From Halorubrum sp. CBA1125 (GTDB lineage: Archaea; Halobacteriota; Halobacteria; Halobacteriales; Haloferacaceae), in contig NZ_WPCE01000002.1 of assembly GCF_009742825.1 (NCBI RefSeq), positions 1 through 64,000 on the forward strand: a DNA stretch of 64,000 nt, read 5' to 3'. The position numbers and the translations under genes are program-made. The notes below the pieces were generated by a model that was not told where the DNA came from, did no database searches, and saw only the letters and a list, made by a program, of their open reading frames with translations. Positions 1 to 64,000 of this stretch are shown one piece after another (within the stretch, counting starts at the first letter, position 1; each line of letters opens with the position of its first letter).

Positions 1-530
1 AGCGCGCGGTCGACCGCCTCCTCGGTCCGCGAGACCTCCCCGCACATCGGGGTGTCGTACAGCTCGTCGGCCGCGTCCGTCACCTCGTCGGGGAGGAGGT
101 CGATGTACGTCGTGTAGCCGACGACGTGCTCCGCCGCCAGCAGGGCCGCCCGGGCGCGCTCCGTCATCCCCTCGGGCTGGCCGGGGCCGAGCCCGACCGC
201 GACGAGGCGGCCGGGGTCGGCGTCGAAGTCCTCGACCGTCGAGGCGACCTTCTCGTCGGTCGTCGACCGCTTCGAGCCGCCGCAGGTCGACGCCGAGTCG
301 CCGTCGGTCGAGCCCGCTCCGCTCGCGCCGCATTTCGACGAGGAACCGCCAGTCTCCGTCGTCGTCCCGCCGTCTGGGGCCGTGTCTGTCGCCGATTCCG
401 GGGTTCCGCCCGTCGCGTCCGCCGCCGTTCCGTCCGCCGGTTCCGTCCCGTCCGCCGATTCCGTCCCGTCCGCCGCGCCGCCACACTCGGATGTCGATTC
501 GTCCGTCGAGCCGCAGGTGCGTTCCGTCAT
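1..530 (-). CDS. cbiH: CbiH/CobJ-family precorrin-3B C17-methyltransferase, N-terminal part (runs off window)
   Basis: This is the last visible gene of the cobalamin operon, and its C-terminus lies outside the window. After about 105 residues of low-complexity acidic, Cys-containing linker with a repeated SADGTE unit, the fold begins with VAVGLGPGQPEGMTERARAA, the SAM-binding start of tetrapyrrole methyltransferases, followed by a typical VVGYTTYIDLL strand. CbiH methylates C17 and contracts the corrin ring in anaerobic B12 synthesis. The ATG at 530 lies two bases after the stop of the upstream cbiH gene, so the two are translationally linked. Haloarchaea usually carry two cbiH copies side by side, which fits. 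The long Cys-bearing N-terminal tail is unusual and its role is unknown. Confidence 0.85.
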   Translation of the reverse strand, partial: MTERTCGSTDESTSECGGAADGTESADGTEPADGTAADATGGTPESATDTAPDGGTTTETGGSSSKCGASGAGSTDGDSASTCGGSKRSTTDEKVASTVEDFDADPGRLVAVGLGPGQPEGMTERARAALLAAEHVVGYTTYIDLLPDEVTDAADELYDTPMCGEVSRTEEAVDRA

Positions 531-532
531 TG

Positions 533-1504
533 TCAGAAGTCGTCGACGTCTCGCCCGCCACGCGGGGTGACGAGGAACTCTCCGTGGTCGTTTTCCCAGG
601 TCTCCGTCTCGTGGGTGCCGACGACGATCGAGGTGCCCATCCCGCCGACCTCCTCGTCGTGGGCGGTCGCCTCGCCGAGCGTCGTCAGCGTGTACGCCTC
701 GCCGTCGCGGTTGCGCCCGGCGTCGCCGCGGCCGGCGTCGTTGACGATGGCGACCGGGGCGTCGTCGGTGCGGTGCTCGCGGAGCACCTCGACCGCCCGC
801 TCGTAGTCGCGCCAGCAGTTGTAGAGGACGACCACGAATCCGGCGACCGCGGCCGCCCGGAGCTTCTCTTCGATCTCCGACCACCCGCGCCACTTGTCCG
901 ACAGCGACACGGTACAGAAGTCGTTCGAGAGCGGCGCGCCCACCATCGCCGCGCCGCCGAGCGCGGCCGTCACGCCCGGGACGATCTCGATCGGCACGTC
1001 GTCGGCGTCGTCCTCGTCGGCCATCAGGTAGACGAGGTCGGACTTGCCGTAGACGTTCGGGTCGCCGCCGGAGACGTGCGCGACGTCCTGGCCGGCCCGG
1101 ACGCGCGCGAACGCCTCGCGGGCGAGCTCGACCTGTCGCCCCATCGACGAGCGGACGACCTCCACCGCGTCGCCGTCGGGGTGCGTGCCGACCTTCCCGG
1201 GCTCCCATGCGGGGTCGCCGTCGGTCGAATCGGCGACGCCGTCCTCCGTCGCGTCGGTCGCCGTTCCTCCATCCGCGGCCGCGTCGGCCGGCTCCGTCCG
1301 CGACTCGGGCGGGAGCGTCCCGTCCCGCCGGAGGAACTCCTGGTAGAGGTTCGACGCGATGACGCAGTCGGCGTGGCGGATCACGTCGCGGGCGCGCTGG
1401 GTCATCGCGTGCGGGAGGCCGGGGCCGATCCCGACGACGTACAGCGTGCCGAGCTCCTCGCCCGCGTCGGTCGCGTCGCCGGGAACGTCCGTGGTGCCGG
1501 TCAT
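533..1504 (-). CDS. cbiH: CbiH/CobJ-family precorrin-3B C17-methyltransferase, second copy
   Basis: A 323-residue tetrapyrrole methylase acting in the anaerobic cobalamin pathway in the cytoplasm. The SAM-binding loop YVVGIGPGLPHAM lies near residue 25 and the second conserved loop HVSGGDPNVYG near residue 145. PLSNDFCTVSLSDKW in the C-terminal half is typical of CbiH. An acidic, Thr/Ala-rich insertion of about 45 residues separates the first strands, as in many haloarchaeal Cbi proteins. The start ATG at 1504 follows the cbiG stop by one base. Two adjacent paralogues suggest a split of work between C17 methylation and ring contraction, but this is inference. Confidence 0.9.
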   Translation of the reverse strand: MTGTTDVPGDATDAGEELGTLYVVGIGPGLPHAMTQRARDVIRHADCVIASNLYQEFLRRDGTLPPESRTEPADAAADGGTATDATEDGVADSTDGDPAWEPGKVGTHPDGDAVEVVRSSMGRQVELAREAFARVRAGQDVAHVSGGDPNVYGKSDLVYLMADEDDADDVPIEIVPGVTAALGGAAMVGAPLSNDFCTVSLSDKWRGWSEIEEKLRAAAVAGFVVVLYNCWRDYERAVEVLREHRTDDAPVAIVNDAGRGDAGRNRDGEAYTLTTLGEATAHDEEVGGMGTSIVVGTHETETWENDHGEFLVTPRGGRDVDDF

Positions 1505-1505
1505 G

Positions 1506-2585
1506 TCACCGCCCCACCGCCACGGTGACCTCGTCGGCGTGGCGCCGCTTTTCGAGCACGAGGTCGTGGTCGGCGCCGCCGGCGATGGCGCTGGCCTCGG
1601 CGACGCCGGGCCAGCCGATCAGCTCCTTCGCCTTCGACGGCGTCGGCCCTTCGTGATCGAGCAGCGTCTCCTTCCCGAAGGCGACGACGCCGACGTCGCG
1701 CTCGGCGGCCGCTTCCAACAGGCCCGGCTCCTCCTCCTTGCGGGTCGCGGTGGCGACGAACTCCACGGCCGCCCACTCGCGGTCGACCGCGTCGAGCGCG
1801 GCGTCCCAGGCCTCGAGGAACCGCTCGGCGTCCGCGCCGGCGACGGAGCCAGTCCCGAGGACGACCCCGTCGTCGCGGTTCCGCTTGAGCACCGTGACGT
1901 CGTCGTCGACGAGCACCGCCCGGGGACCGTCGAGCCGCTCGACCGGGCCGAGCTCGTCGTCGAGGACGGCCAGGTTCGTCGCCACCGTCGAGTCGCCGTT
2001 GACGACGTGGGCCGACAGCGCCTTCGCGCGCTTCTCGACGCCCTGTTTGTCCGCGGCCTCGCTCGCGGTCGTCATCGCCGGGACGGCGCCGAGCGAGGCG
2101 AGGTCGTCGGCGACCTGGTTCGCCCCGTGGTGGCCGCCGGTGATCGGGATCGCCCACGTGAGCGCCTCGTCGACGACGCAGATCGCGGGGTCGTCCCACT
2201 TGTCGTCGAGCAGCGGGGCGGTCTTGCGCATCGCGATCCCCGAGGCCATGAGGCCGACGAAGCAGTCGTACTCGCCCCAGTGCTCGGCGAACACGTCGCC
2301 GTGGTACTCGATCACGTCGACCGTCTCGTAGCGGTCGCCGATCCCGTCGACGATCTCCCGCGCCGTCTCCAGCTTCCGCTCGAAGCTGATTATCGCGATC
2401 TCCTCTGCGACCTCGCCGTCCGAGTCGGGCGTCGAGCAGTGACCGCCGCCGCTTTCCTCGTTGATCGACCCGTCCGCAGTTCCCTCGTTGGTCGACCCGC
2501 CCGCGCCGCTCTCGTTCGTCGATCCCGTTGCCCCGCCGTCTGCCGATTCGTCAGTGTCGATGTCGGTGTCGCTGTCGGTGCTCAT
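1506..2585 (-). CDS. cbiG: CbiG, cobalt-precorrin-5A hydrolase
   Basis: A 359-residue CbiG that opens the lactone of cobalt-precorrin-5A and releases acetaldehyde, between CbiF and CbiH/CbiD in the anaerobic pathway. The N-terminal 55 residues are a repetitive acidic Ser/Thr/Gly linker. The body shows the CbiG hallmarks [13 protein letters not shown] near residue 105 and [15 protein letters not shown] near residue 140, and a C-terminal domain with [13 protein letters not shown] and AFGKETLL. The start chosen is the ATG at 2585, which overlaps the cbiF stop as TGATG. Longer in-frame starts upstream would run through cbiF and give an Arg-rich, non-haloarchaeal sequence. Confidence 0.92.
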
Positions 2586-3526
2586 CAGTCGTCGGCCTCC
2601 GTTTCGGTCGTCGCGTCTCCCGGTCCGCGGTTCGCCCAGTCGCCGTAGAGGTACGAGCGCTCGTAGCCCGCGCCGGTCGCGGCCTCGCCGATCAGGACCA
2701 GCGCGGACGCGCGGTACCCCGCGTCCTCGACCTTCGCGCCGACGTCCGCGACCGTCCCCGTGATCACGTCCTCGTCCGGCCACGAGGCGTGGTAGACGAC
2801 CGCGACCGGCGTCTCGGGGTCGACCCCGTCGTCGAGCAGCCGGTCCATCGTCTCGCTCACGGCGTGGGTGCCGAGGTAGATGCAGGTGGTCACGTCGCCC
2901 ATCCCGACGAACTCGGCGACGTGGTCGTCCTCGGGGTCGAGCGTCTTCCCCTGCGGGCGCGTGAACGCGACGTGGTTGGCGACGCCGTTCAGCGTGAGCT
3001 GGGTGCGCAGCGTCGCGGCCGCGGCGAACGACGCGGTGACGCCCGGGACCACGTACGCCGGCACGCCCGCGCGCTCTAACGCGTCTATCTGTTCGAGCGC
3101 GGCCCCGTAGATCGCCGGGTCGCCGCTGTGGAGGCGGACGACGTTCCGCCCCTCCTCGTGAGCGTCACGCATCAGCGGGATCAGCTCCTCCAAGTCCTTC
3201 CCGACGGAGTTGACAAGCTCCGCGTCCGCGCAGTACGCCTCCAGCAGCTCGCTGGAGACCAGCGATCCGGCGTGGACGACGAGGTCCGCGTCGTCGAGCA
3301 GCTCCTTTCCGGTCACCGTCAACAGCCCGGGGTCGCCGGGGCCGGCCCCGACGAAGGGGATCCCCTCCTGTGTGTCGCCGGCGGCGTGCTCGTGCACCCG
3401 GGGGTCGAGCCCGTCGGCCTTCGCCTCGCCCGCGGCGTCGATGGCGTCCTGGGGATCGGCGGAGGCGTCCGGCCCCGCGTCGGACGCGGACGCATTCCGG
3501 TCGTCACCGCCGTCCTCGGCGGTCAT
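2585..3526 (-). CDS. cbiF: CbiF/CobM, cobalt-precorrin-4 C11-methyltransferase
   Basis: A 313-residue SAM-dependent tetrapyrrole methylase for C11 of cobalt-precorrin-4. After an acidic leader of about 50 residues it has IPFVGAGPGDPGLLTVTGKE, then HAGSLVSSELL, VVRLHSGDPAIYGA and VPGVTASFAAAATL, which together separate CbiF from CbiH and CbiL. The GDPAIYG loop contacts SAM in the family. Its ATG overlaps the cbiL stop by four bases (ATGA), and its stop overlaps the cbiG start, so it sits in the middle of one tightly coupled operon. Confidence 0.93.
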   Translation of the reverse strand: MTAEDGGDDRNASASDAGPDASADPQDAIDAAGEAKADGLDPRVHEHAAGDTQEGIPFVGAGPGDPGLLTVTGKELLDDADLVVHAGSLVSSELLEAYCADAELVNSVGKDLEELIPLMRDAHEEGRNVVRLHSGDPAIYGAALEQIDALERAGVPAYVVPGVTASFAAAATLRTQLTLNGVANHVAFTRPQGKTLDPEDDHVAEFVGMGDVTTCIYLGTHAVSETMDRLLDDGVDPETPVAVVYHASWPDEDVITGTVADVGAKVEDAGYRASALVLIGEAATGAGYERSYLYGDWANRGPGDATTETEADD

Positions 3527-4377
3527 CGCGCACCACCGGGGAGGTCCCCGTGCTCTTCGGCCTCGGCGTACTCGACCGCGTTCGAGCCGCCGTCCGGGAC
3601 GGCACCGTCCGCCGCGGCGTCCGCGGGCTCCCCGTCGCCGTCGACCGCGGACTCGGCGGTCTCGGATTCGACGGTCTCGGATTCGACGGCCTCGTCCGCG
3701 AACGCGTCGGTCGCGCGCGACGTGTCGAGTCCGCGCCGCTCGGCGTACGCCAGCGTGTAGTAGTCGCGGTCGGCGACCGCCTCGGGGTCCGTCGTGACCG
3801 CCGTCTCGCCCGCGTCCATGAACAGCCGCCGGCCGAACGTCACGTCGTAGCCGGCCGCGTCGAGCTTCCGGGCGGTCTCGGGGGCGTCCGTCACCTTGAA
3901 CAGGACCAGTCGGTCGGGACCGGTCGGCGCGGCGCCGCCGGCCGCCTCCCGGAGCGCGAGGCCCGCGCCCGCCTCGATCTCCACGTCGAGGGCGGTCGCG
4001 AACGCCGTCATCGCGCTGATCCCGGGGACCACCTCGACGTCGACGTCGGGGTGGAACGCGTCGAGCGTCCGCCGGAGGTGGCCGAACGTGGAGTAGACGT
4101 TCGGGTCGCCGAGCGTCACGAACGCGGCGTCGCCGTCGCGCGCGGCGGGAGCGATCGCCTCCGCGGCCTCGCGCCAGGCCTCCCGGAGCGCGTCCTCGTC
4201 GCGCGTCATCGGGAAGTCGAGGTCGCCGAGGCGGGCCGCCGAGACGTGTTCGGTCGCGACCGCCCGCGAGAGCCGGCCGGGCGAGTACACGACGTCGACC
4301 GACTCGAGCACGCGCTTCCCGCGGACCGAGACCAGGTCGGCGTCGCCGGGGCCGAGCCCCACACCGTAGAGGGTCAC
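3523..4377 (-). CDS. cbiL: CbiL/CobI, cobalt-factor II C20-methyltransferase
   Basis: A 284-residue methylase for C20 of (cobalt-)precorrin-2, the first methylation after uroporphyrinogen III. It begins TLYGVGLGPGDADLVSVRG, the CbiL signature, followed by VTLGDPNVYSTFGHL and EVVPGISAMTAFA. The start is a GTG at 4377, which overlaps the cbiT stop as GTGA; extending further upstream would cover all of cbiT in the wrong frame. The C-terminal 60 residues are an acidic low-complexity tail with a short tandem repeat (VESET twice). The tail appears dispensable for the fold and varies among haloarchaea (inference). Confidence 0.92.
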   Translation of the reverse strand: MTLYGVGLGPGDADLVSVRGKRVLESVDVVYSPGRLSRAVATEHVSAARLGDLDFPMTRDEDALREAWREAAEAIAPAARDGDAAFVTLGDPNVYSTFGHLRRTLDAFHPDVDVEVVPGISAMTAFATALDVEIEAGAGLALREAAGGAAPTGPDRLVLFKVTDAPETARKLDAAGYDVTFGRRLFMDAGETAVTTDPEAVADRDYYTLAYAERRGLDTSRATDAFADEAVESETVESETAESAVDGDGEPADAAADGAVPDGGSNAVEYAEAEEHGDLPGGAR

Positions 4378-4952
4378 GCGTCGCCCTCCGTCTCGGCGGC
4401 GTCGCCGTCCGCGCCCGGCTCGGCGACGAGCATGTACACCGGGTTGTTCGCGTCGAAGCTGGTCGCGCCCGCGAGGTCGTACCCCGTCGCGACCTGCAGA
4501 CAGAGCACCTCGTCGAGGACCCCGCGCTCGCGGAACGCGCGAGCGGCCTCGCCGGCCACCTCCAGCCGGGAGACGTTCATGACGATCCGGGCGTACCCCG
4601 CGTCGAGCGCGGCGTCGAGGACCGCCTCGTAGTTGCGCGAGCCACCGACGAAGAGCGCGTCTCCGTCGTCCGGGAGTCCCGCCGGGGCCTCCGCGTTCAC
4701 GAGTTCGACCTCGGCGTCGTACTCGTTGGCCGCGAGGTTCGACCGCGTCGCCTCGACGCGGTCGGGCTTGCGCTCCAAGGCCGTCACGCGACCGGCGCGA
4801 CGCGCCGCCTCGATCGTCACCGCGCCGGTACAGGACCCGACCTCGACGAAGTGGTCCGCCGGGCCGAGCGCGAGCTTGCGCGCCAGGACCGCGCGGACCT
4901 CGGGCTTCGTCGGGCCGGCCTTGGCGTCGGTCGGAAGTCGTGTCACCTGCAT
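4374..4952 (-). CDS. cbiT: CbiT, cobalt-precorrin-6B C15-methyltransferase (decarboxylating)
   Basis: A 192-residue Rossmann-fold SAM methyltransferase that methylates C15 and decarboxylates the C12 side chain. It starts MQVTRLPTDAKAGPTKPEVR, as in archaeal CbiT, followed by motif I FVEVGSCTGAVTIEAA and the conserved ALFVGGSRNYEAVL. I chose the ATG at 4952; a TTG at 4985 is in frame but adds only 11 unsupported residues. It is the first gene of the cbi operon, so its promoter in 4953-5102 drives all six genes. The stop overlaps the cbiL GTG start. Confidence 0.92.
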   Translation of the reverse strand: MQVTRLPTDAKAGPTKPEVRAVLARKLALGPADHFVEVGSCTGAVTIEAARRAGRVTALERKPDRVEATRSNLAANEYDAEVELVNAEAPAGLPDDGDALFVGGSRNYEAVLDAALDAGYARIVMNVSRLEVAGEAARAFRERGVLDEVLCLQVATGYDLAGATSFDANNPVYMLVAEPGADGDAAETEGDA

Positions 4953-5102
4953 CGGCGTGAACAAGTGCACTCTCCCGTATAACAATTGTGCTTGTTCTAA
5001 GTAAAGTTGTATTTAGTACTCGGCGCGCGAGACCCGCGAATCGGCGGTCGACGGCGGGCGGACTACAACAGTACTTTGATTGTTGAACCACGAGGACGGA
5101 CA
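4953..5102. promoter_or_regulatory. Divergent promoter of the cbi operon and its neighbouring regulator
   Basis: This 150-base AT-richer gap separates cbiT (minus) from the regulator (plus). It holds an 8-bp palindrome ACAATTGT at 4982-4989 close to cbiT. It also holds an inverted repeat CAACA-N10-TGTTG at 5066-5085, which lies about 20-35 bases before the regulator ATG and overlaps its likely TATA position (TACTTTGA). Both could be sites for the regulator encoded alongside. The sites are seen in the sequence; their role is inferred. Confidence 0.45.
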
Positions 5103-5906
5103 ATGACCGATCCCGACGCGGAGACACCCCCCGAGGTGCTCGACAGCAAGCGCGACGCGACGCGCTACCAGGTGCTCGTCGAGATCGCCGCCCGCCAGCC
5201 CGCGGTGAGCCAACACGAGATCGCCGAGTCGATCGGCGTCACCTCACAGGCCGTCAGCGACTACGTCAGAGACCTCGTCGAGAACGGCTACGTCGAGAAG
5301 GGCGGGCGCGGCCGCTACGAGGTGACCAAAGAGGGGATCGACTGGCTGATCTCCCGAACGGACTCCCTCCAGACGTACCTCGACCGCGTCACCTCCGACG
5401 TCCTCGGGAGCGTCGAGGTCGACGCCGCGATCGCGATCGACGACGTCGAGGAGGGACGCGAGGTCGGACTCGTCATGCGCGACGGCGTGCTCCACGCGAA
5501 CCCGGCCGGCGGCACCGCCACCGCCGTCACCGTCACGAGCGCCGCGGCGGGCGAGGCCGTCGGCGTCGCCGACTTCGAGGGCGTCGTCGACTACGAGACG
5601 GGCTACGTGACCGTCCTCCCCGTTCCGTCCGTGACCGACGGTGACTCGCTCGACCCCGCGGTCGTCGCGGCGTACCGCGACGCCGACCAGCTCCTCGCGG
5701 TCGCCGGCGCGGAGGCGTACGCGCTCGTCTCGCAGGCGAACGCGGACCCCGACATCCGGTTCGGCACGGCCGACGGCGTCGCCGAAGCCGCGGTGCGGGG
5801 CCTCGACGTGCTGCTCGTCGTCGCCGCCGACCAGCTCCCGCAACACACCGCCAAGCTCCGCGAGGAGAACATCCCGCACGAGGTGCTCGACGCCGCCGAC
5901 CTCTGA
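5103..5906 (+). CDS. MarR-like winged-helix transcription regulator with a C-terminal sensing domain
   Basis: A 267-residue protein. Residues 15-90 form a winged helix (QHEIAESIGVTSQAVSDYVR as recognition helix, then the wing KGGRGRYEVTKEG). The rest is a roughly 170-residue alpha/beta domain with no motif I can name, ending DVLLVVAADQLPQHTA. It is divergent from the cbi operon and shares its promoter region, which suggests control of cobalamin synthesis or of its own gene. Proteins of this build are common in haloarchaea and their ligand is not known to me. GC content is as high as in the cbi genes, so it belongs to the core segment. Confidence 0.8.
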   Translation: MTDPDAETPPEVLDSKRDATRYQVLVEIAARQPAVSQHEIAESIGVTSQAVSDYVRDLVENGYVEKGGRGRYEVTKEGIDWLISRTDSLQTYLDRVTSDVLGSVEVDAAIAIDDVEEGREVGLVMRDGVLHANPAGGTATAVTVTSAAAGEAVGVADFEGVVDYETGYVTVLPVPSVTDGDSLDPAVVAAYRDADQLLAVAGAEAYALVSQANADPDIRFGTADGVAEAAVRGLDVLLVVAADQLPQHTAKLREENIPHEVLDAADL

Positions 5907-6297
5907 GCGAGCGAGGTCGGTCACCTCCGCCGCGGAGTGGCTCCTCGGCGAACCGATCGCGGCCGTCGCCTTCGAGCGGGACGCCCTAGCGGCGGCCGCA
6001 CGCACCGAGCCGGTCGGCGTCGAACACGGCCGGTCGTCGCAGTCTGATGCGACGACGCGAGCGACTCTGACCCGACGCTCACCCGGTCCAGAAGGCCCGC
6101 TGTCGCTCTTCGGTCTCACCGAGAACATCGACAGCACGTCACGTCATTTCTCCGGATATGACGCGTCGTCGCCGGGTGTTGGGGCTCTCTACCGAACGAT
6201 CCTTGGATCAGGGGACCAACTACCGGAACCAAAATCGAATTTGGGAGTTGACCATCGGCTCCCGACAATTTATGCGCTCACCTGCAAACGAACCTCT
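5907..6297. other. Gene-free junction between core segment and accessory island
   Basis: This 391-base stretch holds no convincing gene. Up to about 6140 it keeps the GC-rich character of the cobalamin region and may be a decayed gene end. After about 6150 composition becomes more AT-rich, like the island that follows. No tRNA, integrase site or repeat was found here by eye. The last 30 bases hold the promoter of the next gene. Confidence 0.4.
6267..6275 (+). promoter_or_regulatory. TATA box of the nucleotidyltransferase gene
   Basis: AATTTATGC is centred about 27 bases before the ATG at 6298. This spacing gives a leaderless transcript, the usual haloarchaeal pattern, and supports the chosen start. 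Confidence 0.5.
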
Positions 6298-6900
6298 ATG
6301 GGCGGTATCGAGCTACGGAACGACACACTCGTCGTCGAGCGTGAACCGAATCAGCTCGACGAGTTGGCGATTGAGTTTTCCGAAATACTCGGTCAGTTCG
6401 ACATCAAGCACGTCTACATCGCGGGGTATGTCTCCATCCTCGCTGGTCGGGCACGCTCTACCGAAAACGTCGACGTCCTCATCGAACAGGTCGGCGAAGA
6501 GACTGCGGACAAACCCGCAAAAACGCTCGACGAGCAAGGGTTCTGGGGCCCAGCCATGCCGCTCTCATCGATATATGAGATGCTCGACAACGGTGACAAC
6601 ATCTGGGTCGCTCCAGAGGACCAGGTTACGCCGCATCTCGAAGTCAAGTTCGCGCGCGACGAGTTCGACCGCGCATCCCTCGAAAACGCAATCACGGCCC
6701 GAATCGGCGACGAAGCGATCTCGATTGGACCGTTAGAACTCCAGATCGCCTACAAACTCCACCGCGGAGCACAGAAGGACATCGAGGATGCGGTCCACCT
6801 CTACACCCTTTTCGAAGAAAGCCTTAGTATGTCCCGCCTCAAAGAGTGGGTAACGCGACTCAACGTCGAAGCCGAATATGAGCGACTCAAACGCGCGTAA
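6298..6900 (+). CDS. Nucleotidyltransferase-like protein, possible toxin of a two-gene module
   Basis: A 200-residue protein resembling the DUF6036/AbiEii group of minimal nucleotidyltransferases. The segment HVYIAGYVSILAGRA followed by STENVDVLIEQV matches the G-x-[D]xD active-site region of the family, but the first metal-binding Asp appears as Asn (ENVD), so activity may be altered. The C-terminal half (GPLELQIAYKLHRGAQKDIED) also fits the family, where Lys/Asp-rich helices contact nucleotide. It overlaps the next small gene by 23 bases, which suggests a coupled toxin-antitoxin pair (inferred). Confidence 0.65.
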   Translation: MGGIELRNDTLVVEREPNQLDELAIEFSEILGQFDIKHVYIAGYVSILAGRARSTENVDVLIEQVGEETADKPAKTLDEQGFWGPAMPLSSIYEMLDNGDNIWVAPEDQVTPHLEVKFARDEFDRASLENAITARIGDEAISIGPLELQIAYKLHRGAQKDIEDAVHLYTLFEESLSMSRLKEWVTRLNVEAEYERLKRA

Positions 6901-7141
6901 ACACCTCGACACGAAGCACGAACGCAACCGTGAGCAGCGCATCGAGGGTATCAAGCGCTGGGTCGAATACATCGACTCCGAGCCACCGGAGACGTGGGGA
7001 CCGCAGCAGAACGCGGTCGTCAACGACCAACTCAATGCGGCTCAAAGCGTACAGACGTCGGCTGCCCACCAGCAACACGTAAAGGACGTAGCGGCCGAGA
7101 TACTCAAAGAGAGTGACACGTCTGACGCTGATTCGGAGTAG
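6878..7141 (+). CDS. Small charged protein coupled to the nucleotidyltransferase
   Basis: An 87-residue, mostly helical, highly charged protein with no recognised domain. It has Arg/Lys/His-rich residues 5-25, a Trp-containing middle and an acidic C-terminus. Its start lies inside the end of the nucleotidyltransferase gene. Position and size suit an antitoxin or partner subunit, but nothing in the sequence proves it. Confidence 0.6.
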   Translation: MSDSNARKHLDTKHERNREQRIEGIKRWVEYIDSEPPETWGPQQNAVVNDQLNAAQSVQTSAAHQQHVKDVAAEILKESDTSDADSE

Positions 7142-7228
7142 ATAGATTCTCGCGGTATCGTCCGAATAGAGGTCTTTTTACGCGTCTGCTGAACAATCCA
7201 GTTCAAGTAACGTGGAGAGCCAAGGGCC

Positions 7229-7273
7229 GGCTTTAAGGCTAAGCCCTAAAGCCCTGCGTATATACTATATAAA
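7229..7273 (+). promoter_or_regulatory. Inverted repeat and TATA boxes upstream of the integrase
   Basis: GGCTTTA at 7229-7235 and TAAAGCC at 7247-7253 form a 7-bp inverted repeat around an 11-base loop that itself contains GGCTAAGCC, so the site is a nested palindrome. Directly after it come two TATA-like runs (7259-7264 and 7266-7273). The arrangement suits an operator controlling the integrase promoter, or an integrase arm site. Confidence 0.4.
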
Positions 7274-7278
7274 CACAG

Positions 7279-8582
7279 ATGGGGACAAGAGATCAAATCG
7301 AGAACCTACAAGAACGAGTCAAGAAACGATCAGTCTGTCCGACGAGGAGCCTGATGACGAGAACGCACCATCGATCTCAGAGGACGACGCAGAAGTGCTT
7401 CTCGAATTCAGTCGACAGCTCGACCTGCTCAGTTCGAAGTACACCGATTACCGGCATCTCAAACTTCTCCGCCACTGCGTCATCATGGCAGAACAAGTGG
7501 GTGGACTGGCGGACGCATTAGAAAGTCGAGACGCTGCCGAAGAAGTCGTCGTGTGGATCAATAGAGAACGAGGTGTTCCGGAATACAGCGAAGAGACGAA
7601 TCAAGATTACCGTGTCGCACTACGAATCTTCGGGAAGCGAACCCTCAAGATGGCCGACGACGAGGTGCCGGACTCGTTAGCGTGGGTCCCGACAGGCACG
7701 AGCAGTTCGTACGATCCCTCACCCAGTCGATCGGATATGCTTGACTGGGATGAAGCAAAGGGGATGTCTATTGAGGGCACAGAGAACTCGCGGGACAAGG
7801 CACTCATAACGGTTTCCCACGAACTCGGCCCCAGAGGGGAAGAGATGCACGGGGTCCGGATTGGGCAAGTGACCGATGCAGACCATGGGATACAAATCAG
7901 TCTCGACGGGAAACAAGGGGAACACTCGGTTACCCTAATCAACAGCGTCCCCTACCTGCAACAGTGGCTCAACGATCATCCTGCTCCAGATGACGACGAA
8001 GCCTACCTCTGGTGCAACCTCAACGATCCGTACGATAACGCGAGTTATCAGACCTTCCTCGAACGGTTCAAAGAAGCGGGACGACGGGCAGACATCGACA
8101 AACCTGTCACGCCAACGAACTTCAGGAAGTCGAATACGTATTGGCTCGCCAAGCAAGGAGCGAACGAGTCATTCATCAACGATCGCCAAGGCCGAAAGCC
8201 GACTTCCGATCACGCGCGACGATACATCGCAGAGTTCGGCCCCGAAAACGAGAACAACCAGTACGCGGAGCTCCAAGGGCTTGATGTCGAGACGGAAAAG
8301 ACGGAAGACCGGACACCGATCACCTGCCCCCGGTGCGACAAGGAGACTCCCCGCGATGAGCCGTTCTGCGTCTGGTGCCACCAAGCGATGGAACCCGAGG
8401 CCGTAGAGGAACTCGAAAAGGAAGAATCCGAGCAACGCCGGGAGTTACTCCGAATCGCCAAAGAGAACCCCGAGCTGTTAGAGGCGGTAGAGGAGCTTGA
8501 GCCCCTGATAGAGTCCTTAGGTGGAGATGCACAGGTCATCGATACTGCCAGACAATTCGTCGAAGCAACTGAGGGAAGCTAA
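7279..8582 (+). CDS. Tyrosine recombinase with C-terminal zinc ribbon, N-terminal frameshift
   Basis: A phage-type integrase of about 434 residues. The N-terminus MGTRDQIENLQERVKKRSV (from the ATG at 7279) is in a different frame from the body. The body resumes at LSDEEPDDENAPSI, so one base appears missing near 7336. Without correction the body would need a GTG at 7212, whose leader makes no sense as protein. Catalytic residues visible are the Arg in LGPRGEEMHGVR, the box TPTNFRKSNTYWLA (first His replaced by Asn) and the nucleophile Tyr in HARRYIAEFG. A zinc ribbon (CPRCDKETPRDEPFCVWC) and a Glu-rich coiled coil follow. It may be inactive, or the indel may be a sequencing error. Confidence 0.75.
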
Positions 8583-8588
8583 GTCGAT

Positions 8589-8831
8589 CTACTCTTTCAG
8601 TCGCTTTACGAGGTCCCCCACCTCAACATCACCGGTGTCGACCGACTCAGTTCCTCTTTCCATCTCGGTTCCCGGAACCTCGACATCTTCGTTCACGACA
8701 GGTGTCTGCCCCTGTCGGTCGTGCAAGGCCCGTTCTGCATCCCCGAACGTTCCGGGCATCGACTCACCGATGATGTGTCCGTCGCCGCCTCGGTATCCCC
8801 AGCCGTTCGCATCCGTATTGTCGTGATGCAT
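8589..8831 (-). CDS. Small hypothetical protein
   Basis: An 80-residue protein beginning MHHDNTDANGWGYRGGD, acidic, with a C-terminal GDVEVGDLVKRLKE helix. It is the third gene of a minus-strand group with the two genes upstream, and lies 23 bases after the previous stop. It is not recognised. The ATG at 8831 is preferred over upstream starts, which overlap the neighbouring gene. Confidence 0.5.
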   Translation of the reverse strand: MHHDNTDANGWGYRGGDGHIIGESMPGTFGDAERALHDRQGQTPVVNEDVEVPGTEMERGTESVDTGDVEVGDLVKRLKE

Positions 8832-8854
8832 AGTGTCTAGTTGATGTTGGTCGC

Positions 8855-9157
8855 TTACTCTGGCCGCCAAAACTCGTTCGCCCAAGACTTCTCGACCAGT
8901 TTGAGTTGGATCTCCTCGCGCTTCTCGTAGGTCTCGTCAATCCCACCGAAGTAGTAGCCGACACCCTTCTCAAGCTCAATGTCTGCAGTCCAGACCGTGC
9001 AGACTACTGGTTCCCGTGTTGTATCGTCACTAAGCCTCACACGCTGGTACGGCTGATGGGACGCGACATCTTCGAACCAGTTGACGAACCCTTTCGTCGT
9101 CACCCAACCGTTCGTGCCGTCGAGGTCACCAAGTTCTACGAACGGGGGCCCACTCAT
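8855..9157 (-). CDS. Hypothetical protein of 100 residues
   Basis: It begins MSGPPFVELGDLDGTNGWVT and contains a beta-rich, Trp-containing core (VCTVWTADIELEKGVGYYFG) that looks like a small single-domain fold. Its ATG overlaps the stop of the upstream zinc-ribbon gene by four bases (ATGA), so the two are co-translated. No family is recognised. The setting suggests a small accessory operon of an integrated element. Confidence 0.6.
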   Translation of the reverse strand: MSGPPFVELGDLDGTNGWVTTKGFVNWFEDVASHQPYQRVRLSDDTTREPVVCTVWTADIELEKGVGYYFGGIDETYEKREEIQLKLVEKSWANEFWRPE

Positions 9158-9549
9158 CGCTCTCCACCTCTGACCAGCGTCACCCCACCTGTTGTTTGTC
9201 GAGTCGGGAGCGGTGCGTCGCACCATCGGCAGGTGCCGCTCGAACGGAGCGGGTCGTAGAGTCCCTCACAGCTCGGACAGGTCGAGAGGCCGTTCAGATC
9301 GATACGGCCGTCATTGTGCAGCACGGTTCGAAGGACTCCTGCTCGTTCAACGAGGAGCGCATCGTAAGGGACATACAGACGTGTGCTATCGGCGTCGCAC
9401 TCGGGAGCATGTACCGGGACAGCCGACTTCCAGGCTTCCACAAGCGGGAGTTCAGCGGGCGTACGGTCGTTCCACTGGTCGATGGCGTGCGGGCGATTGA
9501 TAGGCGGTACGTACGACTGGTCGTGTACGTAGTGGTTTGGGTCAAACAT
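9154..9549 (-). CDS. Zinc-ribbon protein of 131 residues
   Basis: It begins MFDPNHYVHDQSYVPPINRP, has a middle segment with YVPYDALLVERAGVLRTVL, and a C-terminal treble-clef-like zinc ribbon (CPSCEGLY, then CRWCDAP, 18 residues apart). Such ribbons bind DNA or protein. It is the first gene of a three-gene minus-strand group. The C-x2-C pairs resemble those at the ends of the nearby integrases, which hints at shared recognition, but this is inference. Confidence 0.6.
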   Translation of the reverse strand: MFDPNHYVHDQSYVPPINRPHAIDQWNDRTPAELPLVEAWKSAVPVHAPECDADSTRLYVPYDALLVERAGVLRTVLHNDGRIDLNGLSTCPSCEGLYDPLRSSGTCRWCDAPLPTRQTTGGVTLVRGGER

Positions 9550-9857
9550 CGGTGGATGAAGATTCCCTGTGCTTCAACGGGGGTACTCAGCCAGTTATCG
9601 CGGGATCGCTGGACAGCGTCGCCACTGGGCGTGAAGACTAAAGTCGGAGAGAACAATCGCTATCGACGACTGTTGGTCGTCAGGTTAGTCACGGCTCTTC
9701 GGGATGAGGACGGTGCTGAGTATCGACCGTTGAACACTTAGGGGGTACATCGCGCGGGAATCAGGCGCGCGTGTTCACAAGTACAATTCGCGGATAGTTG
9801 CTGACTCGCCGAACCCCCTTGAACAGGACTTTCGTGCGGGCGTATTCAACCGTGTTA

Positions 9858-9966
9858 AGTGGTAGACTCAACAGGTGAATTTCTTGAAGCCGTAAGGCTT
9901 CAAAGGGGTTGGCCATTTCGGCCGCGATAAAGGCCGGCCAGAGACTTCCCCTATCGGGGAACCACT
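9858..9966. ncRNA. Folded three-hairpin element inside a 515-base gene-free stretch
   Basis: AGTGGT (9858-9863) pairs with ACCACT (9961-9966) and closes a domain holding three hairpins. Hairpin 1 is TTGAAGCC-GTAA-GGCTTCAA (9884-9903), eight pairs with a GNRA-type loop. Hairpin 2 is TGGC, a 5-base bulge, CGGCC, an 8-base loop, GGCCG, GCCA (9910-9940). Hairpin 3 is TTCCCC-TATC-GGGGAA (9946-9961; its last A is shared with the closing stem). Reverse pairing also holds on the other strand, so the transcribed strand is not known. The whole 9550-10064 interval has no convincing gene. Confidence 0.4.
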
Positions 9967-10064
9967 CTGACCGAACCGCCTCAATCACGCATATTGTCGC
10001 AAGAAATACTTAAAGAAATACCAACACCCCCTCGAAAAGGACAGGTCGAGCAATCATATGAGAA

Positions 10065-10709
10065 CTACCGAAGGGGCTGGTTCTCCCGTTCGAAATACCC
10101 GATTCGCTTGAGTTCCGCTTTCACAAGTTGGGTCACACTGTAGTGGTCGTCACCGGAGACCCCATACTGTGTGCAAAGGTCTTGGAAGTCTTTCTCCTGG
10201 CTGAATCTTTTCGGAAACTCCTGCTGGCCCACCTCGGAGAGATCGACTTCGGTTGGGTCGTTTCCTTGCAAGAAGTAGCGCCTACGCTCACGATCAACGA
10301 CGATCCCGATTGTACAGAGGGCCACTTTCTCAATCTGCTTCTGCTGGCCGAAGCGGTCGAGATTCATCTGGCTCATCGCAGAGACAGCCCGACGTTTCTG
10401 ATAGGTTGGAACATCAAGGGTTGAACTGAGTGATTCGGTGATGCGTTTCTTATCACGTGCGGCTTCACGCGCACTGTGGTCTCCATCACTGTGGTGTCGA
10501 CCCTCGTTCAGTCTGACGAGTCGTTCAATGTCTCCGTTGGCTGTGCCGATTCCGACTCGTGTTTCCCCAAAGGGATCATATCCAGTCGTGTAGGCATCGG
10601 GTTGATGGTCACGCAGTTGCTGTGCTGACGGAACCATCTCCGGTTTTTCATCGATCTCTTGGTCAGTCTCGCTCGTCTGTTCATTAGCCTGTACGTGTTC
10701 ACGAGTCAT
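10065..10709 (-). CDS. Hypothetical acidic protein of 214 residues
   Basis: Residues 1-70 are acidic and probably disordered. The middle (REAARDKKRITESLSSTLDV then YQKRRAVSAMSQMNLDRFG) is helical and basic, and the C-terminal half ends KAELKRIGYFEREN. The middle and C-terminal parts look like helix-turn-helix or cyclin-like DNA-binding helices, but I do not recognise the family. A TATA-like ATTTATATAATA lies 65-75 bases upstream, so the mRNA would have a leader of about 40 bases. Confidence 0.6.
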   Translation of the reverse strand: MTREHVQANEQTSETDQEIDEKPEMVPSAQQLRDHQPDAYTTGYDPFGETRVGIGTANGDIERLVRLNEGRHHSDGDHSAREAARDKKRITESLSSTLDVPTYQKRRAVSAMSQMNLDRFGQQKQIEKVALCTIGIVVDRERRRYFLQGNDPTEVDLSEVGQQEFPKRFSQEKDFQDLCTQYGVSGDDHYSVTQLVKAELKRIGYFERENQPLR

Positions 10710-11034
10710 CGGAATTTCCGTACTTTCTGTTGGGAACTAAGGCAGTCAGCTTAATTTTGGCCATAGCTATTATATAAATGGTATATTTGAGTGCTTCAAC
10801 CGGTTAGCTACCTTGCAAGGACTTCAGGACTGCAGAAGGGATGTTAATCATCTACTCTATCACAGATGCTTGTGATTCGAGGGTCTTGGAGAAATTGGCC
10901 CTGTTGTAGAAGCGACTGAGTAATCGACAACGATCACTCTGGTCCGGAACGCGATTGACTACTGCTTGCTGTTAGGCATCGAAATATAGAGAAACTGAAA
11001 CTTGGTTCGCCAGTTCGCTGCAGAAAACGGCTTA
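10710..11034. other. Gene-free stretch
   Basis: 325 AT-rich bases between two minus-strand genes. The part near 10770-10785 holds the TATA-like promoter of the gene at 10709. The remainder shows no gene, tRNA or clear repeat. Confidence 0.4.
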
Positions 11035-11718
11035 TCAGCGACTAAGCCCACACCAGATACAGGGTCGGTTTCGTAGAGTCCATACTCCACAATTTGGACA
11101 CCTGATACAGAGTTGGGGTCTACTGTCTTCATCGAGGTCACCATCTTCGGCTGTTTCTATGAGCTCCTTTGGCACCTGGGGTCCCCATCCGAATAGCTCC
11201 CGAAGGCGGTGAGCTCTCAGACCCGATTGGGCGATCAGCAGTTTCGCTCGTGATCGACGAATATCATGCAACGTGAACTTTGTCGGGACATCAGAGCGTT
11301 CACAGGCACGATTCGTAATGTCATATAACATCATATAGGGAATACGTTTGTTTGAATCGATTTGTGTCCAGATTGGCATCTCCGAGGAAGCATCCTCTAG
11401 TGGGTCGGCATCCGGAGCAAGCCATTCAGTTACTGGATGTTCTGCTTGTACCCACTGTTTGAAGTACGGCATCGATTCGTCGAGAGTGAGTAATCGTTTC
11501 TGACCATCTCGACGAGTAATCAATATGGCAACGTGGTCGCCTCTGTCTTCCACGTCACCGAAGGTGAGCCGGTGAAGCTCAGATGGTCGTGCGTGCGACT
11601 CCCACGCGACTGCTACGAGCGCTTTATTCCGGATGTGGATGTCCGGATGTTCGAGGATCGGTGCGATGTGGTCTTCCCAGCGGACCATAGTCCCCTGGTC
11701 GTCATTCGGTTCTGTCAT
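11035..11718 (-). CDS. Truncated tyrosine recombinase with zinc ribbon, active-site Tyr apparently missing
   Basis: A 227-residue protein consisting of an integrase catalytic domain only. The first catalytic Arg is seen in SHARPSELHRL and the HxxR box in LHDIRRSRAK. The region where the nucleophile Tyr is expected reads FGWGPQVPKELIETAEDG, with Leu where related proteins have Tyr. A zinc ribbon (CIRCPNCG, CIWCG) ends the protein. It lacks the N-terminal core-binding domain. It is likely a degenerate integrase, or a DNA-binding regulator derived from one. The ATG at 11718 is chosen over one five codons upstream. Confidence 0.7.
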   Translation of the reverse strand: MTEPNDDQGTMVRWEDHIAPILEHPDIHIRNKALVAVAWESHARPSELHRLTFGDVEDRGDHVAILITRRDGQKRLLTLDESMPYFKQWVQAEHPVTEWLAPDADPLEDASSEMPIWTQIDSNKRIPYMMLYDITNRACERSDVPTKFTLHDIRRSRAKLLIAQSGLRAHRLRELFGWGPQVPKELIETAEDGDLDEDSRPQLCIRCPNCGVWTLRNRPCIWCGLSR

Positions 11719-11868
11719 AACGCACCCTATCATTCGACCCGGGGGATAATTCCCAATTCGTGAGTGAAATCACTTCAGCAACAAAACATTTAAAAACACA
11801 CGGGTCGCCGTGTCATCTTTCAGTGATAAAAAGCATCAATATACGAGTCATTCGCCAGGTAATGGACA

Positions 11869-12267
11869 TTATGAGGACTTAGAATCGGTATTTGGCACGT
11901 AATGGTCAACATTTGCTGTATCGGCATGTGATACATCTGGACTGTTTCTGTCTCGGATTCTATTTTTCTGAAATTGAGACAGCGATGAAGTACACAGTTC
12001 CCATCGTTTATTTCCCTCATTATCGAGCTTGTGATTAACGATGCCTGCATCTTCTGCTGCTGAAAGTAGCGAACTCAAGGATGCAGTAGAATACTCTCCG
12101 CCTTCAATTATTTCCTCGGCACCGTATGAGTCATCTGCAGTGATCGCATTGACTTCGTCTCGTAGTTGATTAAACGCGCAACTGTGATCTTCTGCATTCA
12201 GCAATACTTTCAGCACGACCTGTGCGTATTTGTACTCCATTACTTTCTCGAACCCACTATTGTCCAT
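11869..12267 (-). CDS. Small winged-helix-like protein
   Basis: A 132-residue protein. Residues 10-95 (VLLNAEDHSCAFNQLRDEVN, later SLLSAAEDAGIVNHKL) have the spacing of a winged-helix DNA-binding domain with an Asp/Glu-rich insert, followed by a polar tail. It lies between integrase genes and has no operon partner. It may be an element-borne repressor (inference). Confidence 0.5.
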   Translation of the reverse strand: MDNSGFEKVMEYKYAQVVLKVLLNAEDHSCAFNQLRDEVNAITADDSYGAEEIIEGGEYSTASLSSLLSAAEDAGIVNHKLDNEGNKRWELCTSSLSQFQKNRIRDRNSPDVSHADTANVDHYVPNTDSKSS

Positions 12268-12504
12268 TATAATTCAATTTATCAAGTCTATACGTAAATA
12301 AGCTAGCCAGATGTGGGATTGGTGAGTCCAAAGACGATCCTGTACGGCCCCTAGAAATACTTGGGAATATCATAAATTCACCGGGGCATATTCTGTGGTT
12401 AGAGAGGTTCTCTGTCGTGTTTTTATCTCAAACATAAATACATTACTTTGGTGAAGTCACTTCTTTCTGATAACTCAGAATACTACACCTCTCCTAATTA
12501 GAGT

Positions 12505-12711
12505 ATGACCGAATACGAGGACAGCAGCCTCTCACCGGGTGAATACGTACGAGAAAACAAAGAACAACTCGAACGGTTGATCAAACACAGTAACAACGAT
12601 TTCGTTCGGGCGTTAGCGATAGCGGCATTCGTCGAATACGGAGAGGATGCATCAGTAGAGTCCATCACGAAAGATTTGGAGCGAATCAAAGAGTTGGAAG
12701 AGGTTCAGTAA
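12505..12711 (+). CDS. Small helical protein coupled to the integrase
   Basis: A 68-residue helical acidic protein (GEYVRENKEQLERLIKHSN). Its stop lies two bases before the start of the integrase gene, so the two are translated together. The size and position fit an excisionase, directionality factor or antitoxin, but no motif proves it. Confidence 0.55.
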   Translation: MTEYEDSSLSPGEYVRENKEQLERLIKHSNNDFVRALAIAAFVEYGEDASVESITKDLERIKELEEVQ

Positions 12712-12713
12712 AG

Positions 12714-13502
12714 ATGAGGTTGGCCCCCCACTCCAACTCAGACGGCTATCGAGTCTTTATGGAGCCGCATGAATATGAGACAATCATCGAATGCGCATCC
12801 CGTGATCGAGCGGAGATCGCCTTTCGACTAGGTGGAGAATGCTCCCTGAGAAAGAAAGAGGTTCTTGAGGTAACGCTTGATAAGATTCAGAAATCCCGAA
12901 GCCCCGGTGTAGAGATTTTCTTTATGCGCGTATGGGGAAAGGAAACACGGAAAGAAAATAGCAAGAAGCCACGGAAACCCTGGGTCCCCAACTCATTACG
13001 TGGGGACATCGAACGGTACAGCAAACGGAAAAACATTAGACCGTCATCTCCTCTCTATCCGAACTCCAAAGGAACTCTTCAAAACGATATGGTGGATGCA
13101 CGGGAACTGGCAGCCAACAAAACCGGTGATGATGATTTCCTCGAAGTGACGTTCCATGACTTCCGGCGATACTTTGCAACCAACCTTTTCTACAGAAAGG
13201 GGATCAATATCGAATTCATCGCAGCACTCGGCGGGTGGGAAGATCCAGATTATATGAAAGAAGAGTATCTGGACCCCTACTTCGATGACGTTATCGAACG
13301 ACACCTGGCCCAGAAAGGAGTGCTCGACATCGAGACTGACCATCAGTCTGACTTCGAAAAAGTACTCAGCAAGATGAACGAGCTGGAAAATCGAATTGAT
13401 ACTCTTGACCGAACCTTAGCAGCAGACACTATAGAGGTCGGATCTGAAGAGCTGGAGACGGAAGAAAGCGATGGGGACCACTCGTTGGAAGAGTTCCTCT
13501 GA
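12714..13502 (+). CDS. Tyrosine recombinase (integrase), compact type
   Basis: A 262-residue integrase without a classical N-terminal core-binding domain. The catalytic Arg is in GGECSLRKKEVL, the HxxR box is FHDFRRYFATNLF, and the nucleophile Tyr lies in DPDYMKEEYLDPYF. A coiled-coil tail follows (FEKVLSKMNELENRIDTLDR), probably for oligomerisation. Compact integrases like this are common in haloarchaeal pleolipovirus-type proviruses and plasmids. It follows the 68-residue gene by two bases. Confidence 0.8.
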   Translation: MRLAPHSNSDGYRVFMEPHEYETIIECASRDRAEIAFRLGGECSLRKKEVLEVTLDKIQKSRSPGVEIFFMRVWGKETRKENSKKPRKPWVPNSLRGDIERYSKRKNIRPSSPLYPNSKGTLQNDMVDARELAANKTGDDDFLEVTFHDFRRYFATNLFYRKGINIEFIAALGGWEDPDYMKEEYLDPYFDDVIERHLAQKGVLDIETDHQSDFEKVLSKMNELENRIDTLDRTLAADTIEVGSEELETEESDGDHSLEEFL

Positions 13503-13597
13503 TTTCCTTTTCCTGAGTAACGTCACCGGGAATCTACTCCCAACAAAACCCCGACAGACTTGTCTCCGTAGATCAAACTCAGAATGACCGCACAGAA

Positions 13598-14557
13598 GTG
13601 GGAACAGAACGACCGGATCTTGTTACCAGGTTAGGAACTACTCAACACCGCGATCTGGCGTTAGAAACCGTGTGGGCGGAAGGTTTACCGCCGGTCCCGC
13701 AGGCCTCTAGAATGATGACTATACTGGAAGGAGCGACGCGCTGGGGCTCTGGCGAACCGACAACTGTTCAGGATGCTGCCGTCACCTGCTCAAACTGTGG
13801 CGAAACCGTCTTTGCGCAAACGGTCGGCGATGTGACGTGCGATGCCTGTGACGCCGCGTTCTATGCCACCGATCATCGTTCGGAAACGTGCTCAGCGGTA
13901 GAGTGTGCAGATTGCGGGGAAGTAATCTCGTTTATCCAAGAACATCGATGCACCATTGGCGAGTGGGACGCGTATCATTGCCACCACTGTACGAAAAACA
14001 TCGCCATCGAAACCGACAACGGGCCACAGCCACCAGAGCAATTATTACAAACAGACTGGGTGTTGACTGGCCAGCTGCCGGATGATCCAGGAACAGATGT
14101 CACCGACGGGGTGTGGATGACGCGCCCCCGAACTGCACGAGAGGAATTTGCAACGAAAGTCCTGAATGCCGAAGCGAAGGCGAACGATTCCAGCTTTCAC
14201 GCCTACGTCCCTGGGGAGACAAACGCACATTTGTGTTTCAATGGGGAATACTGTATCGGCTACATCACATGGAACTACGATAGCGACCAACCGGAACTCG
14301 GGCAGTTATACATCTTACCGGAGTTCCGTGGACAGGGTATCGGATCTGCATTCGTTGAAGCGTGGCTGGACGACATCGCCAATTCGGATGCACGGTTCAA
14401 CGTCAATAATCCGAATGCCAATATGTTCCGGCTGCTACGAAGCATCGGCGCAATTGAGGTCACCGAGGAAGGAATGGAGTTCCATAGATGCGACATTACA
14501 GGCCACTGGTTTGATGTGCCTGATGAATGGAAAAATCAGTCACCTAGTACAGACTGA
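13598..14557 (+). CDS. Zinc-finger GNAT N-acetyltransferase
   Basis: A 319-residue fusion. Residues 65-130 carry at least two zinc-binding motifs (CSNCGE, CDACDA, CADCGE, then CHHC). Residues 180-300 form a GNAT acetyltransferase fold with the acetyl-CoA loop LPEFRGQGIGSAFVEA near residue 240 and the later NNPNANMFRLLRSIGA. Metal-binding N-terminal modules suggest a protein or nucleic-acid substrate. The start is uncertain: GTG at 13598 gives the longest form, and an ATG at 13712 would remove 38 unremarkable residues. The gene stands alone between integrases. Confidence 0.8.
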   Translation: MGTERPDLVTRLGTTQHRDLALETVWAEGLPPVPQASRMMTILEGATRWGSGEPTTVQDAAVTCSNCGETVFAQTVGDVTCDACDAAFYATDHRSETCSAVECADCGEVISFIQEHRCTIGEWDAYHCHHCTKNIAIETDNGPQPPEQLLQTDWVLTGQLPDDPGTDVTDGVWMTRPRTAREEFATKVLNAEAKANDSSFHAYVPGETNAHLCFNGEYCIGYITWNYDSDQPELGQLYILPEFRGQGIGSAFVEAWLDDIANSDARFNVNNPNANMFRLLRSIGAIEVTEEGMEFHRCDITGHWFDVPDEWKNQSPSTD

Positions 14558-15113
14558 ACTATTGAACCCAAACCGTTGAAAGATCTCTATGGCACCCTCA
14601 CCATCAGGCTGTCCAGTAGCAGAGAAAGTGGGTCATCATCAGGAACGCTCAGAGTTTAATACGAATGGATTAGCGGAAGTTAAAATAAGAATACATTAGG
14701 ACATTCTGTCATATATTGCAACCGGCCGAATGACGTGTTTACGTGGTCACTCATAATATAGAGAAATGCAAAAACTGCCCGAAGAGGCCGACCCAAATCA
14801 GTTTTGTATTCTCCTATATTATCGAATCATAAACAACAATAGGGGCGCTATCTCCCAAATTATTCATTTTTCTCTCTTGTAGACAACACGGGATTAATCA
14901 AATAACCAATATATATTCGAAGAAGGGTTTTGTATAGTTTATTGGTCTAATGATAGGCCACCAGCAGATAGATTGAGTGCTGATTATCTATTCCGAATCG
15001 TCCAAAGCGCTACGGATTGCGCTGGATGGACGGCCGGTCAATTCCACAGTCGACCGGTGAAATAGTCATTCGTAAAGGGTGGGAGACACCGTTCAGTTCA
15101 CACCAGTCATATG
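14558..15113. other. AT-rich gene-free stretch
   Basis: About 555 bases with clearly lower GC than the neighbouring genes, many short A/T runs, and no open frame of interest on either strand. Together with the repeat set just downstream it may be an origin, an attachment region or decayed element DNA; nothing more specific can be supported. Confidence 0.35.
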
Positions 15114-15217
15114 AACTTTGGAGTTTATTTATGGACTCCAAAGTTAAGGTGGTCGAGACGCATAACAGTATATAAAGAGGTGCTACCAGAATGAGTGAAT
15201 CTGCAAACTCCAAAGTT
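15114..15217. repeat. Three copies of an 11-bp site at the integrase start
   Basis: AACTTTGGAGT at 15114-15124 and ACTCCAAAGTT at 15135-15145 form a perfect 11-bp inverted repeat with a 10-base spacer. The same ACTCCAAAGTT occurs again at 15207-15217, inside codons 6-9 of the integrase gene. The TATA box (TATATAAA, about 15168-15176) lies between copies two and three. This is the layout of integrase binding sites or of an autoregulatory operator. Confidence 0.6.
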
Positions 15218-15808
15218 CGGGCCAAAGTCTGGATGACACCAGACCAAGTCGAGACACTCCGCTCGGCATCCTATCGGACTGGAGCAGAATATCTACAGCA
15301 ACGGAACGAGGCCATCATCGCGTTTATGTACGATACTGGGCTGCGGGTCGGGGAACTCGTTCAAGTCGACGTGAGCCTGCTACGGAACGGAAATAAGGAG
15401 CTCTATCTTCCTACGGAGATTCAGAAAGACTACCCGAACGAGAACTCGCCCCCACCAGTAACACTCACCCTCTCAAACGATACCACGAGACTCCTTTCAG
15501 CTTACCTCAATACCCGGTGGAAGGATTCACCGGGTCTCTTCCCGTCCCGTTCTGCGGATCGGATCTCCGAACAAGGCGTGCGGAATATGCTACACAAGGT
15601 TGCTGACGAGGCCGGTGTCCAACCCTACAAGGTCGATGGTAGTCGGGGCGACGCCAGTGACGTAACCCCACACGCTCTGCGACACAGCGTGGCATATCGA
15701 ATGATGAACGACGAAAAGGGGAACACGCTCTATGATGTTCGGAACCGACTGCGCCACGGAAGCATTCAAACGACTGAGCGAATCTACGACCACCTACTGA
15801 AAGTCTGA
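15191..15808 (+). CDS. Tyrosine recombinase (integrase), catalytic-domain type
   Basis: A 205-residue integrase with a complete active site: Arg in DTGLRVGELVQ, HxxR in TPHALRHSVAYRM, His in RLRHGSIQTTE and Tyr in ERIYDHL. It lacks a full N-terminal core-binding domain, which is unusual for a stand-alone integrase. A TATA box about 20 bases before the ATG suggests leaderless or nearly leaderless expression, and repeated 11-bp sites flank the promoter and enter the coding region. Confidence 0.85.
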   Translation: MSESANSKVRAKVWMTPDQVETLRSASYRTGAEYLQQRNEAIIAFMYDTGLRVGELVQVDVSLLRNGNKELYLPTEIQKDYPNENSPPPVTLTLSNDTTRLLSAYLNTRWKDSPGLFPSRSADRISEQGVRNMLHKVADEAGVQPYKVDGSRGDASDVTPHALRHSVAYRMMNDEKGNTLYDVRNRLRHGSIQTTERIYDHLLKV

Positions 15809-15834
15809 TTCACCTACGAAATCAACGTAGACAT

Positions 15835-16182
15835 ATGTGTACAGACGGGGAATACCAGGTTCGAGAAAACACCGGAAAGACATCGCATCCATCGATTGAC
15901 GCAGTCATCGACCTCGCGGTCGAACGAGCTGCTGATCCACGGCCCCGCAACCATCCAGACGCTCATTTCGACCAGTACATCTCCAACGCCATCACCCAAT
16001 TCGGAGAGGACGACGTGGCGAGCTGTATCCGGCATACCCTCGTCGACGGCTACACGCACCGCATGGCCGGGACGGCCGCCTTCGGTGAGGATGACTACGT
16101 CTGGGGGATCAACGTCGGTGTCGCCGCAATCGCCTATCTCAGAGAACTCCACCAAGAGAAAGGGTCATCTGACAATTCATAA
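15835..16182 (+). CDS. Hypothetical protein of 115 residues
   Basis: It contains SHPSIDAVIDLAVERAADP and FGEDDVASCIRHTLVDGYTH, a helical single domain of unknown family. It starts 26 bases after the integrase and is in the same direction, so it may be co-transcribed. The stop lies next to the convergent nucleotidyltransferase gene. Confidence 0.6.
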   Translation: MCTDGEYQVRENTGKTSHPSIDAVIDLAVERAADPRPRNHPDAHFDQYISNAITQFGEDDVASCIRHTLVDGYTHRMAGTAAFGEDDYVWGINVGVAAIAYLRELHQEKGSSDNS

Positions 16183-16184
16183 CG

Positions 16185-17021
16185 TCATTCGGTGAACGCA
16201 TCTCGCTTGCCCGTATCAACAAAGCCTGAATCACTCTGCTCGACATACCCGTAGGCTTCGAGTTGATCCAACTGCTCGACGACGTGATCCAGATCGAGGC
16301 CACGTTCCTCTGCAATCGCCTCAACGGACATCGGCTCGTCTTCACTCAACACGAGTCTGACTTCTAACTCATCCATATACTGCGCGTAGTACTCATCAAT
16401 GACCTCTTCAAGCGGTGTTTGAACCTCGTACTGGTCGTATAATTCATCCAGCGATTCACGGATATGGGTCGTAAATTGCTTCCCATTCAGCAACTCGATC
16501 TGTGCTGCGGTTTCATGCTCGATGGCGTCGAAGTCGAGATTCGTTTGTACCAGTGTATTCATGTCATCGATGTCGTCAGGGCGCTTTGCGACTGCTTTGA
16601 ATAGGAAGATGTCTTCCAGCGCCGTTAACCGGACGGACAACTGCCCAGATGAGAGATGGTCCTCGCTCCGGTGTTGCATCCCATCGCTGAAGATGAGTTT
16701 GTTGGCAACCTGCCGATTGAACACATCTATCCGACACCCATCGTCGTTCTCGACACACAACCTCGCCCCCAACTGCTGGTACGTTTCGTCAAGGTCTGAG
16801 ACTTCCTCGTATCCCTGGTTATCTAATGCGGCGAGTAATCGGTCGAACTCCACCTCGGTCGTGACGACCAAGTCGATGTCCTTGGTCGTGTCCTTCAGTC
16901 CTCGGAACGCCATCGCCCCGCCACCGATGAGAAAGGCTGTAACCTCGGTGTTCAGAGCCGCTCCAAGTTCCTGCAGTTCGGCCTCGATATACGCGGCATC
17001 GAACTGGGGGCGAGGCGTCAT
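16185..17021 (-). CDS. DUF6036-type nucleotidyltransferase, probable toxin
   Basis: A 278-residue protein. The N-terminal domain shows the minimal nucleotidyltransferase signature TAFLIGGGAMAFRGLKDTTK followed by DIDLVV, that is G-G plus D-x-D metal ligands, with the later CRIDVFNRQV as third acidic position. The C-terminal 60 residues form a winged-helix-like module (SVEAIAEERGLDLDHVVEQL). It overlaps the MarR-like gene by four bases (ATGA). This organisation matches the haloarchaeal MarR/DUF6036 pairs related to AbiEi/AbiEii type IV toxin-antitoxin systems. Toxicity is inferred. Confidence 0.78.
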   Translation of the reverse strand: MTPRPQFDAAYIEAELQELGAALNTEVTAFLIGGGAMAFRGLKDTTKDIDLVVTTEVEFDRLLAALDNQGYEEVSDLDETYQQLGARLCVENDDGCRIDVFNRQVANKLIFSDGMQHRSEDHLSSGQLSVRLTALEDIFLFKAVAKRPDDIDDMNTLVQTNLDFDAIEHETAAQIELLNGKQFTTHIRESLDELYDQYEVQTPLEEVIDEYYAQYMDELEVRLVLSEDEPMSVEAIAEERGLDLDHVVEQLDQLEAYGYVEQSDSGFVDTGKRDAFTE

Positions 17022-17968
17022 ACAGATATGTCGTAATCAGCCGCGTTCGATTTGAACGTGTCCCATTCAGGAAGCTTCTCCCCAGCCACATCACCGCTGG
17101 TTTCGAGGTACGTACAGAGCGCCTGAACGGTTTCAGTGAGGTTGAGGTCGGATTCTCGATCGTACCGGGCTGCAGTCTCCGTGAGTGCCTCTGCACCAAT
17201 CTCACTGGCTGTGATCAGTAATAGACAGTATGATCTGTACCGTGCGCCATCATCAATGAGGAGCAAGTGACAGACAAGGTCTTCCGGAGTGAGTTCGGTT
17301 CGATCCTCGGAGCGGAAATAGTACTGCTCTTCCCGCGTTAACAGCGGGATTCCGTATTGTTCGAGTGCATCCGGACCAGTCCGATGAAAGAGTGACGCAG
17401 TCACGTCCGTCCGGCAACTGAACAGGTACTCATCAACATCCATCCAGATGAGACGGACACCAGTAGCGTGGTCGCGTGCTTCCTGTCGATGCATATGGCG
17501 TACCAGCGACCGTGCAAACGCAGCCAATCCCTGGAACTGACTCGTCAGTGCAAATCGGCTATCGCGTTTCGTGACAATACCGACGTTTCGTAACTGTTTG
17601 AGTCGCCGGTAGACCGTTGCACGACTCACATCAGTCCAATCCGTGAGTTCCGCAGCCGTTCGTTCAGTATCCAAATGGTACAGGAGTTGGATGGTCGACC
17701 CAGCAATCAGGCCAGCGAAATCGACGTGCGGGAATTCACGTGCGAGGTCTGCAAACCGTTCAGCCGGTTCAGCGTTCGACAACGAAACGCGGTATCGACC
17801 GTGTTGCTGCTCTCTGGTAATCAGCCCGAGCTCGGCAAGGGTCGAGACCACGCGAGACGTGTGACTCGGATCCCACTCAAGCGCATCAGCTAACTCCCGC
17901 TGTACCACGCCATCCACTCCCTCGGTACTGAGGTATGAGAGGACGGTGAGTTCCGGTTCAGAGATCAT
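17018..17968 (-). CDS. MarR-family regulator with two winged helices, probable antitoxin
   Basis: A 316-residue protein with one winged helix at residues 5-65 (QRELADALEWDPSHTSRVVS) and a second at residues 95-150 (ELTDWTDVSRATVYRRLKQL). It then has a roughly 150-residue domain similar to those of AbiEi-like antitoxins. It precedes and overlaps the nucleotidyltransferase gene, the order expected for an autoregulated toxin-antitoxin operon. A TATA box (ATTTATATATAGG, minus strand) lies about 20-30 bases upstream of the ATG, inside an inverted repeat. Confidence 0.75.
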   Translation of the reverse strand: MISEPELTVLSYLSTEGVDGVVQRELADALEWDPSHTSRVVSTLAELGLITREQQHGRYRVSLSNAEPAERFADLAREFPHVDFAGLIAGSTIQLLYHLDTERTAAELTDWTDVSRATVYRRLKQLRNVGIVTKRDSRFALTSQFQGLAAFARSLVRHMHRQEARDHATGVRLIWMDVDEYLFSCRTDVTASLFHRTGPDALEQYGIPLLTREEQYYFRSEDRTELTPEDLVCHLLLIDDGARYRSYCLLLITASEIGAEALTETAARYDRESDLNLTETVQALCTYLETSGDVAGEKLPEWDTFKSNAADYDISV

Positions 17969-17972
17969 CTTG

Positions 17973-18018
17973 TCTCAAATCACGAAACCTATATATAAAT
18001 ATCTTGCTTGTTTTGAGA
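17973..18018. promoter_or_regulatory. Inverted repeat flanking the TATA box of the toxin-antitoxin operon
   Basis: TCTCAAA at 17973-17979 and TTTGAGA at 18012-18018 form an inverted repeat (extended, eight of nine bases match) around the TATA box. A dimeric winged-helix protein such as the adjacent MarR-like antitoxin could bind here and block transcription. Confidence 0.5.
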
Positions 18019-18124
18019 TACGGTCTATCCAGCGATGTCGTGAACCCAGCTAAAGCAGAAATAATTCAGCGTTCCATAGATATATATCGCCAGAGCAAGT
18101 AGCTACAGCAACGGACCCCCACAC

Positions 18125-18700
18125 ATGGATCTCACAGACATCCCCGGTGATGCATACGACGGCGAGGAGTCACCGCCTGATCTCGACGCATTAGAATCGC
18201 CTGACTCGCTTCTCAAAGGTGGATCAATCCGAGAGCGGCTCCTCGACGTTGTCATCGGACTGCGGACGCCGACGAAGGTCTCGACGATCGCCGATCGTGC
18301 CGATTGTGACACCGAGACAGCCCGGGACTACCTAGAGTGGTTCGACGAGATGGGGATGGTACAGCGACACGACGGTCGTCCAGTCCGGTACGAACGCAAC
18401 GACGCGTACTTCCAGTGGCGACGCATCGACCGGATCCGCGAGGAATACTCCGAGCAGGAGATCGTTGACGCCCTCGACGACACGCTCACCCAGATCGAAG
18501 ACTACAGAGCGCAGTTCGATGCAACGCACCCGGACGATGTGTCCCTCGTCGACGCCACCCAGGAGCAGAATCTATCCACCGAAGCAGCTTGGGAAGCGCT
18601 CTCCGAGTGGGAGACACTCGAACAGCGAGCCGCGCTCCTCGACGAAGCACGCGGAAACAATCCAGTCGCCGGTAGCAAGCCCGGTCCAGTCGATGCCTGA
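18125..18700 (+). CDS. HTH protein (DUF7342-like), antitoxin partner of TumE-like toxin
   Basis: A 191-residue protein. Residues 35-100 form a winged helix (TKVSTIADRADCDTETARDY, then the wing GRPVRYERNDAYF), followed by a helical C-terminal half (SEQEIVDALDDTLTQIEDYR). This pairing of an HTH protein with a downstream TumE-like gene is widespread in haloarchaea. A TATA-like AGATATATAT lies about 40 bases upstream. Confidence 0.75.
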   Translation: MDLTDIPGDAYDGEESPPDLDALESPDSLLKGGSIRERLLDVVIGLRTPTKVSTIADRADCDTETARDYLEWFDEMGMVQRHDGRPVRYERNDAYFQWRRIDRIREEYSEQEIVDALDDTLTQIEDYRAQFDATHPDDVSLVDATQEQNLSTEAAWEALSEWETLEQRAALLDEARGNNPVAGSKPGPVDA

Positions 18701-19130
18701 GGACACGGCAGACCCACCCAGTCGCGGCCCCATCGATGCAGAAATCCTCGATCGGATTGCTGCCCACCTCGCCCGTAGTGATCGGTTCGACGACATCCAG
18801 ACACGACCGGAATACGCGCCGAACGCAGTCGTCGCTGACTACGATCTCGGATACTTTCCAGGCGGCGTCACCCGTGCGTATCTACGAATCCGCTGGTTCG
18901 AGACCGACGACTTCAGCATCCATTATTCGGAGCAATACCAGACCGGTAACGAGTGGGAGTGCCGATGGGATCGGCACCCCAATGACCATAACACCCGCGA
19001 GCACTTCCATCAACCCCCAGATGCGTCGACACCCGGAGAGGATGCCGACTATCCCGACGACTGGCGAGATATACTCGCAACCGTTCTTACCGATCTCGAT
19101 GACCGAATCAAAGCCTTCTGGGACGAGTGA
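18693..19130 (+). CDS. TumE-family toxin-like protein
   Basis: A 145-residue protein. The core (NAVVADYDLGYFPGGVTRAY, FETDDFSIHYSEQYQ, EWECRWDRHPNDHNTREHFH) has the conserved beta-strand and Arg/His pattern of TumE-like toxins of the TumE/TumA group. The ATG at 18693 lies inside the last codons of the HTH gene (8-base overlap), so the two are co-translated. Its target is not known to me. Confidence 0.72.
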   Translation: MPEDTADPPSRGPIDAEILDRIAAHLARSDRFDDIQTRPEYAPNAVVADYDLGYFPGGVTRAYLRIRWFETDDFSIHYSEQYQTGNEWECRWDRHPNDHNTREHFHQPPDASTPGEDADYPDDWRDILATVLTDLDDRIKAFWDE

Positions 19131-19160
19131 CGATCCGACGGGGGAAACGCCTACAGCGCA

Positions 19161-20159
19161 TCAAGCACTCGGCGCTATTGACCCGTCTGCTTCTGGAAGA
19201 CGCGTATAGCCAGGGTTCTCAAGCATCGATACATACGCCTGGTCAATATCCCGGCCAGACAGGTGTACATATCGTCCTGGGACTCGGGAGCCTGGAACCC
19301 ATCCGAACCACGCGCACATCTGCGCTTCAGTGAGGTAATTCGCCAGGTACGTCGCTCGGCTATGTCTGAAGTGATGCGGATTCACCGGTTTCTGAATCCC
19401 GGCTTGTTCGCTAGCACGATCTAAAATCCGCAAACGAATGTACTGGTAACTGATTGTCTCATCTGGAGACCCTTGCTTCGTGTCGATTTTACACCAGAGT
19501 GGCGCGTCAGGGCGTTGGTTCGGGTGTGCTGTTAGCCATGACTCAAGATACGATTCAGATTCGAGGAGCAAGAGTCGGCGCGACCCGGTTTTCCCCGAGA
19601 CAACCATCTGTTTTCCGAGTCCCGTCTGTTCGATATGCCCAACTTCTAGGTCGATGAGTTCTCCGATCCGCGCTCCGGTTTCCCATAAGACGGCTACAAA
19701 TGCACGATCACGGTCGTTATGACACGCTTCCAATAGGGCTTGAACATCTGCTGGAGTGAGCAGACTCTGGGGCAAAATCCGTTTTTGTTCTACGGGGCCC
19801 CGTCGAATCCACTTCGTCTCCTCAGGGTCTTCTCCATCATTCAACCACTTCCAGAACTGCTTGATCGCTTGCTTGTAATCAACGACAGTAGAGGAAGACG
19901 TTCCACGTGTGTACAACCACGCGACTAAATCAACGATCGCCTCTTTGTCCAGATCCACGAACCGTGTTTGCCCCACGTGATCTGTGATGATCTTGAAATG
20001 GGCAAGCACCTTCTGCTGTTGCGCCGAACTAATATCTGCAAGAACCATATCCCGGTGATACTCGGCTATGAGCTGCTTATTTTCGGGGTGGATGTGGGTG
20101 GCCGACTCGATATACGCTAATGTTCGATTCACCGCTGCCTCATAATCCATCGTAGGCAT
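19161..20159 (-). CDS. Tyrosine recombinase XerC/D-like, complete
   Basis: A 332-residue integrase with both domains. Residues 5-115 are the SAM-like core-binding domain. The catalytic domain has Arg in ETGARIGELIDL, the HxxR box NPHHFRHSRATYLA, Trp in AWFGWVPGS and the nucleophile Tyr in PGRYVHLSGRD. Of the five recombinases in the window this is the only one with all expected parts, so it is the best candidate for an active enzyme. It is on the opposite strand to the TumE module and alone in its operon. Confidence 0.9.
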   Translation of the reverse strand: MPTMDYEAAVNRTLAYIESATHIHPENKQLIAEYHRDMVLADISSAQQQKVLAHFKIITDHVGQTRFVDLDKEAIVDLVAWLYTRGTSSSTVVDYKQAIKQFWKWLNDGEDPEETKWIRRGPVEQKRILPQSLLTPADVQALLEACHNDRDRAFVAVLWETGARIGELIDLEVGHIEQTGLGKQMVVSGKTGSRRLLLLESESYLESWLTAHPNQRPDAPLWCKIDTKQGSPDETISYQYIRLRILDRASEQAGIQKPVNPHHFRHSRATYLANYLTEAQMCAWFGWVPGSRVPGRYVHLSGRDIDQAYVSMLENPGYTRLPEADGSIAPSA

Positions 20160-20333
20160 ACCGCTCGTGAAGGTATCTATGGAGATAACGCGCGCGGTGA
20201 ATACCTTTCTCGTGTTCGACAGTTCAGGGCGCTACAATCGAATTCTTCCCCAGATATAGGCGAAACTGATTCTCAACGTCGACCTACAGCGATAACCGTC
20301 TCAAAGAGGGAGCAATCCGTCATTGTAGGAGTA

Positions 20334-22622
20334 TCAGCTGAACAATCCTCGGACGCGGCCAATCACCCCGCCACTACTCTCTGACTCACTTGTTTCCGCT
20401 CCTGTTCCTTCACTCACCCGTCCATCCAATTCAGCGCCAGCTGGCGGCTCTCCCAACCAGTCGAGGAACTCGGCAGGTGATTTGATCAGCAGATCGCGTC
20501 CACGGCGTTCAACACGCGCAACGGTGGGCGGATCCCGCGCATACGTGTAGGTATCCGTCGACATCTCTTCAGGGAACGATACACGAAGCCGATCGCCTTG
20601 GTCTTCCGTCGTAATATCCTCTCGCTTGAGCAGATCGAACCAGCGGTCACGACCCGCATCATGCTCTTGTTCGGCGGGGCGTCGTGGGAACCACTCCGGT
20701 ACGTCACGACCAGCATACTCGTAGAACTCCAGCATCACGGCACGTGCCGTCCGTAACGCATCGTCATCATTCGAAAGCGTCAGCTCTCGGGTCAGCATTT
20801 CGTGGGTGAACCAGAGGAACAGCGGATTATCCTGCTCGATCAGCCGGTTGACCTCGGCCTCACCCTTGTAGCTCGTGTCGAAATTCACGTTGAAATGCAA
20901 AATCTTCGAGCGATTTCGGAACCACTCATCCGGCCGTTTGTCGTTACTAATGAATGCGAACAGCGGGAAGCTCGCTTCCGGCGTCCAGTTCCCCCAGTAG
21001 TTTCGGAACGTATCCAACCGGTTCACGGTATCTTTCGTGATGTCGTCGACGACGACAGGGAACGCAGTATTCGCAGACCGCATTCCCCGTACTTTCCGCT
21101 TCCCGACCTCGTCGGCATCAACCGGATTCACGACTCGCCCCCCGCTAATCATCGACAGCACGAACTGTGCGAATGTTCCTTTCCCGGCGTCCGACTCGCC
21201 GTAGATGTAGAGGTTCGGAAGCGCCTTGTCAAGGTCAATCCCGTACTGATCGTAGAATGCTGCATCACGGTTCGCAAACGGTGCCCAAAACATCCACAGC
21301 AACGCCTCGGTCATGTGCGCTTTCACGGCGTCTTCATCGTTGCAATTCCCGTACTTGTCGACCGTCTCAAAATACCCCTCTAAATCGGACAGGGCGGTAT
21401 CAACGACATCTGGATCGTCAGGCAGCGGCTGTCCTACCCGGTAGACCCGCCCATCAGTATGGAAGCTCAGTGCACGCCCGAATTCAACCGGAGCATTATC
21501 ACCTGTTTGTGCACGCTGGACACGCATTGTCGGCACCTCATAGACATCGCGCTTGTACTGCTGGACCGCCTGTGGCGTCGTCGTCAGTGAATCACCGGAG
21601 AGAGACGCGTCGTAATCAGTCATTCGAGACAACGCCTCAATCGCATCCTCGCTATGCCCCAGCAATGAGAGGTTGATTCGCGTCTCACTCTCGTCACCCG
21701 GATCTAAATCCTCTGCTGATCCCTCACTCTCACCGTCATCTGACTCGTGTTGCTGCTCGTCGACTTTCTCTTCAGCACCCTCACTCAGCTCCGTCTCATC
21801 GCCCAGTACCAGATCGACTTCATCCACCTCTGACTCAATCCGCTCATCAAGCCGTCCGTGAAGCTCGCCTACTTCATCACGGGTCTTCACCTTCCCCTCA
21901 GTGTACAGCGAGACCACCTCTGCCCGGTCATCAGATGTCCGTTCCAACCGCTCCGTAAGATCATCGAGAAACGGGCCGTCGTTATTGTAGGACCGGTGCT
22001 CTTCATAGAAATCGACGAGCTCGCCCCACAGCGATGTGTCCGTCGCCGTTTCGAATACGACCCCGGTATTCGCCTGCCGCGTCCACGCGTTACTCGACAA
22101 GTTCGGGGACCCAACGATCGCCGTCGCTGGCCGCACCGTCTCTGTCTCCGCAGCATCCTCTGACTCGTCTATATCAGTTCCACCGCCACTTGCAGTCGAG
22201 TCCGAATCGGTCCACTCGAAAGTTTGCTGGGATGCATCAGTCTCGTCACTCCCGTCCGAGTCGTCACTTTCAGCGCTGTATTCGATCAGGTAGAGTTTGC
22301 TGTGTACTTCTTTCGTCTCGCAAAGATAGATCACTAACTTATCGTCTCGTTTGAGCTGTTCAAGCCGATCTGCAAGTTCTGGTTTATCGATGAGTCGCTC
22401 CCGATAATCCGCAACGTCACCCGCGACTACTTCCAATTGTTCAAGCGACTCAACGCGGTCAAACAGTTCAAGGATGAACTCCGGTGAATCACAGTACGTG
22501 ACGACACGCATCCGGACAGCGTCCTCAAAGTACGTTTCGAACCGCCCGTAGCTCCTGAAGAGTTCAACGTGTCCCGTTGTTTCAGACCTGCCGCCCAGCG
22601 GGAGATCAAACTGCTCCGCCAT
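20334..22622 (-). CDS. Phospholipase D-like nuclease fused to an SF3/D5-like AAA ATPase
   Basis: A 762-residue fusion. Residues 1-200 carry a PLD fold with one HKD-type motif (VHSKLYLIEYS near residue 106, then AIVGSPNLSSNAW), typical of single-motif nucleases that act as dimers. A long acidic linker follows. Residues 440-640 form an ATPase: Walker A YGESDAGKGTFAQF, Walker B PVVVDDITKD and sensor AFISNDKRPDEWF, the pattern of viral SF3/D5 helicases. The C-terminus ends VIGRVRGLFS. The ATG at 22622 is preferred over one five codons upstream. It is probably a DNA-processing defence or replication protein; the exact role is unknown. Confidence 0.75.
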   Translation of the reverse strand: MAEQFDLPLGGRSETTGHVELFRSYGRFETYFEDAVRMRVVTYCDSPEFILELFDRVESLEQLEVVAGDVADYRERLIDKPELADRLEQLKRDDKLVIYLCETKEVHSKLYLIEYSAESDDSDGSDETDASQQTFEWTDSDSTASGGGTDIDESEDAAETETVRPATAIVGSPNLSSNAWTRQANTGVVFETATDTSLWGELVDFYEEHRSYNNDGPFLDDLTERLERTSDDRAEVVSLYTEGKVKTRDEVGELHGRLDERIESEVDEVDLVLGDETELSEGAEEKVDEQQHESDDGESEGSAEDLDPGDESETRINLSLLGHSEDAIEALSRMTDYDASLSGDSLTTTPQAVQQYKRDVYEVPTMRVQRAQTGDNAPVEFGRALSFHTDGRVYRVGQPLPDDPDVVDTALSDLEGYFETVDKYGNCNDEDAVKAHMTEALLWMFWAPFANRDAAFYDQYGIDLDKALPNLYIYGESDAGKGTFAQFVLSMISGGRVVNPVDADEVGKRKVRGMRSANTAFPVVVDDITKDTVNRLDTFRNYWGNWTPEASFPLFAFISNDKRPDEWFRNRSKILHFNVNFDTSYKGEAEVNRLIEQDNPLFLWFTHEMLTRELTLSNDDDALRTARAVMLEFYEYAGRDVPEWFPRRPAEQEHDAGRDRWFDLLKREDITTEDQGDRLRVSFPEEMSTDTYTYARDPPTVARVERRGRDLLIKSPAEFLDWLGEPPAGAELDGRVSEGTGAETSESESSGGVIGRVRGLFS

Positions 22623-22746
22623 AATGTTCGTTACCACTTACACAACTTGGTCTGATAACCGTTCACCTCAGAGTGGAACAAATGATCGGAGCCAAAACAC
22701 TCTCAATCCAGGAAGCCGGGTTCCGTGAACTACTCGGTATCCGCCT

Positions 22747-23106
22747 CTACCTGTACGAAGACGACTGGCGAAGGCATCGTTCCGCTCGATATTTCAGAGT
22801 CTCGCGGGCATAGTACGCGCCATCCCGCTCGCTTTCCGCAACTCGCTCAAACAATTGCCGCGAAATCTGCTTCGTGACGATCTCACCATCCTTAACCATC
22901 CAAGCGAACGGTTCGTTCGGATCAAGGCCCCACCGTCGGAGTATCTCCCCGTCGACCCGCAACGATTGGACAAGCTCGTCACCATACTCACTGGCTTTCT
23001 CTCGGCTCAAAACCAAGGTATCGAGAACCCCATCATCGTGCGGCTTCGGCGTCGCCCACTCAACGGTCCATTCCGAGTCAAGGTCGTTCATCACTTTATC
23101 AGACAT
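22747..23106 (-). CDS. Hypothetical protein of 119 residues
   Basis: An acidic, helical protein (VLSREKASEYGDELVQSL, EPFAWMVKDGEIVTKQISR) with no recognised family. It lies 124 bases upstream of the PLD-ATPase gene in the same direction and may be co-transcribed with it. The ATG at 23106 is chosen because the upstream alternative adds a non-acidic leader. Confidence 0.55.
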   Translation of the reverse strand: MSDKVMNDLDSEWTVEWATPKPHDDGVLDTLVLSREKASEYGDELVQSLRVDGEILRRWGLDPNEPFAWMVKDGEIVTKQISRQLFERVAESERDGAYYARETLKYRAERCLRQSSSYR

Positions 23107-23167
23107 CTGATCTACAAAACGAGCGGGCCACAGTACATATAACCCGATTGCTCTCCTCACGGCTCGT

Positions 23168-23698
23168 ATGCCAGCAACACAAACAATCGACGTGTTTGAC
23201 GGGTTAGAATTTTATGTCGAACCCGCCGAAGCACCGGACCCGGTCTACTATACGAGCGACAAACCCGAATTCGACGTACACATCCGGAACAAGGACGCAA
23301 AATACGATTTCAGTGAAGAAAGCGCGTTCACATGGACAATTGAAACGAACCCGATGCAAGTAGTGCATACCAACGAAGTCGAGTTCGGCCCCTTGGACCG
23401 TGGAGAGGAAACGACGGTTACTGTCGGTGGGAAAGTTCTAGCGTACGAAGGCCACGGGGTTTTCGGTATTGCTACCGGTGGGGCGTCAGGAAAGAGTGGT
23501 TCCGACCGCCGAGAATTAAAATCCGGACGTGCAAAATCAGCTGACCCAGCGTACAGTTTCCACGTGTGGGACAATTCGCATTACGACGCGTCGATCCGGC
23601 AGCCGAAGCGGCTGCAGTTAGCTATGTTCGGCACTTCGGTGCTGCTAATCTTATTCGCGGTTGTTCAGGTGCTACTAGCCATAGGGATCGTGGGGTAG
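23168..23698 (+). CDS. Tail-anchored beta-sandwich protein
   Basis: A 176-residue protein. Residues 10-95 look like a CARDB/Ig-like beta sandwich (FDVHIRNKDAKYDFSE, EVEFGPLDRGEETTVTVGG). After a polar stretch, residues 150-175 form one hydrophobic helix (LAMFGTSVLLILFAVVQVLL) at the very C-terminus, so the bulk would face the cytoplasm or outside with a C-terminal anchor. There is no signal peptide. A TATA-like ACATATAAC lies about 27 bases before the ATG. Confidence 0.6.
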   Translation: MPATQTIDVFDGLEFYVEPAEAPDPVYYTSDKPEFDVHIRNKDAKYDFSEESAFTWTIETNPMQVVHTNEVEFGPLDRGEETTVTVGGKVLAYEGHGVFGIATGGASGKSGSDRRELKSGRAKSADPAYSFHVWDNSHYDASIRQPKRLQLAMFGTSVLLILFAVVQVLLAIGIVG

Positions 23699-23719
23699 AC
23701 GCCGGTTGGAACGCGACGG

Positions 23720-24250
23720 TCAGCGTCGTTCGAATTTCCCGAGTTCGAGATCCACGTGCTGATGTACTCCGTACGGATCGATGAATTCCATTTTCCTGGT
23801 GTCGATGAACCGACTTACTTCGCCGTGCCTAGGTCCCCAGTGAGCGACATCAATCCCGAGCTCTGATTCGAGCACTACTCCCCCGACGAAGTTCACTGTC
23901 CCTGCGACGAGCAACGCGAGCCACCAATCCGTTGGTGCCGCGAGGATAACGACCGCGACCGGGAGCGACGCGTACATCGTGAACGCCGGTACACGGTACA
24001 GCTTCCCGATCTCAGCATTTACAAGATACGCAAGCATCCCGTACACTCCAAGAATCAATCCGAGGTCACCGTACCAAACGAGGAATCTTGGTGCTGTCTC
24101 TAAGCCCAGAAACGACATATTCAACGCGAGAACGTTCGTGAATGTCGTTACTCTGGACACGTAGTATTTCTCGACCACGATCCCAACGAACAGCAAGGCG
24201 AATATCGGGAGATTAGCCCCGAACACCCTAGTAAGCGCGTCAATCAGCAT
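23720..24250 (-). CDS. Small multi-pass membrane protein
   Basis: A 176-residue protein with about four transmembrane helices (for example IFALLFVGIVVEKYYV, GDLGLILGVYGMLAYLV and the Trp-rich ALLVAGTVNFVGGVV) and a polar C-terminal tail of about 45 residues. No family is recognised. It converges on the tail-anchored gene with a 21-base gap. Confidence 0.55.
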   Translation of the reverse strand: MLIDALTRVFGANLPIFALLFVGIVVEKYYVSRVTTFTNVLALNMSFLGLETAPRFLVWYGDLGLILGVYGMLAYLVNAEIGKLYRVPAFTMYASLPVAVVILAAPTDWWLALLVAGTVNFVGGVVLESELGIDVAHWGPRHGEVSRFIDTRKMEFIDPYGVHQHVDLELGKFERR

Positions 24251-24557
24251 ATTTGCTGATCTCTCTCATAGATGCATTATTGTTGGGCAGTGATGATAGA
24301 GTGAGATTGGCAGCTCACGCCGATGTTGGCTGTGCTGGATATATCCTTGTATTTCCCACGCCACCTCTATCCGTTCGTGGGGCTTTCAACAGAGCCGAAT
24401 ATAGCTCACTAATAGACGCGGGTTGAGGATCAAGACGCTCTACATCAAATAGTAATCCCACATAGAGACGGGTGTCCGGTTCTACAGAACGAAGTCTAAC
24501 CGAAGTCGCCTCGTGTCAGGGAAACTGATTACTGTCGTCCCAGTATACCTCGTCCCG
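24251..24557. other. Gene-free stretch
   Basis: 307 bases between divergent genes. No tRNA, repeat or convincing small gene was seen; it presumably holds the two promoters. Confidence 0.3.
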
Positions 24558-24938
24558 ATGCCCCAGATATTCGAGTTCCATTGTACGAACCCGGACTGTG
24601 AGTTCGAGATGCCGTCCGGCTGGGGATACTATATGTACGCAATCGCTGACGACGGCGAACGCATCCATTGTCCACACCCTGGAGAGATGGGACGAGCGCG
24701 AGACGTGATCGGCGAGGACGCGTCCCAGGAAGAGATCGACCGTCGCACCGGGTTCAATACCTACTGCTTCTGTATCCACTGCGAAGCGCAGGTGGATTTA
24801 GATCTCGACCGGGATGAGAAGGCGTGTCCGGAGTGTCGATCAAACGCGGTCAAGACCATCGATGAACTTGTTGACGAACAATGCCCCGTCTGCGGGGAAG
24901 GGACATTCGTCGCTGAGGATACCGGTGCAATAGCGTAG
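24558..24938 (+). CDS. Multi-zinc-ribbon protein
   Basis: A 126-residue protein with three zinc-binding segments: CTNPDCEF near the start, CFCIHCEAQ in the middle paired with CPECRSNA, and CPVCGEGTF at the end. Rubredoxin-like ribbons of this kind occur in small haloarchaeal adaptor proteins. The ATG at 24558 puts the first Cys pair close to the N-terminus; an in-frame GTG 45 bases upstream adds a hydrophobic leader and is less likely. Confidence 0.6.
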   Translation: MPQIFEFHCTNPDCEFEMPSGWGYYMYAIADDGERIHCPHPGEMGRARDVIGEDASQEEIDRRTGFNTYCFCIHCEAQVDLDLDRDEKACPECRSNAVKTIDELVDEQCPVCGEGTFVAEDTGAIA

Positions 24939-25141
24939 TTGCGCCAGTAGGATATTATAAACGAGTGCCCGTTTCCATATGAAGTTTAACTGGATAGCGA
25001 AACGGAGAGTTCTCTATGGAAAGTGAATCGAACACCCGGGTATTTCGGCGCAGGATATGAGAATACAGAAGGGCCGATAGCAGAGTCACATTCGGGCAGC
25101 CAGACTCACAGCACGCCTGTATCATACATATCCCGGGAATA

Positions 25142-25474
25142 TCAGGCGTATTCACTAAGTGAGTGATTGTGGCGCGTTTGTGGACGGCCTCGTACCAACA
25201 GCTCATATTCCCCCATCGGCACTGGCAGTGCCCCCGTCCCAGATAGCTGAGAGAGTTTCACGGCGGTGAGCGGTTCTTGGGCCAGTGCGTACCCTGTTGC
25301 CATACTCACCGGTGCGACAGCGACGATCGCCTCGTCAGGCGTTGCCTCAATCAGTTCTTCAGCATTCGCATTACGGACAACTGCATCGGTCGGGAGTGAA
25401 GAGACGGGAAACAGATCGGATGCCTCGTCGTATGGAATACTATCATATACGAGGTATGGATGCTTGTTACGCAT
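25142..25474 (-). CDS. Hypothetical protein of 110 residues
   Basis: It contains LVYDSIPYDEASDLFPV and EAIVAVAPVSMATGYALAQ, a small alpha/beta protein of unknown family. It is divergent from the CBS-HEPN gene with 75 bases between starts. Confidence 0.5.
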   Translation of the reverse strand: MRNKHPYLVYDSIPYDEASDLFPVSSLPTDAVVRNANAEELIEATPDEAIVAVAPVSMATGYALAQEPLTAVKLSQLSGTGALPVPMGEYELLVRGRPQTRHNHSLSEYA

Positions 25475-25549
25475 CTATACAGTCCTATTAATTTTTGAAA
25501 GTAATAAATCTAACGTCGGTATTACAGCACTCCCCTCACACGACAAACC

Positions 25550-26329
25550 ATGACCAACGGTTGCACCGCGGACAATATTGCTACCGCAAACCCAGAAATA
25601 TGCCCGGCTGACGACGTTCCGACGGCAGCAGACTGGCTTTCAGAACGCGACTACGACTCGGCACCGGTGTTCGAGGATGGCCGCCCAATTGGCTACGTGA
25701 CACGAGACGCCGCAGAGACAGCCTCGCCAGACACGTCACTCGCAGAGATTACAGAACCGCTCACAGTCGATGTCCTCATCGCCAGCGACTCCCCACTCGA
25801 CACAGTTCTCGAAGCACTCTATGACCGCCCGTTCTACTATCTCGCGGACCGAAACCAAGTCACGGGTATACTCACCCGTGCAGACCTCAACACCGAGCCA
25901 GTCTACCAACACCTCTACACCAAACTCTCACAACTTGAACAAGCCTTCCGAAAGACAATCCAGGAACACGTGCCAGATTGGCGCGAAACCACGCCGCTTC
26001 ACCCAGACATATTGGACGCCATCGACGAACGCCTCGCTGATGCGAAAGACGCCGGCGTCGCACTTGACCCGATTCACTACGCCCAATTCTCAACACTCGT
26101 GACTATCATCGGAAACAGCGACGCTGCATCACAAGCACTCGACTTCGATGCCGGGCATCAAGCAAGCAGCCAACTCGACCCAATCACGGATCTCCGGAAC
26201 GATGTCGCCCATTCAACACCGGTCATACAGAACACAGACCGCGGCCTCACAGAATCCGGGCGAACAATAACCCATCTCCTCGACCAGTACCAACTTATTG
26301 AGGAACTACTTGCCACCCACAACGAATGA
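25550..26329 (+). CDS. CBS-pair protein fused to a HEPN-like domain
   Basis: A 259-residue fusion. Residues 10-120 form two CBS motifs (YDSAPVFEDGRPIGYVTRDA and YYLADRNQVTGILTRADL), which in other proteins bind adenine nucleotides. Residues 125-255 are helical (LEQAFRKTIQEHVPDW) and contain LRNDVAHST near residue 215, the R-N-x3-H signature of HEPN ribonucleases. The arrangement suggests a nucleotide-sensing RNA-cleaving or RNA-binding defence protein. This is inferred from motifs only. Confidence 0.7.
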   Translation: MTNGCTADNIATANPEICPADDVPTAADWLSERDYDSAPVFEDGRPIGYVTRDAAETASPDTSLAEITEPLTVDVLIASDSPLDTVLEALYDRPFYYLADRNQVTGILTRADLNTEPVYQHLYTKLSQLEQAFRKTIQEHVPDWRETTPLHPDILDAIDERLADAKDAGVALDPIHYAQFSTLVTIIGNSDAASQALDFDAGHQASSQLDPITDLRNDVAHSTPVIQNTDRGLTESGRTITHLLDQYQLIEELLATHNE

Positions 26330-26469
26330 CACGGCGAGAGTCATACGCGGCCCGCGTCGGAGACTACGTCGACGAGAAACCATTTGTTCGATGGCTTCGC
26401 CTGGCTCTAAGAAGAGGCGGCCCCTGCGTACGACTGTGCGAAATAATTGTTCGACCGGCAAATCTGTGA
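26326..26469 (+). CDS. Very small basic protein, doubtful
   Basis: A 47-codon frame whose ATG overlaps the stop of the CBS-HEPN gene (ATGA). The product is Arg-rich and basic, unlike normal haloarchaeal proteins, and ends EIIVRPANL. The tight coupling is the only support. Confidence 0.25.
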   Translation: MTRRESYAARVGDYVDEKPFVRWLRLALRRGGPCVRLCEIIVRPANL

Positions 26470-26477
26470 GTGAAAGA

Positions 26478-26600
26478 ATGGTCCTGAAAGACATCCCAAC
26501 CGTTGATGAACTGGTCGAAACGACTGGCCAGTCCAAAGAGCAGCTTCTCAAGGATCGTGAGGCTGCGGCGAAGATGTCGGGCGACTCTGCCGACGAGTAG
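26478..26600 (+). CDS. Small acidic protein of 40 residues
   Basis: MVLKDIPTVDELVETTGQ followed by a charged helix and an acidic end. The composition is typical of real haloarchaeal small proteins. It lies eight bases after the preceding tiny frame and could be the last member of the CBS-HEPN operon. No function can be given. Confidence 0.4.
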   Translation: MVLKDIPTVDELVETTGQSKEQLLKDREAAAKMSGDSADE

Positions 26601-27042
26601 CGGTATCCCTGATAGGCGAAGTTGGTTCTACGAACACGATCGGTTACTAGAATCAATGAGAGAATTCGAAAGCATCGGAGAAATGCTCGCGGCAGAGGAT
26701 GGAACTGTTTACATTAGTGGTAATAGTCTAAGTGAGACGGCCTGTGTTAATGTTAAGTATAATTTATTTCTCACTGCGGGGGGACTTCGCAGACGAAATA
26801 GAATATCGAAAGCGGAAGCAGTCCACCGTGGATTATCCCCTTTCCCCAAGGGTATTTAAGTCACGATCCGATAGTTACTATTGTTTCAGAGCTCCCTTTG
26901 GCGATGGAAGCCCGCGGTAACCCTGCGTAGCTAATAGACTACCACTTGTAGGTAGTCGTGAGACTGTCTGGATACGCACACGTTTCAGTACACCCACAGG
27001 GCACCCCTCGCACGTTGCTAACAAGACAACAACCCAACAGCT
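26601..27042. other. Gene-free stretch with possible promoter
   Basis: 442 bases. An open frame at 26656-26859 (67 codons) begins with an acidic segment but turns Arg-rich and is probably decayed. A TATA-like GTATTTAAG near 26850 lies far from the next start at 27043, so a long leader or an unannotated small RNA is possible. Confidence 0.3.
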
Positions 27043-27609
27043 ATGACGCTAACAACAACCATCGAAACAAACGGCACAGAAATCGAAGTCGACCTTGATG
27101 AACTCGATAAATATGGCTACTACTACCTTAATGAGGCTCGAAACCTCATCATTAGAGCGATCGTGTATACTCACGGCACGAAAGACAGCCGCTGGGTAGA
27201 AACATCAGAGATTGGGACAGACTACACGATCAGTGAAGTTGAGGTTGATATTGACGAACTCAAGAGATTCGTCAACGCAGAACTCAACCTCACGCTCACA
27301 GACGAAGAAGCTGAGCACATCGCTACATACTACCAAGAACAAGGCCACGAAGTAGTCAGCCACTGGATGGATGATTTTAGCGGAGACCGAATCCTATCCA
27401 AAGCCGATTACAAGATCATCTCTACAGATGTGGAAGAACCACTTCTCGGCTGGGAGTTTGAATTCGAAGACCTAATCACCCGTATCGCCGCGATAACAGA
27501 ACTTCCTGATCGAGAAATACAGTGGAAACTCTTCAACGCTGCCCGAAGCGCATCACCTGGAGACTTCGAGTACAGCGCTAAAGTCGAACTCACCGGAACA
27601 CCACTCTAA
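27043..27609 (+). CDS. Hypothetical acidic protein of 188 residues
   Basis: It begins MTLTTTIETNGTEIEVDLDE, with an amphipathic middle (EEAEHIATYYQEQGHEVVSH) and a C-terminal helix (LITRIAAITELPDREIQW). It is not recognised. It stands alone, convergent with the HNH gene. Confidence 0.6.
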   Translation: MTLTTTIETNGTEIEVDLDELDKYGYYYLNEARNLIIRAIVYTHGTKDSRWVETSEIGTDYTISEVEVDIDELKRFVNAELNLTLTDEEAEHIATYYQEQGHEVVSHWMDDFSGDRILSKADYKIISTDVEEPLLGWEFEFEDLITRIAAITELPDREIQWKLFNAARSASPGDFEYSAKVELTGTPL

Positions 27610-27730
27610 CCGGAATTCGCACTCCCAGTGGAACCTGTTTCAGCGAACTCAAGATTGGATTCAAATCCCAGGGTGATAGAAACAGCGTTGAAAACAGGAA
27701 TTTGACCGCGTATCGTCCGTTCTTAGACGA

Positions 27731-28822
27731 CTACAGCTCTGCGTTGATCCGCTGTAGCGCCGCAATAGCTGTCTGTAACTGCTCGCGGACCATTACGTTT
27801 CCCTCGTCCGGTGTCGACTTATCCCTATCTTCTTGATCGCCCTGAACGGACTCTCCTAGTCCTGTAGGGTCAGACGGAGTACTGTCTCCGACACCGTGGC
27901 CAACGGAATCCAGCCGTTGTTGCTCATCGGAACTACTCGAATTCACGTCTGCCTCGTCGGCTGTCTCACTCGTGGTGTCACCACCTGGATGCTGCCCACC
28001 GCGACCACCGCGGCGAAACGCATCCAGGGGGAAATCATACGCACACGCTCGCTTCTCTTTGTGGAACGTCGTCCGCCTAGAAATGTCAAGCACGTCCATA
28101 ACCGTCTGCCGGTTACAACCGCGTTCTAAGGCTTGCCGGACCTGCTCGTCTTCAACCCGCTGAATCAACGCTTGCGGATCCGACGGGATGTGACCACGCG
28201 CAGAATGCTCGATTTGGCCTGTCAAGCCCCACGCACCCGTCTGGACATCCTGATCAACGATCTGCCGGTCACGCGTCTCGACCTGGTTGTCAAGCCCCAT
28301 CAGGACTGCAAGGCGTTCACGGACCGTCGTTGGCGACAACTCCGCCGTTAACGAGTCCGCGATCTTACCAGTCTGCGCTGGCCCCTCGTCAGCCAAGTAC
28401 CGTAAGATCTCGATGTCCTGCGGAAGCAGCACACTGAGATCGGCTTCTGTGAGTGTTACTGGAGCGTCTGCACGCGTCGATTGCTGGTGAATCCAACTGT
28501 GGCAGGACCGGCACAGCGTCGTCAGATTCTCCAAGTCGTTTTCAGCGACTCCGACGGGGTCACGCTCGATATGGTGAACGTGTAACGTCGCCAGACCACC
28601 TCGCTCTGGACCTTCTCGCCCGCAGACTTGACACCGATGACCGTCTCGTGCCAACACGTCAGAGCGTGTCTCGGGAGTTACCGATGCGTTCTCGCGGTTC
28701 TGCTCGTAGTCGTGGCTCGCCGCTGAGTCAGACGTACGCGTCTCCGCGCCGTCTGGCTCACTCGTCGTCGTTTGTTCGTTCGATTCGTTGCTGAACTCGT
28801 GGTGTCCGTCAGCTCGTGTCAT
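27731..28822 (-). CDS. HNH endonuclease with HTH segment
   Basis: A 363-residue protein. After an acidic linker of about 55 residues comes a zinc-stabilised HNH nuclease: RDGHRCQVCGREGPE, then LHVHHIERDPVG, then LTTLCRSCHSWIH, giving two C-x2-C pairs and the catalytic His-His. Residues 130-260 contain winged-helix-like segments (LADEGPAQTGKIADSLTAEL, CNRQTVMDVLDISRRTTFHK). The C-terminal 100 residues are low-complexity. It lies immediately downstream of the RAMP operon in the same direction and may be its nuclease partner or an independent restriction-type enzyme. Confidence 0.8.
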   Translation of the reverse strand: MTRADGHHEFSNESNEQTTTSEPDGAETRTSDSAASHDYEQNRENASVTPETRSDVLARDGHRCQVCGREGPERGGLATLHVHHIERDPVGVAENDLENLTTLCRSCHSWIHQQSTRADAPVTLTEADLSVLLPQDIEILRYLADEGPAQTGKIADSLTAELSPTTVRERLAVLMGLDNQVETRDRQIVDQDVQTGAWGLTGQIEHSARGHIPSDPQALIQRVEDEQVRQALERGCNRQTVMDVLDISRRTTFHKEKRACAYDFPLDAFRRGGRGGQHPGGDTTSETADEADVNSSSSDEQQRLDSVGHGVGDSTPSDPTGLGESVQGDQEDRDKSTPDEGNVMVREQLQTAIAALQRINAEL

Positions 28823-28955
28823 CAGTTTCTGTTAGCTTCGGTCGCTTGCTCGATTGGTTCGCGCGGTTCCGGCCAGCATATGGATGATCGCTTCAATCAG
28901 ATCGACCGCTTCCATCGCTCCCCGTCAGACTCGGTGTTGCACAGTTACGCGAGCA

Positions 28956-29648
28956 TCACCTCTGCACCGTCGGTGACAGTGACTTCACCGAGAACTCTGA
29001 TTTCGAGCAATACCACTGAGCAAGCCGTCCGAGATCACGGGTCCGAAGCACATCAGCGACGTTATGAGCCACTAGGTCAGCGAACCGTCCCTCATTGAAC
29101 GCTGTGACTGCTTCACCACTCTCGACGAACGGATCCACGTCGCTGTACCGGCCATCACACAGCACGTCATAGACGCCTGCTAAGTCCCTCTGATCATCAG
29201 ACACGACATCACCGTCACCACCATCACAGGATGTGACGGTCGTATTGAATCGCCGCGTTAAGACCGGCAGAAGATCCGCGTACGGGAGCTCACGGAACGG
29301 CCACTCAATCTCCAACCGTGCCAAGCGCGTCCGAAGGAACGGGAGATCGAACCCGCCCTTCCATCGTTCTCCGTTGAACGCCACCAGCAACACGTCATCA
29401 TCCTGGAGCCGGTCCGCAGTGAACGATCCCACTGCTTCAAACAGCGCTCGCTCCGTCGGATGCGTCGTTACCTGCACGTGTACAGGCACGCGATCACTAA
29501 CACGTCTCTCCACACCGTCGGCATCCCGACTACCAGTCTGGACGAACACGCGGACGCCCATCGGCACCGCGAATCCGATTACAGTAACCTCGTCGTCGAC
29601 ACCGAACCCAGTCGTCTCAATATCGAACGCGACCAGTTCCAGCACCAC
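28956..29648 (-). CDS. DEDD-family 3'-5' exonuclease of the RAMP operon
   Basis: A 230-residue DnaQ/RNase T-like exonuclease. The first acidic pair is in VAFDIETTGFG (residues 7-17), the second region is LVAFNGERWKGGFDLPFL near residue 95, and the last is AHNVADVLRTRDL near residue 196, with His and Asp in the expected spacing. It would remove nucleotides from DNA or RNA 3' ends. Its start overlaps the stop of the Cas5-like gene by one base, so it is the last gene of that operon. The literature description of the haloarchaeal HRAMP system includes varied nucleases in this position. Confidence 0.8.
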   Translation of the reverse strand: MVLELVAFDIETTGFGVDDEVTVIGFAVPMGVRVFVQTGSRDADGVERRVSDRVPVHVQVTTHPTERALFEAVGSFTADRLQDDDVLLVAFNGERWKGGFDLPFLRTRLARLEIEWPFRELPYADLLPVLTRRFNTTVTSCDGGDGDVVSDDQRDLAGVYDVLCDGRYSDVDPFVESGEAVTAFNEGRFADLVAHNVADVLRTRDLGRLAQWYCSKSEFSVKSLSPTVQR

Positions 29649-30676
29649 TACGCTTCACCCCCTGAGACATCTGCCTTCTCAACGTCGTGTATCAGCTCGG
29701 CACGATCCGGGATGCGATCATCGCTCGCCGGGCGGACTCGAAGCTCACCGAATCCGAACCGCGAATGCGTTCCAACCCGGGATACCCCGTTCTTTGCCGT
29801 CTTGACCGGGTCCGATCCGTCGTACCCGACAATCTGTCCGTGGTCAATCGTCGCTAGGTCATACACGTCTCCATCGTCGACGAGCCGTTCCGTCCGTCGC
29901 CGTAGCCCGGATCCTCTCGCTTCACTCACCTCACCCTCATTGTTACGGTCACAGTCAGCCGCACTCGACGGCGCAGCTGGGCGGGACACATCCCACCACC
30001 ACGGCACGGACTGATCATCAGCACCGGGGTAGTCGGTCGCTATGACGAACGGTGACACCAACTCAATGGAGTGCTCATCAGCTGCTGCGATCCGATCGTA
30101 GTCCAACGCCTCAAGATCGATCAGTTGTGAATCGACGATCGACAACCGACCGAACCCGTAGTTCCGCGCGCCGCCGACCTGCAGGCCATCCAGCGTCTCA
30201 TCCGCGACCGGAAGCACCGACTTCGAGTGCGAGCCAGTCGTAGACAGGTAACACTGGACGAACCACCGAACCGATCGTTTCGAAGTCTGCATCTCTGGCG
30301 GGCGACCAAACCACGCGACCGAATCGAACGCAAGCCGCCCACCGTGCGACTGGACAGGATGGGCGTTATGCGCGTCTCGTGGCCACGACGACTTTAGCCA
30401 ACGCTGCGCCGAATCCCGCAGCAGGAACAGATCATCATACGCCTCGACCGGCGGTAGCGACAATCCAACCTTCCCTAACGATTCCTGAGAGTACCACGAT
30501 GGCGGCGTCCCGTACGCCTTCGGCAGGAACACACCGTTGCTGACACACAGCCCTCGCCGCATCGACTCATCGACACGCTGTGCTAGTGCCTGATAGAGCG
30601 CGTTCCCTGTCACGAAGTACGGGTGCCCCAGATACCCCGTCTCCAGCTCGAACAGTACCTGCTGAATTCGTGTCAC
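29648..30676 (-). CDS. Cas5-like RAMP protein of an HRAMP-type system
   Basis: A 342-residue protein with two RAMP (ferredoxin-like) halves. It starts MTRIQQVLFELETGYLGHPY, and has the Gly-rich loops GGARNYGFGRL near residue 168 and VGTHSRFGFGELRV near residue 305. Such loops bind the crRNA handle in Cas5, Csm4 and Csf3 proteins. The start is a GTG at 30676, preceded by GGGGGTGA at a ribosome-binding distance, unlike the leaderless genes around it. I read it as a diverged Cas5-group subunit. There is no Cas1, Cas2, Cas3 or Cas10 nearby. Confidence 0.75.
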   Translation of the reverse strand: MTRIQQVLFELETGYLGHPYFVTGNALYQALAQRVDESMRRGLCVSNGVFLPKAYGTPPSWYSQESLGKVGLSLPPVEAYDDLFLLRDSAQRWLKSSWPRDAHNAHPVQSHGGRLAFDSVAWFGRPPEMQTSKRSVRWFVQCYLSTTGSHSKSVLPVADETLDGLQVGGARNYGFGRLSIVDSQLIDLEALDYDRIAAADEHSIELVSPFVIATDYPGADDQSVPWWWDVSRPAAPSSAADCDRNNEGEVSEARGSGLRRRTERLVDDGDVYDLATIDHGQIVGYDGSDPVKTAKNGVSRVGTHSRFGFGELRVRPASDDRIPDRAELIHDVEKADVSGGEA

Positions 30677-31031
30677 GCTGACTCACCCCCTGCGTTTCCA
30701 CTCCAGATCCCGAGTAATCTCCGAGACTGAAGCGCCACGGACTGCGGTCCAGACACACCCTGTTTCCAGTGCCACGAGCCGTACAGCGCCGCTGCCGGCG
30801 CAATACAGGGGCCGGTAGGGGCAGATTGTAGCCACCAGTCCCGCAGCGGCATCGCACCTCGCCGCAGTGATGCCGCCCCTCTATCTCGACGACCACACAC
30901 CCCGTTTCCACTGTCTTCACCACGACGACCACACACCCTGTTTCCAGTGCCCCGGGCAGTAGATCCATCTATACCGTCGTATTCCGGCATCGACGCTGCC
31001 CTGTAACGAGGAGATTCGAAGCGCCCCATCA
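30677..31031 (-). repeat. Repeat-bearing, probably non-coding stretch inside the RAMP operon
   Basis: On the operon strand a unit around GGCACTGGAAACAGGGTGTG occurs four times. Copies at 30931-30951 and 30753-30773 are identical over 21 bases, the copy at 30895-30915 has three mismatches, and a more diverged copy lies at about 30685-30705. Spacings are about 68, 142 and 36. Between them an 8-bp stem GCGGCATC/GATGCCGC can form. An open frame spans the stretch, but the two identical copies fall in different reading frames, the product is Arg-rich, and codon third positions are not GC-rich. It may be a guide-like RNA or a decayed CRISPR. Confidence 0.55.
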
Positions 31032-31899
31032 TCACGACCACCCCCACCCCACATCAGCAGCACCAGCATCACGCACACCACGCCACGCGACGAACTCCTC
31101 GATGTACTGCAACGCCGTTGACCAGGATCGGAGCCGTCGAAGCTGCGCATCCAACACCATCCTCGATCGTGCCCCGTCCGTCTCGAACGGCTGGGCGGTC
31201 AACCGCGACCATACATCCGCAAAACGACCGCGCCGGTCCCGGCCCGAGCCTCGCCGCCGGCCGATCGCCTGGATCACTCGTCACAACCAGCGTCACCAGC
31301 GGCGACCACAACACGGTACGATGCGGCGACACCACACCACTCTCTAACGCCGCTTCGACACCGCCATCAGTGGCCGTCGCCTCACCAGACCCCACCGCCA
31401 GGAACAATTCGTCGAAGCTACGTCCTGCACGGTACTCGGACAACAGCGCCGCCGTCAACAGCACGTGGTACTTCAGCGACGTGTACGGATAGTACGCCGA
31501 CTCGTTGAACGCCGCAGCAACGTCGCTCGTCAGCCACGCCGCGTGGAGCCGAACGGCTTCACTAGGCGTCACCAACGATCGGAACCCGCCATCCGCTGCC
31601 GCCTCAATCCGGCCAGATTCAGTCGCGGACTCGCCCGTCAGCAACGACAACCGGTACGGTGACGAGTGGTTCGCCACCGTCTGTTCCGGCTCACCTGACG
31701 GTCGGCTCAGTAACGCCGCATCACCATCCGCACCTCGCGGGACAGCCTCATTCACCGGCACACCGTGATACTCGTCAGCACCCGAACCGTGCCGCCGATT
31801 CCGGAGTTTGTGGACATCGTGGCGATACACCGCCACCATCGGATCAGCAACCGTCTTACCGACTGCATCAGCATCCACAAAGTCACGAGCATCACTCAT
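31032..31899 (-). CDS. Unrecognised RAMP-operon protein, frameshifted
   Basis: About 288 residues if one extra base is removed. The first part (31899 to about 31225) is acidic and protein-like (SPYRLSLLTGES, YYPYTSLKYHVLLTAALLSE, HRTVLWSPLVTLVV). Then the frame degrades, while the next frame reads FADVWSRLTAQPFETDGARS through TALQYIEEFVAWRGVR to a stop at 31032. A run of four T (plus-strand A at 31221-31224) is where one extra base would restore the frame. Uncorrected, the frame ends at 31069. It matches no family I know and fits the uncharacterised conserved protein of HRAMP systems. Confidence 0.65.
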
Positions 31900-32894
31900 C
31901 AGAGATCACCTCGCTCTCCCTCGACGACACTGTCCTGACGATCGATCGCCGCACTCAGCTCGCCGTCAGCATCGCTCACACGCGCCTGCAACGCTCGCGT
32001 GAACTCTTCACGGTACGTCTTCCGCCACTCATCGTCTTTCTCCTGCATCGCCTTCGTGGCGTTCTGCGCCCGATTGTACACGCGACGGATCTCTCGCTTG
32101 GTGTACAGCGGATTCACCACACCCACATCAGCAATCCCCGCACCGAAATTCCGCGCACCACCGAGCTGGAACTCAAACGTATCACTCTTCGAATTGAGCA
32201 ACGAAACCGCTTCTAGCAACAACCCGACGAACTCGGGCTTCAGTGTCCGTAGCGTCAACAACCACGTTCCCTCGACGTTCCCGACCACGTCCCGAGTCGC
32301 GTGCCGCAACGGCTGCCCACCGTCCTCATCGTTCCGCGACCGAACCTGCGTGTGCAGTTGCCGGTAATGCGCCTCGGCCTCACCACGGAGAACATCGACC
32401 TGGGAGCGAACCGGCGAGAACCGAATCGGCCGACGCAACAACTCGCCCGGTTTGTCACCGAATCCACCGAACAACTCGTAGACAACACAGCCAGCGTCGG
32501 TATCGCCTGCCTCAACGCAGGCTCCTTTCTCGTGGTACCCCTGGCTCAAGTCACGATCATACACGTCCGCACGCATATAATCCGCATTCGGCTCACCCGG
32601 ATGGCACGCCGACATCCCCGCAATCTGCAACACGCGTTCACACCCGTGCCGTAACCAGCCCGACAACGTGAACGGCGAGATCTGCCCGCGAATCTGATTC
32701 ATCGCATCATCCGCCTCGTACCGATCCGCAGACGCATGATGCCGATCAGTCACGACGCCGTCACCCGGCGCAAGCAAATCCACCCCAAGGTCAAGGTACA
32801 GATCCGGGAACGTCGACTCATCGACAGGTGGAAGCTCGAACTCACCGTCAAGGTGCCACACCGAGAATGACGGGGACTCCGATCCCCCCGTCAT
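31899..32894 (-). CDS. Cas7-like RAMP protein of an HRAMP-type system
   Basis: A 331-residue RAMP-fold protein. It starts with a beta strand (FSVWHLDGEFELP), has an RNA-binding-type segment SGWLRHGCERVLQIAG near residue 80, a central FSPVRSQVDVLRGEAEAHYR, and the Gly-rich loop LGGARNFGAGIADV near residue 245. It ends in a helical charged tail. This arrangement is that of the Cas7/Csf2/Csc2 backbone subunits that polymerise along a guide RNA. Its ATG overlaps the upstream stop by four bases, and its stop touches the next start. Confidence 0.75.
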   Translation of the reverse strand: MTGGSESPSFSVWHLDGEFELPPVDESTFPDLYLDLGVDLLAPGDGVVTDRHHASADRYEADDAMNQIRGQISPFTLSGWLRHGCERVLQIAGMSACHPGEPNADYMRADVYDRDLSQGYHEKGACVEAGDTDAGCVVYELFGGFGDKPGELLRRPIRFSPVRSQVDVLRGEAEAHYRQLHTQVRSRNDEDGGQPLRHATRDVVGNVEGTWLLTLRTLKPEFVGLLLEAVSLLNSKSDTFEFQLGGARNFGAGIADVGVVNPLYTKREIRRVYNRAQNATKAMQEKDDEWRKTYREEFTRALQARVSDADGELSAAIDRQDSVVEGERGDL

Positions 32895-33400
32895 TGCGAA
32901 CCACCACTGTCACACCACGACGACGGCTGCTCACGGCCAGATGACTCCGTCACCACACCCGAATGAGTTACATCAACACGGGCATCCTCACCATCGGCAC
33001 CCGAGTCCGGATAAGCATCATCCAGCGTGTATGCCTCTAGCGTGTTCCGCGGACTGAAGACAACCAATTCAGGTTCCAGTAAAACCAGCCACGCCGACTG
33101 CGTCGCCGCGTCTGACACCGTACCGACCCGCCCTTGGACAACCAGCTCCCGGAGCGATCGATCCCACGAGCGATTATACTCATCTCCATGCCCCCGACAA
33201 AACACATCCTCAATCTTAAATTTCGGATCAGACTTCGATCGAAAAGCGGACACAGTAATGCGTCCGCCTTCCCAAATTCGAGAGTCACAGACTTGACAGA
33301 TAACGGCCCCTTCCGCCAAATCTGACAGTTTCAGTTTGTTTATGTCTTCAATAAGCTCGCTGTCGATACTTTCTTGATTTGGTGGTGTTGATTTCGTCAT
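32891..33400 (-). CDS. Zinc-finger protein, first gene of the RAMP operon
   Basis: A 169-residue protein with one zinc site formed by ICQVCDSRIW and FCRGHGDEY, about 40 residues apart, followed by a beta segment AWLVLLEPELVVFSPR and a polar tail. In size and zinc site it recalls Csf1, the small Cas8-like subunit of type IV systems, but the similarity is weak. The start chosen is the ATG at 33400; a longer frame upstream overlaps the promoter. Confidence 0.6.
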   Translation of the reverse strand: MTKSTPPNQESIDSELIEDINKLKLSDLAEGAVICQVCDSRIWEGGRITVSAFRSKSDPKFKIEDVFCRGHGDEYNRSWDRSLRELVVQGRVGTVSDAATQSAWLVLLEPELVVFSPRNTLEAYTLDDAYPDSGADGEDARVDVTHSGVVTESSGREQPSSWCDSGGSQ

Positions 33401-33487
33401 GGGTTCGAGATTGGTTATTCTGAACCCAGCCTGGGTGCTACCACACCCGGGCGTTTCCTGATTAACGCCCCATGGCTGAGCTTCCAC

Positions 33488-33560
33488 CCATTAGTCATAC
33501 CGCTAATGGCATAAACCTTTGGACGTTCGACTAATGGATGGCGTCCCAGCACTCATTAGT
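33488..33560. promoter_or_regulatory. Four CCATTAG-type sites in the RAMP operon promoter
   Basis: CCATTAG at 33488-33494 and CTAATGG at 33503-33509 form a 7-bp inverted repeat. Another CTAATGG lies at 33531-33537 and a partial CATTAGT at 33554-33560. They sit between the minus-strand RAMP operon and the plus-strand winged-helix gene, overlapping a TATA-like CATAAACC. They look like operators for that winged-helix protein. Confidence 0.55.
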
Positions 33561-33583
33561 GAACCGGGGTCAATATCGGTGAT

Positions 33584-33820
33584 ATGGGCGACCGGAAGCG
33601 TGACGAGAACAGTGGTCGGTTTAGCGAGGAGTATCCTCGGGAAGATTTTCTCCGGGTCGTTGAAGAACTCGGTGCAGCCGGGACGACCGACGTTGCTGAA
33701 CACGTGGGGTGCGACCGAAGAACTGCTTATCTGAAGCTCCAAAGTCTCAGAGAGGAAGGCGATGTTGAGAGTCGAAAGGTCGGAAACGCTCTGCTGTGGG
33801 AATTAGTGGACGAATCTTAG
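33584..33820 (+). CDS. Small winged-helix regulator between the RAMP and BREX clusters
   Basis: A 78-residue winged helix (EDFLRVVEELGAAGTTDVAE, RRTAYLKLQSLREEGD, then the wing VGNALLWELV). It is divergent from the RAMP operon, faces the BREX cluster end by end, and has repeated CCATTAG sites at its own promoter, so it probably represses itself and the RAMP operon. Confidence 0.7.
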   Translation: MGDRKRDENSGRFSEEYPREDFLRVVEELGAAGTTDVAEHVGCDRRTAYLKLQSLREEGDVESRKVGNALLWELVDES

Positions 33821-33827
33821 GGAGTAA

Positions 33828-35856
33828 TCACTCTAGTTCAATCGCCTTACTAGCCGCATCAAGGGGATTTGTGTAGAACACGAGTTGGAGTTGATCGAGG
33901 AGTTCGTCGGGGATCTTCGGCAAGTCTTCTTTGTTCTTCGCCGGAAGGAGCACCGTTTTGGCTCCAGAATCCGCAGACAGCTGGAGTTTATCGATCAACG
34001 AACTCACGGAGACTAACTCGCCCATCAAACTCATCGATCCCAGTACGACGGTCTGTGGCCGAACTGGTCGATCAAGAATTCCCGAAACAATACCGACGAG
34101 GAGCCCGACACTCGTTTCACCACCCTCATTCGCATCAGAAGGATTCAGAACCTGGACGTTGATGTCGTATTCATCTAGGGTATCTTCACGACTGAGTTCC
34201 CGCATATTCGCCTGTAGATAGTCACAGGCGGTTTCAAACGACTCTTTCATCCGCTTTCCAGGCGTTCCTGAAATGTTCGTCTTGCCTGATCCGGGGAGTG
34301 TCTGTGTCTCGATTCGGAATGGGGCGTGGCGTCCCTCGCTCTCGCCAATGGTGTAGACCGTTCCTGCCTGCTGTGTTCCGGGGGGGAATGAGTGCCTCGT
34401 CTGCTTCCTCGGGCACTGAGACATAGATCTCCTCTTTGGTATCCAAGTCGAGGTAGGAGAATTCGACGGCACGATATTCCATACCGCCAATCCGCTTCAA
34501 TTGCTCCTTGACTCGACGACGACCTTCCATAGCGAATTCGAGATATTCTCGGAGCTCTTCTTTCGTGTAATCACCATGTGGGTGAAGTAGCTTGAGTAGA
34601 CCAGAGACTGTCTTTCGTACTGCCTTTTCATCCCGTTGGTTCAGATGGTCACCAAACGCGAACTCCTCGTTAATCGCGTCACCGTACGACTCCTTGCGAA
34701 GTTCGCGGACGAATTCAGCGAAGTAGTCGACGATGAATCCAAACTGGTCGCCAAAGAACTCGGACCGCATCTTCGGGACTTCCCACCCTGGAAGGTAGTA
34801 GTGGAATCGGTCGATGAGCGCGAGATCCTGCATATCTTCGGGGAACGGTTCAAAGAGGTGTGAACTCTTGAGAACGCCTTCAACGTCAAGGTCGATATTT
34901 CCGACATAGACCATCGAGGCTTGGGCGGTGAGCTCTTCAGTCCCACGAGAGAAGCTTCCGGACTCCATGTAGTCTTTGAGCATCTGGACGGCTTCCGAAT
35001 CGCTGAACTGGAGTCCCCCGACCTCGTCGAACGCGACGACATCCCAGCGACCGACGAGTCCGATCCGCCCTGTATTCAGGTTCAAGAAGAGTTTCGCAAC
35101 GGTGGTTTTACCGCCAGAGATGAGGATTGAATGGGGACTGATTTCGCGGTAGAGATAGCTCTTTCCCGTCCCACGTGGTCCCAATTCGACGTAGTTGTAA
35201 TTCGACTCGACGAGTGGGATACACCGAGCTAAGAAGAGGAATTTCTCGCGGTCGCTAAACGAAGAGGGGTCGTAGCCGACGGTCTGAAGGAGAAGATCCA
35301 TCCATTCGTCGCGCGTGAAATCGTTACGTCGATCTTTCAGTTGGTCAAGATCAAGGTTCGATACCTGTATGGGTTTGAACGAGTCGATGCCGAAGAGGCT
35401 CTTTGGACTGTTCGCATTATCGGGGAGATATTCCAAGTCGATGATAGCCCAGACGCCACCACCCAGGAGCTTTGGATGCTTGCTGACGAGATGTTCGTTG
35501 ATCTCGACATCGCTCAAACCGAGGTTGACGAACGAACCGATGTAGGCATCCTGTTGCTCATCGAGCCTGACGGTGACCTTGTCGATGACGCGATAACGTC
35601 CTCGTTCTCGAACTTCGCTCTTGACGAATTCGGCTTCGTCGGGACGAACGTAGTGCTTTGACAGAATCTCTTTGACCTTTTCGAGGCCTTCTTCCAGAGA
35701 TTCCTCGTCATCAGTCGCACAGTACTGTCCGATCAGATATTCGAGAACGTAGGTGGGGACGTTTACCCCGGATTTGATGTCCTGAACAAGGTCTTTCCGG
35801 ACGACGCGCCCGGAGAAGACATCCAGGGCTTTCCGATCTACGTCCTCAGTCGTCAT
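33828..35856 (-). CDS. brxL: BrxL, Lon-like AAA+ protein of BREX, frameshifted
   Basis: About 675 residues if one extra base is removed, the usual BrxL length. The N-terminal part (35856 to about 34390) has Walker A LGPRGTGKSYLYR near residue 226 and Walker B VVAFDEVGGLQF near 270. The frame breaks at seven G on the plus strand (34380-34386), after EEADEALIPP. The other frame continues GTQQAGTVYTIGESEG and holds the Lon-like domain (GGETSVGLLVGIVSG, SSLIDKLQLSADSGAKTVLL) to 33828. Uncorrected, the AAA part would end with an unrelated tail at 34234 without the Lon-like domain. BrxL is needed for phage exclusion in type I BREX. Confidence 0.82.
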
Positions 35857-35977
35857 TATATAACGGCAATGTTGCCGGGGGCATATTGGTGTCGGTCATC
35901 AGGAGTGAGAACTCAAGATAGTGAATGAATCCTGCTCGGATTCGACTACGACAGCCCGTTGTTGTATCCGAGATCAC

Positions 35978-38404
35978 TCACACGTCAAATCCCATATCGT
36001 CATCTCCGAAGAGTAAATCGAGGCTCACAGTCTGTCTCGTGATCGTCTCTCTGGTGTCAGTATCGACGACTTCGAATTGGACCGTATCTTCTCCCGAGAT
36101 GGCTCCCTGTTTGAGTCGGACACGAGCACTGTTGTCGCCCGGTGAGATCTCCATTGTAACGGCATCCGCAACTGATTCACCATCGATGGTCGCACGAACC
36201 TCTAATGTTGGTGCGGGGTCGAAGGCGACTTGCCCACTCTTGGCCTCAATCTCTACGGTGAGTATGGAGTTCGTAATCGGATCGGGGATCGAGACATCGT
36301 AGCTGATCGACGCGCTCTCTTCGATTTCGCCCGTGGTCACAGTGAGACACGGGACTAGGAGTTCTTGAAGCGAAATCCCACCGTGGAAGTAGCGCATATT
36401 CCCACCTCGTGACTTGAAGCAAGCGACACTACGGGGGAATAGCAACTTGATCTCGGGGCCATCAATGCCGAGTTTCGACAGTGCCTCGTGATCGATCTCG
36501 ACGAACTCATCAGTATCGACGAGTGGTGTTTCGCGGTCGGCAGCAGCGAACCGGCGTTTGACGACCGGAGCAAGGTCAGGAGCCTCAACTTTGTGATCGT
36601 CATTCAGCCGGTCCGTATACAGGAACCCGTGATCGCTGGTGATCACGAAGCGAGTATAGCCGGCCTGTTTGAGACGCTGGACAGTCCGTTCGACATCGTC
36701 GACGTGAGACGCAACTTGGCTGAATGCAGCATCGTCGTCAAGACTCTCGCCGAGTTTGTCAATCGTGCCGGAGTAGACGACACGCGGAACGGGGTCGGAC
36801 TCGGTCAGCTCTTCCAGTGAAATGTCGCCCACTTCGTCCATATCGACGACATCGAAGCCCGCAGCACTGAGTCGTTTGACGCGCTCAGCCTTTCCAGCCA
36901 TTTCCTCACCGCCGCTGGTGACCACGAGTTCGTCGTCGTCGAGCGAGAGTCCGAGCTCGCCCGGAAGGTGTGCGGCCATCCCAACCTCGGTGATTGACGG
37001 TAGCGCGGCGCTCACCGCGCTCAGGTCCTGCTCGAAATCGGTTCGTCGGCCCAGATTCTCGCGGATGGCTTCAGCAAGTTCGTAGCGGAGCCCGTCACAG
37101 ATAATGATCGCCGTTCCGTCTTCGACCTCAGCGAATTCCTCGTAGAACGAGGTCTGTGGGGTTCCGAGTGTCGGATCGTCGCTCAAAATCTCTGCCAGAG
37201 GCCGGTTGACGCCCTGAAGGAAGGCCATGTAGTGGTTAGTGACCTGGCGTTTCACCGTGGCTTCCTTTGGGTACGGGAATGTGGCCTTCTGGGTCGCGTT
37301 GATGTAACGCCGATAGGCTGCGTCAACCTGCCACCAGCCATCGTCACTCGTGTACTGTCCTGCGAGTTCCGTCGAACCCATCGCTTTCGCGTCGTCGACA
37401 TCGACGGTACCGATCTGACGAAGCGTCTCAACCGCCAAAGCAGGCACCGACCAATCGACGAGGTCCTCGTTGCTCCAGAAGCTGTCCCGGCGTTTCGTGA
37501 CTGTCCGATTGAGTTCCGCCGCGATCTCCGGAAGATCAGCATACGTTCCCTCAGCAAGTCGATCCATCACGAGTCGGATCAGGCCAGTGTCAATACCTTT
37601 GAACGCTGTAGCGTTCCATCGGGTTTGATCGGATTCGATCACGGCCTCTGTGAGGTCGTAGTCGGCTTCGATCTCTCGTGAATAGCGGGTAAAATCGGCA
37701 GGAGTGTACTGTTGCCAGTCGTCGCAAAACTCCGCCGCAGCTTGAGCATCGTCTGCAGCGAGGTTGTCGTACTGTGCCGTCGGCGCACGACTCGTCACCT
37801 CTCCGAAGAGGAGTTGGGTCGCCAGTTCCTTCGGGTCCAGTCCGGCATCGATGCCGTACTCCTCGCGGAGCTGTGCATCCCACGCATCAGCCATCGCGTT
37901 ATCTTCGATGTCTTCGCGGTATTCCTCAGGGTCAGTGAGATAGTCACGGACCCACTCGTCGATTGCTGGACCCACAGTCTCGAAGAGCACGCAAAAGAAC
38001 GCCAGCCGTTGGTACTCGCGGTTCTGTCCCCAATCCTCGTAAGCGTCCGGGATTTCTTCGTCATGCTCGACGAGAAACTGCGTCACCGGTGTGTCGTCAA
38101 TGTCCTGGCCGACGCGATACTGTCGGCCGAGCGCGTGAACATCGCGGAACCACTCAGCGTCGTTCCGGGACTCAGGGATGTAGAACAGCCAGTTCTTCTC
38201 GTAATTCGGATCCTCATTTCGGAGACGTAACTTCAGTTCGAAGTAGCTGTCGTCGTAGCGTGCAAGTATGACATCGTCGAGTTCAGCTTCGACCTCGTCG
38301 AGAACCCCCTTGTACTTCTCCTGGGCGTCGTACCACACCCAGACTGGGTGTCGGTCGAATTTTTGGCGAAGTTCCGTGACAATGCTGTCTGCGAGATCAC
38401 CCAT
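35978..38404 (-). CDS. pglZ: PglZ, alkaline-phosphatase-superfamily protein of BREX
   Basis: An 808-residue protein that starts DSIVTELRQKFDRHPVWVWY, as in BREX PglZ. The metal-binding alkaline-phosphatase core is seen in AIIICDGLRYELAEAIREN near residue 430 (nucleophile region), ITEVGMAAHLPGE and FVITSDHGFLYTD near residue 590. PglZ is a core BREX subunit required for modification and defence. Six bases separate it from pglX upstream, and 121 bases from brxL downstream. No truncation is seen. Confidence 0.93.
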   Translation of the reverse strand: MGDLADSIVTELRQKFDRHPVWVWYDAQEKYKGVLDEVEAELDDVILARYDDSYFELKLRLRNEDPNYEKNWLFYIPESRNDAEWFRDVHALGRQYRVGQDIDDTPVTQFLVEHDEEIPDAYEDWGQNREYQRLAFFCVLFETVGPAIDEWVRDYLTDPEEYREDIEDNAMADAWDAQLREEYGIDAGLDPKELATQLLFGEVTSRAPTAQYDNLAADDAQAAAEFCDDWQQYTPADFTRYSREIEADYDLTEAVIESDQTRWNATAFKGIDTGLIRLVMDRLAEGTYADLPEIAAELNRTVTKRRDSFWSNEDLVDWSVPALAVETLRQIGTVDVDDAKAMGSTELAGQYTSDDGWWQVDAAYRRYINATQKATFPYPKEATVKRQVTNHYMAFLQGVNRPLAEILSDDPTLGTPQTSFYEEFAEVEDGTAIIICDGLRYELAEAIRENLGRRTDFEQDLSAVSAALPSITEVGMAAHLPGELGLSLDDDELVVTSGGEEMAGKAERVKRLSAAGFDVVDMDEVGDISLEELTESDPVPRVVYSGTIDKLGESLDDDAAFSQVASHVDDVERTVQRLKQAGYTRFVITSDHGFLYTDRLNDDHKVEAPDLAPVVKRRFAAADRETPLVDTDEFVEIDHEALSKLGIDGPEIKLLFPRSVACFKSRGGNMRYFHGGISLQELLVPCLTVTTGEIEESASISYDVSIPDPITNSILTVEIEAKSGQVAFDPAPTLEVRATIDGESVADAVTMEISPGDNSARVRLKQGAISGEDTVQFEVVDTDTRETITRQTVSLDLLFGDDDMGFDV

Positions 38405-38410
38405 ATCGAA

Positions 38411-41400
38411 TTACCTCGAATAGCTCGATTTCAGCTTTGGAAGTCCGGTTTCTAGGACTTCGTATTGGTCCCACTCTTTGATGTTCTCCCAGATTCCTTT
38501 CTCCACATCAACTGTGACACCGTCGTCAATCATTTCGTCGATGGTATCACGGAATTCCTTAATGTCGTCAAGGTCGTTTTGGACTTCTTCTTTCCTCTTC
38601 AGGAGCTCTTTATCCGGATTATCCCCGCTAGTTTGAGCATTGAGGGTTTCAAGCTCATTTTGGAGTTCATCGATCCGTGGATCGAGATACTGACCCCGGA
38701 GCTTCGGAAGTGTGTTCGCGTCTATGTCGTGGTAGTAGATGAAGCAACTAAATCCACCGTTAGGGCTTTCGAGTTGCCAATAGATTGGGCTTCGCTCACC
38801 TCGTGGTTTGTACTCATCAACATGATGGTACCGGAAGAAGTTCTCTCGAAGCCAATTAACCGGCTGATCTCCCAAGGCGGATTCGAGTGTGCGTTCGGCC
38901 TGCGCTGAATCCTGAAATAGTTCGTTGAGAGCCTTCGAGAACAGGTTTGTGACTGAAGTAGTCGAGTGGTCAAAAGCAAGTATCTCGTCATCAAGAGTGG
39001 GGATCTCGGTACCAGTTTTCCATCGGTCAAACAGCGAGCCCACAATTAGTGAAACCACTCGACCTGCGGTCCTCGTCTGCTCATCGTCAGTATAGAGGTC
39101 GTAGTCGTATCGAAGTTGGGCTACGGTTAACGGGGAGATCCCAGTTTTTTCGGCTGCTTCGCGGAGCGGGACTCCGTCTAATGACCGGAGAGTTTCCACT
39201 GCTGAATCAAGCCGCTCGTCATCGAAGTCAGATACATCTAAATACTCGTTCAAGAATTCTGGATACTCAACGTGAACATTATCATCCACAGGATAGTTAG
39301 AGGTGTTCTTTGGGAGATTTGCGTACATCTGTTCTTGCGTCTCAGAGGAGATCTCATATTCATCGAAGAGGAGAGTGTCTGAAATCCCATGGACAGTAAG
39401 GATGCGAGCTTGAGTCGTCTCCTCTGCATACAAGAGGTCTATTGTACTTGATTCAAGCAATTCTGTAATTGCTGATCCTTCGAAGTCTGCACTAATCTCT
39501 GTTAGCCGGGAGAGTGTTTTACTCTCTTGAATTCCCGTTTTAACTAACTCAAAAAGCTCCTCTTGATATTCGTAATCCGTTTTTAGTGGGAAACGTTTCG
39601 CATCTCCCACTTCAAAATTCAGCCCGGGATTTAATCCATTAGCGATGAACCGGTGTAAGGTCGAATTGAGATTTGCGAGTAGTATCTCATTCGAGACCTC
39701 TTTCGGGAAGATGGCGTGAGCTTTGTGTGAAAAGATCGTATTTTTGGTTTTTATTCGAGATACAAAGTAGTTCCCGAACGACCGGAAAGTCGTTCCCTGC
39801 TTGAAGTAGTAGTCCATATTTTGAGGTCTACTACCATCGTATTCCGCGATTGGATCACCGGCTTGTTTCCAGTCAACGAAATCCTCAGGAACATCATAAT
39901 ATTCAGAATCAGTACCACTTTTTTGGAAGCGTTTGAATCGGTTCTCTAACTCAGACTGAGGGAGCTCCCAAGACTTTCGGACGAACCGGTCATCGTCACC
40001 AGTCGCTAAACCTTGTTTGACCTCAGCAATATCGTCGATGCTCGGATACTTCGAGAACAAGCTGAGAGTCTCATCACCGAACCAATAGAGGAAGGGTCTT
40101 CTGCCAATATCGTCAATCCGAGTTTGAGAGAAGGAATATACATCTTTATGAGGTTCCCCAGATCGAAGCGTTCGAGCAATCTGGTCAAGACCAGATATTT
40201 TCTTCTTATGACTGTCATATCGATCTTGTTCATGTGTCATACGGTAGAATCTTGAGTATTGGCCACTGCTAGGGGGATTTCCACGGAGTACAAATGGGAT
40301 GGTAAATGGCCGGTCCTTCATCGAGAAGGAGTGGCCAGATAAGTGAGCAGCCTCAATGAAATAACTCTCATTTAGAAGCTTCTTTCGCAGTCCTCGGAAG
40401 TAATAGAGGAACATAAAATTCTCTGGAGTAACCATACTAACGTGGCCATCCTCTGACGAAAAGGAGAGACAGCGTTCGATGAAAGCGCCATAGACATCAT
40501 ATTTCCCCACGTAATGGTCTCTGATGTAGTCCTTGAGCGTCTCGCCCATCTTTTTACTCTGTAGATATGGCGGATTGCTGACGACCGTATCGTATTCTCC
40601 CATCAGAACATCGAGGAGTTCCACTGTTTTTCCAACCTCGGCAGCGAACATCTCCTCAATTGGGTCATTATGTTCGAGCGCTTCACTAGCGAGGTTCTGT
40701 ACGCTCTGCATTAGCCGGGACTTGATTTCGTCCCAAGACTCTTCCTCACCGCCTGCAACGAATGTCGATTGAGAGGTCAGCCCACCACCGCTCGTGAATT
40801 GTGCTTGGCCGGTTGCCTCGAACTCTTCTCGGTATTCGTCGAGAACCTCATCAATGCGGTCTTCGACCTGAACCAAACTGCCTAACTCACGGATGTCCCC
40901 GAAACTATTCCAGATCTGCTCTAAGATTTCCCTCTCCAATTCCGACCCCGAGCGTTCAAGTATCTCTTCTTTCCTTTCACCGTTAATCAGCACGGCGTCT
41001 GCTGAAACGATGTTCAACTGTGGGATTTCGACATCCGGCGATTGGTCTTTCGCCTTTAGATAGAGGGATAGGGCAGCGATTTGCGCAGCTCCCGAATCAA
41101 TGTCGACACCATAGAGATTGTTCCGGAGAATCTCACGGGGGATGTACTTCTCCGCGATTTCACTCTCTTCTAGATACATCTGGTAGAGAACGTCGAAAGC
41201 ATAGAACAGCATATGACCACTTCCGCAAGCCGGGTCAAGTACGGTGATCTCTTTGACCGATTTCGTCTCGCGGTCAGTCAGCGAGTCTTCGAGCGGAGCA
41301 AGATAGAAGCACTTGTCCTCATCGTTAATACTGGTTCTCTCACCTTGCATTTCGAGCCACAGCCGTCCAAGCGAATTGTCGACCATCCACTCGACGATAT

Positions 41401-42133
41401 AGCGCGGTGTGAACAGCTGGGTCTTCGTGGCGATGTCTGTTCCTGCAATCTTGTAGTTCTCTTCATCGACACGCTCGTCGATCTCCTCGCGTTCTTCTTC
41501 TCCGAAGTACTGGTAGACCCAACCTAAAGCCTCGTCACTCTCCCAAGCCTCGTTTTCGATGGCATCCAGTTTGTCGAGAACTTCTTCACGCACCTGTGGA
41601 TCGAGGTCGATGACGGTGTGTTCGGATTCCTCGAAAATCATCCGAATCTCTGCGCCGATCTCTTGGTACGCAAGTTCGAGTGCGGTACCGAAGCCATCGT
41701 CAGGTGCGTTGGTTAGCTCGCCTGCGATTTCGGCGACCGTGTGGTGTATGTACGACCGGTTGCCGTACTCCGGTCGCTCGGTGATGGTTTCCTCAATGAT
41801 ACCGCGAATCTCGATGGTTTTCAGCGCAACAAATCGATTGAGGTAGGTCTTCGTCGCTTCCCGGACGTAGTTGGTGATTGACCGCTCTAGGTCGCCTTCG
41901 GTGGATTCGAGTTCACGTTCGATAGCTGCATTCAGTGTTCGCCGAGTTTCGATCTCTTCAACGGAGAGGTGTGTCAGGTTCTCCAACGGGAGTCTCTTGT
42001 CTTCGTAGATGCCGTATTTTTCGAGCTGACGGCGAAGTTCGTCTTCAAGTGCGTGGCGTGTACTGAGGATCGTGCTTCGGATGGTCGAGCGTTGATCCGA
42101 CGAGAGACCGGGTTGACCGTGGGTTGTGGACAT
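38411..42133 (-). CDS. pglX: PglX, BREX adenine-specific DNA methyltransferase
   Basis: A 1240-residue N6-adenine methyltransferase, the usual PglX length. The SAM-binding motif I is TVLDPACGSGHMLFYAFDVL near residue 298, and the catalytic motif IV is VVSNPPYLQSKKMGETLKDY near residue 520. The N-terminal helical region (SIRSTI-type, LTHLSVEEIETRRTLNAAIE) and a long C-terminal target-recognition and coiled-coil part complete the family plan. It marks host DNA at a non-palindromic site. It begins 187 bases after brxC, with its own promoter and a structured leader. Confidence 0.93.
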   Translation of the reverse strand: MSTTHGQPGLSSDQRSTIRSTILSTRHALEDELRRQLEKYGIYEDKRLPLENLTHLSVEEIETRRTLNAAIERELESTEGDLERSITNYVREATKTYLNRFVALKTIEIRGIIEETITERPEYGNRSYIHHTVAEIAGELTNAPDDGFGTALELAYQEIGAEIRMIFEESEHTVIDLDPQVREEVLDKLDAIENEAWESDEALGWVYQYFGEEEREEIDERVDEENYKIAGTDIATKTQLFTPRYIVEWMVDNSLGRLWLEMQGERTSINDEDKCFYLAPLEDSLTDRETKSVKEITVLDPACGSGHMLFYAFDVLYQMYLEESEIAEKYIPREILRNNLYGVDIDSGAAQIAALSLYLKAKDQSPDVEIPQLNIVSADAVLINGERKEEILERSGSELEREILEQIWNSFGDIRELGSLVQVEDRIDEVLDEYREEFEATGQAQFTSGGGLTSQSTFVAGGEEESWDEIKSRLMQSVQNLASEALEHNDPIEEMFAAEVGKTVELLDVLMGEYDTVVSNPPYLQSKKMGETLKDYIRDHYVGKYDVYGAFIERCLSFSSEDGHVSMVTPENFMFLYYFRGLRKKLLNESYFIEAAHLSGHSFSMKDRPFTIPFVLRGNPPSSGQYSRFYRMTHEQDRYDSHKKKISGLDQIARTLRSGEPHKDVYSFSQTRIDDIGRRPFLYWFGDETLSLFSKYPSIDDIAEVKQGLATGDDDRFVRKSWELPQSELENRFKRFQKSGTDSEYYDVPEDFVDWKQAGDPIAEYDGSRPQNMDYYFKQGTTFRSFGNYFVSRIKTKNTIFSHKAHAIFPKEVSNEILLANLNSTLHRFIANGLNPGLNFEVGDAKRFPLKTDYEYQEELFELVKTGIQESKTLSRLTEISADFEGSAITELLESSTIDLLYAEETTQARILTVHGISDTLLFDEYEISSETQEQMYANLPKNTSNYPVDDNVHVEYPEFLNEYLDVSDFDDERLDSAVETLRSLDGVPLREAAEKTGISPLTVAQLRYDYDLYTDDEQTRTAGRVVSLIVGSLFDRWKTGTEIPTLDDEILAFDHSTTSVTNLFSKALNELFQDSAQAERTLESALGDQPVNWLRENFFRYHHVDEYKPRGERSPIYWQLESPNGGFSCFIYYHDIDANTLPKLRGQYLDPRIDELQNELETLNAQTSGDNPDKELLKRKEEVQNDLDDIKEFRDTIDEMIDDGVTVDVEKGIWENIKEWDQYEVLETGLPKLKSSYSR

Positions 42134-42147
42134 GGATATTAGAGGAT

Positions 42148-42220
42148 GGCACGCCGCTGTGAGACGGGTGGGGTGACGGCGTGCCGTGTCGTGATTCCCA
42201 CCCGTGGTGACATACCACGG
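42148..42220 (-). promoter_or_regulatory. Double-hairpin 5' leader of pglX
   Basis: Within the pglX leader two perfect inverted repeats occur. GGCACGCCG (42148-42156) pairs with CGGCGTGCC (42177-42185), and CCGTGGT (42202-42208) pairs with ACCACGG (42214-42220) across a 5-base loop. The first ends 15 bases before the ATG. They could control translation or transcription of pglX. Confidence 0.55.
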
Positions 42221-42235
42221 AAAAGCAGTCGGCGT

Positions 42236-42250
42236 CTCTTATAATTGTGG
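42236..42250 (-). promoter_or_regulatory. TATA box of pglX
   Basis: The minus strand reads CCACAATTATAAGAG, a good haloarchaeal TATA element. Initiation about 25 bases downstream would give a leader of roughly 80-90 bases that contains both hairpins. Confidence 0.5.
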
Positions 42251-42320
42251 GAGTGCCGATTTCAGAGGTTCCATCTGGGATCCAAATTCAGTCTGAAAAT
42301 CTCGAATACTGGTGTATGAG

Positions 42321-45300
42321 CTATCGGAAGCGGATCTCTACGTCGTCATCCTGATCGAGGAGTTCCTCGACTTCTGCCCGGAGCTCGGAGATTGGTTGGT
42401 CGATGTCGTCCGGATCGGTGACAACGACAGTTCCGAAGATGGAGTCAATATCCACACTCTCTCGAACCGTCCCGTCTTCTTCATCGTCTTCTAAGTCGTC
42501 GATCTCGGTTTTCGCAGCGTCCTCGTACGCATCGACGGTTTGGATATGTTCAATGAGTCGTGGGAGTGACGGCGTCGGGTTGATGTGCTCTTCATCAGCA
42601 ATGTCCAGGTCTACTGTTCCTTCTCCCTGCCGTTCCGTCAGATCGGATAGAGCGGCGTTGAGATCGGTTTCTTCGATGTCCGACCCAGCGTATGCCCGGA
42701 CGGTTTCGATGGACTTCTTGTACGTCTCGTGGCGTTTCTCGTACAGGGATTCGTACGTACTCGTGAAGGCTTCGGCGGCAGTTCGGTAGTCAGTCTTGAC
42801 ATTGTTCCACTGGCTGATGACACCTTCCGTGTCTAACGTATCAGCAACGCGGCGGGCCGCCTCACGGGCTTCGTCGCTGATTTCGACGAGCCTAGCGTGG
42901 TCATCGGCCTCGTCGACGAGGGACTCCCACTCGGTCGTGATGAACCGCTGGATGGTTTCGTAGGTCTCCAACCGGTTCTGGCCGCCGGTCTCACCGCAGA
43001 ATTCGGCCACATCCTTCGCGGTTTTCGTGAGGCCTTCGAGTTCGTCTTCGAAGTCGACGAACTGTTTGATACGCTTGGCCGATGTGGGCTGTTGCAGCAG
43101 ATTGTTTAATCGCGTCTGGAATTGCTCTACGTCGTCTGCTAGCGGGAAGTCGACCCGCTGGAGTTGCGAGAGGAGTGTGCTCGTAGTTGAAACCCACTCG
43201 TTGGCTGCCTCTCTGATCCCCTCGTCGACGGCCTGGTCGGTCGATTTGACCTTTCGGTCGAAGAGCCGATCAAGGAGCTGCTTCGCATCCGTTCGCGTTT
43301 CGACATCGACGGTCTCCCGCTCATCGAACGACGTGGACTTGAATTTCGTTACCTGTGTGAACAGCTCCTGTGCGCCGTCCTCGGAATACGTCTCGTACGT
43401 TCGCTCCTTGTGTGTCGGAATGACGGATCCGTTTCTAAAGAGCACGGCAGCGGCCAGGCGAACGACTTCCCGGCTCCACCCGTACGGTGGTTCAGCGAAG
43501 TGGTCGATCAGATCGCTTCCAGAGCGGGACTCTCCGGCTTTCTCGCGTCGCTGAATTTCGTCTTCGACTTCAGAAGCGATTCGGGCCTCTGCGATGAGAT
43601 CGCCATCTTGGACGACACCGAGGTCCGAGAATACAGATGGGTTCGACGAGCCCTGGAGATCACCGAAGATCTGCTCGATGTGACGATCTTTGACCGTGGC
43701 TGACCCGTGTTTGAAGCTGGAGAAGACTTTGGGAATGGCGTTGTCCGTCTTCCGCGACACGAGCGAACTAAGTGAGGTGCTTGTCGTGTCGAATTCCTCG
43801 GTGTCTCCGTTGTAGATGAGTGTTCCGCGCTGGAAGCTCCGTTTGAACTCGCGTTCAACCTCGTTCCGGAGACGCTGGAGATCTTCTTGTTTCTGCCCGA
43901 GTGCTTCCTGCTCCTCTTGGCTGAGCTCGTTCCCACGCTTCGATTTGACGACGGTGTTGATTTGGTAGATCGATTTCAGCTTCTCGTAGATGCTGTGTTG
44001 CTTCTCGTCGTCGGCAATCCAGTACAGCGTATCGTCTTCGCTGAAGCTCTGTGTTTTCAACCCGTCTGGGTCGAGGTCTTCGTACCGTTGGTGGATCGGT
44101 GAGTAGGTTTTGAGATCGACGTGTCCGTTCGACGTGATGGTTTCTCCGTCGATGCTCAGATTCAGCTGGAACGTTTTCCCTTGGTAGTTGACGCGTGATG
44201 TTTCGTCGAGGATGTCGTTCAAGAAGCGTTTCGAGGAGCGACGGATGTCGCCGGGGCCGACCTCGATGCTTTTGATTTCGTTTTCGAGTTCACGCTCGGT
44301 CTCTCGAAGGAACCGGTAGCCCTCTTCGCTTCGCCCGACGAGCCCGGCTTCGACGAGTGCATCAAGCGTGTCTTGTACGTCGCTTTCTAACTGCTTCGTG
44401 GGGCCGAGCTCCGTCTGGAGTGAGGTTGCAATATTGTCGGCGGTGTTCGGGATCCAGGGGAGTTGTTGGAGTAGATAGAGTGACTTGAGAACGCGGCTGG
44501 CGATTTCTGGATCGGCGTTTTTTGGGTGTGGCTTCCCGGATGGATTTGACATCGTTGCTCGGGATGTCGTTGCTGATCTCGTCAAAGATCATATCGAGCG
44601 TGACGAGTGCCCCGAGTTCGTCGTCGTAGAGATGGGTATCGTCTTTAAGCACGCTCTGTGTGACATCGATGAGCGTTCTCTCGCTGCCCGCGAGTTGGTC
44701 ATCCGAGCCTTTGCCCAGCGCCTTGAACATCTCCGGGAGAATGTCGAGTTGGTACGGAAGGAACGGGTAGCAATCGATGAAGTTCTCTCTCGTGATTGGC
44801 TTCAGACTCTGACCGGAATCGAGCTTGTACCTGGCGGAAAGGATGCCTTCGTGCTGATCGTACAGGCTCCCGATGGCTTCCCTGGCGTCGCCTTTCTTGC
44901 TGAGAACACGGTCACGGACGACCTTGTCGAGGTTTTCGGACGTGAGGTCGAACCGGTGCGGGAATCGATCGATGACTTTCGATTCCTCGGCCTCTTTTTC
45001 GAGCACACCGGGGATGAGCTGCTGGAGCTGTTCTTGGGATGTGACTCCGAGGTACACCTTCCCCTTGCCTTTCTGGCCGAACTCCTCGACGATACTCTGG
45101 AGTTCTAAGAGGAGCTGTCCGTCATCTCCGATGAACTGAGAGATCTCGTCGATGAAGACGAAGTATCGGGAGTTGTTCCCCGTTTCGCGTTCCTGCTGTT
45201 CGACGTATTCGACGATGTCTTCCGCGAGGGTCGAAGCGTTGATCAGAACGTTGTCCTGAACATCGTCGATCGCACGGGCTGCGTCGTCTTCGTCGTCGAA

Positions 45301-45966
45301 CTCGTCTGTCGACTCTACCAGTGCGGTCTCCATATCCGACCGCACGAACATCGCATCCTTCCGGGCCTCTGTCCAGTCTTTCCCGGTGTTTGACTCGATG
45401 GTAGCGACGAAGTCGTCGTACACGCCTCGTGATTCGAGTTCCTGTTCCATCTGGGCGACCCAGGGCATAGAAGCGTACCCGCGGGACGTGTTGAATTCAC
45501 GGTGAATGATCTCGGTGATGGATTCACTTCCAGATGCATCGGCCTTCGCGCCGATCTGGAACATCAACACCTCGGAATCGAATTTGTTCGTGACCGACGA
45601 GACGGCTCCGTCGAGCATCTCGTTGCCCTCGATCCGATCACGGAACATCTCCGCTGCATACGTATCCCCGAACTCCCGGTTTTCCAGGACGTGACCGAGG
45701 ATCTTCATAAAGTGGCTTTTCCCGGATCCGAAGAACCCGGAAACCCACATCCCAACGTCCTCTGTTTGGGCGTGTTCCGTGTCGATGACGGCCTCTAGGG
45801 CGTCCGAGAAGTGCCGTTCGAGTTGCGGTGTGAGGATGTACTCTTCGAGTTCTTTCTTGACGACGCTCGGGTCATCGTTATCGACTTTGACGACCCGGTC
45901 GATCTTCCGATTGATCGGCCGGTAGAAGATCTCGTTGATTTGGTAGGTAGAAGTAGTGTCACTCAT
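42321..45966 (-). CDS. brxC: BrxC, BREX P-loop ATPase, frameshifted
   Basis: About 1214 residues if one extra base is removed, the normal BrxC length. The N-terminal ATPase part shows MWVSGFFGSGKSHFMKILG (P-loop near residue 75) and YFVFIDEISQFIGDDGQ (Walker B). At SIREATPK the frame breaks in a run of six (plus-strand T at 44518-44523). The next frame continues NADPEIASRVLKSLYLLQQL to 42321 with the coiled-coil C-terminal half. Uncorrected, the cell would make a 534-residue N-terminal fragment with an Arg-rich tail, and separately an ORF for the C-terminal half. BrxC is essential in studied BREX systems. Confidence 0.85.
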
Positions 45967-46528
45967 GTCCGATCACCTTCGCGCGGTAATATGTTCCCTC
46001 AGATTCGTCGAGGAATCTTAAACTCTTGTCATCAACGGTCGCCGGATAACAAAACACGATCGGGGTGTCATCTGGCGTGTTCGTCTCCAACTGCCCCATA
46101 AGCGTAGATGCACTAGCGAACGGATACAGGATACCCATTCGATACACAACAACGGTGTCTGCGTCTTCGGCTTGCGTGGCAATAGCCGATGCCAGTTGCC
46201 CCATTTCACCGTCGTCGAGTAGTGAGGATTTCAATCCGCTGAGCAGCTGTTCACGATCCCGGCGTTCGAGGTCGATTACGTTGTCGAGGATGCCTCGCTC
46301 CTCTAGCACGCTGAAGACGAGGTCACGCATATCGATCGCGGCAACCGTTTGGTCGTGGTACTCCAGTTTCTCGATGAGACTCCGAATTTCCTCATCGACT
46401 TCGATTTCGTCGGCGGGATCGTACGTGAACACGATGAATGGAACACCCGCTCGCTTTCCGACTTCCTCTCTATCCTCACGAACAAGTCGTTCGACTTCTT
46501 CGAGTCGTGTTTGAAAGTCAGAAAGCAT
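45959..46528 (-). CDS. brxB: BrxB, DUF1788 protein of BREX
   Basis: A 189-residue DUF1788 protein. Diagnostic segments are GVPFIVFTYDPADEIEVDEE, VVVYRMGILYPFASASTLMG, PIVFCYPATVDDKSLRFLD and YYRAKVIGHE at the end. BrxB is a small core BREX protein of unknown biochemical action. Its start lies 11 bases inside the end of brxA, and its stop overlaps the brxC start. Confidence 0.92.
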   Translation of the reverse strand: MLSDFQTRLEEVERLVREDREEVGKRAGVPFIVFTYDPADEIEVDEEIRSLIEKLEYHDQTVAAIDMRDLVFSVLEERGILDNVIDLERRDREQLLSGLKSSLLDDGEMGQLASAIATQAEDADTVVVYRMGILYPFASASTLMGQLETNTPDDTPIVFCYPATVDDKSLRFLDESEGTYYRAKVIGHE

Positions 46529-47330
46529 CGATCAACTTGTCTATCGTCTCGTGTTTCATTCTCAATCGTTCTGTCGATCCGCGTTTCTCATAGTTAATGT
46601 ACTGTGGCGAAATATCGCGGATTCGGCGCTGGACTTCGGATTCATCCATCAAGAAGAGTTTCCAGTCATCGTGTTCGATCACGTCCGATGCGGACGAAGC
46701 CTCGTCGTCGAAGAGACGATACACCACGTACGCGATCGTTTCGTCAGGGATGTAGGTAACTGCGAATTCCTTTCGCTGTCTACCTTCTAACAGGCCGAAG
46801 TTTCTGAGTGAAGTGAGATACTTCGTTGCTGCCTCATTGATCGTTGAGTCGGACCGGTCACGAAGGTCAGCATAGTCGTCCTTGATGGATTTGAGGAACG
46901 TGACGATGTCTTCGGCCTGGATAGAGAGAGTGCCGCGCTGAAACTCGGGATAGAGGAATTCGATCGTGATGAGGCGGATGAATGGGTCTTGGGCGAACTC
47001 GTAGTAGAGACACCAATCGGCTACATCACTCCGAACGTCAGTTGAAAGTACCCGCATTAGCGGGGTCTCGGTGTAGTCTTCTTTACTCGGGATGTGTCTC
47101 CGGGTTACCTCGCGGAGAATGTTCGTTCGGTACTCGTCCGTGTTTTTGTTCAGGATGTTGTCTTCGACCACCATCCGCTCCAGTTCATCGTACGATTCTG
47201 ATTCGGTGTACGCCTGAAGGATTCGCTTGGTCTCGTCGATGTAGGTACTGTGATGGGCGATTTTTGGGTCAAGACTCGTGGCTTGATCGCCGTTGTCTTC
47301 GTTTTCAGGCTCCAGGTGTTCGTTGCTCAT
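46518..47330 (-). CDS. brxA: BrxA, DUF1819 protein of BREX
   Basis: A 270-residue DUF1819 protein, a DNA-binding NusB-like fold in characterised BREX. It contains the family segments VEDNILNKNTDEYRTNILRE, TKYLTSLRNFGLLEGRQRKE and the C-terminal ISPQYINYEKRGSTERLRM. An acidic N-terminal extension of about 25 residues is typical of halophiles. It lies nine bases after brxE and overlaps brxB, so all four are one operon. Confidence 0.88.
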   Translation of the reverse strand: MSNEHLEPENEDNGDQATSLDPKIAHHSTYIDETKRILQAYTESESYDELERMVVEDNILNKNTDEYRTNILREVTRRHIPSKEDYTETPLMRVLSTDVRSDVADWCLYYEFAQDPFIRLITIEFLYPEFQRGTLSIQAEDIVTFLKSIKDDYADLRDRSDSTINEAATKYLTSLRNFGLLEGRQRKEFAVTYIPDETIAYVVYRLFDDEASSASDVIEHDDWKLFLMDESEVQRRIRDISPQYINYEKRGSTERLRMKHETIDKLIDAF

Positions 47331-47339
47331 ATGGAGTCC

Positions 47340-47987
47340 TCACGCGCTTTCCGATTTAAGTTCCGAGTTGAGTGGATAATACGGGACGTGTAGCCGTTCC
47401 GTATTTTGGCCGTAGCCACGCAACAGAGTGGCCAGCAGTCGCCATTTCTCTGCCTCAATCTCGGACTGGTCGAATCCATCTTCGCTGATACGATATGACT
47501 CACTCCCCGGATCGGGGAGTGAAATGGAAGCGGCGGAGATATTCGATGCCATCTGTTCAATAATCGGGTCCGCCCAATCGGTCTCTAGAGACTGGACAGA
47601 GAGACCCTCAAGGTCAGTCAATAACGGCTCATCGGAAGCGTTGAGGTCTTCGATGGCAGCTCCGAGTTGTGCTTCGAGCTTTGGACCGAACGAAAACAGC
47701 GAGATAGAATCCGCAGGGAGCACATCCGATTCTGCTTTCCGACCGACCTTCATTGCAAGGTTGATCTGAGACTGCAGCCGGGTTTTAGGAGTCACTTCTT
47801 CCAGTCTTGCTCGGCCAGTTTCTGAGAGAACGCGTGAGTCCCACCATCCTTGATTATTCGATTCACCCACGCGTTCGATCAATAACCGGGACCCGATGAG
47901 ATCTAGAAAGAAGTCATCTTCCAGTCCCGCCTCGCGGAGATTCTGCCGTGTTGAGGTAAACACCTCGACGAGATCGTGTGAGGTCAT
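47340..47987 (-). CDS. brxE: BrxE-like protein, first gene of the BREX operon
   Basis: A 215-residue protein. The segment LIGSRLLIERVGESNNQGWW followed by DSRVLSETGRARLEE matches the R-L-x-E-R-x-G-E ... W-W-x-S pattern of BrxE, a protein known mainly from type 6 BREX. The later NLAMKVGRKAESDVLP and ISLFSFGPKLEAQL also fit. Its presence in a cluster that ends with brxL, not brxD/brxHI, makes the system a mixture of type 1 and type 6 features. Confidence 0.7.
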   Translation of the reverse strand: MTSHDLVEVFTSTRQNLREAGLEDDFFLDLIGSRLLIERVGESNNQGWWDSRVLSETGRARLEEVTPKTRLQSQINLAMKVGRKAESDVLPADSISLFSFGPKLEAQLGAAIEDLNASDEPLLTDLEGLSVQSLETDWADPIIEQMASNISAASISLPDPGSESYRISEDGFDQSEIEAEKWRLLATLLRGYGQNTERLHVPYYPLNSELKSESA

Positions 47988-48104
47988 ATGTACATCCTCA
48001 AGTCGGGATGGCTTAGAACCAGCGCCTCAACTCTTGGAGCACGTAGTAGTATCTGGCTCGGTACGGAACAAATATCACCGTACGGCAGGGAGTTGTCGAG
48101 TACG
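47988..48104. promoter_or_regulatory. Divergent promoter of BREX and the phosphoesterase gene
   Basis: 117 bases between divergent starts. GTACGG (48061-48066) and CCGTAC (48078-48083) form an inverted repeat around an AT-rich 11-base spacer containing AATATC. It could be a regulator site or the TATA region of either gene. Confidence 0.4.
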
Positions 48105-49421
48105 ATGGGTGCTGGGAATGAGTTGGTGGAGTTGTATGACGGTCTTTCGGTTCTCTATAGCTCGCTGCCTGAGGCGACGGAGTTGGAGTGGAAGCGAGCG
48201 GTGAAATCAGTCTTGTACGGTGGCGAGCTGTTGGCTGAAGAAGTGTCGTGTTATGGGGAACAGCAGAATAAGCGGAACCACAAGAAGCGGAAAGAGTACG
48301 TCCGCCGATATGGTGATGGGTCACGGATTACGGATTTTTCAGCCATCACGGTGGCGGAGCCACGGCCACAAGATCGGCAGTATGTTCCGCCCGGTGCGGT
48401 GATCCCGGTTGCACCAGAGTCTGGAGAGGTGCTCCCGGTACACGTCTCGACGAACGAAGTCGATCGAGCGATTTCATTATTGGCGGAATTCCCGGCTGAG
48501 CCGGCGGCAGATCGGCCGGGTGATGGTGTCGATGTGTTGCTTGATCCAGCTCGTGTTCGCCGTGCTCGGGAGAATACAGGACAGGGATCAGGGGGCGATG
48601 CGGTAACGGTCCTATTTGTGAGTGATACGCACCTTGGGTATGAGAATCGGGCGGTGACGGGGCGCGGCAAGACGGTGTCGTGGATCAGTGAGGTGTCGAG
48701 TACCGACGCGTTCACACGAATCGTGACGATTGCGATTGAGCAGGATGTTGATGCGGTTATTCATACGGGCGATATTGTCGATCACGAGGTTGACCAGGAA
48801 ACTCTCGATAACGCTGCGGCGAGGCTGGAGCTATTATCCAAGGTAGGGATCCCAGTCTACTGTATCATTGGCTCACACGATCGAGATTCATACGCACCGC
48901 AACACGCGAATTCGAAGAATGGGATCGCGTGGTTACAACAGCAGGTTAGAAAGGGTACCCTCGTGGAACTCTCGACGAGTCCGACGCCGGTTGCTGGCGG
49001 GCCGCTTGACGCGTATGGGATTCCAGCGGGAAATACGGGGATCGACGACGTTGCGAAGTTCAAGCCTCTGGGATGGGAGCCATCCGATATGCAGTTCGGG
49101 TCGTCGTCACCCGAGCCGAACGTGCTCTGTCTCCATGACGGCGTCACACCGTACCGAGATCGGTCGACTGCTGATATTGATCTGGATCAGTTGCTTAGCC
49201 GGTCCGGAGTCTCGTTCGATTGTGTATTGATCGGGGATGAGCATCGACCGAAAGACGATGATTTTGATAACGGATATTCATTCCAAGCGAGAGACGGGAC
49301 GCCAGTACTCTACACCGGACCAGCTATACGGATTAGTGAGCCATACCGTGATCACGAGTCATTCGTGACGGAGTTGACGTTCGCTGCTGATGGGGTCAGT
49401 ACGACTCAACACTCTGTATGA
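48105..49421 (+). CDS. Mre11/SbcD-like metallophosphoesterase
   Basis: A 438-residue protein. Residues 1-160 are a helical and low-complexity N-terminal region with no known fold. Residues 165-435 form a calcineurin-like phosphoesterase: LFVSDTHLGYENRA, VIHTGDIVDHEVD, CIIGSHDRDSYAP (Asn of GNHD replaced by Ser), VLCLHDGVTP and VLIGDEHRPKDDD, all with metal-ligand residues in the order of Mre11 nucleases. No Rad50 is nearby. The next gene encodes a helicase, so the two may form a DNA end-processing pair. The start is an ATG at 48105. Confidence 0.8.
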   Translation: MGAGNELVELYDGLSVLYSSLPEATELEWKRAVKSVLYGGELLAEEVSCYGEQQNKRNHKKRKEYVRRYGDGSRITDFSAITVAEPRPQDRQYVPPGAVIPVAPESGEVLPVHVSTNEVDRAISLLAEFPAEPAADRPGDGVDVLLDPARVRRARENTGQGSGGDAVTVLFVSDTHLGYENRAVTGRGKTVSWISEVSSTDAFTRIVTIAIEQDVDAVIHTGDIVDHEVDQETLDNAAARLELLSKVGIPVYCIIGSHDRDSYAPQHANSKNGIAWLQQQVRKGTLVELSTSPTPVAGGPLDAYGIPAGNTGIDDVAKFKPLGWEPSDMQFGSSSPEPNVLCLHDGVTPYRDRSTADIDLDQLLSRSGVSFDCVLIGDEHRPKDDDFDNGYSFQARDGTPVLYTGPAIRISEPYRDHESFVTELTFAADGVSTTQHSV

Positions 49422-49507
49422 GTGTGTAACCGTCTCTCGTAGCGATGCTGTTCTAGTCAGAGGCTTCAACGAACTGTGCGATCGTGAGAGTAAGACGCAC
49501 CATCACA

Positions 49508-49515
49508 CATATATG
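49508..49515 (+). promoter_or_regulatory. TATA box of the helicase gene
   Basis: CATATATG lies about 26 bases before the GTG at 49538. This supports a leaderless transcript beginning at that GTG. The ATG inside the box itself is not in frame. Confidence 0.5.
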
Positions 49516-49537
49516 ACACCGTCCAAGACTATTCGTA

Positions 49538-52129
49538 GTGCGACGATTTGGGGATCCTGAGTACTGGTCATTTACCGCATACCGCGATGATTTCCTTGCA
49601 GACCGCCCCACTATTGAGCAGCTTGCGATACTTGATGAGGAGATCGTCAATAAGGCGCTTCTGTCACGGTACCAAGGCCCGATCGGCCCGAATGAGTGGT
49701 CCTTTCTCGGGGGGTACTACGGTGAACTCTTTGGGAGCTTCGTATCTGAGCGCGTTGCAGGGCTTATCGATACGACACCGATTGAAACCCGAGAAGATCA
49801 GTTCCACGAGTTCCGGAAGGCGATCATCAGTTTGAATCAGCAGTTGTCGGCAGGTGGGTCTCCGGACGGCACGACGATTTCACGTCCAGCGGAACGCGTG
49901 CTCTTAAAACGGCTACGACAGGAGCGGTACGATCCGTCTGATCTGGACGTGTCTCATATTAGTCGTGGCAGCGGGCTGTATTTGCTTGAGTTGTTCGCAA
50001 CGGCAGCCCAGCAGTCAGTGACGACCGAGACGGACCTGCTCGAAACGTTGCTGGCTCAGACTACTGCGTTCAAGGAGCTTGACAAAGCGGACGCCCGTGC
50101 GTTACTGACCCGACCTGTGCTGATGGTGTCTCTCTGGGAGAATCAGCGGGAAGGGCTTGACCACTGGCTTGCGAGCGACGGCGAGGGCATCCTTGAGATG
50201 GCGACGGCGACGGGGAAGACGGTTGCTGGCATCGCAGCGATCGCTAACCTGTGCGGTGACGTGCCGGAGAACCCTGAGCAGACCCCGCAGACTGACGATG
50301 CGGAGATTATGATCGTCGCGCATTCGAACGCGATCCTCAGTCAGTGGGAGCGAGAAATCCGAGACAGGCTTGGATTGACGACTCGGGCAGGCAGCGGTAG
50401 CGGACGCCCGGACAGGTTGTCGTTTTCGACGGCGACAGTGGAGTTTTACACCGCTCAGTCGCTGCTCCCGCGCTACGACCGTGATTTGGCCGATCAATAC
50501 GATCTCGTGATTTATGATGAGGTACATCACTATTCGAATCTTGACGGTGGGTACGGCGAGGCGATACGCCGGCCGAATTACGACCGTGCGATGGGGTTAT
50601 CGGCGACGATCGGGGAGCAAACAGACCCGAAGCGGGACCGGCTTGAAGAGATCCTCGCGCCAGTGGTCTATACGTATGATCTGCAGGACGCTCAACGTGA
50701 TGGAGTGATCCCGGATTTCGAGTGGACTGTTCATCCGATTGGGTTGGATCCGTATGAGCGCGAGGAGTGGGAACAGGCGACTGAGTCCATCACGAATCAG
50801 TTCCGAGCACTCAAACACGACGACACGACAACGAAACTGCTCCGCCAGCTGAGTGTGCCGTTCACCCAGCTTGAGGACCTCGGTGATTTCATCCGCGCAC
50901 ACCGGGCGGCAGAACTCGAACTCAACGACGTGCCGGACTCATGGGGGCAGCTCCAAGCGGCGATTCAGAGTCGCAACTGGATCCGGCACCGGTCACAGCC
51001 GAAAATAGAAGGTGCAGTAACGCTGGCTCGTGAGTACCTCACCGGCGTCGATGACGGAGTCAAGTTGGTGATGTTCGCTATGGACATCGAAACCGCAGAG
51101 CAACTTGGTGAGGAGTTGGCCGACGCGACAGAGAACGTGTTCGTGGTACACAGCAAAATCGCCGCCTCTAGTAACAAGAAGGACCGGATGGTTAATCGCC
51201 GGATCGAGCAGTTCTCAGCGGCTGATCACGGTGTCCTCATCGCGCCAAAACTTCTCGACGAAGGGATTGACGTTCCGGATGCAGAAGTCGGGATTAACGT
51301 CTCGGGAACCAAGACGAAACTGCAACTCGTTCAGCGGATGGGTCGAGTACTCCGCCGCCACGGCGATCAGGAGCCACACTTCCATCACTTCGTCGCTGTG
51401 CCCGAAGGCGACGATCACCTCGCAGGGTTAGACGACAAGCAGTACGTCCAGCAGCGGCACTGGGTGCGTGAACTCGGTGAAAAGATCGGGCAACAGCCGA
51501 CGATCGACGAGGCGAACGTCGACGAGGCGTTGCTCGCTCGTGCTGAGGCCCGCGGAAACGAACTGTGGGCGCAGGATCTACTTGATGATCTTGAAATCGA
51601 AACCGTTCAAGGGTCGGTTCGGATGGATGAGATCGTCGAGGGGCTAACGTCATCAGCGGTGCAAACACTACTCGATACCGTTGATTTCGACCACGATACT
51701 GTCGTTGAATCTGACTGGGAAACAGCAATGACACTACTCCGCACGAATGAGTCCCTCACACCAAAGGCACTGCAACGGACATGGTGGCTGTTCCCGGTCT
51801 ACCGTAACCGACCGGACGAACTCCAAGAACTGCTCCGTAAGGTAGCTCAATACCGTACTGCGTCTGATGCAGCTGACGACTCCAGTACACCAACAGAAAC
51901 GACGAGCGAGACGAGCACGCACCGGGGCAGCGAAACGTCCCAGGAAGGCTCAGAGAACACAGACGAGACAGAGGAGCCGTCAAGCAGAGGTGATACCCAG
52001 ACATCTGACTCGCCAGCGCCGGATAAAAAGAGGACTTCCGTCGAGGCCAATAAACAGGATGCTGATGATTCTGGAGAGCAATCCGATGACGGAAGTGTCG
52101 TTAGTCGAATCAAGCGTCTTTTTTCGTAG
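49538..52129 (+). CDS. Superfamily 2 DEAD/DEAH helicase
   Basis: An 863-residue helicase. A novel N-terminal region of about 200 residues precedes Walker A MATATGKTVAGIAA near residue 225, DEVH box LVIYDEVHHYSN near 327, motif III MGLSATIGEQTD near 353, and motif VI LQLVQRMGRVLRRHG near 600. This is the XPB/SSL2-like order. A C-terminal acidic low-complexity linker of about 80 residues ends in VVSRIKRLFS. Helicases of this kind accompany several defence systems. It has its own promoter and follows the Mre11-like gene. Confidence 0.85.
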   Translation: MRRFGDPEYWSFTAYRDDFLADRPTIEQLAILDEEIVNKALLSRYQGPIGPNEWSFLGGYYGELFGSFVSERVAGLIDTTPIETREDQFHEFRKAIISLNQQLSAGGSPDGTTISRPAERVLLKRLRQERYDPSDLDVSHISRGSGLYLLELFATAAQQSVTTETDLLETLLAQTTAFKELDKADARALLTRPVLMVSLWENQREGLDHWLASDGEGILEMATATGKTVAGIAAIANLCGDVPENPEQTPQTDDAEIMIVAHSNAILSQWEREIRDRLGLTTRAGSGSGRPDRLSFSTATVEFYTAQSLLPRYDRDLADQYDLVIYDEVHHYSNLDGGYGEAIRRPNYDRAMGLSATIGEQTDPKRDRLEEILAPVVYTYDLQDAQRDGVIPDFEWTVHPIGLDPYEREEWEQATESITNQFRALKHDDTTTKLLRQLSVPFTQLEDLGDFIRAHRAAELELNDVPDSWGQLQAAIQSRNWIRHRSQPKIEGAVTLAREYLTGVDDGVKLVMFAMDIETAEQLGEELADATENVFVVHSKIAASSNKKDRMVNRRIEQFSAADHGVLIAPKLLDEGIDVPDAEVGINVSGTKTKLQLVQRMGRVLRRHGDQEPHFHHFVAVPEGDDHLAGLDDKQYVQQRHWVRELGEKIGQQPTIDEANVDEALLARAEARGNELWAQDLLDDLEIETVQGSVRMDEIVEGLTSSAVQTLLDTVDFDHDTVVESDWETAMTLLRTNESLTPKALQRTWWLFPVYRNRPDELQELLRKVAQYRTASDAADDSSTPTETTSETSTHRGSETSQEGSENTDETEEPSSRGDTQTSDSPAPDKKRTSVEANKQDADDSGEQSDDGSVVSRIKRLFS

Positions 52130-52215
52130 TTACAACGAATAGAAGTGCCCTAGAACTATTCGAAAGGAGCCTACTCACACCGGCAAACATGGGTCACCCA
52201 TCAGAACGCGCTTGC

Positions 52216-52659
52216 CTATCGGTCGTCAGGAGTAGGGGTGAAAGCACTGAACTGACGGCCGGATATTGCGGTCGGTTCTAAGCGGTAGTAGTCCATTGTG
52301 AATTCATCTGGGGTCGTTTCGGTGTAAACATTCAGAGTTGGAATAGAAGCATTTTCTGCGATTGCTGTGTCGGCCTTGGTTTCGTCCTCTCCAGGGACAG
52401 GTTCAATCGAACCCTGAACAAGGACGCTTCTTGTAGGGTTTTCGTCGTAGACCGTCAACGTCGCTGTCTCTGTCGTTTCGAGGAATCTCATCTTCTTGCT
52501 ATTAGCGGTATAGACAAACTGAAAATACACTTTCTCACCGTCGTAGCCGAACGATTCTGGAATCGAATACGCTTCTGTACCGTCAGTAAGTGCGAGTACA
52601 CCAACTCCAGACTCGTAAAGTAGTGTGTTAATCTCTTCCTGCGATAATTTATCAGTCAT
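52216..52659 (-). CDS. Pyridoxamine 5'-phosphate oxidase-family flavoprotein
   Basis: A 147-residue FMN-binding split-barrel protein. GVGVLALTDGTEAYSIPESF, FVYTANSKKMRFLE, ATLTVYDENPTRSVLVQGSI and the ending MDYYRLEPTAISGRQFS give the usual strand order. Related haloarchaeal proteins bind FMN or F420. There is no operon partner, and the gene looks ordinary rather than part of the defence set. Confidence 0.85.
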   Translation of the reverse strand: MTDKLSQEEINTLLYESGVGVLALTDGTEAYSIPESFGYDGEKVYFQFVYTANSKKMRFLETTETATLTVYDENPTRSVLVQGSIEPVPGEDETKADTAIAENASIPTLNVYTETTPDEFTMDYYRLEPTAISGRQFSAFTPTPDDR

Positions 52660-52799
52660 ACTAACACGTAGTCGTCATCTAACGGAATATGTTTTGCTTA
52701 TAGCTTGAACTGCGAGTGGTAGCTCATCTCAATTAGCAGAGAGAAGGTCAGATCGGTCTCTGTCAGAGTACTTGACCAACAGTTATTGATAGCTAGAGA

Positions 52800-54485
52800 A
52801 TGTCTTTTATGAGAATGATAGACCCACTTCTTCTCGGTCATCTCATCATTTTCGCGCTGTCTGCGATTGCCTGTGTGGCTGCGATTCCTCAAGCACGGAA
52901 GATCCAGCATCCGGGGACACGGGAAGGGTTCGTTGTTTTCCTCGGTTCAGTCGCCCTGTGGTCTGGGGGATACATCGGCTACCTCATCGCACCGACACGG
53001 TCGGGAAAAGTTGCGTTCTATATTCTTGGGTTTGTGTTCGCATTCGTCGCTGTCGCGGCCTGGCTCTACTTTTGTGCTGCCTATACTGGCCGCCCACCGC
53101 GACACGCCCCGTTCCGGAATCTTATCCTCGGGACGTTCCTCTTTTTCATCGCGCTCAAAGTCACGAATCCACTCCACAATCTCTATTTTACGACCGAATG
53201 GGTCACTGAGCCGTTTCCACATCTCGTTATTCACCATGAACTGCTCTACTGGATCGTCTTAGGACTGTCATATGCCGCCATCACTGTCGGATTTTTCGTC
53301 CTTATGGAGCGATTCTATCATACTGGCAGTGACAGCCGTCCGCTCGTCGTGCTCGTTGGACTTTCAGGGCTCCCAGCTGGTGCAACGATCATTGGCGGCC
53401 AGATTGACTGGCTGCTCCCATTAATGTATGAGCCGCCTGGCGTCGCGCTCTTCGCCGTCGGAACGCTGTTTTTCTATAGACAGCGGTTTGAGGGGATCCG
53501 CCTCACTGGCGAATCAGACGAACCGGCGATCTTCCTCGATCAGGATACCTGTGTCCGGGATTACAACCAAGCAGCCCGTAGACTCTTTCCGGGGCTTGAG
53601 GAATCGTTTGGCAAACCTCTAACTGCTGTGAATACAGCACTTGCGGATCATCTCACGAAGCAAGACGTGCTGGCGATTACGCAGAATGACGAGACACGAT
53701 ATTATGATGTGTCAAGCACGCCGTTCTTAGCTGGTGAGGTGACGACGGGCCAGTTGGTGACAGTTACCGACGTGACCGAACGTGAGTCGTATCGGAAACG
53801 GCTTGAAGAGAAAACCGAACAGCTTGAAGCCTTGAATCGCGTGGTTCGGCATGACATCCGGAACGATATGGCGGTGATTCTGGGCTGGGCCGAAATCCTG
53901 GAAGACCATATCGATGAAGATGGAGAAGAAGCCTTAGAGCGAGTCTTACAGAAGTCCCGGCACGTGATTCAGTTCACTGAGGTTGCTCGTGACTTCGTTG
54001 AGTCACTCTCAGAGGATGCGGATGCTGAATTGGAACCAATCAAACTACAGCCGCTTCTGGATGCGGAACTCGCCGCAGTACGTGATTCGTTCCCGGATGC
54101 TCACTTTCAGGTATCGGGTGAACTCTGCGACGTATCAGTACTGGCAAACGAGATGCTCTCCTCGGTCTTCCGGAATATCCTCGAAAATGCGGTTCGACAC
54201 AACGACAAAGAGACTCCTGAAGTCACGATTAGTTGCGAAGAGGATTCAGACACAGTTCGTGTTCGGATTGCAGATAATGGGCCTGGTATCCCCGATAACC
54301 AGAAAGACCAGATCTTCGGGAAGGGAGAAAAAGGATTAGACAGCCCCGGATCTGGGATTGGTCTGTATCTCGTTCATCTCTTAACCAATCAATTCGGTGG
54401 TGAGGTGTGGGTCGAAGACAAAGATCCCAATGGTTCGGTCTTCGTCGTCGAGCTACCGATCCATACACCGTTGAATAAGAGATGA
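52800..54485 (+). CDS. Sensor histidine kinase with 7TM receptor domain
   Basis: A 561-residue membrane kinase. Residues 5-225 contain seven hydrophobic helices (histidine-kinase 7TM type). Residues 235-330 are a PAS-like domain (PAIFLDQDTCVRDYNQAARR). Residue 351 is the phospho-acceptor His in VVRHDIRNDMAVIL. The ATPase domain shows NILENAVRHND, DNGPGIPDNQKDQIF and GSGIGLYLVHLL. It would sense an unknown signal in or across the membrane. No receiver protein is encoded next to it. Confidence 0.88.
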   Translation: MSFMRMIDPLLLGHLIIFALSAIACVAAIPQARKIQHPGTREGFVVFLGSVALWSGGYIGYLIAPTRSGKVAFYILGFVFAFVAVAAWLYFCAAYTGRPPRHAPFRNLILGTFLFFIALKVTNPLHNLYFTTEWVTEPFPHLVIHHELLYWIVLGLSYAAITVGFFVLMERFYHTGSDSRPLVVLVGLSGLPAGATIIGGQIDWLLPLMYEPPGVALFAVGTLFFYRQRFEGIRLTGESDEPAIFLDQDTCVRDYNQAARRLFPGLEESFGKPLTAVNTALADHLTKQDVLAITQNDETRYYDVSSTPFLAGEVTTGQLVTVTDVTERESYRKRLEEKTEQLEALNRVVRHDIRNDMAVILGWAEILEDHIDEDGEEALERVLQKSRHVIQFTEVARDFVESLSEDADAELEPIKLQPLLDAELAAVRDSFPDAHFQVSGELCDVSVLANEMLSSVFRNILENAVRHNDKETPEVTISCEEDSDTVRVRIADNGPGIPDNQKDQIFGKGEKGLDSPGSGIGLYLVHLLTNQFGGEVWVEDKDPNGSVFVVELPIHTPLNKR

Positions 54486-54710
54486 TTATTTGCAGGGTCT
54501 CCACCAGACACGTCCGGATCCGACTTTCTTAGTGCGGAGTTCACCTATGGATTCGAGGTCTTGTAAATAATTCCGAGCGGTATTGCGGTGTATATCGGTC
54601 TGAAGTTGTTTTGCGATTTGCGGAGCGGTGAATGGTTCGCACTTGTCGGAGTTGTCTTCGAAGATTGCTAATACGTCGTCTGTTGATGTGCTTGGAGTCC
54701 TTCCCGGCAT
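54486..54710 (-). CDS. Small winged-helix protein
   Basis: A 74-residue winged helix (FTAPQIAKQLQTDIHRNTA, then the wing KKVGSGRVWWRPCK) starting MPGRTPSTSTDD. It converges on the kinase with no gap. It probably regulates transcription. A longer frame upstream adds a Cys-containing leader without support. Confidence 0.65.
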   Translation of the reverse strand: MPGRTPSTSTDDVLAIFEDNSDKCEPFTAPQIAKQLQTDIHRNTARNYLQDLESIGELRTKKVGSGRVWWRPCK

Positions 54711-54857
54711 AATGTCGCCTTGCACAATACAGAGAATGGCAACTCGCACTCCGGAGATCTGTATGTGCGCATCGACAAAAATTAGATTCAGGTCCCAAGG
54801 AGCCGGATATCGGGTTTTATGGCAAACGAACACATATCTACGGGCAGATGCGTAACG

Positions 54858-55100
54858 ATGAGTGAATACGGAACTCCTACGGAACCGTCACCAAGTACGA
54901 AAGTCGTTGAGGCCGTCGCTGATGAATTGGATGTCGACCCGACTGAACTGGAGACTCCGCTTGCAGAAGCGATTGATACGGATGCGTTAGATAATCTCTT
55001 CAAAGGCCCGGGAGACTCTGTTGTGATTAGCTTCACTTACTATGGTTACCGAGTCGCCGTCGACGAAGATGGCAACGTTACTCTGACTGAAGACAGCTAA
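54858..55100 (+). CDS. HalOD1 output-domain protein
   Basis: An 80-residue protein consisting of one HalOD1 domain: VVEAVADELDVDPTELETPL, then DALDNLFKGPGDSVVISF and YYGYRVAVDEDG. HalOD1 is a haloarchaea-specific domain found alone or in signalling proteins. Its position close to a histidine kinase fits a signalling role, but it has its own orientation and start. Confidence 0.8.
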   Translation: MSEYGTPTEPSPSTKVVEAVADELDVDPTELETPLAEAIDTDALDNLFKGPGDSVVISFTYYGYRVAVDEDGNVTLTEDS

Positions 55101-55209
55101 CAGCAGAGGATGTCATAGAACGATTCCCAAGGTGTTGTTTACACCCGTAATTAGGAGAGTTAGTCGTTAGAAAGAACCTGTATATTTAGCGGCGGCCCCC
55201 CATAGATCG

Positions 55210-55488
55210 TTAGCCTTCCCTCATCAGGTGACGGAGATTCTGCTGAGTGTTCATATCCTCGTTGAATTCAAAGTCGGTTGCTTCGGAGATTCTCCGCATC
55301 GCATTTCTCGTATGTCCTACACAGATTTCGAGTTCTGCGATTGAACGAGTGTCTTCGCTTGCTTGTTTCTTGAATACGCGGCCGCTGTCATCCTCGAACT
55401 GGATTACAAGGTAGTGGCCGCCTTTATCGTCGCTAAATTCTTTGAACGAGTCTAACTTCTCCACAAAATCGTTCGCGTCACTTGGCAT
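55210..55488 (-). CDS. Hypothetical protein of 92 residues
   Basis: It has a beta segment (GGHYLVIQFEDDSGRVFKKQ) followed by helices (ELEICVGHTRNAMRRISEAT). It is not recognised. It is acidic, with normal composition, and stands alone. Confidence 0.55.
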   Translation of the reverse strand: MPSDANDFVEKLDSFKEFSDDKGGHYLVIQFEDDSGRVFKKQASEDTRSIAELEICVGHTRNAMRRISEATDFEFNEDMNTQQNLRHLMREG

Positions 55489-55637
55489 ACCAGAGCCATA
55501 TCTACTCTAACAACTTAGTGAATGTCATACAAAGACTCGCATACCGCTATTGGACTACGGATGAATCGATAGTTTCAGAGGCTGGACTGAGCGATTCTTA
55601 TTTAATGTGGGAAGTCTTCTGTGACCCTCTCAACAGC

Positions 55638-56399
55638 TTAATCTAACTCTGAGGGGGAACGATAGGCCATTCGTTGCGGTGGGGTCGCGTCGGCGTCGTC
55701 GGTGAGCAACCAGAACTCATTCTCGGGTGCAGTTGCAGTATACATCGCTGCGAGGGCATCAAGTACGTCATCGACCTCGATCCCGGCAGCATCGTCGATA
55801 TTGTCTTTGACTGCAGTGAGTGTCGCGCCAACGAGTACTGCTGCGTTGTCAACGACCGTGTCGAGGGCTTCGATACGTTCAGCGGCACCGTGGGCAGTCG
55901 TCTTGCTATACTGCGGTGGTGATCTGGAGAACACGGTGAAGCACAGTTCTGGGTGAACTTCGTAGAGTTTGTCCGTGGTATCCTGTGCACAGTCGTCGAT
56001 GAAGTTGTTCACTTCGAGGATCTGGTTGCGGATGGCGTAGGCAGGTGGTTGGACGCCGACACCGTCTGTTTCTTCGGTTTGCGTAGCGGCACGACTTTTC
56101 TGGTTTACTTCCTCAGGAGTGTCAGCTTCGAGGGCTTCACGAACGGGGACACGAAAGACGGTTGAAGTACGGTCAAGATGCGATCGGCAATCCTTGTCGA
56201 CGGCACGTTCGTTCGGGCCGGTTGGTAACCCGATCGGGATGTCGATACAAAGACGGTCAATATCGTGTCCATCATCGTAGTCTTCCCACACGTCTTTGAT
56301 TGAGTCGTACGTCTCTGGATGTGGTGCAGCAGAGTTGGGTCGGTGTTCGAGGCAAAGCCAGTGGTCACCGGCCCAGTCGACCCCGAGCGAGGCGCTCAT
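55638..56399 (-). CDS. DUF429-family predicted RNase H-fold nuclease
   Basis: A 253-residue protein. It begins MSASLGVDWAGDHWLCLEHR, the first strand and acidic residue of an RNase H fold, continues with LCIDIPIGLPTGPNERAVDK and FRVPVREALEAD, and has the conserved VHPELCFTVFSR and a C-terminal DVLDALAAMYTA helix. These are the DUF429 hallmarks. The family is predicted to cut or bind nucleic acids; its role here is unknown. Confidence 0.8.
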   Translation of the reverse strand: MSASLGVDWAGDHWLCLEHRPNSAAPHPETYDSIKDVWEDYDDGHDIDRLCIDIPIGLPTGPNERAVDKDCRSHLDRTSTVFRVPVREALEADTPEEVNQKSRAATQTEETDGVGVQPPAYAIRNQILEVNNFIDDCAQDTTDKLYEVHPELCFTVFSRSPPQYSKTTAHGAAERIEALDTVVDNAAVLVGATLTAVKDNIDDAAGIEVDDVLDALAAMYTATAPENEFWLLTDDADATPPQRMAYRSPSELD

Positions 56400-56690
56400 A
56401 AGTTGTACTATTACACAGTATTCGTATCAATCTGTCCGGCGATCATCCTATCCCCACAAGACATATAAATGAGCTTCCGTTTTTCACGAATGTAAGCACA
56501 CCACCGGACACCTAACCCCAACTAATCTCAGGATGCAGAATCCCCGCATCCATAGTAATTTTCGGGAGCAGTCCGGATCCCACCCCCACCCCTGAGTACG
56601 GCTGCCGCTTCCAAGCGGAGTCAATACCAGCGGACGGGCAATCATACGCGTCCGAACAGCAGAAGGGCCGATACTCATACAGACCGGCAG

Positions 56691-57044
56691 ATGAACAATC
56701 GAGAATCACAACAACAAACTATGACAACAGAAGAACACAATTCAACGACCGGGACTACGACTGATGCGCATCGATCGAGTGACGATAGTGATCTTGCTCG
56801 GAAGATGTCAGAAATAAGGTGTGAAATAAACGGTCGCGCTGCGGCCGCCGATGCTAAGCAAGAAGAAGAGCTTTACCGAATATTTTATCATCGCCTTACC
56901 AAAACCGAACGACATCTTGAGGCGATGCGAGTCGCCCAGGACCCGCAGTCCGAATTCTCGTTCGAACAGATACTCGATGAACTTGATGAGGAACTCGTGC
57001 CAGCCGGTAATGGTGCGACGTTAGAAACCTCTGACGAGTCGTAA
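56691..57044 (+). CDS. Hypothetical helical protein of 117 residues
   Basis: The N-terminal 45 residues are Ser/Thr-rich and disordered. Residues 50-95 are helical (EEELYRIFYHRLTKTERHLE), followed by an acidic tail. An ATG ten codons downstream is an alternative start. It is not recognised. Confidence 0.5.
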   Translation: MNNRESQQQTMTTEEHNSTTGTTTDAHRSSDDSDLARKMSEIRCEINGRAAAADAKQEEELYRIFYHRLTKTERHLEAMRVAQDPQSEFSFEQILDELDEELVPAGNGATLETSDES

Positions 57045-57159
57045 AGGGGAACCATCCGTGTAGCGACTAGAGCTAACTAGGTTCGACGAGATGTGATTGT
57101 TGGGAGACTCTCCTGATATGAGATGTTTCAATACCCATTATATCTCGACCTCAGTCGAC

Positions 57160-58518
57160 TTACGGCTTGATTGTAGGGCTATCAGGAAATGAATCAGCAG
57201 CGAACGAACGGAACAAATCAACATCGTCGGTGAGTAACTCGCTCCCGTTCAGGTGAATGAGCTCGTCAGCAGTACCGGCTGTTGAATACCCGTTCGTGAT
57301 GAGGAGACTAGTGACCGGTAGATCTGGATTGTCAATGAGGTAGTCGTCGTGGTACGCAAACCGTCGGTAGGTAGCCAACTCCTCTAGTCCCTGCCGGAAT
57401 GTTTGAGCTGCGGATGAGTACTTGACTTCGCCGAGAAGCACGGCGACGAGGTCGTCGTCTGGGGAACTCGTGTCGTAGATTTCGATAACGATGTCGGGGC
57501 GACCTCGATACAGAACAGGATCTTGATCGCTCCCAGTCAACCCGCGAAGTGCGTTGGTATAGTCGACGAGCGCGTCTTGGTAGCGTTTGAACGTCGGGTG
57601 GGCGGGTACAACGTCTGGGTCAAGGGTTTCGTGGAAGTCGATCGCGCCGTTCTGGTCGTGGAAAATATCGATGCGTCGGTCATCGGTTTCGAGTTGTGCC
57701 AAGGCGGTACTTTCACCGGCGATTGGATGAAGTCGTACACCGGGAGTTTCGTCGTTGAGATACCGGAGAATCCGGAAGATGCAGAAGAGTTCGAAGAGCG
57801 TTGGCGTGGATGCTGGAATGATGAGCGTCTCGGTCAGGAGCTTGGTGATGTCCGGATCGAATCGATTCGATTGTAATCGTTGGTACCGGTCGAGGAGTTC
57901 GTAGGCTTCCGTGTACAGGTCGAGGCGGGAGCGGCGGGCGGCCGTGAGGTCTTGGTCGGTGACGGAGATTTGCTGTCCGGGAGCGATACGGTTCAGGTGG
58001 ACGTTCTGCTTGTAGAGCCGGTCAAAGTGGTCGATCTGGTCGTCGGTCCAATATTGGCGACGCCAGTCATACTCGACACCGCGGAGATCGGTCGTGACGG
58101 TACGATGAACCTGCCAGAGTAGACGTTTCAGAACACGGTTTTCAGCGATGTCGTACTCGGTATAGGGCGTATCGCAGACGAATCGGCTCTTATCGGCGTA
58201 GCCGCTGTCTGACCACGTCCGTAACGTCCCACTCCAATTGATAGAACCACGAACCTCACCTTGGGTGTCGACGTGTTCGCGTTGATTTTCGGTTTTGATC
58301 CGGCGGACTCGTTCTGGGAGCTTGCTAATGAAGTTGTGAACATCCTCACTCAGACAGAAATGGATGCGTTTGATTCGATCCCAGTCGTCAATGTCGAGGC
58401 CTTCGTAATCGAGTGACCGCGTGAGCACCCGCGGGTTGATCGCACCGCTCCGAAGATACGTGGCCAGTTCTTCAGTTGTGGCGTCGACGAGCGCGTCGGC
58501 AGTCAGGCTACGCGTCAT
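57160..58518 (-). CDS. mcrC: McrC-like nuclease subunit
   Basis: A 452-residue McrC-type protein. A long helical N-terminal region (NFISKLPERVRRIKTENQRE, DIAENRVLKRLLWQVHRTVT) is followed by a PD-(D/E)xK nuclease core with GRPDIVIEIYD near residue 343 and LLGEVKYSSAAQTFRQGLEE near 362, which supply Asp, Glu and Lys. McrC is the nuclease partner that joins McrB rings at modified DNA. Its start overlaps the mcrB stop by 11 bases, so the pair is co-translated. Confidence 0.82.
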   Translation of the reverse strand: MTRSLTADALVDATTEELATYLRSGAINPRVLTRSLDYEGLDIDDWDRIKRIHFCLSEDVHNFISKLPERVRRIKTENQREHVDTQGEVRGSINWSGTLRTWSDSGYADKSRFVCDTPYTEYDIAENRVLKRLLWQVHRTVTTDLRGVEYDWRRQYWTDDQIDHFDRLYKQNVHLNRIAPGQQISVTDQDLTAARRSRLDLYTEAYELLDRYQRLQSNRFDPDITKLLTETLIIPASTPTLFELFCIFRILRYLNDETPGVRLHPIAGESTALAQLETDDRRIDIFHDQNGAIDFHETLDPDVVPAHPTFKRYQDALVDYTNALRGLTGSDQDPVLYRGRPDIVIEIYDTSSPDDDLVAVLLGEVKYSSAAQTFRQGLEELATYRRFAYHDDYLIDNPDLPVTSLLITNGYSTAGTADELIHLNGSELLTDDVDLFRSFAADSFPDSPTIKP

Positions 58519-61318
58519 CGTCGAAATTGATACCGAAGAAGTCAGCAGCTTTCTCCTTCAGTCGTTCTCCATCCAAGTCGAGATTGATGTCGCCATTTTC
58601 GGTGGGTACGTCGGTGTCTGTGAGCGAGCGAATCAGTTGTTTTTGATCCTCAGGTCGCATCCCTTCGAGCTGCGGGTACACGAGCGAGACAACGGCTGAT
58701 GAGAGCGCTTCACTCTGGGTCCCGCCGGCGTGCTCAAAGGAGTCAAGGTACCGAATGATGTCGTAGACGATGGACGGTCCGATGACGCGGTGTTTGTTGA
58801 TGCGCTGCCACAGCACAGTAATTACTGGGTACGACGCCTCAAGCACGGGGCGCAGTCCGGGGTTGTCAGCGAGCCATGCGGTCGAGTAATTATCGTCGGC
58901 ATCTGGATCCAAGAGTGACGTGCGGACTGCGCCGTCGTCAGTGGTGAGTGGCGGGACACCGACGTGGATGAAATTGAAGCGGCGCATAAACGCGTAGGAC
59001 ATCTCATACAGCGAGGTTTTGTCATACGTGTTCATCGTAGCGATGAGACGCCACGACGGCGTCACGGGAAACGCATCCGGGTTCGCAATGATCTCAGCAA
59101 GCTCACCATCACTGGCGTGGTCACTCACAGAAAGCAGTTCGACGGTGCGCTCGCGTTCATACGGAAGTTCCGTGGAGTCACCGGAGAGAACGGAGAACAG
59201 TTGACCGAATGCTTTGTCGATGTCAGACCGGTTGATTTCGTCGATAATGAGCCACTCATTAACGATTCGGTCCTGCCGGAAGCATTTCAAGAACAGGCGA
59301 GGCTCAAACAACAGTTCCTGACCACCATCATTCGTGGACGGGACGTATCCACCGATCGTGTCGAAGGCGGTCCATTCTGAGGTGGCTGTCGTGAATCGGT
59401 ACCCATCGACTTGCTCGTGGGCCGTTGCTCCGTCAGAAACCGCCTTGGCGAGTTTGGTTTTCCCGGTTCCTGGCGGCCCGGTGAAGATGATGTGTTTGCC
59501 AGAACGAAGCGACGCTTCGATTTCGCGTTGCAGTCGAGCGTCGTCTTCGAAGTAGAGCGTCTCTGGAATCTGCGCGTCGATCTGCGGTGGGGAGAGTTTC
59601 TGTTCGAACCTGTCCAATGCCTCTTGACTAACGCCATCTACTGCAGGCTCTTCCAGTGCGAGGATTGTCTCGTACTCATCTTTCGTCAGTGGGAACAAGC
59701 TACCCTGAGCCCCATTCGTAATCGGGGTCGCATCTTCGAGTTCCGGAATCGCATTCAAATCGCCCCACGTGATGCTCTCAATACGCCGATCAAACTGGAT
59801 TCGAACACCAACATCAGATGTCGTCTCTTGGTCACTATCGGTGGTTTCCGGTTGTTCATCTGTCGTTGTGCCCCCTTGATGATCTCGCTCTGGCGGGATT
59901 ACCTCGCTTACCGTACCTTCGGCCACGATTGCTTTGACCGGGGTAGACTCGTAGAACAGGACACGGTCACCGGGAGCAGCTGATCTGAATGCGTCGAACA
60001 GCCGTTTCTTGTTCCCCTTCTCGTTGTAGGCGTTATAGAAGATCTCGCTCCCGTCAGCAATATCGTCGACGGACCAGATAGAGGGATTGGCTGTCGCCCA
60101 AAAGTAGTTCGTCGCCTCGGATGGTGATGCTACCAAGTTGGACGTGTTGATACCCGCTGTCTCAAGCAGGTATCGGCCCGCTTCGGGCGTGAGGTGGCAA
60201 AGATACGCTTGAATAACATTCCCGTTCTTGTCGAGTGGATACCGCTCTTGCTCTTGTCGTACTTCGGAGTTCTGTAGTTCCTCTCGGAGTTCCACTAGTG
60301 GGAGCGGTTCGTCAAGACGGGTTGTATCGACATCGACGCGATAATACTCGCCGCCTTCCATCTCGGTGAGTCGTGCTTCGGTCGTGACGACGGAGCACGC
60401 ACGAACTGCCTGGTTAGTGTAGTGGAAGATGATGTCGCCTGTTTCGAGGACCGTCAGATCGCGTTGCCACTTCTTATCTTGTGAGCGGAGAAATTCATCA
60501 TTGAATTCGACCTCGCGGTTCTGGTTCACCCAGTAAAACGAAACATCGTCAATATCGAGGTCATCAACTGACTGTTCAGCTTCCGATTCACCCTCTAGCT
60601 CGGCTTCGTCTCCCTCTAGCTCGGCTTCGTCTAGTTCGGCAAGATCCTGCTGTTCGATCCAATTGAAGAAGCTATCTAAGTGACGGAAATCCTCATTGAA
60701 TGGGTAGGAATCCCGCACCGTTCGGAATTTGTTTGCGTCTTCGATATACTGACGCAACTGTCTGGACATCCCGTAGCCGAAATATTTCTCCATACCAGTG
60801 CGAGACCGATCGTTACTGATCGGATATTTTGTTGGATGAACAAAATACAGAATAGGGGAAATGATACCGGCTTGAACTCCACCAATATCCAATGCGGCGA
60901 ACTCTTCGACTGCCTCGTCGATTGTTTCTCTATCATCGGATTCGATCACCGTTTTGAGAAATTCGTAGGTCTCCTCTTCGTAGCCTTCTATCGGCACCGA
61001 GTACGTCCCCTTTCCGACGATTCCTGTCCCTTGTTCAATGCAGTCGTTGATTTCTGTCTTCGAGGCTGAGTCAATCGCAAGATCGTCGATCCGTTCTTTC
61101 TTCATTTCCAGACTCAGCGCATTGTCGTTCTGACACAGGTTGTACACCGTTCGCATCGCATACTCATCGATCGATCCGGTGTCAACGATCGCACGGACAA
61201 GTGTCTGTACGGCCTCGGATGTGTTCCTGACGTGTGCTTTGTCTTGTTCCCAGTCTTTGTTGGAGACGTACTCCTGTACGAGAGCGTCAATATCAAGCGA
61301 CGAGTCAGCCTCGCTCAT
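58508..61318 (-). CDS. mcrB: McrB-like AAA ATPase with two EVE-like reader domains
   Basis: A 936-residue protein. Residues 1-230 are a helical N-terminal domain. Residues 255-350 (FYWVNQNREVEFNDEF, DLTVLETGDIIFHYTNQAVR) and residues 400-540 (FWATANPSIWSVDDIADGSE, PGDRVLFYESTPVKAIVAEG) look like two EVE/PUA-fold modules, known as readers of modified bases. Residues 595-850 form the McrB GTPase/AAA core: IIFTGPPGTGKTKLAK near 610 and WLIIDEINRSDIDKAFG near 690, then ATMNTYDKTSLYEMSYAFMR. It should bind modified invader DNA and drive McrC cleavage. Confidence 0.87.
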   Translation of the reverse strand: MSEADSSLDIDALVQEYVSNKDWEQDKAHVRNTSEAVQTLVRAIVDTGSIDEYAMRTVYNLCQNDNALSLEMKKERIDDLAIDSASKTEINDCIEQGTGIVGKGTYSVPIEGYEEETYEFLKTVIESDDRETIDEAVEEFAALDIGGVQAGIISPILYFVHPTKYPISNDRSRTGMEKYFGYGMSRQLRQYIEDANKFRTVRDSYPFNEDFRHLDSFFNWIEQQDLAELDEAELEGDEAELEGESEAEQSVDDLDIDDVSFYWVNQNREVEFNDEFLRSQDKKWQRDLTVLETGDIIFHYTNQAVRACSVVTTEARLTEMEGGEYYRVDVDTTRLDEPLPLVELREELQNSEVRQEQERYPLDKNGNVIQAYLCHLTPEAGRYLLETAGINTSNLVASPSEATNYFWATANPSIWSVDDIADGSEIFYNAYNEKGNKKRLFDAFRSAAPGDRVLFYESTPVKAIVAEGTVSEVIPPERDHQGGTTTDEQPETTDSDQETTSDVGVRIQFDRRIESITWGDLNAIPELEDATPITNGAQGSLFPLTKDEYETILALEEPAVDGVSQEALDRFEQKLSPPQIDAQIPETLYFEDDARLQREIEASLRSGKHIIFTGPPGTGKTKLAKAVSDGATAHEQVDGYRFTTATSEWTAFDTIGGYVPSTNDGGQELLFEPRLFLKCFRQDRIVNEWLIIDEINRSDIDKAFGQLFSVLSGDSTELPYERERTVELLSVSDHASDGELAEIIANPDAFPVTPSWRLIATMNTYDKTSLYEMSYAFMRRFNFIHVGVPPLTTDDGAVRTSLLDPDADDNYSTAWLADNPGLRPVLEASYPVITVLWQRINKHRVIGPSIVYDIIRYLDSFEHAGGTQSEALSSAVVSLVYPQLEGMRPEDQKQLIRSLTDTDVPTENGDINLDLDGERLKEKAADFFGINFDDDA
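60591..60632 (-). repeat. 21-bp perfect tandem repeat in the mcrB linker
   Basis: Two adjacent identical 21-bp units (60591-60611 and 60612-60632) encode a repeated seven-residue acidic linker DEAELEG between the N-terminal domain and the first EVE-like domain. Slippage could change linker length without frameshift. Confidence 0.6.
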
Positions 61319-61394
61319 TACTCGCCTACTGACACGAGGGAGTCATAAATGCGTGCCTGTGAATCCACGATGCTATAGTAGCTGGCCCCGCCTA

Positions 61395-61652
61395 ATGGAG
61401 ATGATGGCGAGGTTCGCTGAGGGGGATCGTGTCCGAGTTGACATTCCTGATGAGACGGATCCAGAGCACAGCAGGTTCCACGGCGACCACGGAGAGGTTG
61501 TGAAGGTTCTCACCGACGATGCGGGGGTAGTGACTACGGACGAACGGGATTCACAGCTTTACCGTGTTGCCCTCGAAACCGATGAGACGGTTGACTTCCG
61601 CTGGCGGGATTTACGGCCACCGATAGACGACACATCGGAATCAGAAAACTGA
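61395..61652 (+). CDS. Small SH3/KOW-like protein
   Basis: An 85-residue protein with RFAEGDRVRVDIPDETDPEH, HGDHGEVVKVLTDDAGVVTT and YRVALETDETVDFRWRDLRP, the strand pattern of an SH3-like or KOW (L21e-like) barrel. Haloarchaea encode many small proteins of this type. It is divergent from mcrB with a 76-base gap. The role is unknown. Confidence 0.6.
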   Translation: MEMMARFAEGDRVRVDIPDETDPEHSRFHGDHGEVVKVLTDDAGVVTTDERDSQLYRVALETDETVDFRWRDLRPPIDDTSESEN

Positions 61653-61790
61653 GCGAGGTTACACCTTGATCACCAATCGTCAATCTGGACTAAGTGCGTA
61701 TCTAAATTAGAACCCGTCAACAACATTAGTCACCCGCAAATACGCGTCATTTTGCCAAAAGTTTATGAGCCAGTCTTCTCTTGATTCGGT

Positions 61791-62837
61791 ATGTCAGATA
61801 TTACCACTGTTGAGGATGAATACGAGTATCCTGGGTGGTTAGTGTTTAACGGATTCTTCAAAACGACTGTTCATGGGGACGACGGCATGTCGCCACAGAA
61901 AATCGTAGACGCATTTGATGAGTACACGGAAGGAACCCCTAATGAACCAGACGAAGGGTTCAAACAAATTGACACCCCCGAGAAGCTCCAAATGATGACG
62001 GAGTTGAGTGAAAAGACGGAGAAATTCGCCCGGGGTCTCTATGCACTAGAGTACGTTGACGAGGACTGGGTAGAGACGTGGGGATACGATGAGAACGCTA
62101 ACGAACAGATGTATTTCCACCCCAATCACGACAAGATCCGCATCTATTGGGATTACGTAAACGGCGTAATGATGTTCAAGGGACAAAAACGGTTGCTTGA
62201 ACAAAAGCAGACTGACCTTTTGGGTGCGCTTTCTGGGGATATGAAGATGGACTCGGTTTCATTCGACTTTGATTTCTTTTTATGGATTCTCTACAAGCAG
62301 TACGCAGGCGAACCCCTGTCCTCTGATCTTCGTGTCCGGAAAATAAAACGCGCGTCAACCGTAGCCGATGTCGAAGGTTCTAGCGATAATATGGGTGTTG
62401 GACAGGTGAAAGACTCGCAGAACGTACTGCGGTCTGTACTGTTAATAGCACCCATTCTTTCAGGTAAACAGATTGACGGTATACAAGGGGATTTCATACT
62501 TGATGAGCATCAAGTAACAGCACTAATCGAGTTTGGTGGGAAGGTCCACGTCAAAGTTAGTGACAACCCGTTAAGTACTTTGAGCGACCTGCGGCGAATG
62601 GGTGTTTCTCTTCGGTTCCTCTCCGAACTGATTAATCTGTTCGACGACTGGGAACACCTCGATCCCGAAGATCGTTATCCACCACCGTCATTCTTCGATG
62701 CAATGGCGGATAACGCTGAAGAGGAAGGCTGGCCCCCTCGATTCGACGCAGAGGATGTGAAAGCCCGTTATGAACGTAAGCGCCAAGGGGTTATGGACGA
62801 AAGTACAAAATCAGTGCCCGCCGAAGACGTGTCATAA
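61791..62837 (+). CDS. Unrecognised protein, first of a three-gene operon
   Basis: A 348-residue soluble protein with aromatic-rich segments (YEYPGWLVFNGFFKTTVHG, MYFHPNHDKIRIYWDYVNG, FDFDFFLWILYKQYAG) and a helical C-terminus (RRMGVSLRFLSELINLFDDW). It shows no motif I can name. Codons are less GC-rich than in the cobalamin region. It starts an operon with the next two genes (gaps of 32 and 9 bases) immediately after McrBC, so a defence role is plausible but unproven. Confidence 0.65.
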   Translation: MSDITTVEDEYEYPGWLVFNGFFKTTVHGDDGMSPQKIVDAFDEYTEGTPNEPDEGFKQIDTPEKLQMMTELSEKTEKFARGLYALEYVDEDWVETWGYDENANEQMYFHPNHDKIRIYWDYVNGVMMFKGQKRLLEQKQTDLLGALSGDMKMDSVSFDFDFFLWILYKQYAGEPLSSDLRVRKIKRASTVADVEGSSDNMGVGQVKDSQNVLRSVLLIAPILSGKQIDGIQGDFILDEHQVTALIEFGGKVHVKVSDNPLSTLSDLRRMGVSLRFLSELINLFDDWEHLDPEDRYPPPSFFDAMADNAEEEGWPPRFDAEDVKARYERKRQGVMDESTKSVPAEDVS

Positions 62838-62869
62838 CGAAAGGATACAGAAGCGAAATTCACGACATT

Positions 62870-63643
62870 ATGTCCACAAGCAGGCTCGGTCGATCAGAGG
62901 GACTTGAAAAATACTGGTCCGAGCACCTTGGTGACCGGCCTGAGACTGATGTGGCTATCAAGTCTATCGACCGTGAACACGTGGAATCCTTTCCCGAAGT
63001 TGCGGACTATCCCTTCGATGGGCAAATAAAACTGACCGGGACCTTCGCGTTCGAGATCCCAAGCCGGAACAACGGTTCATTCACACAAACAGGGGAATAC
63101 GAATACCGGACCGCATCAGAACTATTCCTTGTAGAGACCCCCACGGATCTAGTTGACGCAGAGGATGTGTTTACAGACCTGAATCAGCAACTTGCGTCCA
63201 CTGCCGAGATACAGCGCGCATTGTCGCTCCCACGTGATTCCTTCTGGCGATTTATCGAAGAGGCAGATACTATTGAAACATTGATTCTCCGCGGCCGAGG
63301 GGGAACGTATGATGCAGCCAAACTTCTCTCTGTTCTCCAATACGATGATCCAGTCGAAACCTTACGTACGAATCCAGAGTTCAGTGACCTTCGATCCATA
63401 GAGGACATAGAAGACATCATTTCAGCTGTCGATACTCCGTCAGAGGTCGACGGCATACAGGACCTCAATATCGACATCTACAGCACTATTATCGATGAGG
63501 TGAAGGGAACGTACTGGTTCTGTGACCGAGCCGCAGATGTCTGGTACAAACGGGGAGTACTGCAGTTGGATGCCGAAGATGTTGACGCCCGTGAGTACGT
63601 GATTCAGCTTTTTGAGCGTGACGTGATCCACGGCGGAGTGTAG
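62870..63643 (+). CDS. Unrecognised protein, second of a three-gene operon
   Basis: A 257-residue protein with a beta-rich N-terminal half (FDGQIKLTGTFAFEIPSRNN, YEYRTASELFLVETPTDLVD) and a helical C-terminal half (DIYSTIIDEVKGTYWFCDRA). No family is recognised. It lies 32 bases after the previous gene and nine bases before the next. Confidence 0.6.
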   Translation: MSTSRLGRSEGLEKYWSEHLGDRPETDVAIKSIDREHVESFPEVADYPFDGQIKLTGTFAFEIPSRNNGSFTQTGEYEYRTASELFLVETPTDLVDAEDVFTDLNQQLASTAEIQRALSLPRDSFWRFIEEADTIETLILRGRGGTYDAAKLLSVLQYDDPVETLRTNPEFSDLRSIEDIEDIISAVDTPSEVDGIQDLNIDIYSTIIDEVKGTYWFCDRAADVWYKRGVLQLDAEDVDAREYVIQLFERDVIHGGV

Positions 63644-63652
63644 GGAGTATCG

Positions 63653-64000
63653 ATGGCAACGGTGGCTAGGTGTTTGAACGAGATTCTGAATCCTCAAACT
63701 ATTGAGGTTCTGGAAGTTATTTTTATCTACCTAATACTGGTCGGTGCCGCTGTCGGCATTCTCTTAATCGTCGAACCTATCTCAAATTTCAAGGAGTTAA
63801 GATACGAATTAACGGAGTTCGTACACTATTACAAGAATACTGCTTGGTGGTGGCTGACAACATTTCTAATTTCCGTTATCTCACTAACAATTGGCGCTGG
63901 TCAAAGTGTATTTGTAGATCTCACACTCCTTAGCCTGTTTACAGCGCCTGCGATCGCCTACTATCATCAAAACTCCCCGTTCTCAATCAAAGTCGAATAC
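63653..64000 (+). CDS. Membrane protein, N-terminal part (cut by window end)
   Basis: At least 116 residues with three hydrophobic segments (VIFIYLILVGAAVGILLIVE, WWWLTTFLISVISLTIGAG, LTLLSLFTAPAIAYYHQN) and a charged loop between the first two (ELRYELTEFVHYYKN). It begins nine bases after the previous stop and completes a likely two-soluble-plus-membrane operon. The C-terminus lies beyond position 64000. Confidence 0.55.
   Translation, partial: MATVARCLNEILNPQTIEVLEVIFIYLILVGAAVGILLIVEPISNFKELRYELTEFVHYYKNTAWWWLTTFLISVISLTIGAGQSVFVDLTLLSLFTAPAIAYYHQNSPFSIKVEY

Follow-up and report, generated by a model that had tools for sequence, protein, structure and literature searches.

HRAMP (haloarchaeal RAMP) is a CRISPR-like system derived from type III systems and has been described as array-less (PMC8730458, PMC12669027). 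In the literature that we searched, which comprised open-licence papers only, no report of an RNA in HRAMP was found. Cis-acting autoregulatory elements within mRNAs are known from operons such as that of the archaeal ribosomal protein L1, and a GGAAAC-like core recalls the 5' handles of type III crRNAs. Compared with HRAMP as it has been described, the clade analysed here presents a conserved RNA stretch with repeats and hairpins between the Cas10-like and the Cas5-like genes. The stretch was followed in Halorubrum sp. CBA1125, in a window of 64,000 nucleotides (the whole stretch of DNA that was analysed, contig NZ_WPCE01000002.1), to which all coordinates refer.

Results

The genes of the HRAMP operon are all on the minus strand of the window. 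The first one (32891-33487) codes for a cysteine-bearing, possibly zinc-binding protein, here Zn198, recognized by its conserved operon position, and the second (31899-32894) for a Cas7-like RAMP protein (Cas7L), assigned by its conserved operon position and by a PADLOC match to Csm3 (6e-4). The following gene, UpA (31032-31899), appears to be a reduced Cas10/Csm1-like gene according to a fold search with its predicted model, in which the best matches were nearly all to Csm1/Cas10 chains and were weak (lowest E-value 0.047). In the assembly the UpA frame is split by a 1-nt insertion near 31224 (TTTT versus TTT), and it is intact in relatives such as L104; the edge of the gap at 31031 was counted from the frame-restored end of UpA. 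Beyond the gap we found the Cas5-like RAMP protein (Cas5L, 29648-30676), identified by PADLOC (Cmr3, 6e-6) and by a predicted fold that matches structures of a type III-D subunit, Cas6, Csm4 and Cmr3 (E from 2e-6 to 8e-4), then an RNase H-superfamily exonuclease-like protein (28956-29648; Pfam PF13482, 2.4e-6) and an HNH endonuclease (27731-28822; Pfam PF01844, 6.6e-10). With Cas5- and Cas7-like RAMP proteins and a nuclease such as HNH, the operon fits HRAMP. A BREX-like operon (BrxL, PglZ, an Eco57I-like methylase, BrxB and BrxA) adjoins it at 33828-47330, in a defence island, and an EVE-AAA protein is encoded at 58508-61318 of the window.

The search with the Cas5L protein gave matches in 114 of 391 Halobacteria genomes. 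The gene order of the complete loci is Zn198, Cas7-like, UpA, Cas5L, exonuclease-like and a nuclease (HNH or another). Of the 41 loci mapped at first, the majority have 43-617 nt between UpA and Cas5L, and in the rest this junction is closed; elsewhere in the operon most junctions leave no gap (-4 or -1 nt), the exception being the one before the final nuclease. The intervals between the Cas7-like gene and UpA were also considered as non-coding gaps and were discarded, as on inspection they seem to be coding sequence that extends UpA at its N-terminus and contains short peptide repeats. An N-terminal extension of UpA with a repeated short peptide (approximately DELxPVxxxxRxxQ) appears to be present in L041, L043-L046, L061-L063, L065, L067 and L071.

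The gap between UpA and Cas5L (30677-31031, minus strand) was assigned as an RNA element embedded in HRAMP because homologous gaps with these motifs occupy this junction in relatives, and because of the nucleotide-level constraint presented below. The original prediction described a unit that recurs four times on the operon strand. This observation is confirmed: there are three exact minus-strand copies of TGGAAAC-x-GGGTGTGT (30931-30946, 30895-30910 and 30753-30768) and a looser fourth one. Taken as 18-mers with the consensus CAsTGGAAACrGGGTGTG, the three exact copies, all on the minus strand, correspond to CACTGGAAACAGGGTGTG at 30932-30949 (copy 1), CAGTGGAAACGGGGTGTG at 30896-30913 (copy 2) and CACTGGAAACAGGGTGTG at 30754-30771 (copy 3). 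Copies 1 and 3 have in common 21 identical bases (GGCACTGGAAACAGGGTGTGT) and, since they are 178 nt apart, they stand in different reading frames, as had been claimed; copy 2 shares the frame of copy 1. The spacings between copies are 36, 142 and 68 nt, so that the two which had been likened to CRISPR repeat-spacer units are present, and the shorter one had been left out. No further TGGAAAC-x-GGGTGTGT was found in the window, nor, even with one mismatch, in the 3.23 Mb of the host genome (an 84%-complete assembly of 379 contigs), and no tandem repeats were reported in 26000-38000. At three mismatches the motif count in the whole window was 4, against a shuffle mean of 1.23, and 3 of 100 shuffles reached that value; as this excess is only marginal, the significance of the repeats comes from the relatives.

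The looser fourth copy, which we call element E0 (CTGGAGTGGAAACGCAGGGGGTG, 30684-30706, minus strand), lies directly before the start of Cas5L and overlaps its Shine-Dalgarno-like region. The E0 pattern, CTssAsTsGAA..GGGGTG, is found just before Cas5L in most of the gap loci, not in all, and E0-like sequence also occurs in several loci with gaps of only 43-57 nt. The upstream motif copies resemble E0.

The motif is restricted to HRAMP, to a single junction and to a single strand. The search in 391 haloarchaeal genomes returned 41 exact CACTGGAAAYRGGGTGTG sites in 18 genomes, all of them placed in HRAMP loci by their positions and by the loci retrieved, and none for the reversed pattern used as control. 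All but one of these sites are upstream of a Cas5-like gene; the remaining one is in a deletion remnant (G254, a truncated HRAMP without Cas5L). When up to four mismatches were allowed in 41 oriented loci, 49 copies were counted in 11.8 kb of gap, whereas the surrounding 518 kb contained 5 in sense and 2 in antisense orientation. The count in 79 named loci with up to three mismatches, which are largely the same organisms and not an independent sample, was 49 copies in 11.6 kb of gap, with 4 sense and 1 antisense outside, in 802 kb. The four outside sense matches of this second count all sit in L115, whose contig begins within the gap or close to it, so that no UpA match is present. Among 61 distinct copies most of the 18 positions are near-invariant, and the CACTGGAAAC half is about as conserved as the G-rich half. 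The motif was also sought in viruses, where 2.9 million contigs gave a single match; the stretch examined carried no HRAMP homologue, and the match was judged to be due to chance.

The gap had been described as non-coding, and this part of the prediction is not supported. A stop-free frame, f1 (30673-31035, minus strand), crosses it completely, with a GTGA overlap with the UpA stop at one end and a GTGA overlap with the Cas5L start at the other. Defining f1 by its end in an ATGA or GTGA that overlaps the Cas5L start, we evaluated 33 distinct gaps longer than 130 nt: there were 8 stops in 4,625 codons, with none in 31 of the gaps, compared with 180 and 78 stops in the other two sense frames. 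In most loci a GTGA or ATGA start of f1 overlaps the stop of UpA. The lack of stops, together with these overlaps with both flanking genes, indicates that the gap is very probably translated through, without constraint on the amino acids.

Selection on the gap acts at the nucleotide level, as had been proposed. In the family of the window, Ka/Ks of f1 was 0.53-1.24, compared with 0.12-0.25 for UpA, 0.03-0.21 for Cas5L and about 0.02-0.17 for Cas7L; in other clades it was mostly 0.45-1.2, versus 0.09-0.24 for Cas5L. Furthermore, the differences in f1 are spread flat over the codon positions (for example 15, 17 and 15 in the window's family), and neither measure gave a sign of amino-acid-level constraint. 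The motif occurs in the three frames relative to f1 (37, 22 and 6 copies) and thus encodes unrelated peptides, while 13 of 15 distinct motif spacings are multiples of 3; related loci contribute to these frame and spacing counts, which are therefore not fully independent. In several pairs of loci, the closest pairs of the window's family not among them, the gap has diverged less than the synonymous sites of Cas5L.

The gap in relatives shows RNA-like covariation, in the form of hairpins, present in several clades, whose stems covary around an invariant GUGGUG loop. In the unselected test, stems of at least 6 Watson-Crick pairs were found at 24 of 89 distinct GTGGTG gap sites, compared with 2.6 for permuted flanks (none of 600 permutations was as high), and the coding GTGGTG sites of the same operons presented no excess (1 of 182, with 2.4 expected). 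Stems of 7 pairs were formed at 17 of 74 gap sites, at none of 473 sense sites outside gaps and at none of 122 antisense sites. An alignment of 51 sites, selected with [CT]GTGGTGG from twelve loci (L041 and those where hairpins had already been observed), gave 84.7% of paired cells versus 56.5% when shuffled, and a covariation of 0.786 versus 0.274 (0 of 500), with slid controls reaching at most 0.23; these figures are somewhat inflated because hairpin loci were preselected and some of the sites are orthologous.

In the family to which the window belongs, the GUGGUG hairpins are weak. The RNAalifold z-scores of the whole gap against column shuffles were -2.1 for this family, and -3.7, -3.0 and -3.6 for three other clades; the Halorubrum type C clade gave -0.5. 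The covariation terms of the whole-gap alignments showed no clear excess over the column shuffles. For the TGGAAAC motif itself, considered as a hairpin with paired flanks, permutation gave no covariation; its CAC/GTG positions are near-invariant. In Rfam there was no match at the gathering threshold in the window, L117, L122 or L131, and none at E <= 1 in 29000-32000. In type C gaps (Halorubrum and Halopenitus; L050-L052, L055, L057-L060) there is a different repeated unit, GATATGGTCGTGCGGTGAG..., plus GTGTTACAATC, in a mostly stop-free frame, and a sequence resembling TGTTACAATC is found again in the insert of L038.

The lack of a gap in other HRAMP loci had been set out as an observation that would count against the prediction. 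Indeed, about half of the HRAMP loci compared have no gap; in many others a motif-bearing gap with related repeats was found between the same two genes. Among the strains that carry the element are Haloarcula japonica DSM 6131, in which it closely resembles that of the window, and Halovenus rubra. A tree of Cas5L (93 rows) separates a clade in which 35 of 38 members are gap-less from a second one, where the junction is long in 35 members, short in 10 and closed in 10. As the gap is absent in many loci that keep the genes, the element is dispensable for HRAMP as such. Two deletion derivatives, G165 and G254 (L200 and L202), have lost the Cas7-, Cas10- and Cas5-like genes entirely or for the most part and keep a Zn198-type protein, the element and the operon-closing nuclease-like gene, which has no Pfam match. 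In G165 a reading frame still crosses the element and ends in an ATGA overlap with the downstream nuclease-like gene, and in G254 the frame through the element looks broken. L155 (Haloferax marinum), in the otherwise gap-less clade, has an interval of 755 nt before Cas5L that may be a frameshifted upstream gene.

Discussion

Tentatively, and with somewhat less than even confidence, we propose that the stretch is a cis-acting regulatory RNA of one HRAMP clade, which would act on Cas5L and the nucleases. The element would ride inside the operon mRNA, with its copies of the motif of about 18 nt (CACUGGAAACGGGGUGUG), the GUGGUG hairpins and E0 over the ribosome-binding site. A putative binding protein, most simply an HRAMP RNA-binding subunit, would recognize the motif and E0 of the transcript; once bound, it could limit the passage or reinitiation of ribosomes and in this way set the output of Cas5L and the downstream nucleases. 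The frame f1 would be kept open because translation of Cas5L would depend on ribosomes that arrive through f1. What we infer is that the element functions as RNA, that ribosomes translate through it, and that a bound protein controls Cas5L and the nucleases in cis. As in the autoregulatory mRNA elements, there is binding-site-like sequence over a ribosome-binding site inside the operon, and translational coupling; unlike them, this element has multiple copies within a long stop-free frame, and its regulator is putative.

We prefer cis-regulation to a guide RNA because the element is missing in many loci that keep the genes, because the spacers are irregular and drifting, and because no protospacers were found in phages or plasmids; furthermore, translational control would require just what is seen here, a frame kept open and a motif copy at the ribosome-binding site. 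The persistence of the element in G165, with a frame through it, also speaks for this explanation. Points against it are the weakness of the GUGGUG hairpins in the window's family, the lack of covariation in the TGGAAAC motif and the irregular copy number, which fits a guide RNA as well. Under this other explanation, which we regard as less likely and as the main rival, the mRNA would be cut at the TGGAAAC repeats and short RNAs with GGAAAC as 5' handle would load the Cas5/Cas7-like complex, as guide or scaffold. The operon does encode RAMP-fold and Cas10-like subunits, the repeats are on the transcribed strand and only in HRAMP, and some arrays are nearly regular, the most regular being that of Halorubrum californiense (L120), with five motif copies, spacings of 45, 48, 45 and 48 nt and spacers of 25-28 nt. 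However, the genes are kept where the element is missing, in the almost entirely gap-less HRAMP clade and in several members of the other one, the spacers range from 4 to 122 nt in the compared loci and change mostly by drift and by gain or loss of units, and the stop-free frame is left unexplained. No convincing spacer match, and thus no protospacer candidate, was found in phages or plasmids, where haloviruses are thinly sampled. The stronger version, in which this HRAMP clade is RNA-guided by a self-contained array inside its own open reading frame, with GGAAAC-handled RNAs that load a Cas5/Cas7/Cas10-like complex, seems to us a little more doubtful still. As regards the decayed remains of a CRISPR array inherited from the type III ancestor, what speaks for it is that a type III-derived operon is accompanied by direct repeats with a GGAAAC core, which on the transcribed strand resemble an array; but the motif is strictly conserved across divergent clades, the gap is constrained, its frame is kept open and its hairpins covary, which makes a relic extremely improbable. 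A CRISPR array has a constant repeat and a near-constant spacer length, and here the start-to-start spacings go from 24 to 291 nt and the whole gap can be aligned among relatives, as expected from drift rather than turnover. In addition, there is no cas1 at the HRAMP locus; a single Cas1 was found in the genome, on contig C104.

The remaining explanations take the stretch as coding sequence, as ribosome-loading sequence or as a DNA site. If f1 encoded a real, fast-evolving small protein of about 120-240 aa, with the nucleotide repeats as a by-product of recent duplications, the overlaps on both sides, the nearly general lack of stops and the spacings divisible by 3 would be accounted for; the high Ka/Ks, the flat codon positions and the unrelated peptides that the motif yields in its three frames argue against it, as do the covarying hairpins and the low divergence of the gap in some clades, and the product would be poor in acidic residues, unlike haloarchaeal proteins. 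We therefore hold it improbable. The overlap of E0 with the Cas5L ribosome-binding site, the resemblance of the motif copies to E0 and the complementarity of GGUG to the anti-Shine-Dalgarno core, noted by inspection of the sequence, could also mean that GGGGUG and GUGGUG serve as Shine-Dalgarno-like sites within the mRNA, at which ribosomes are loaded or paused ahead of Cas5L with no dedicated protein. This would leave the conserved CACTGGAAAC half unexplained, and the motif is at no other gene, so we give such a ribosome-related element an even smaller chance. Finally, GGAAAC followed by a G-rich string is reminiscent of the origin recognition box (ORB) of Orc1/Cdc6, of which TAACAGCGGAAACAGTGGGGTGGGGGGGT is a haloarchaeal example (PMC3528665). 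The reading as a DNA element of this type is close to refuted, because the motif sits only at HRAMP: none of the exact genomic sites is at an origin. Moreover, the copies have a single orientation, with no inverted copies around an AT-rich stretch, the gap is GC-rich, and the three matches to the Cdc6 C-terminal domain are on contigs 363, 71 and 223, with none on contig 146, that of the window.

Taken as a whole, the original prediction of a guide RNA or CRISPR relic is partly supported. Its RNA role is well supported, because relatives carry covarying hairpins; the CRISPR relic or array is not supported, given spacers that are irregular and drift and that gave no protospacers in phages or plasmids.

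The conserved RNA element inside the HRAMP operon offers a first concrete handle on a system that current CRISPR classifications give as both array-less and of unknown mechanism, and the element names an RNA to seek alongside the HRAMP proteins. The arrangement is also unusual in itself: over hundreds of bases that are probably crossed by ribosomes, the RNA sequence, the hairpins and the absence of stops have apparently been selected, and the peptide has not.
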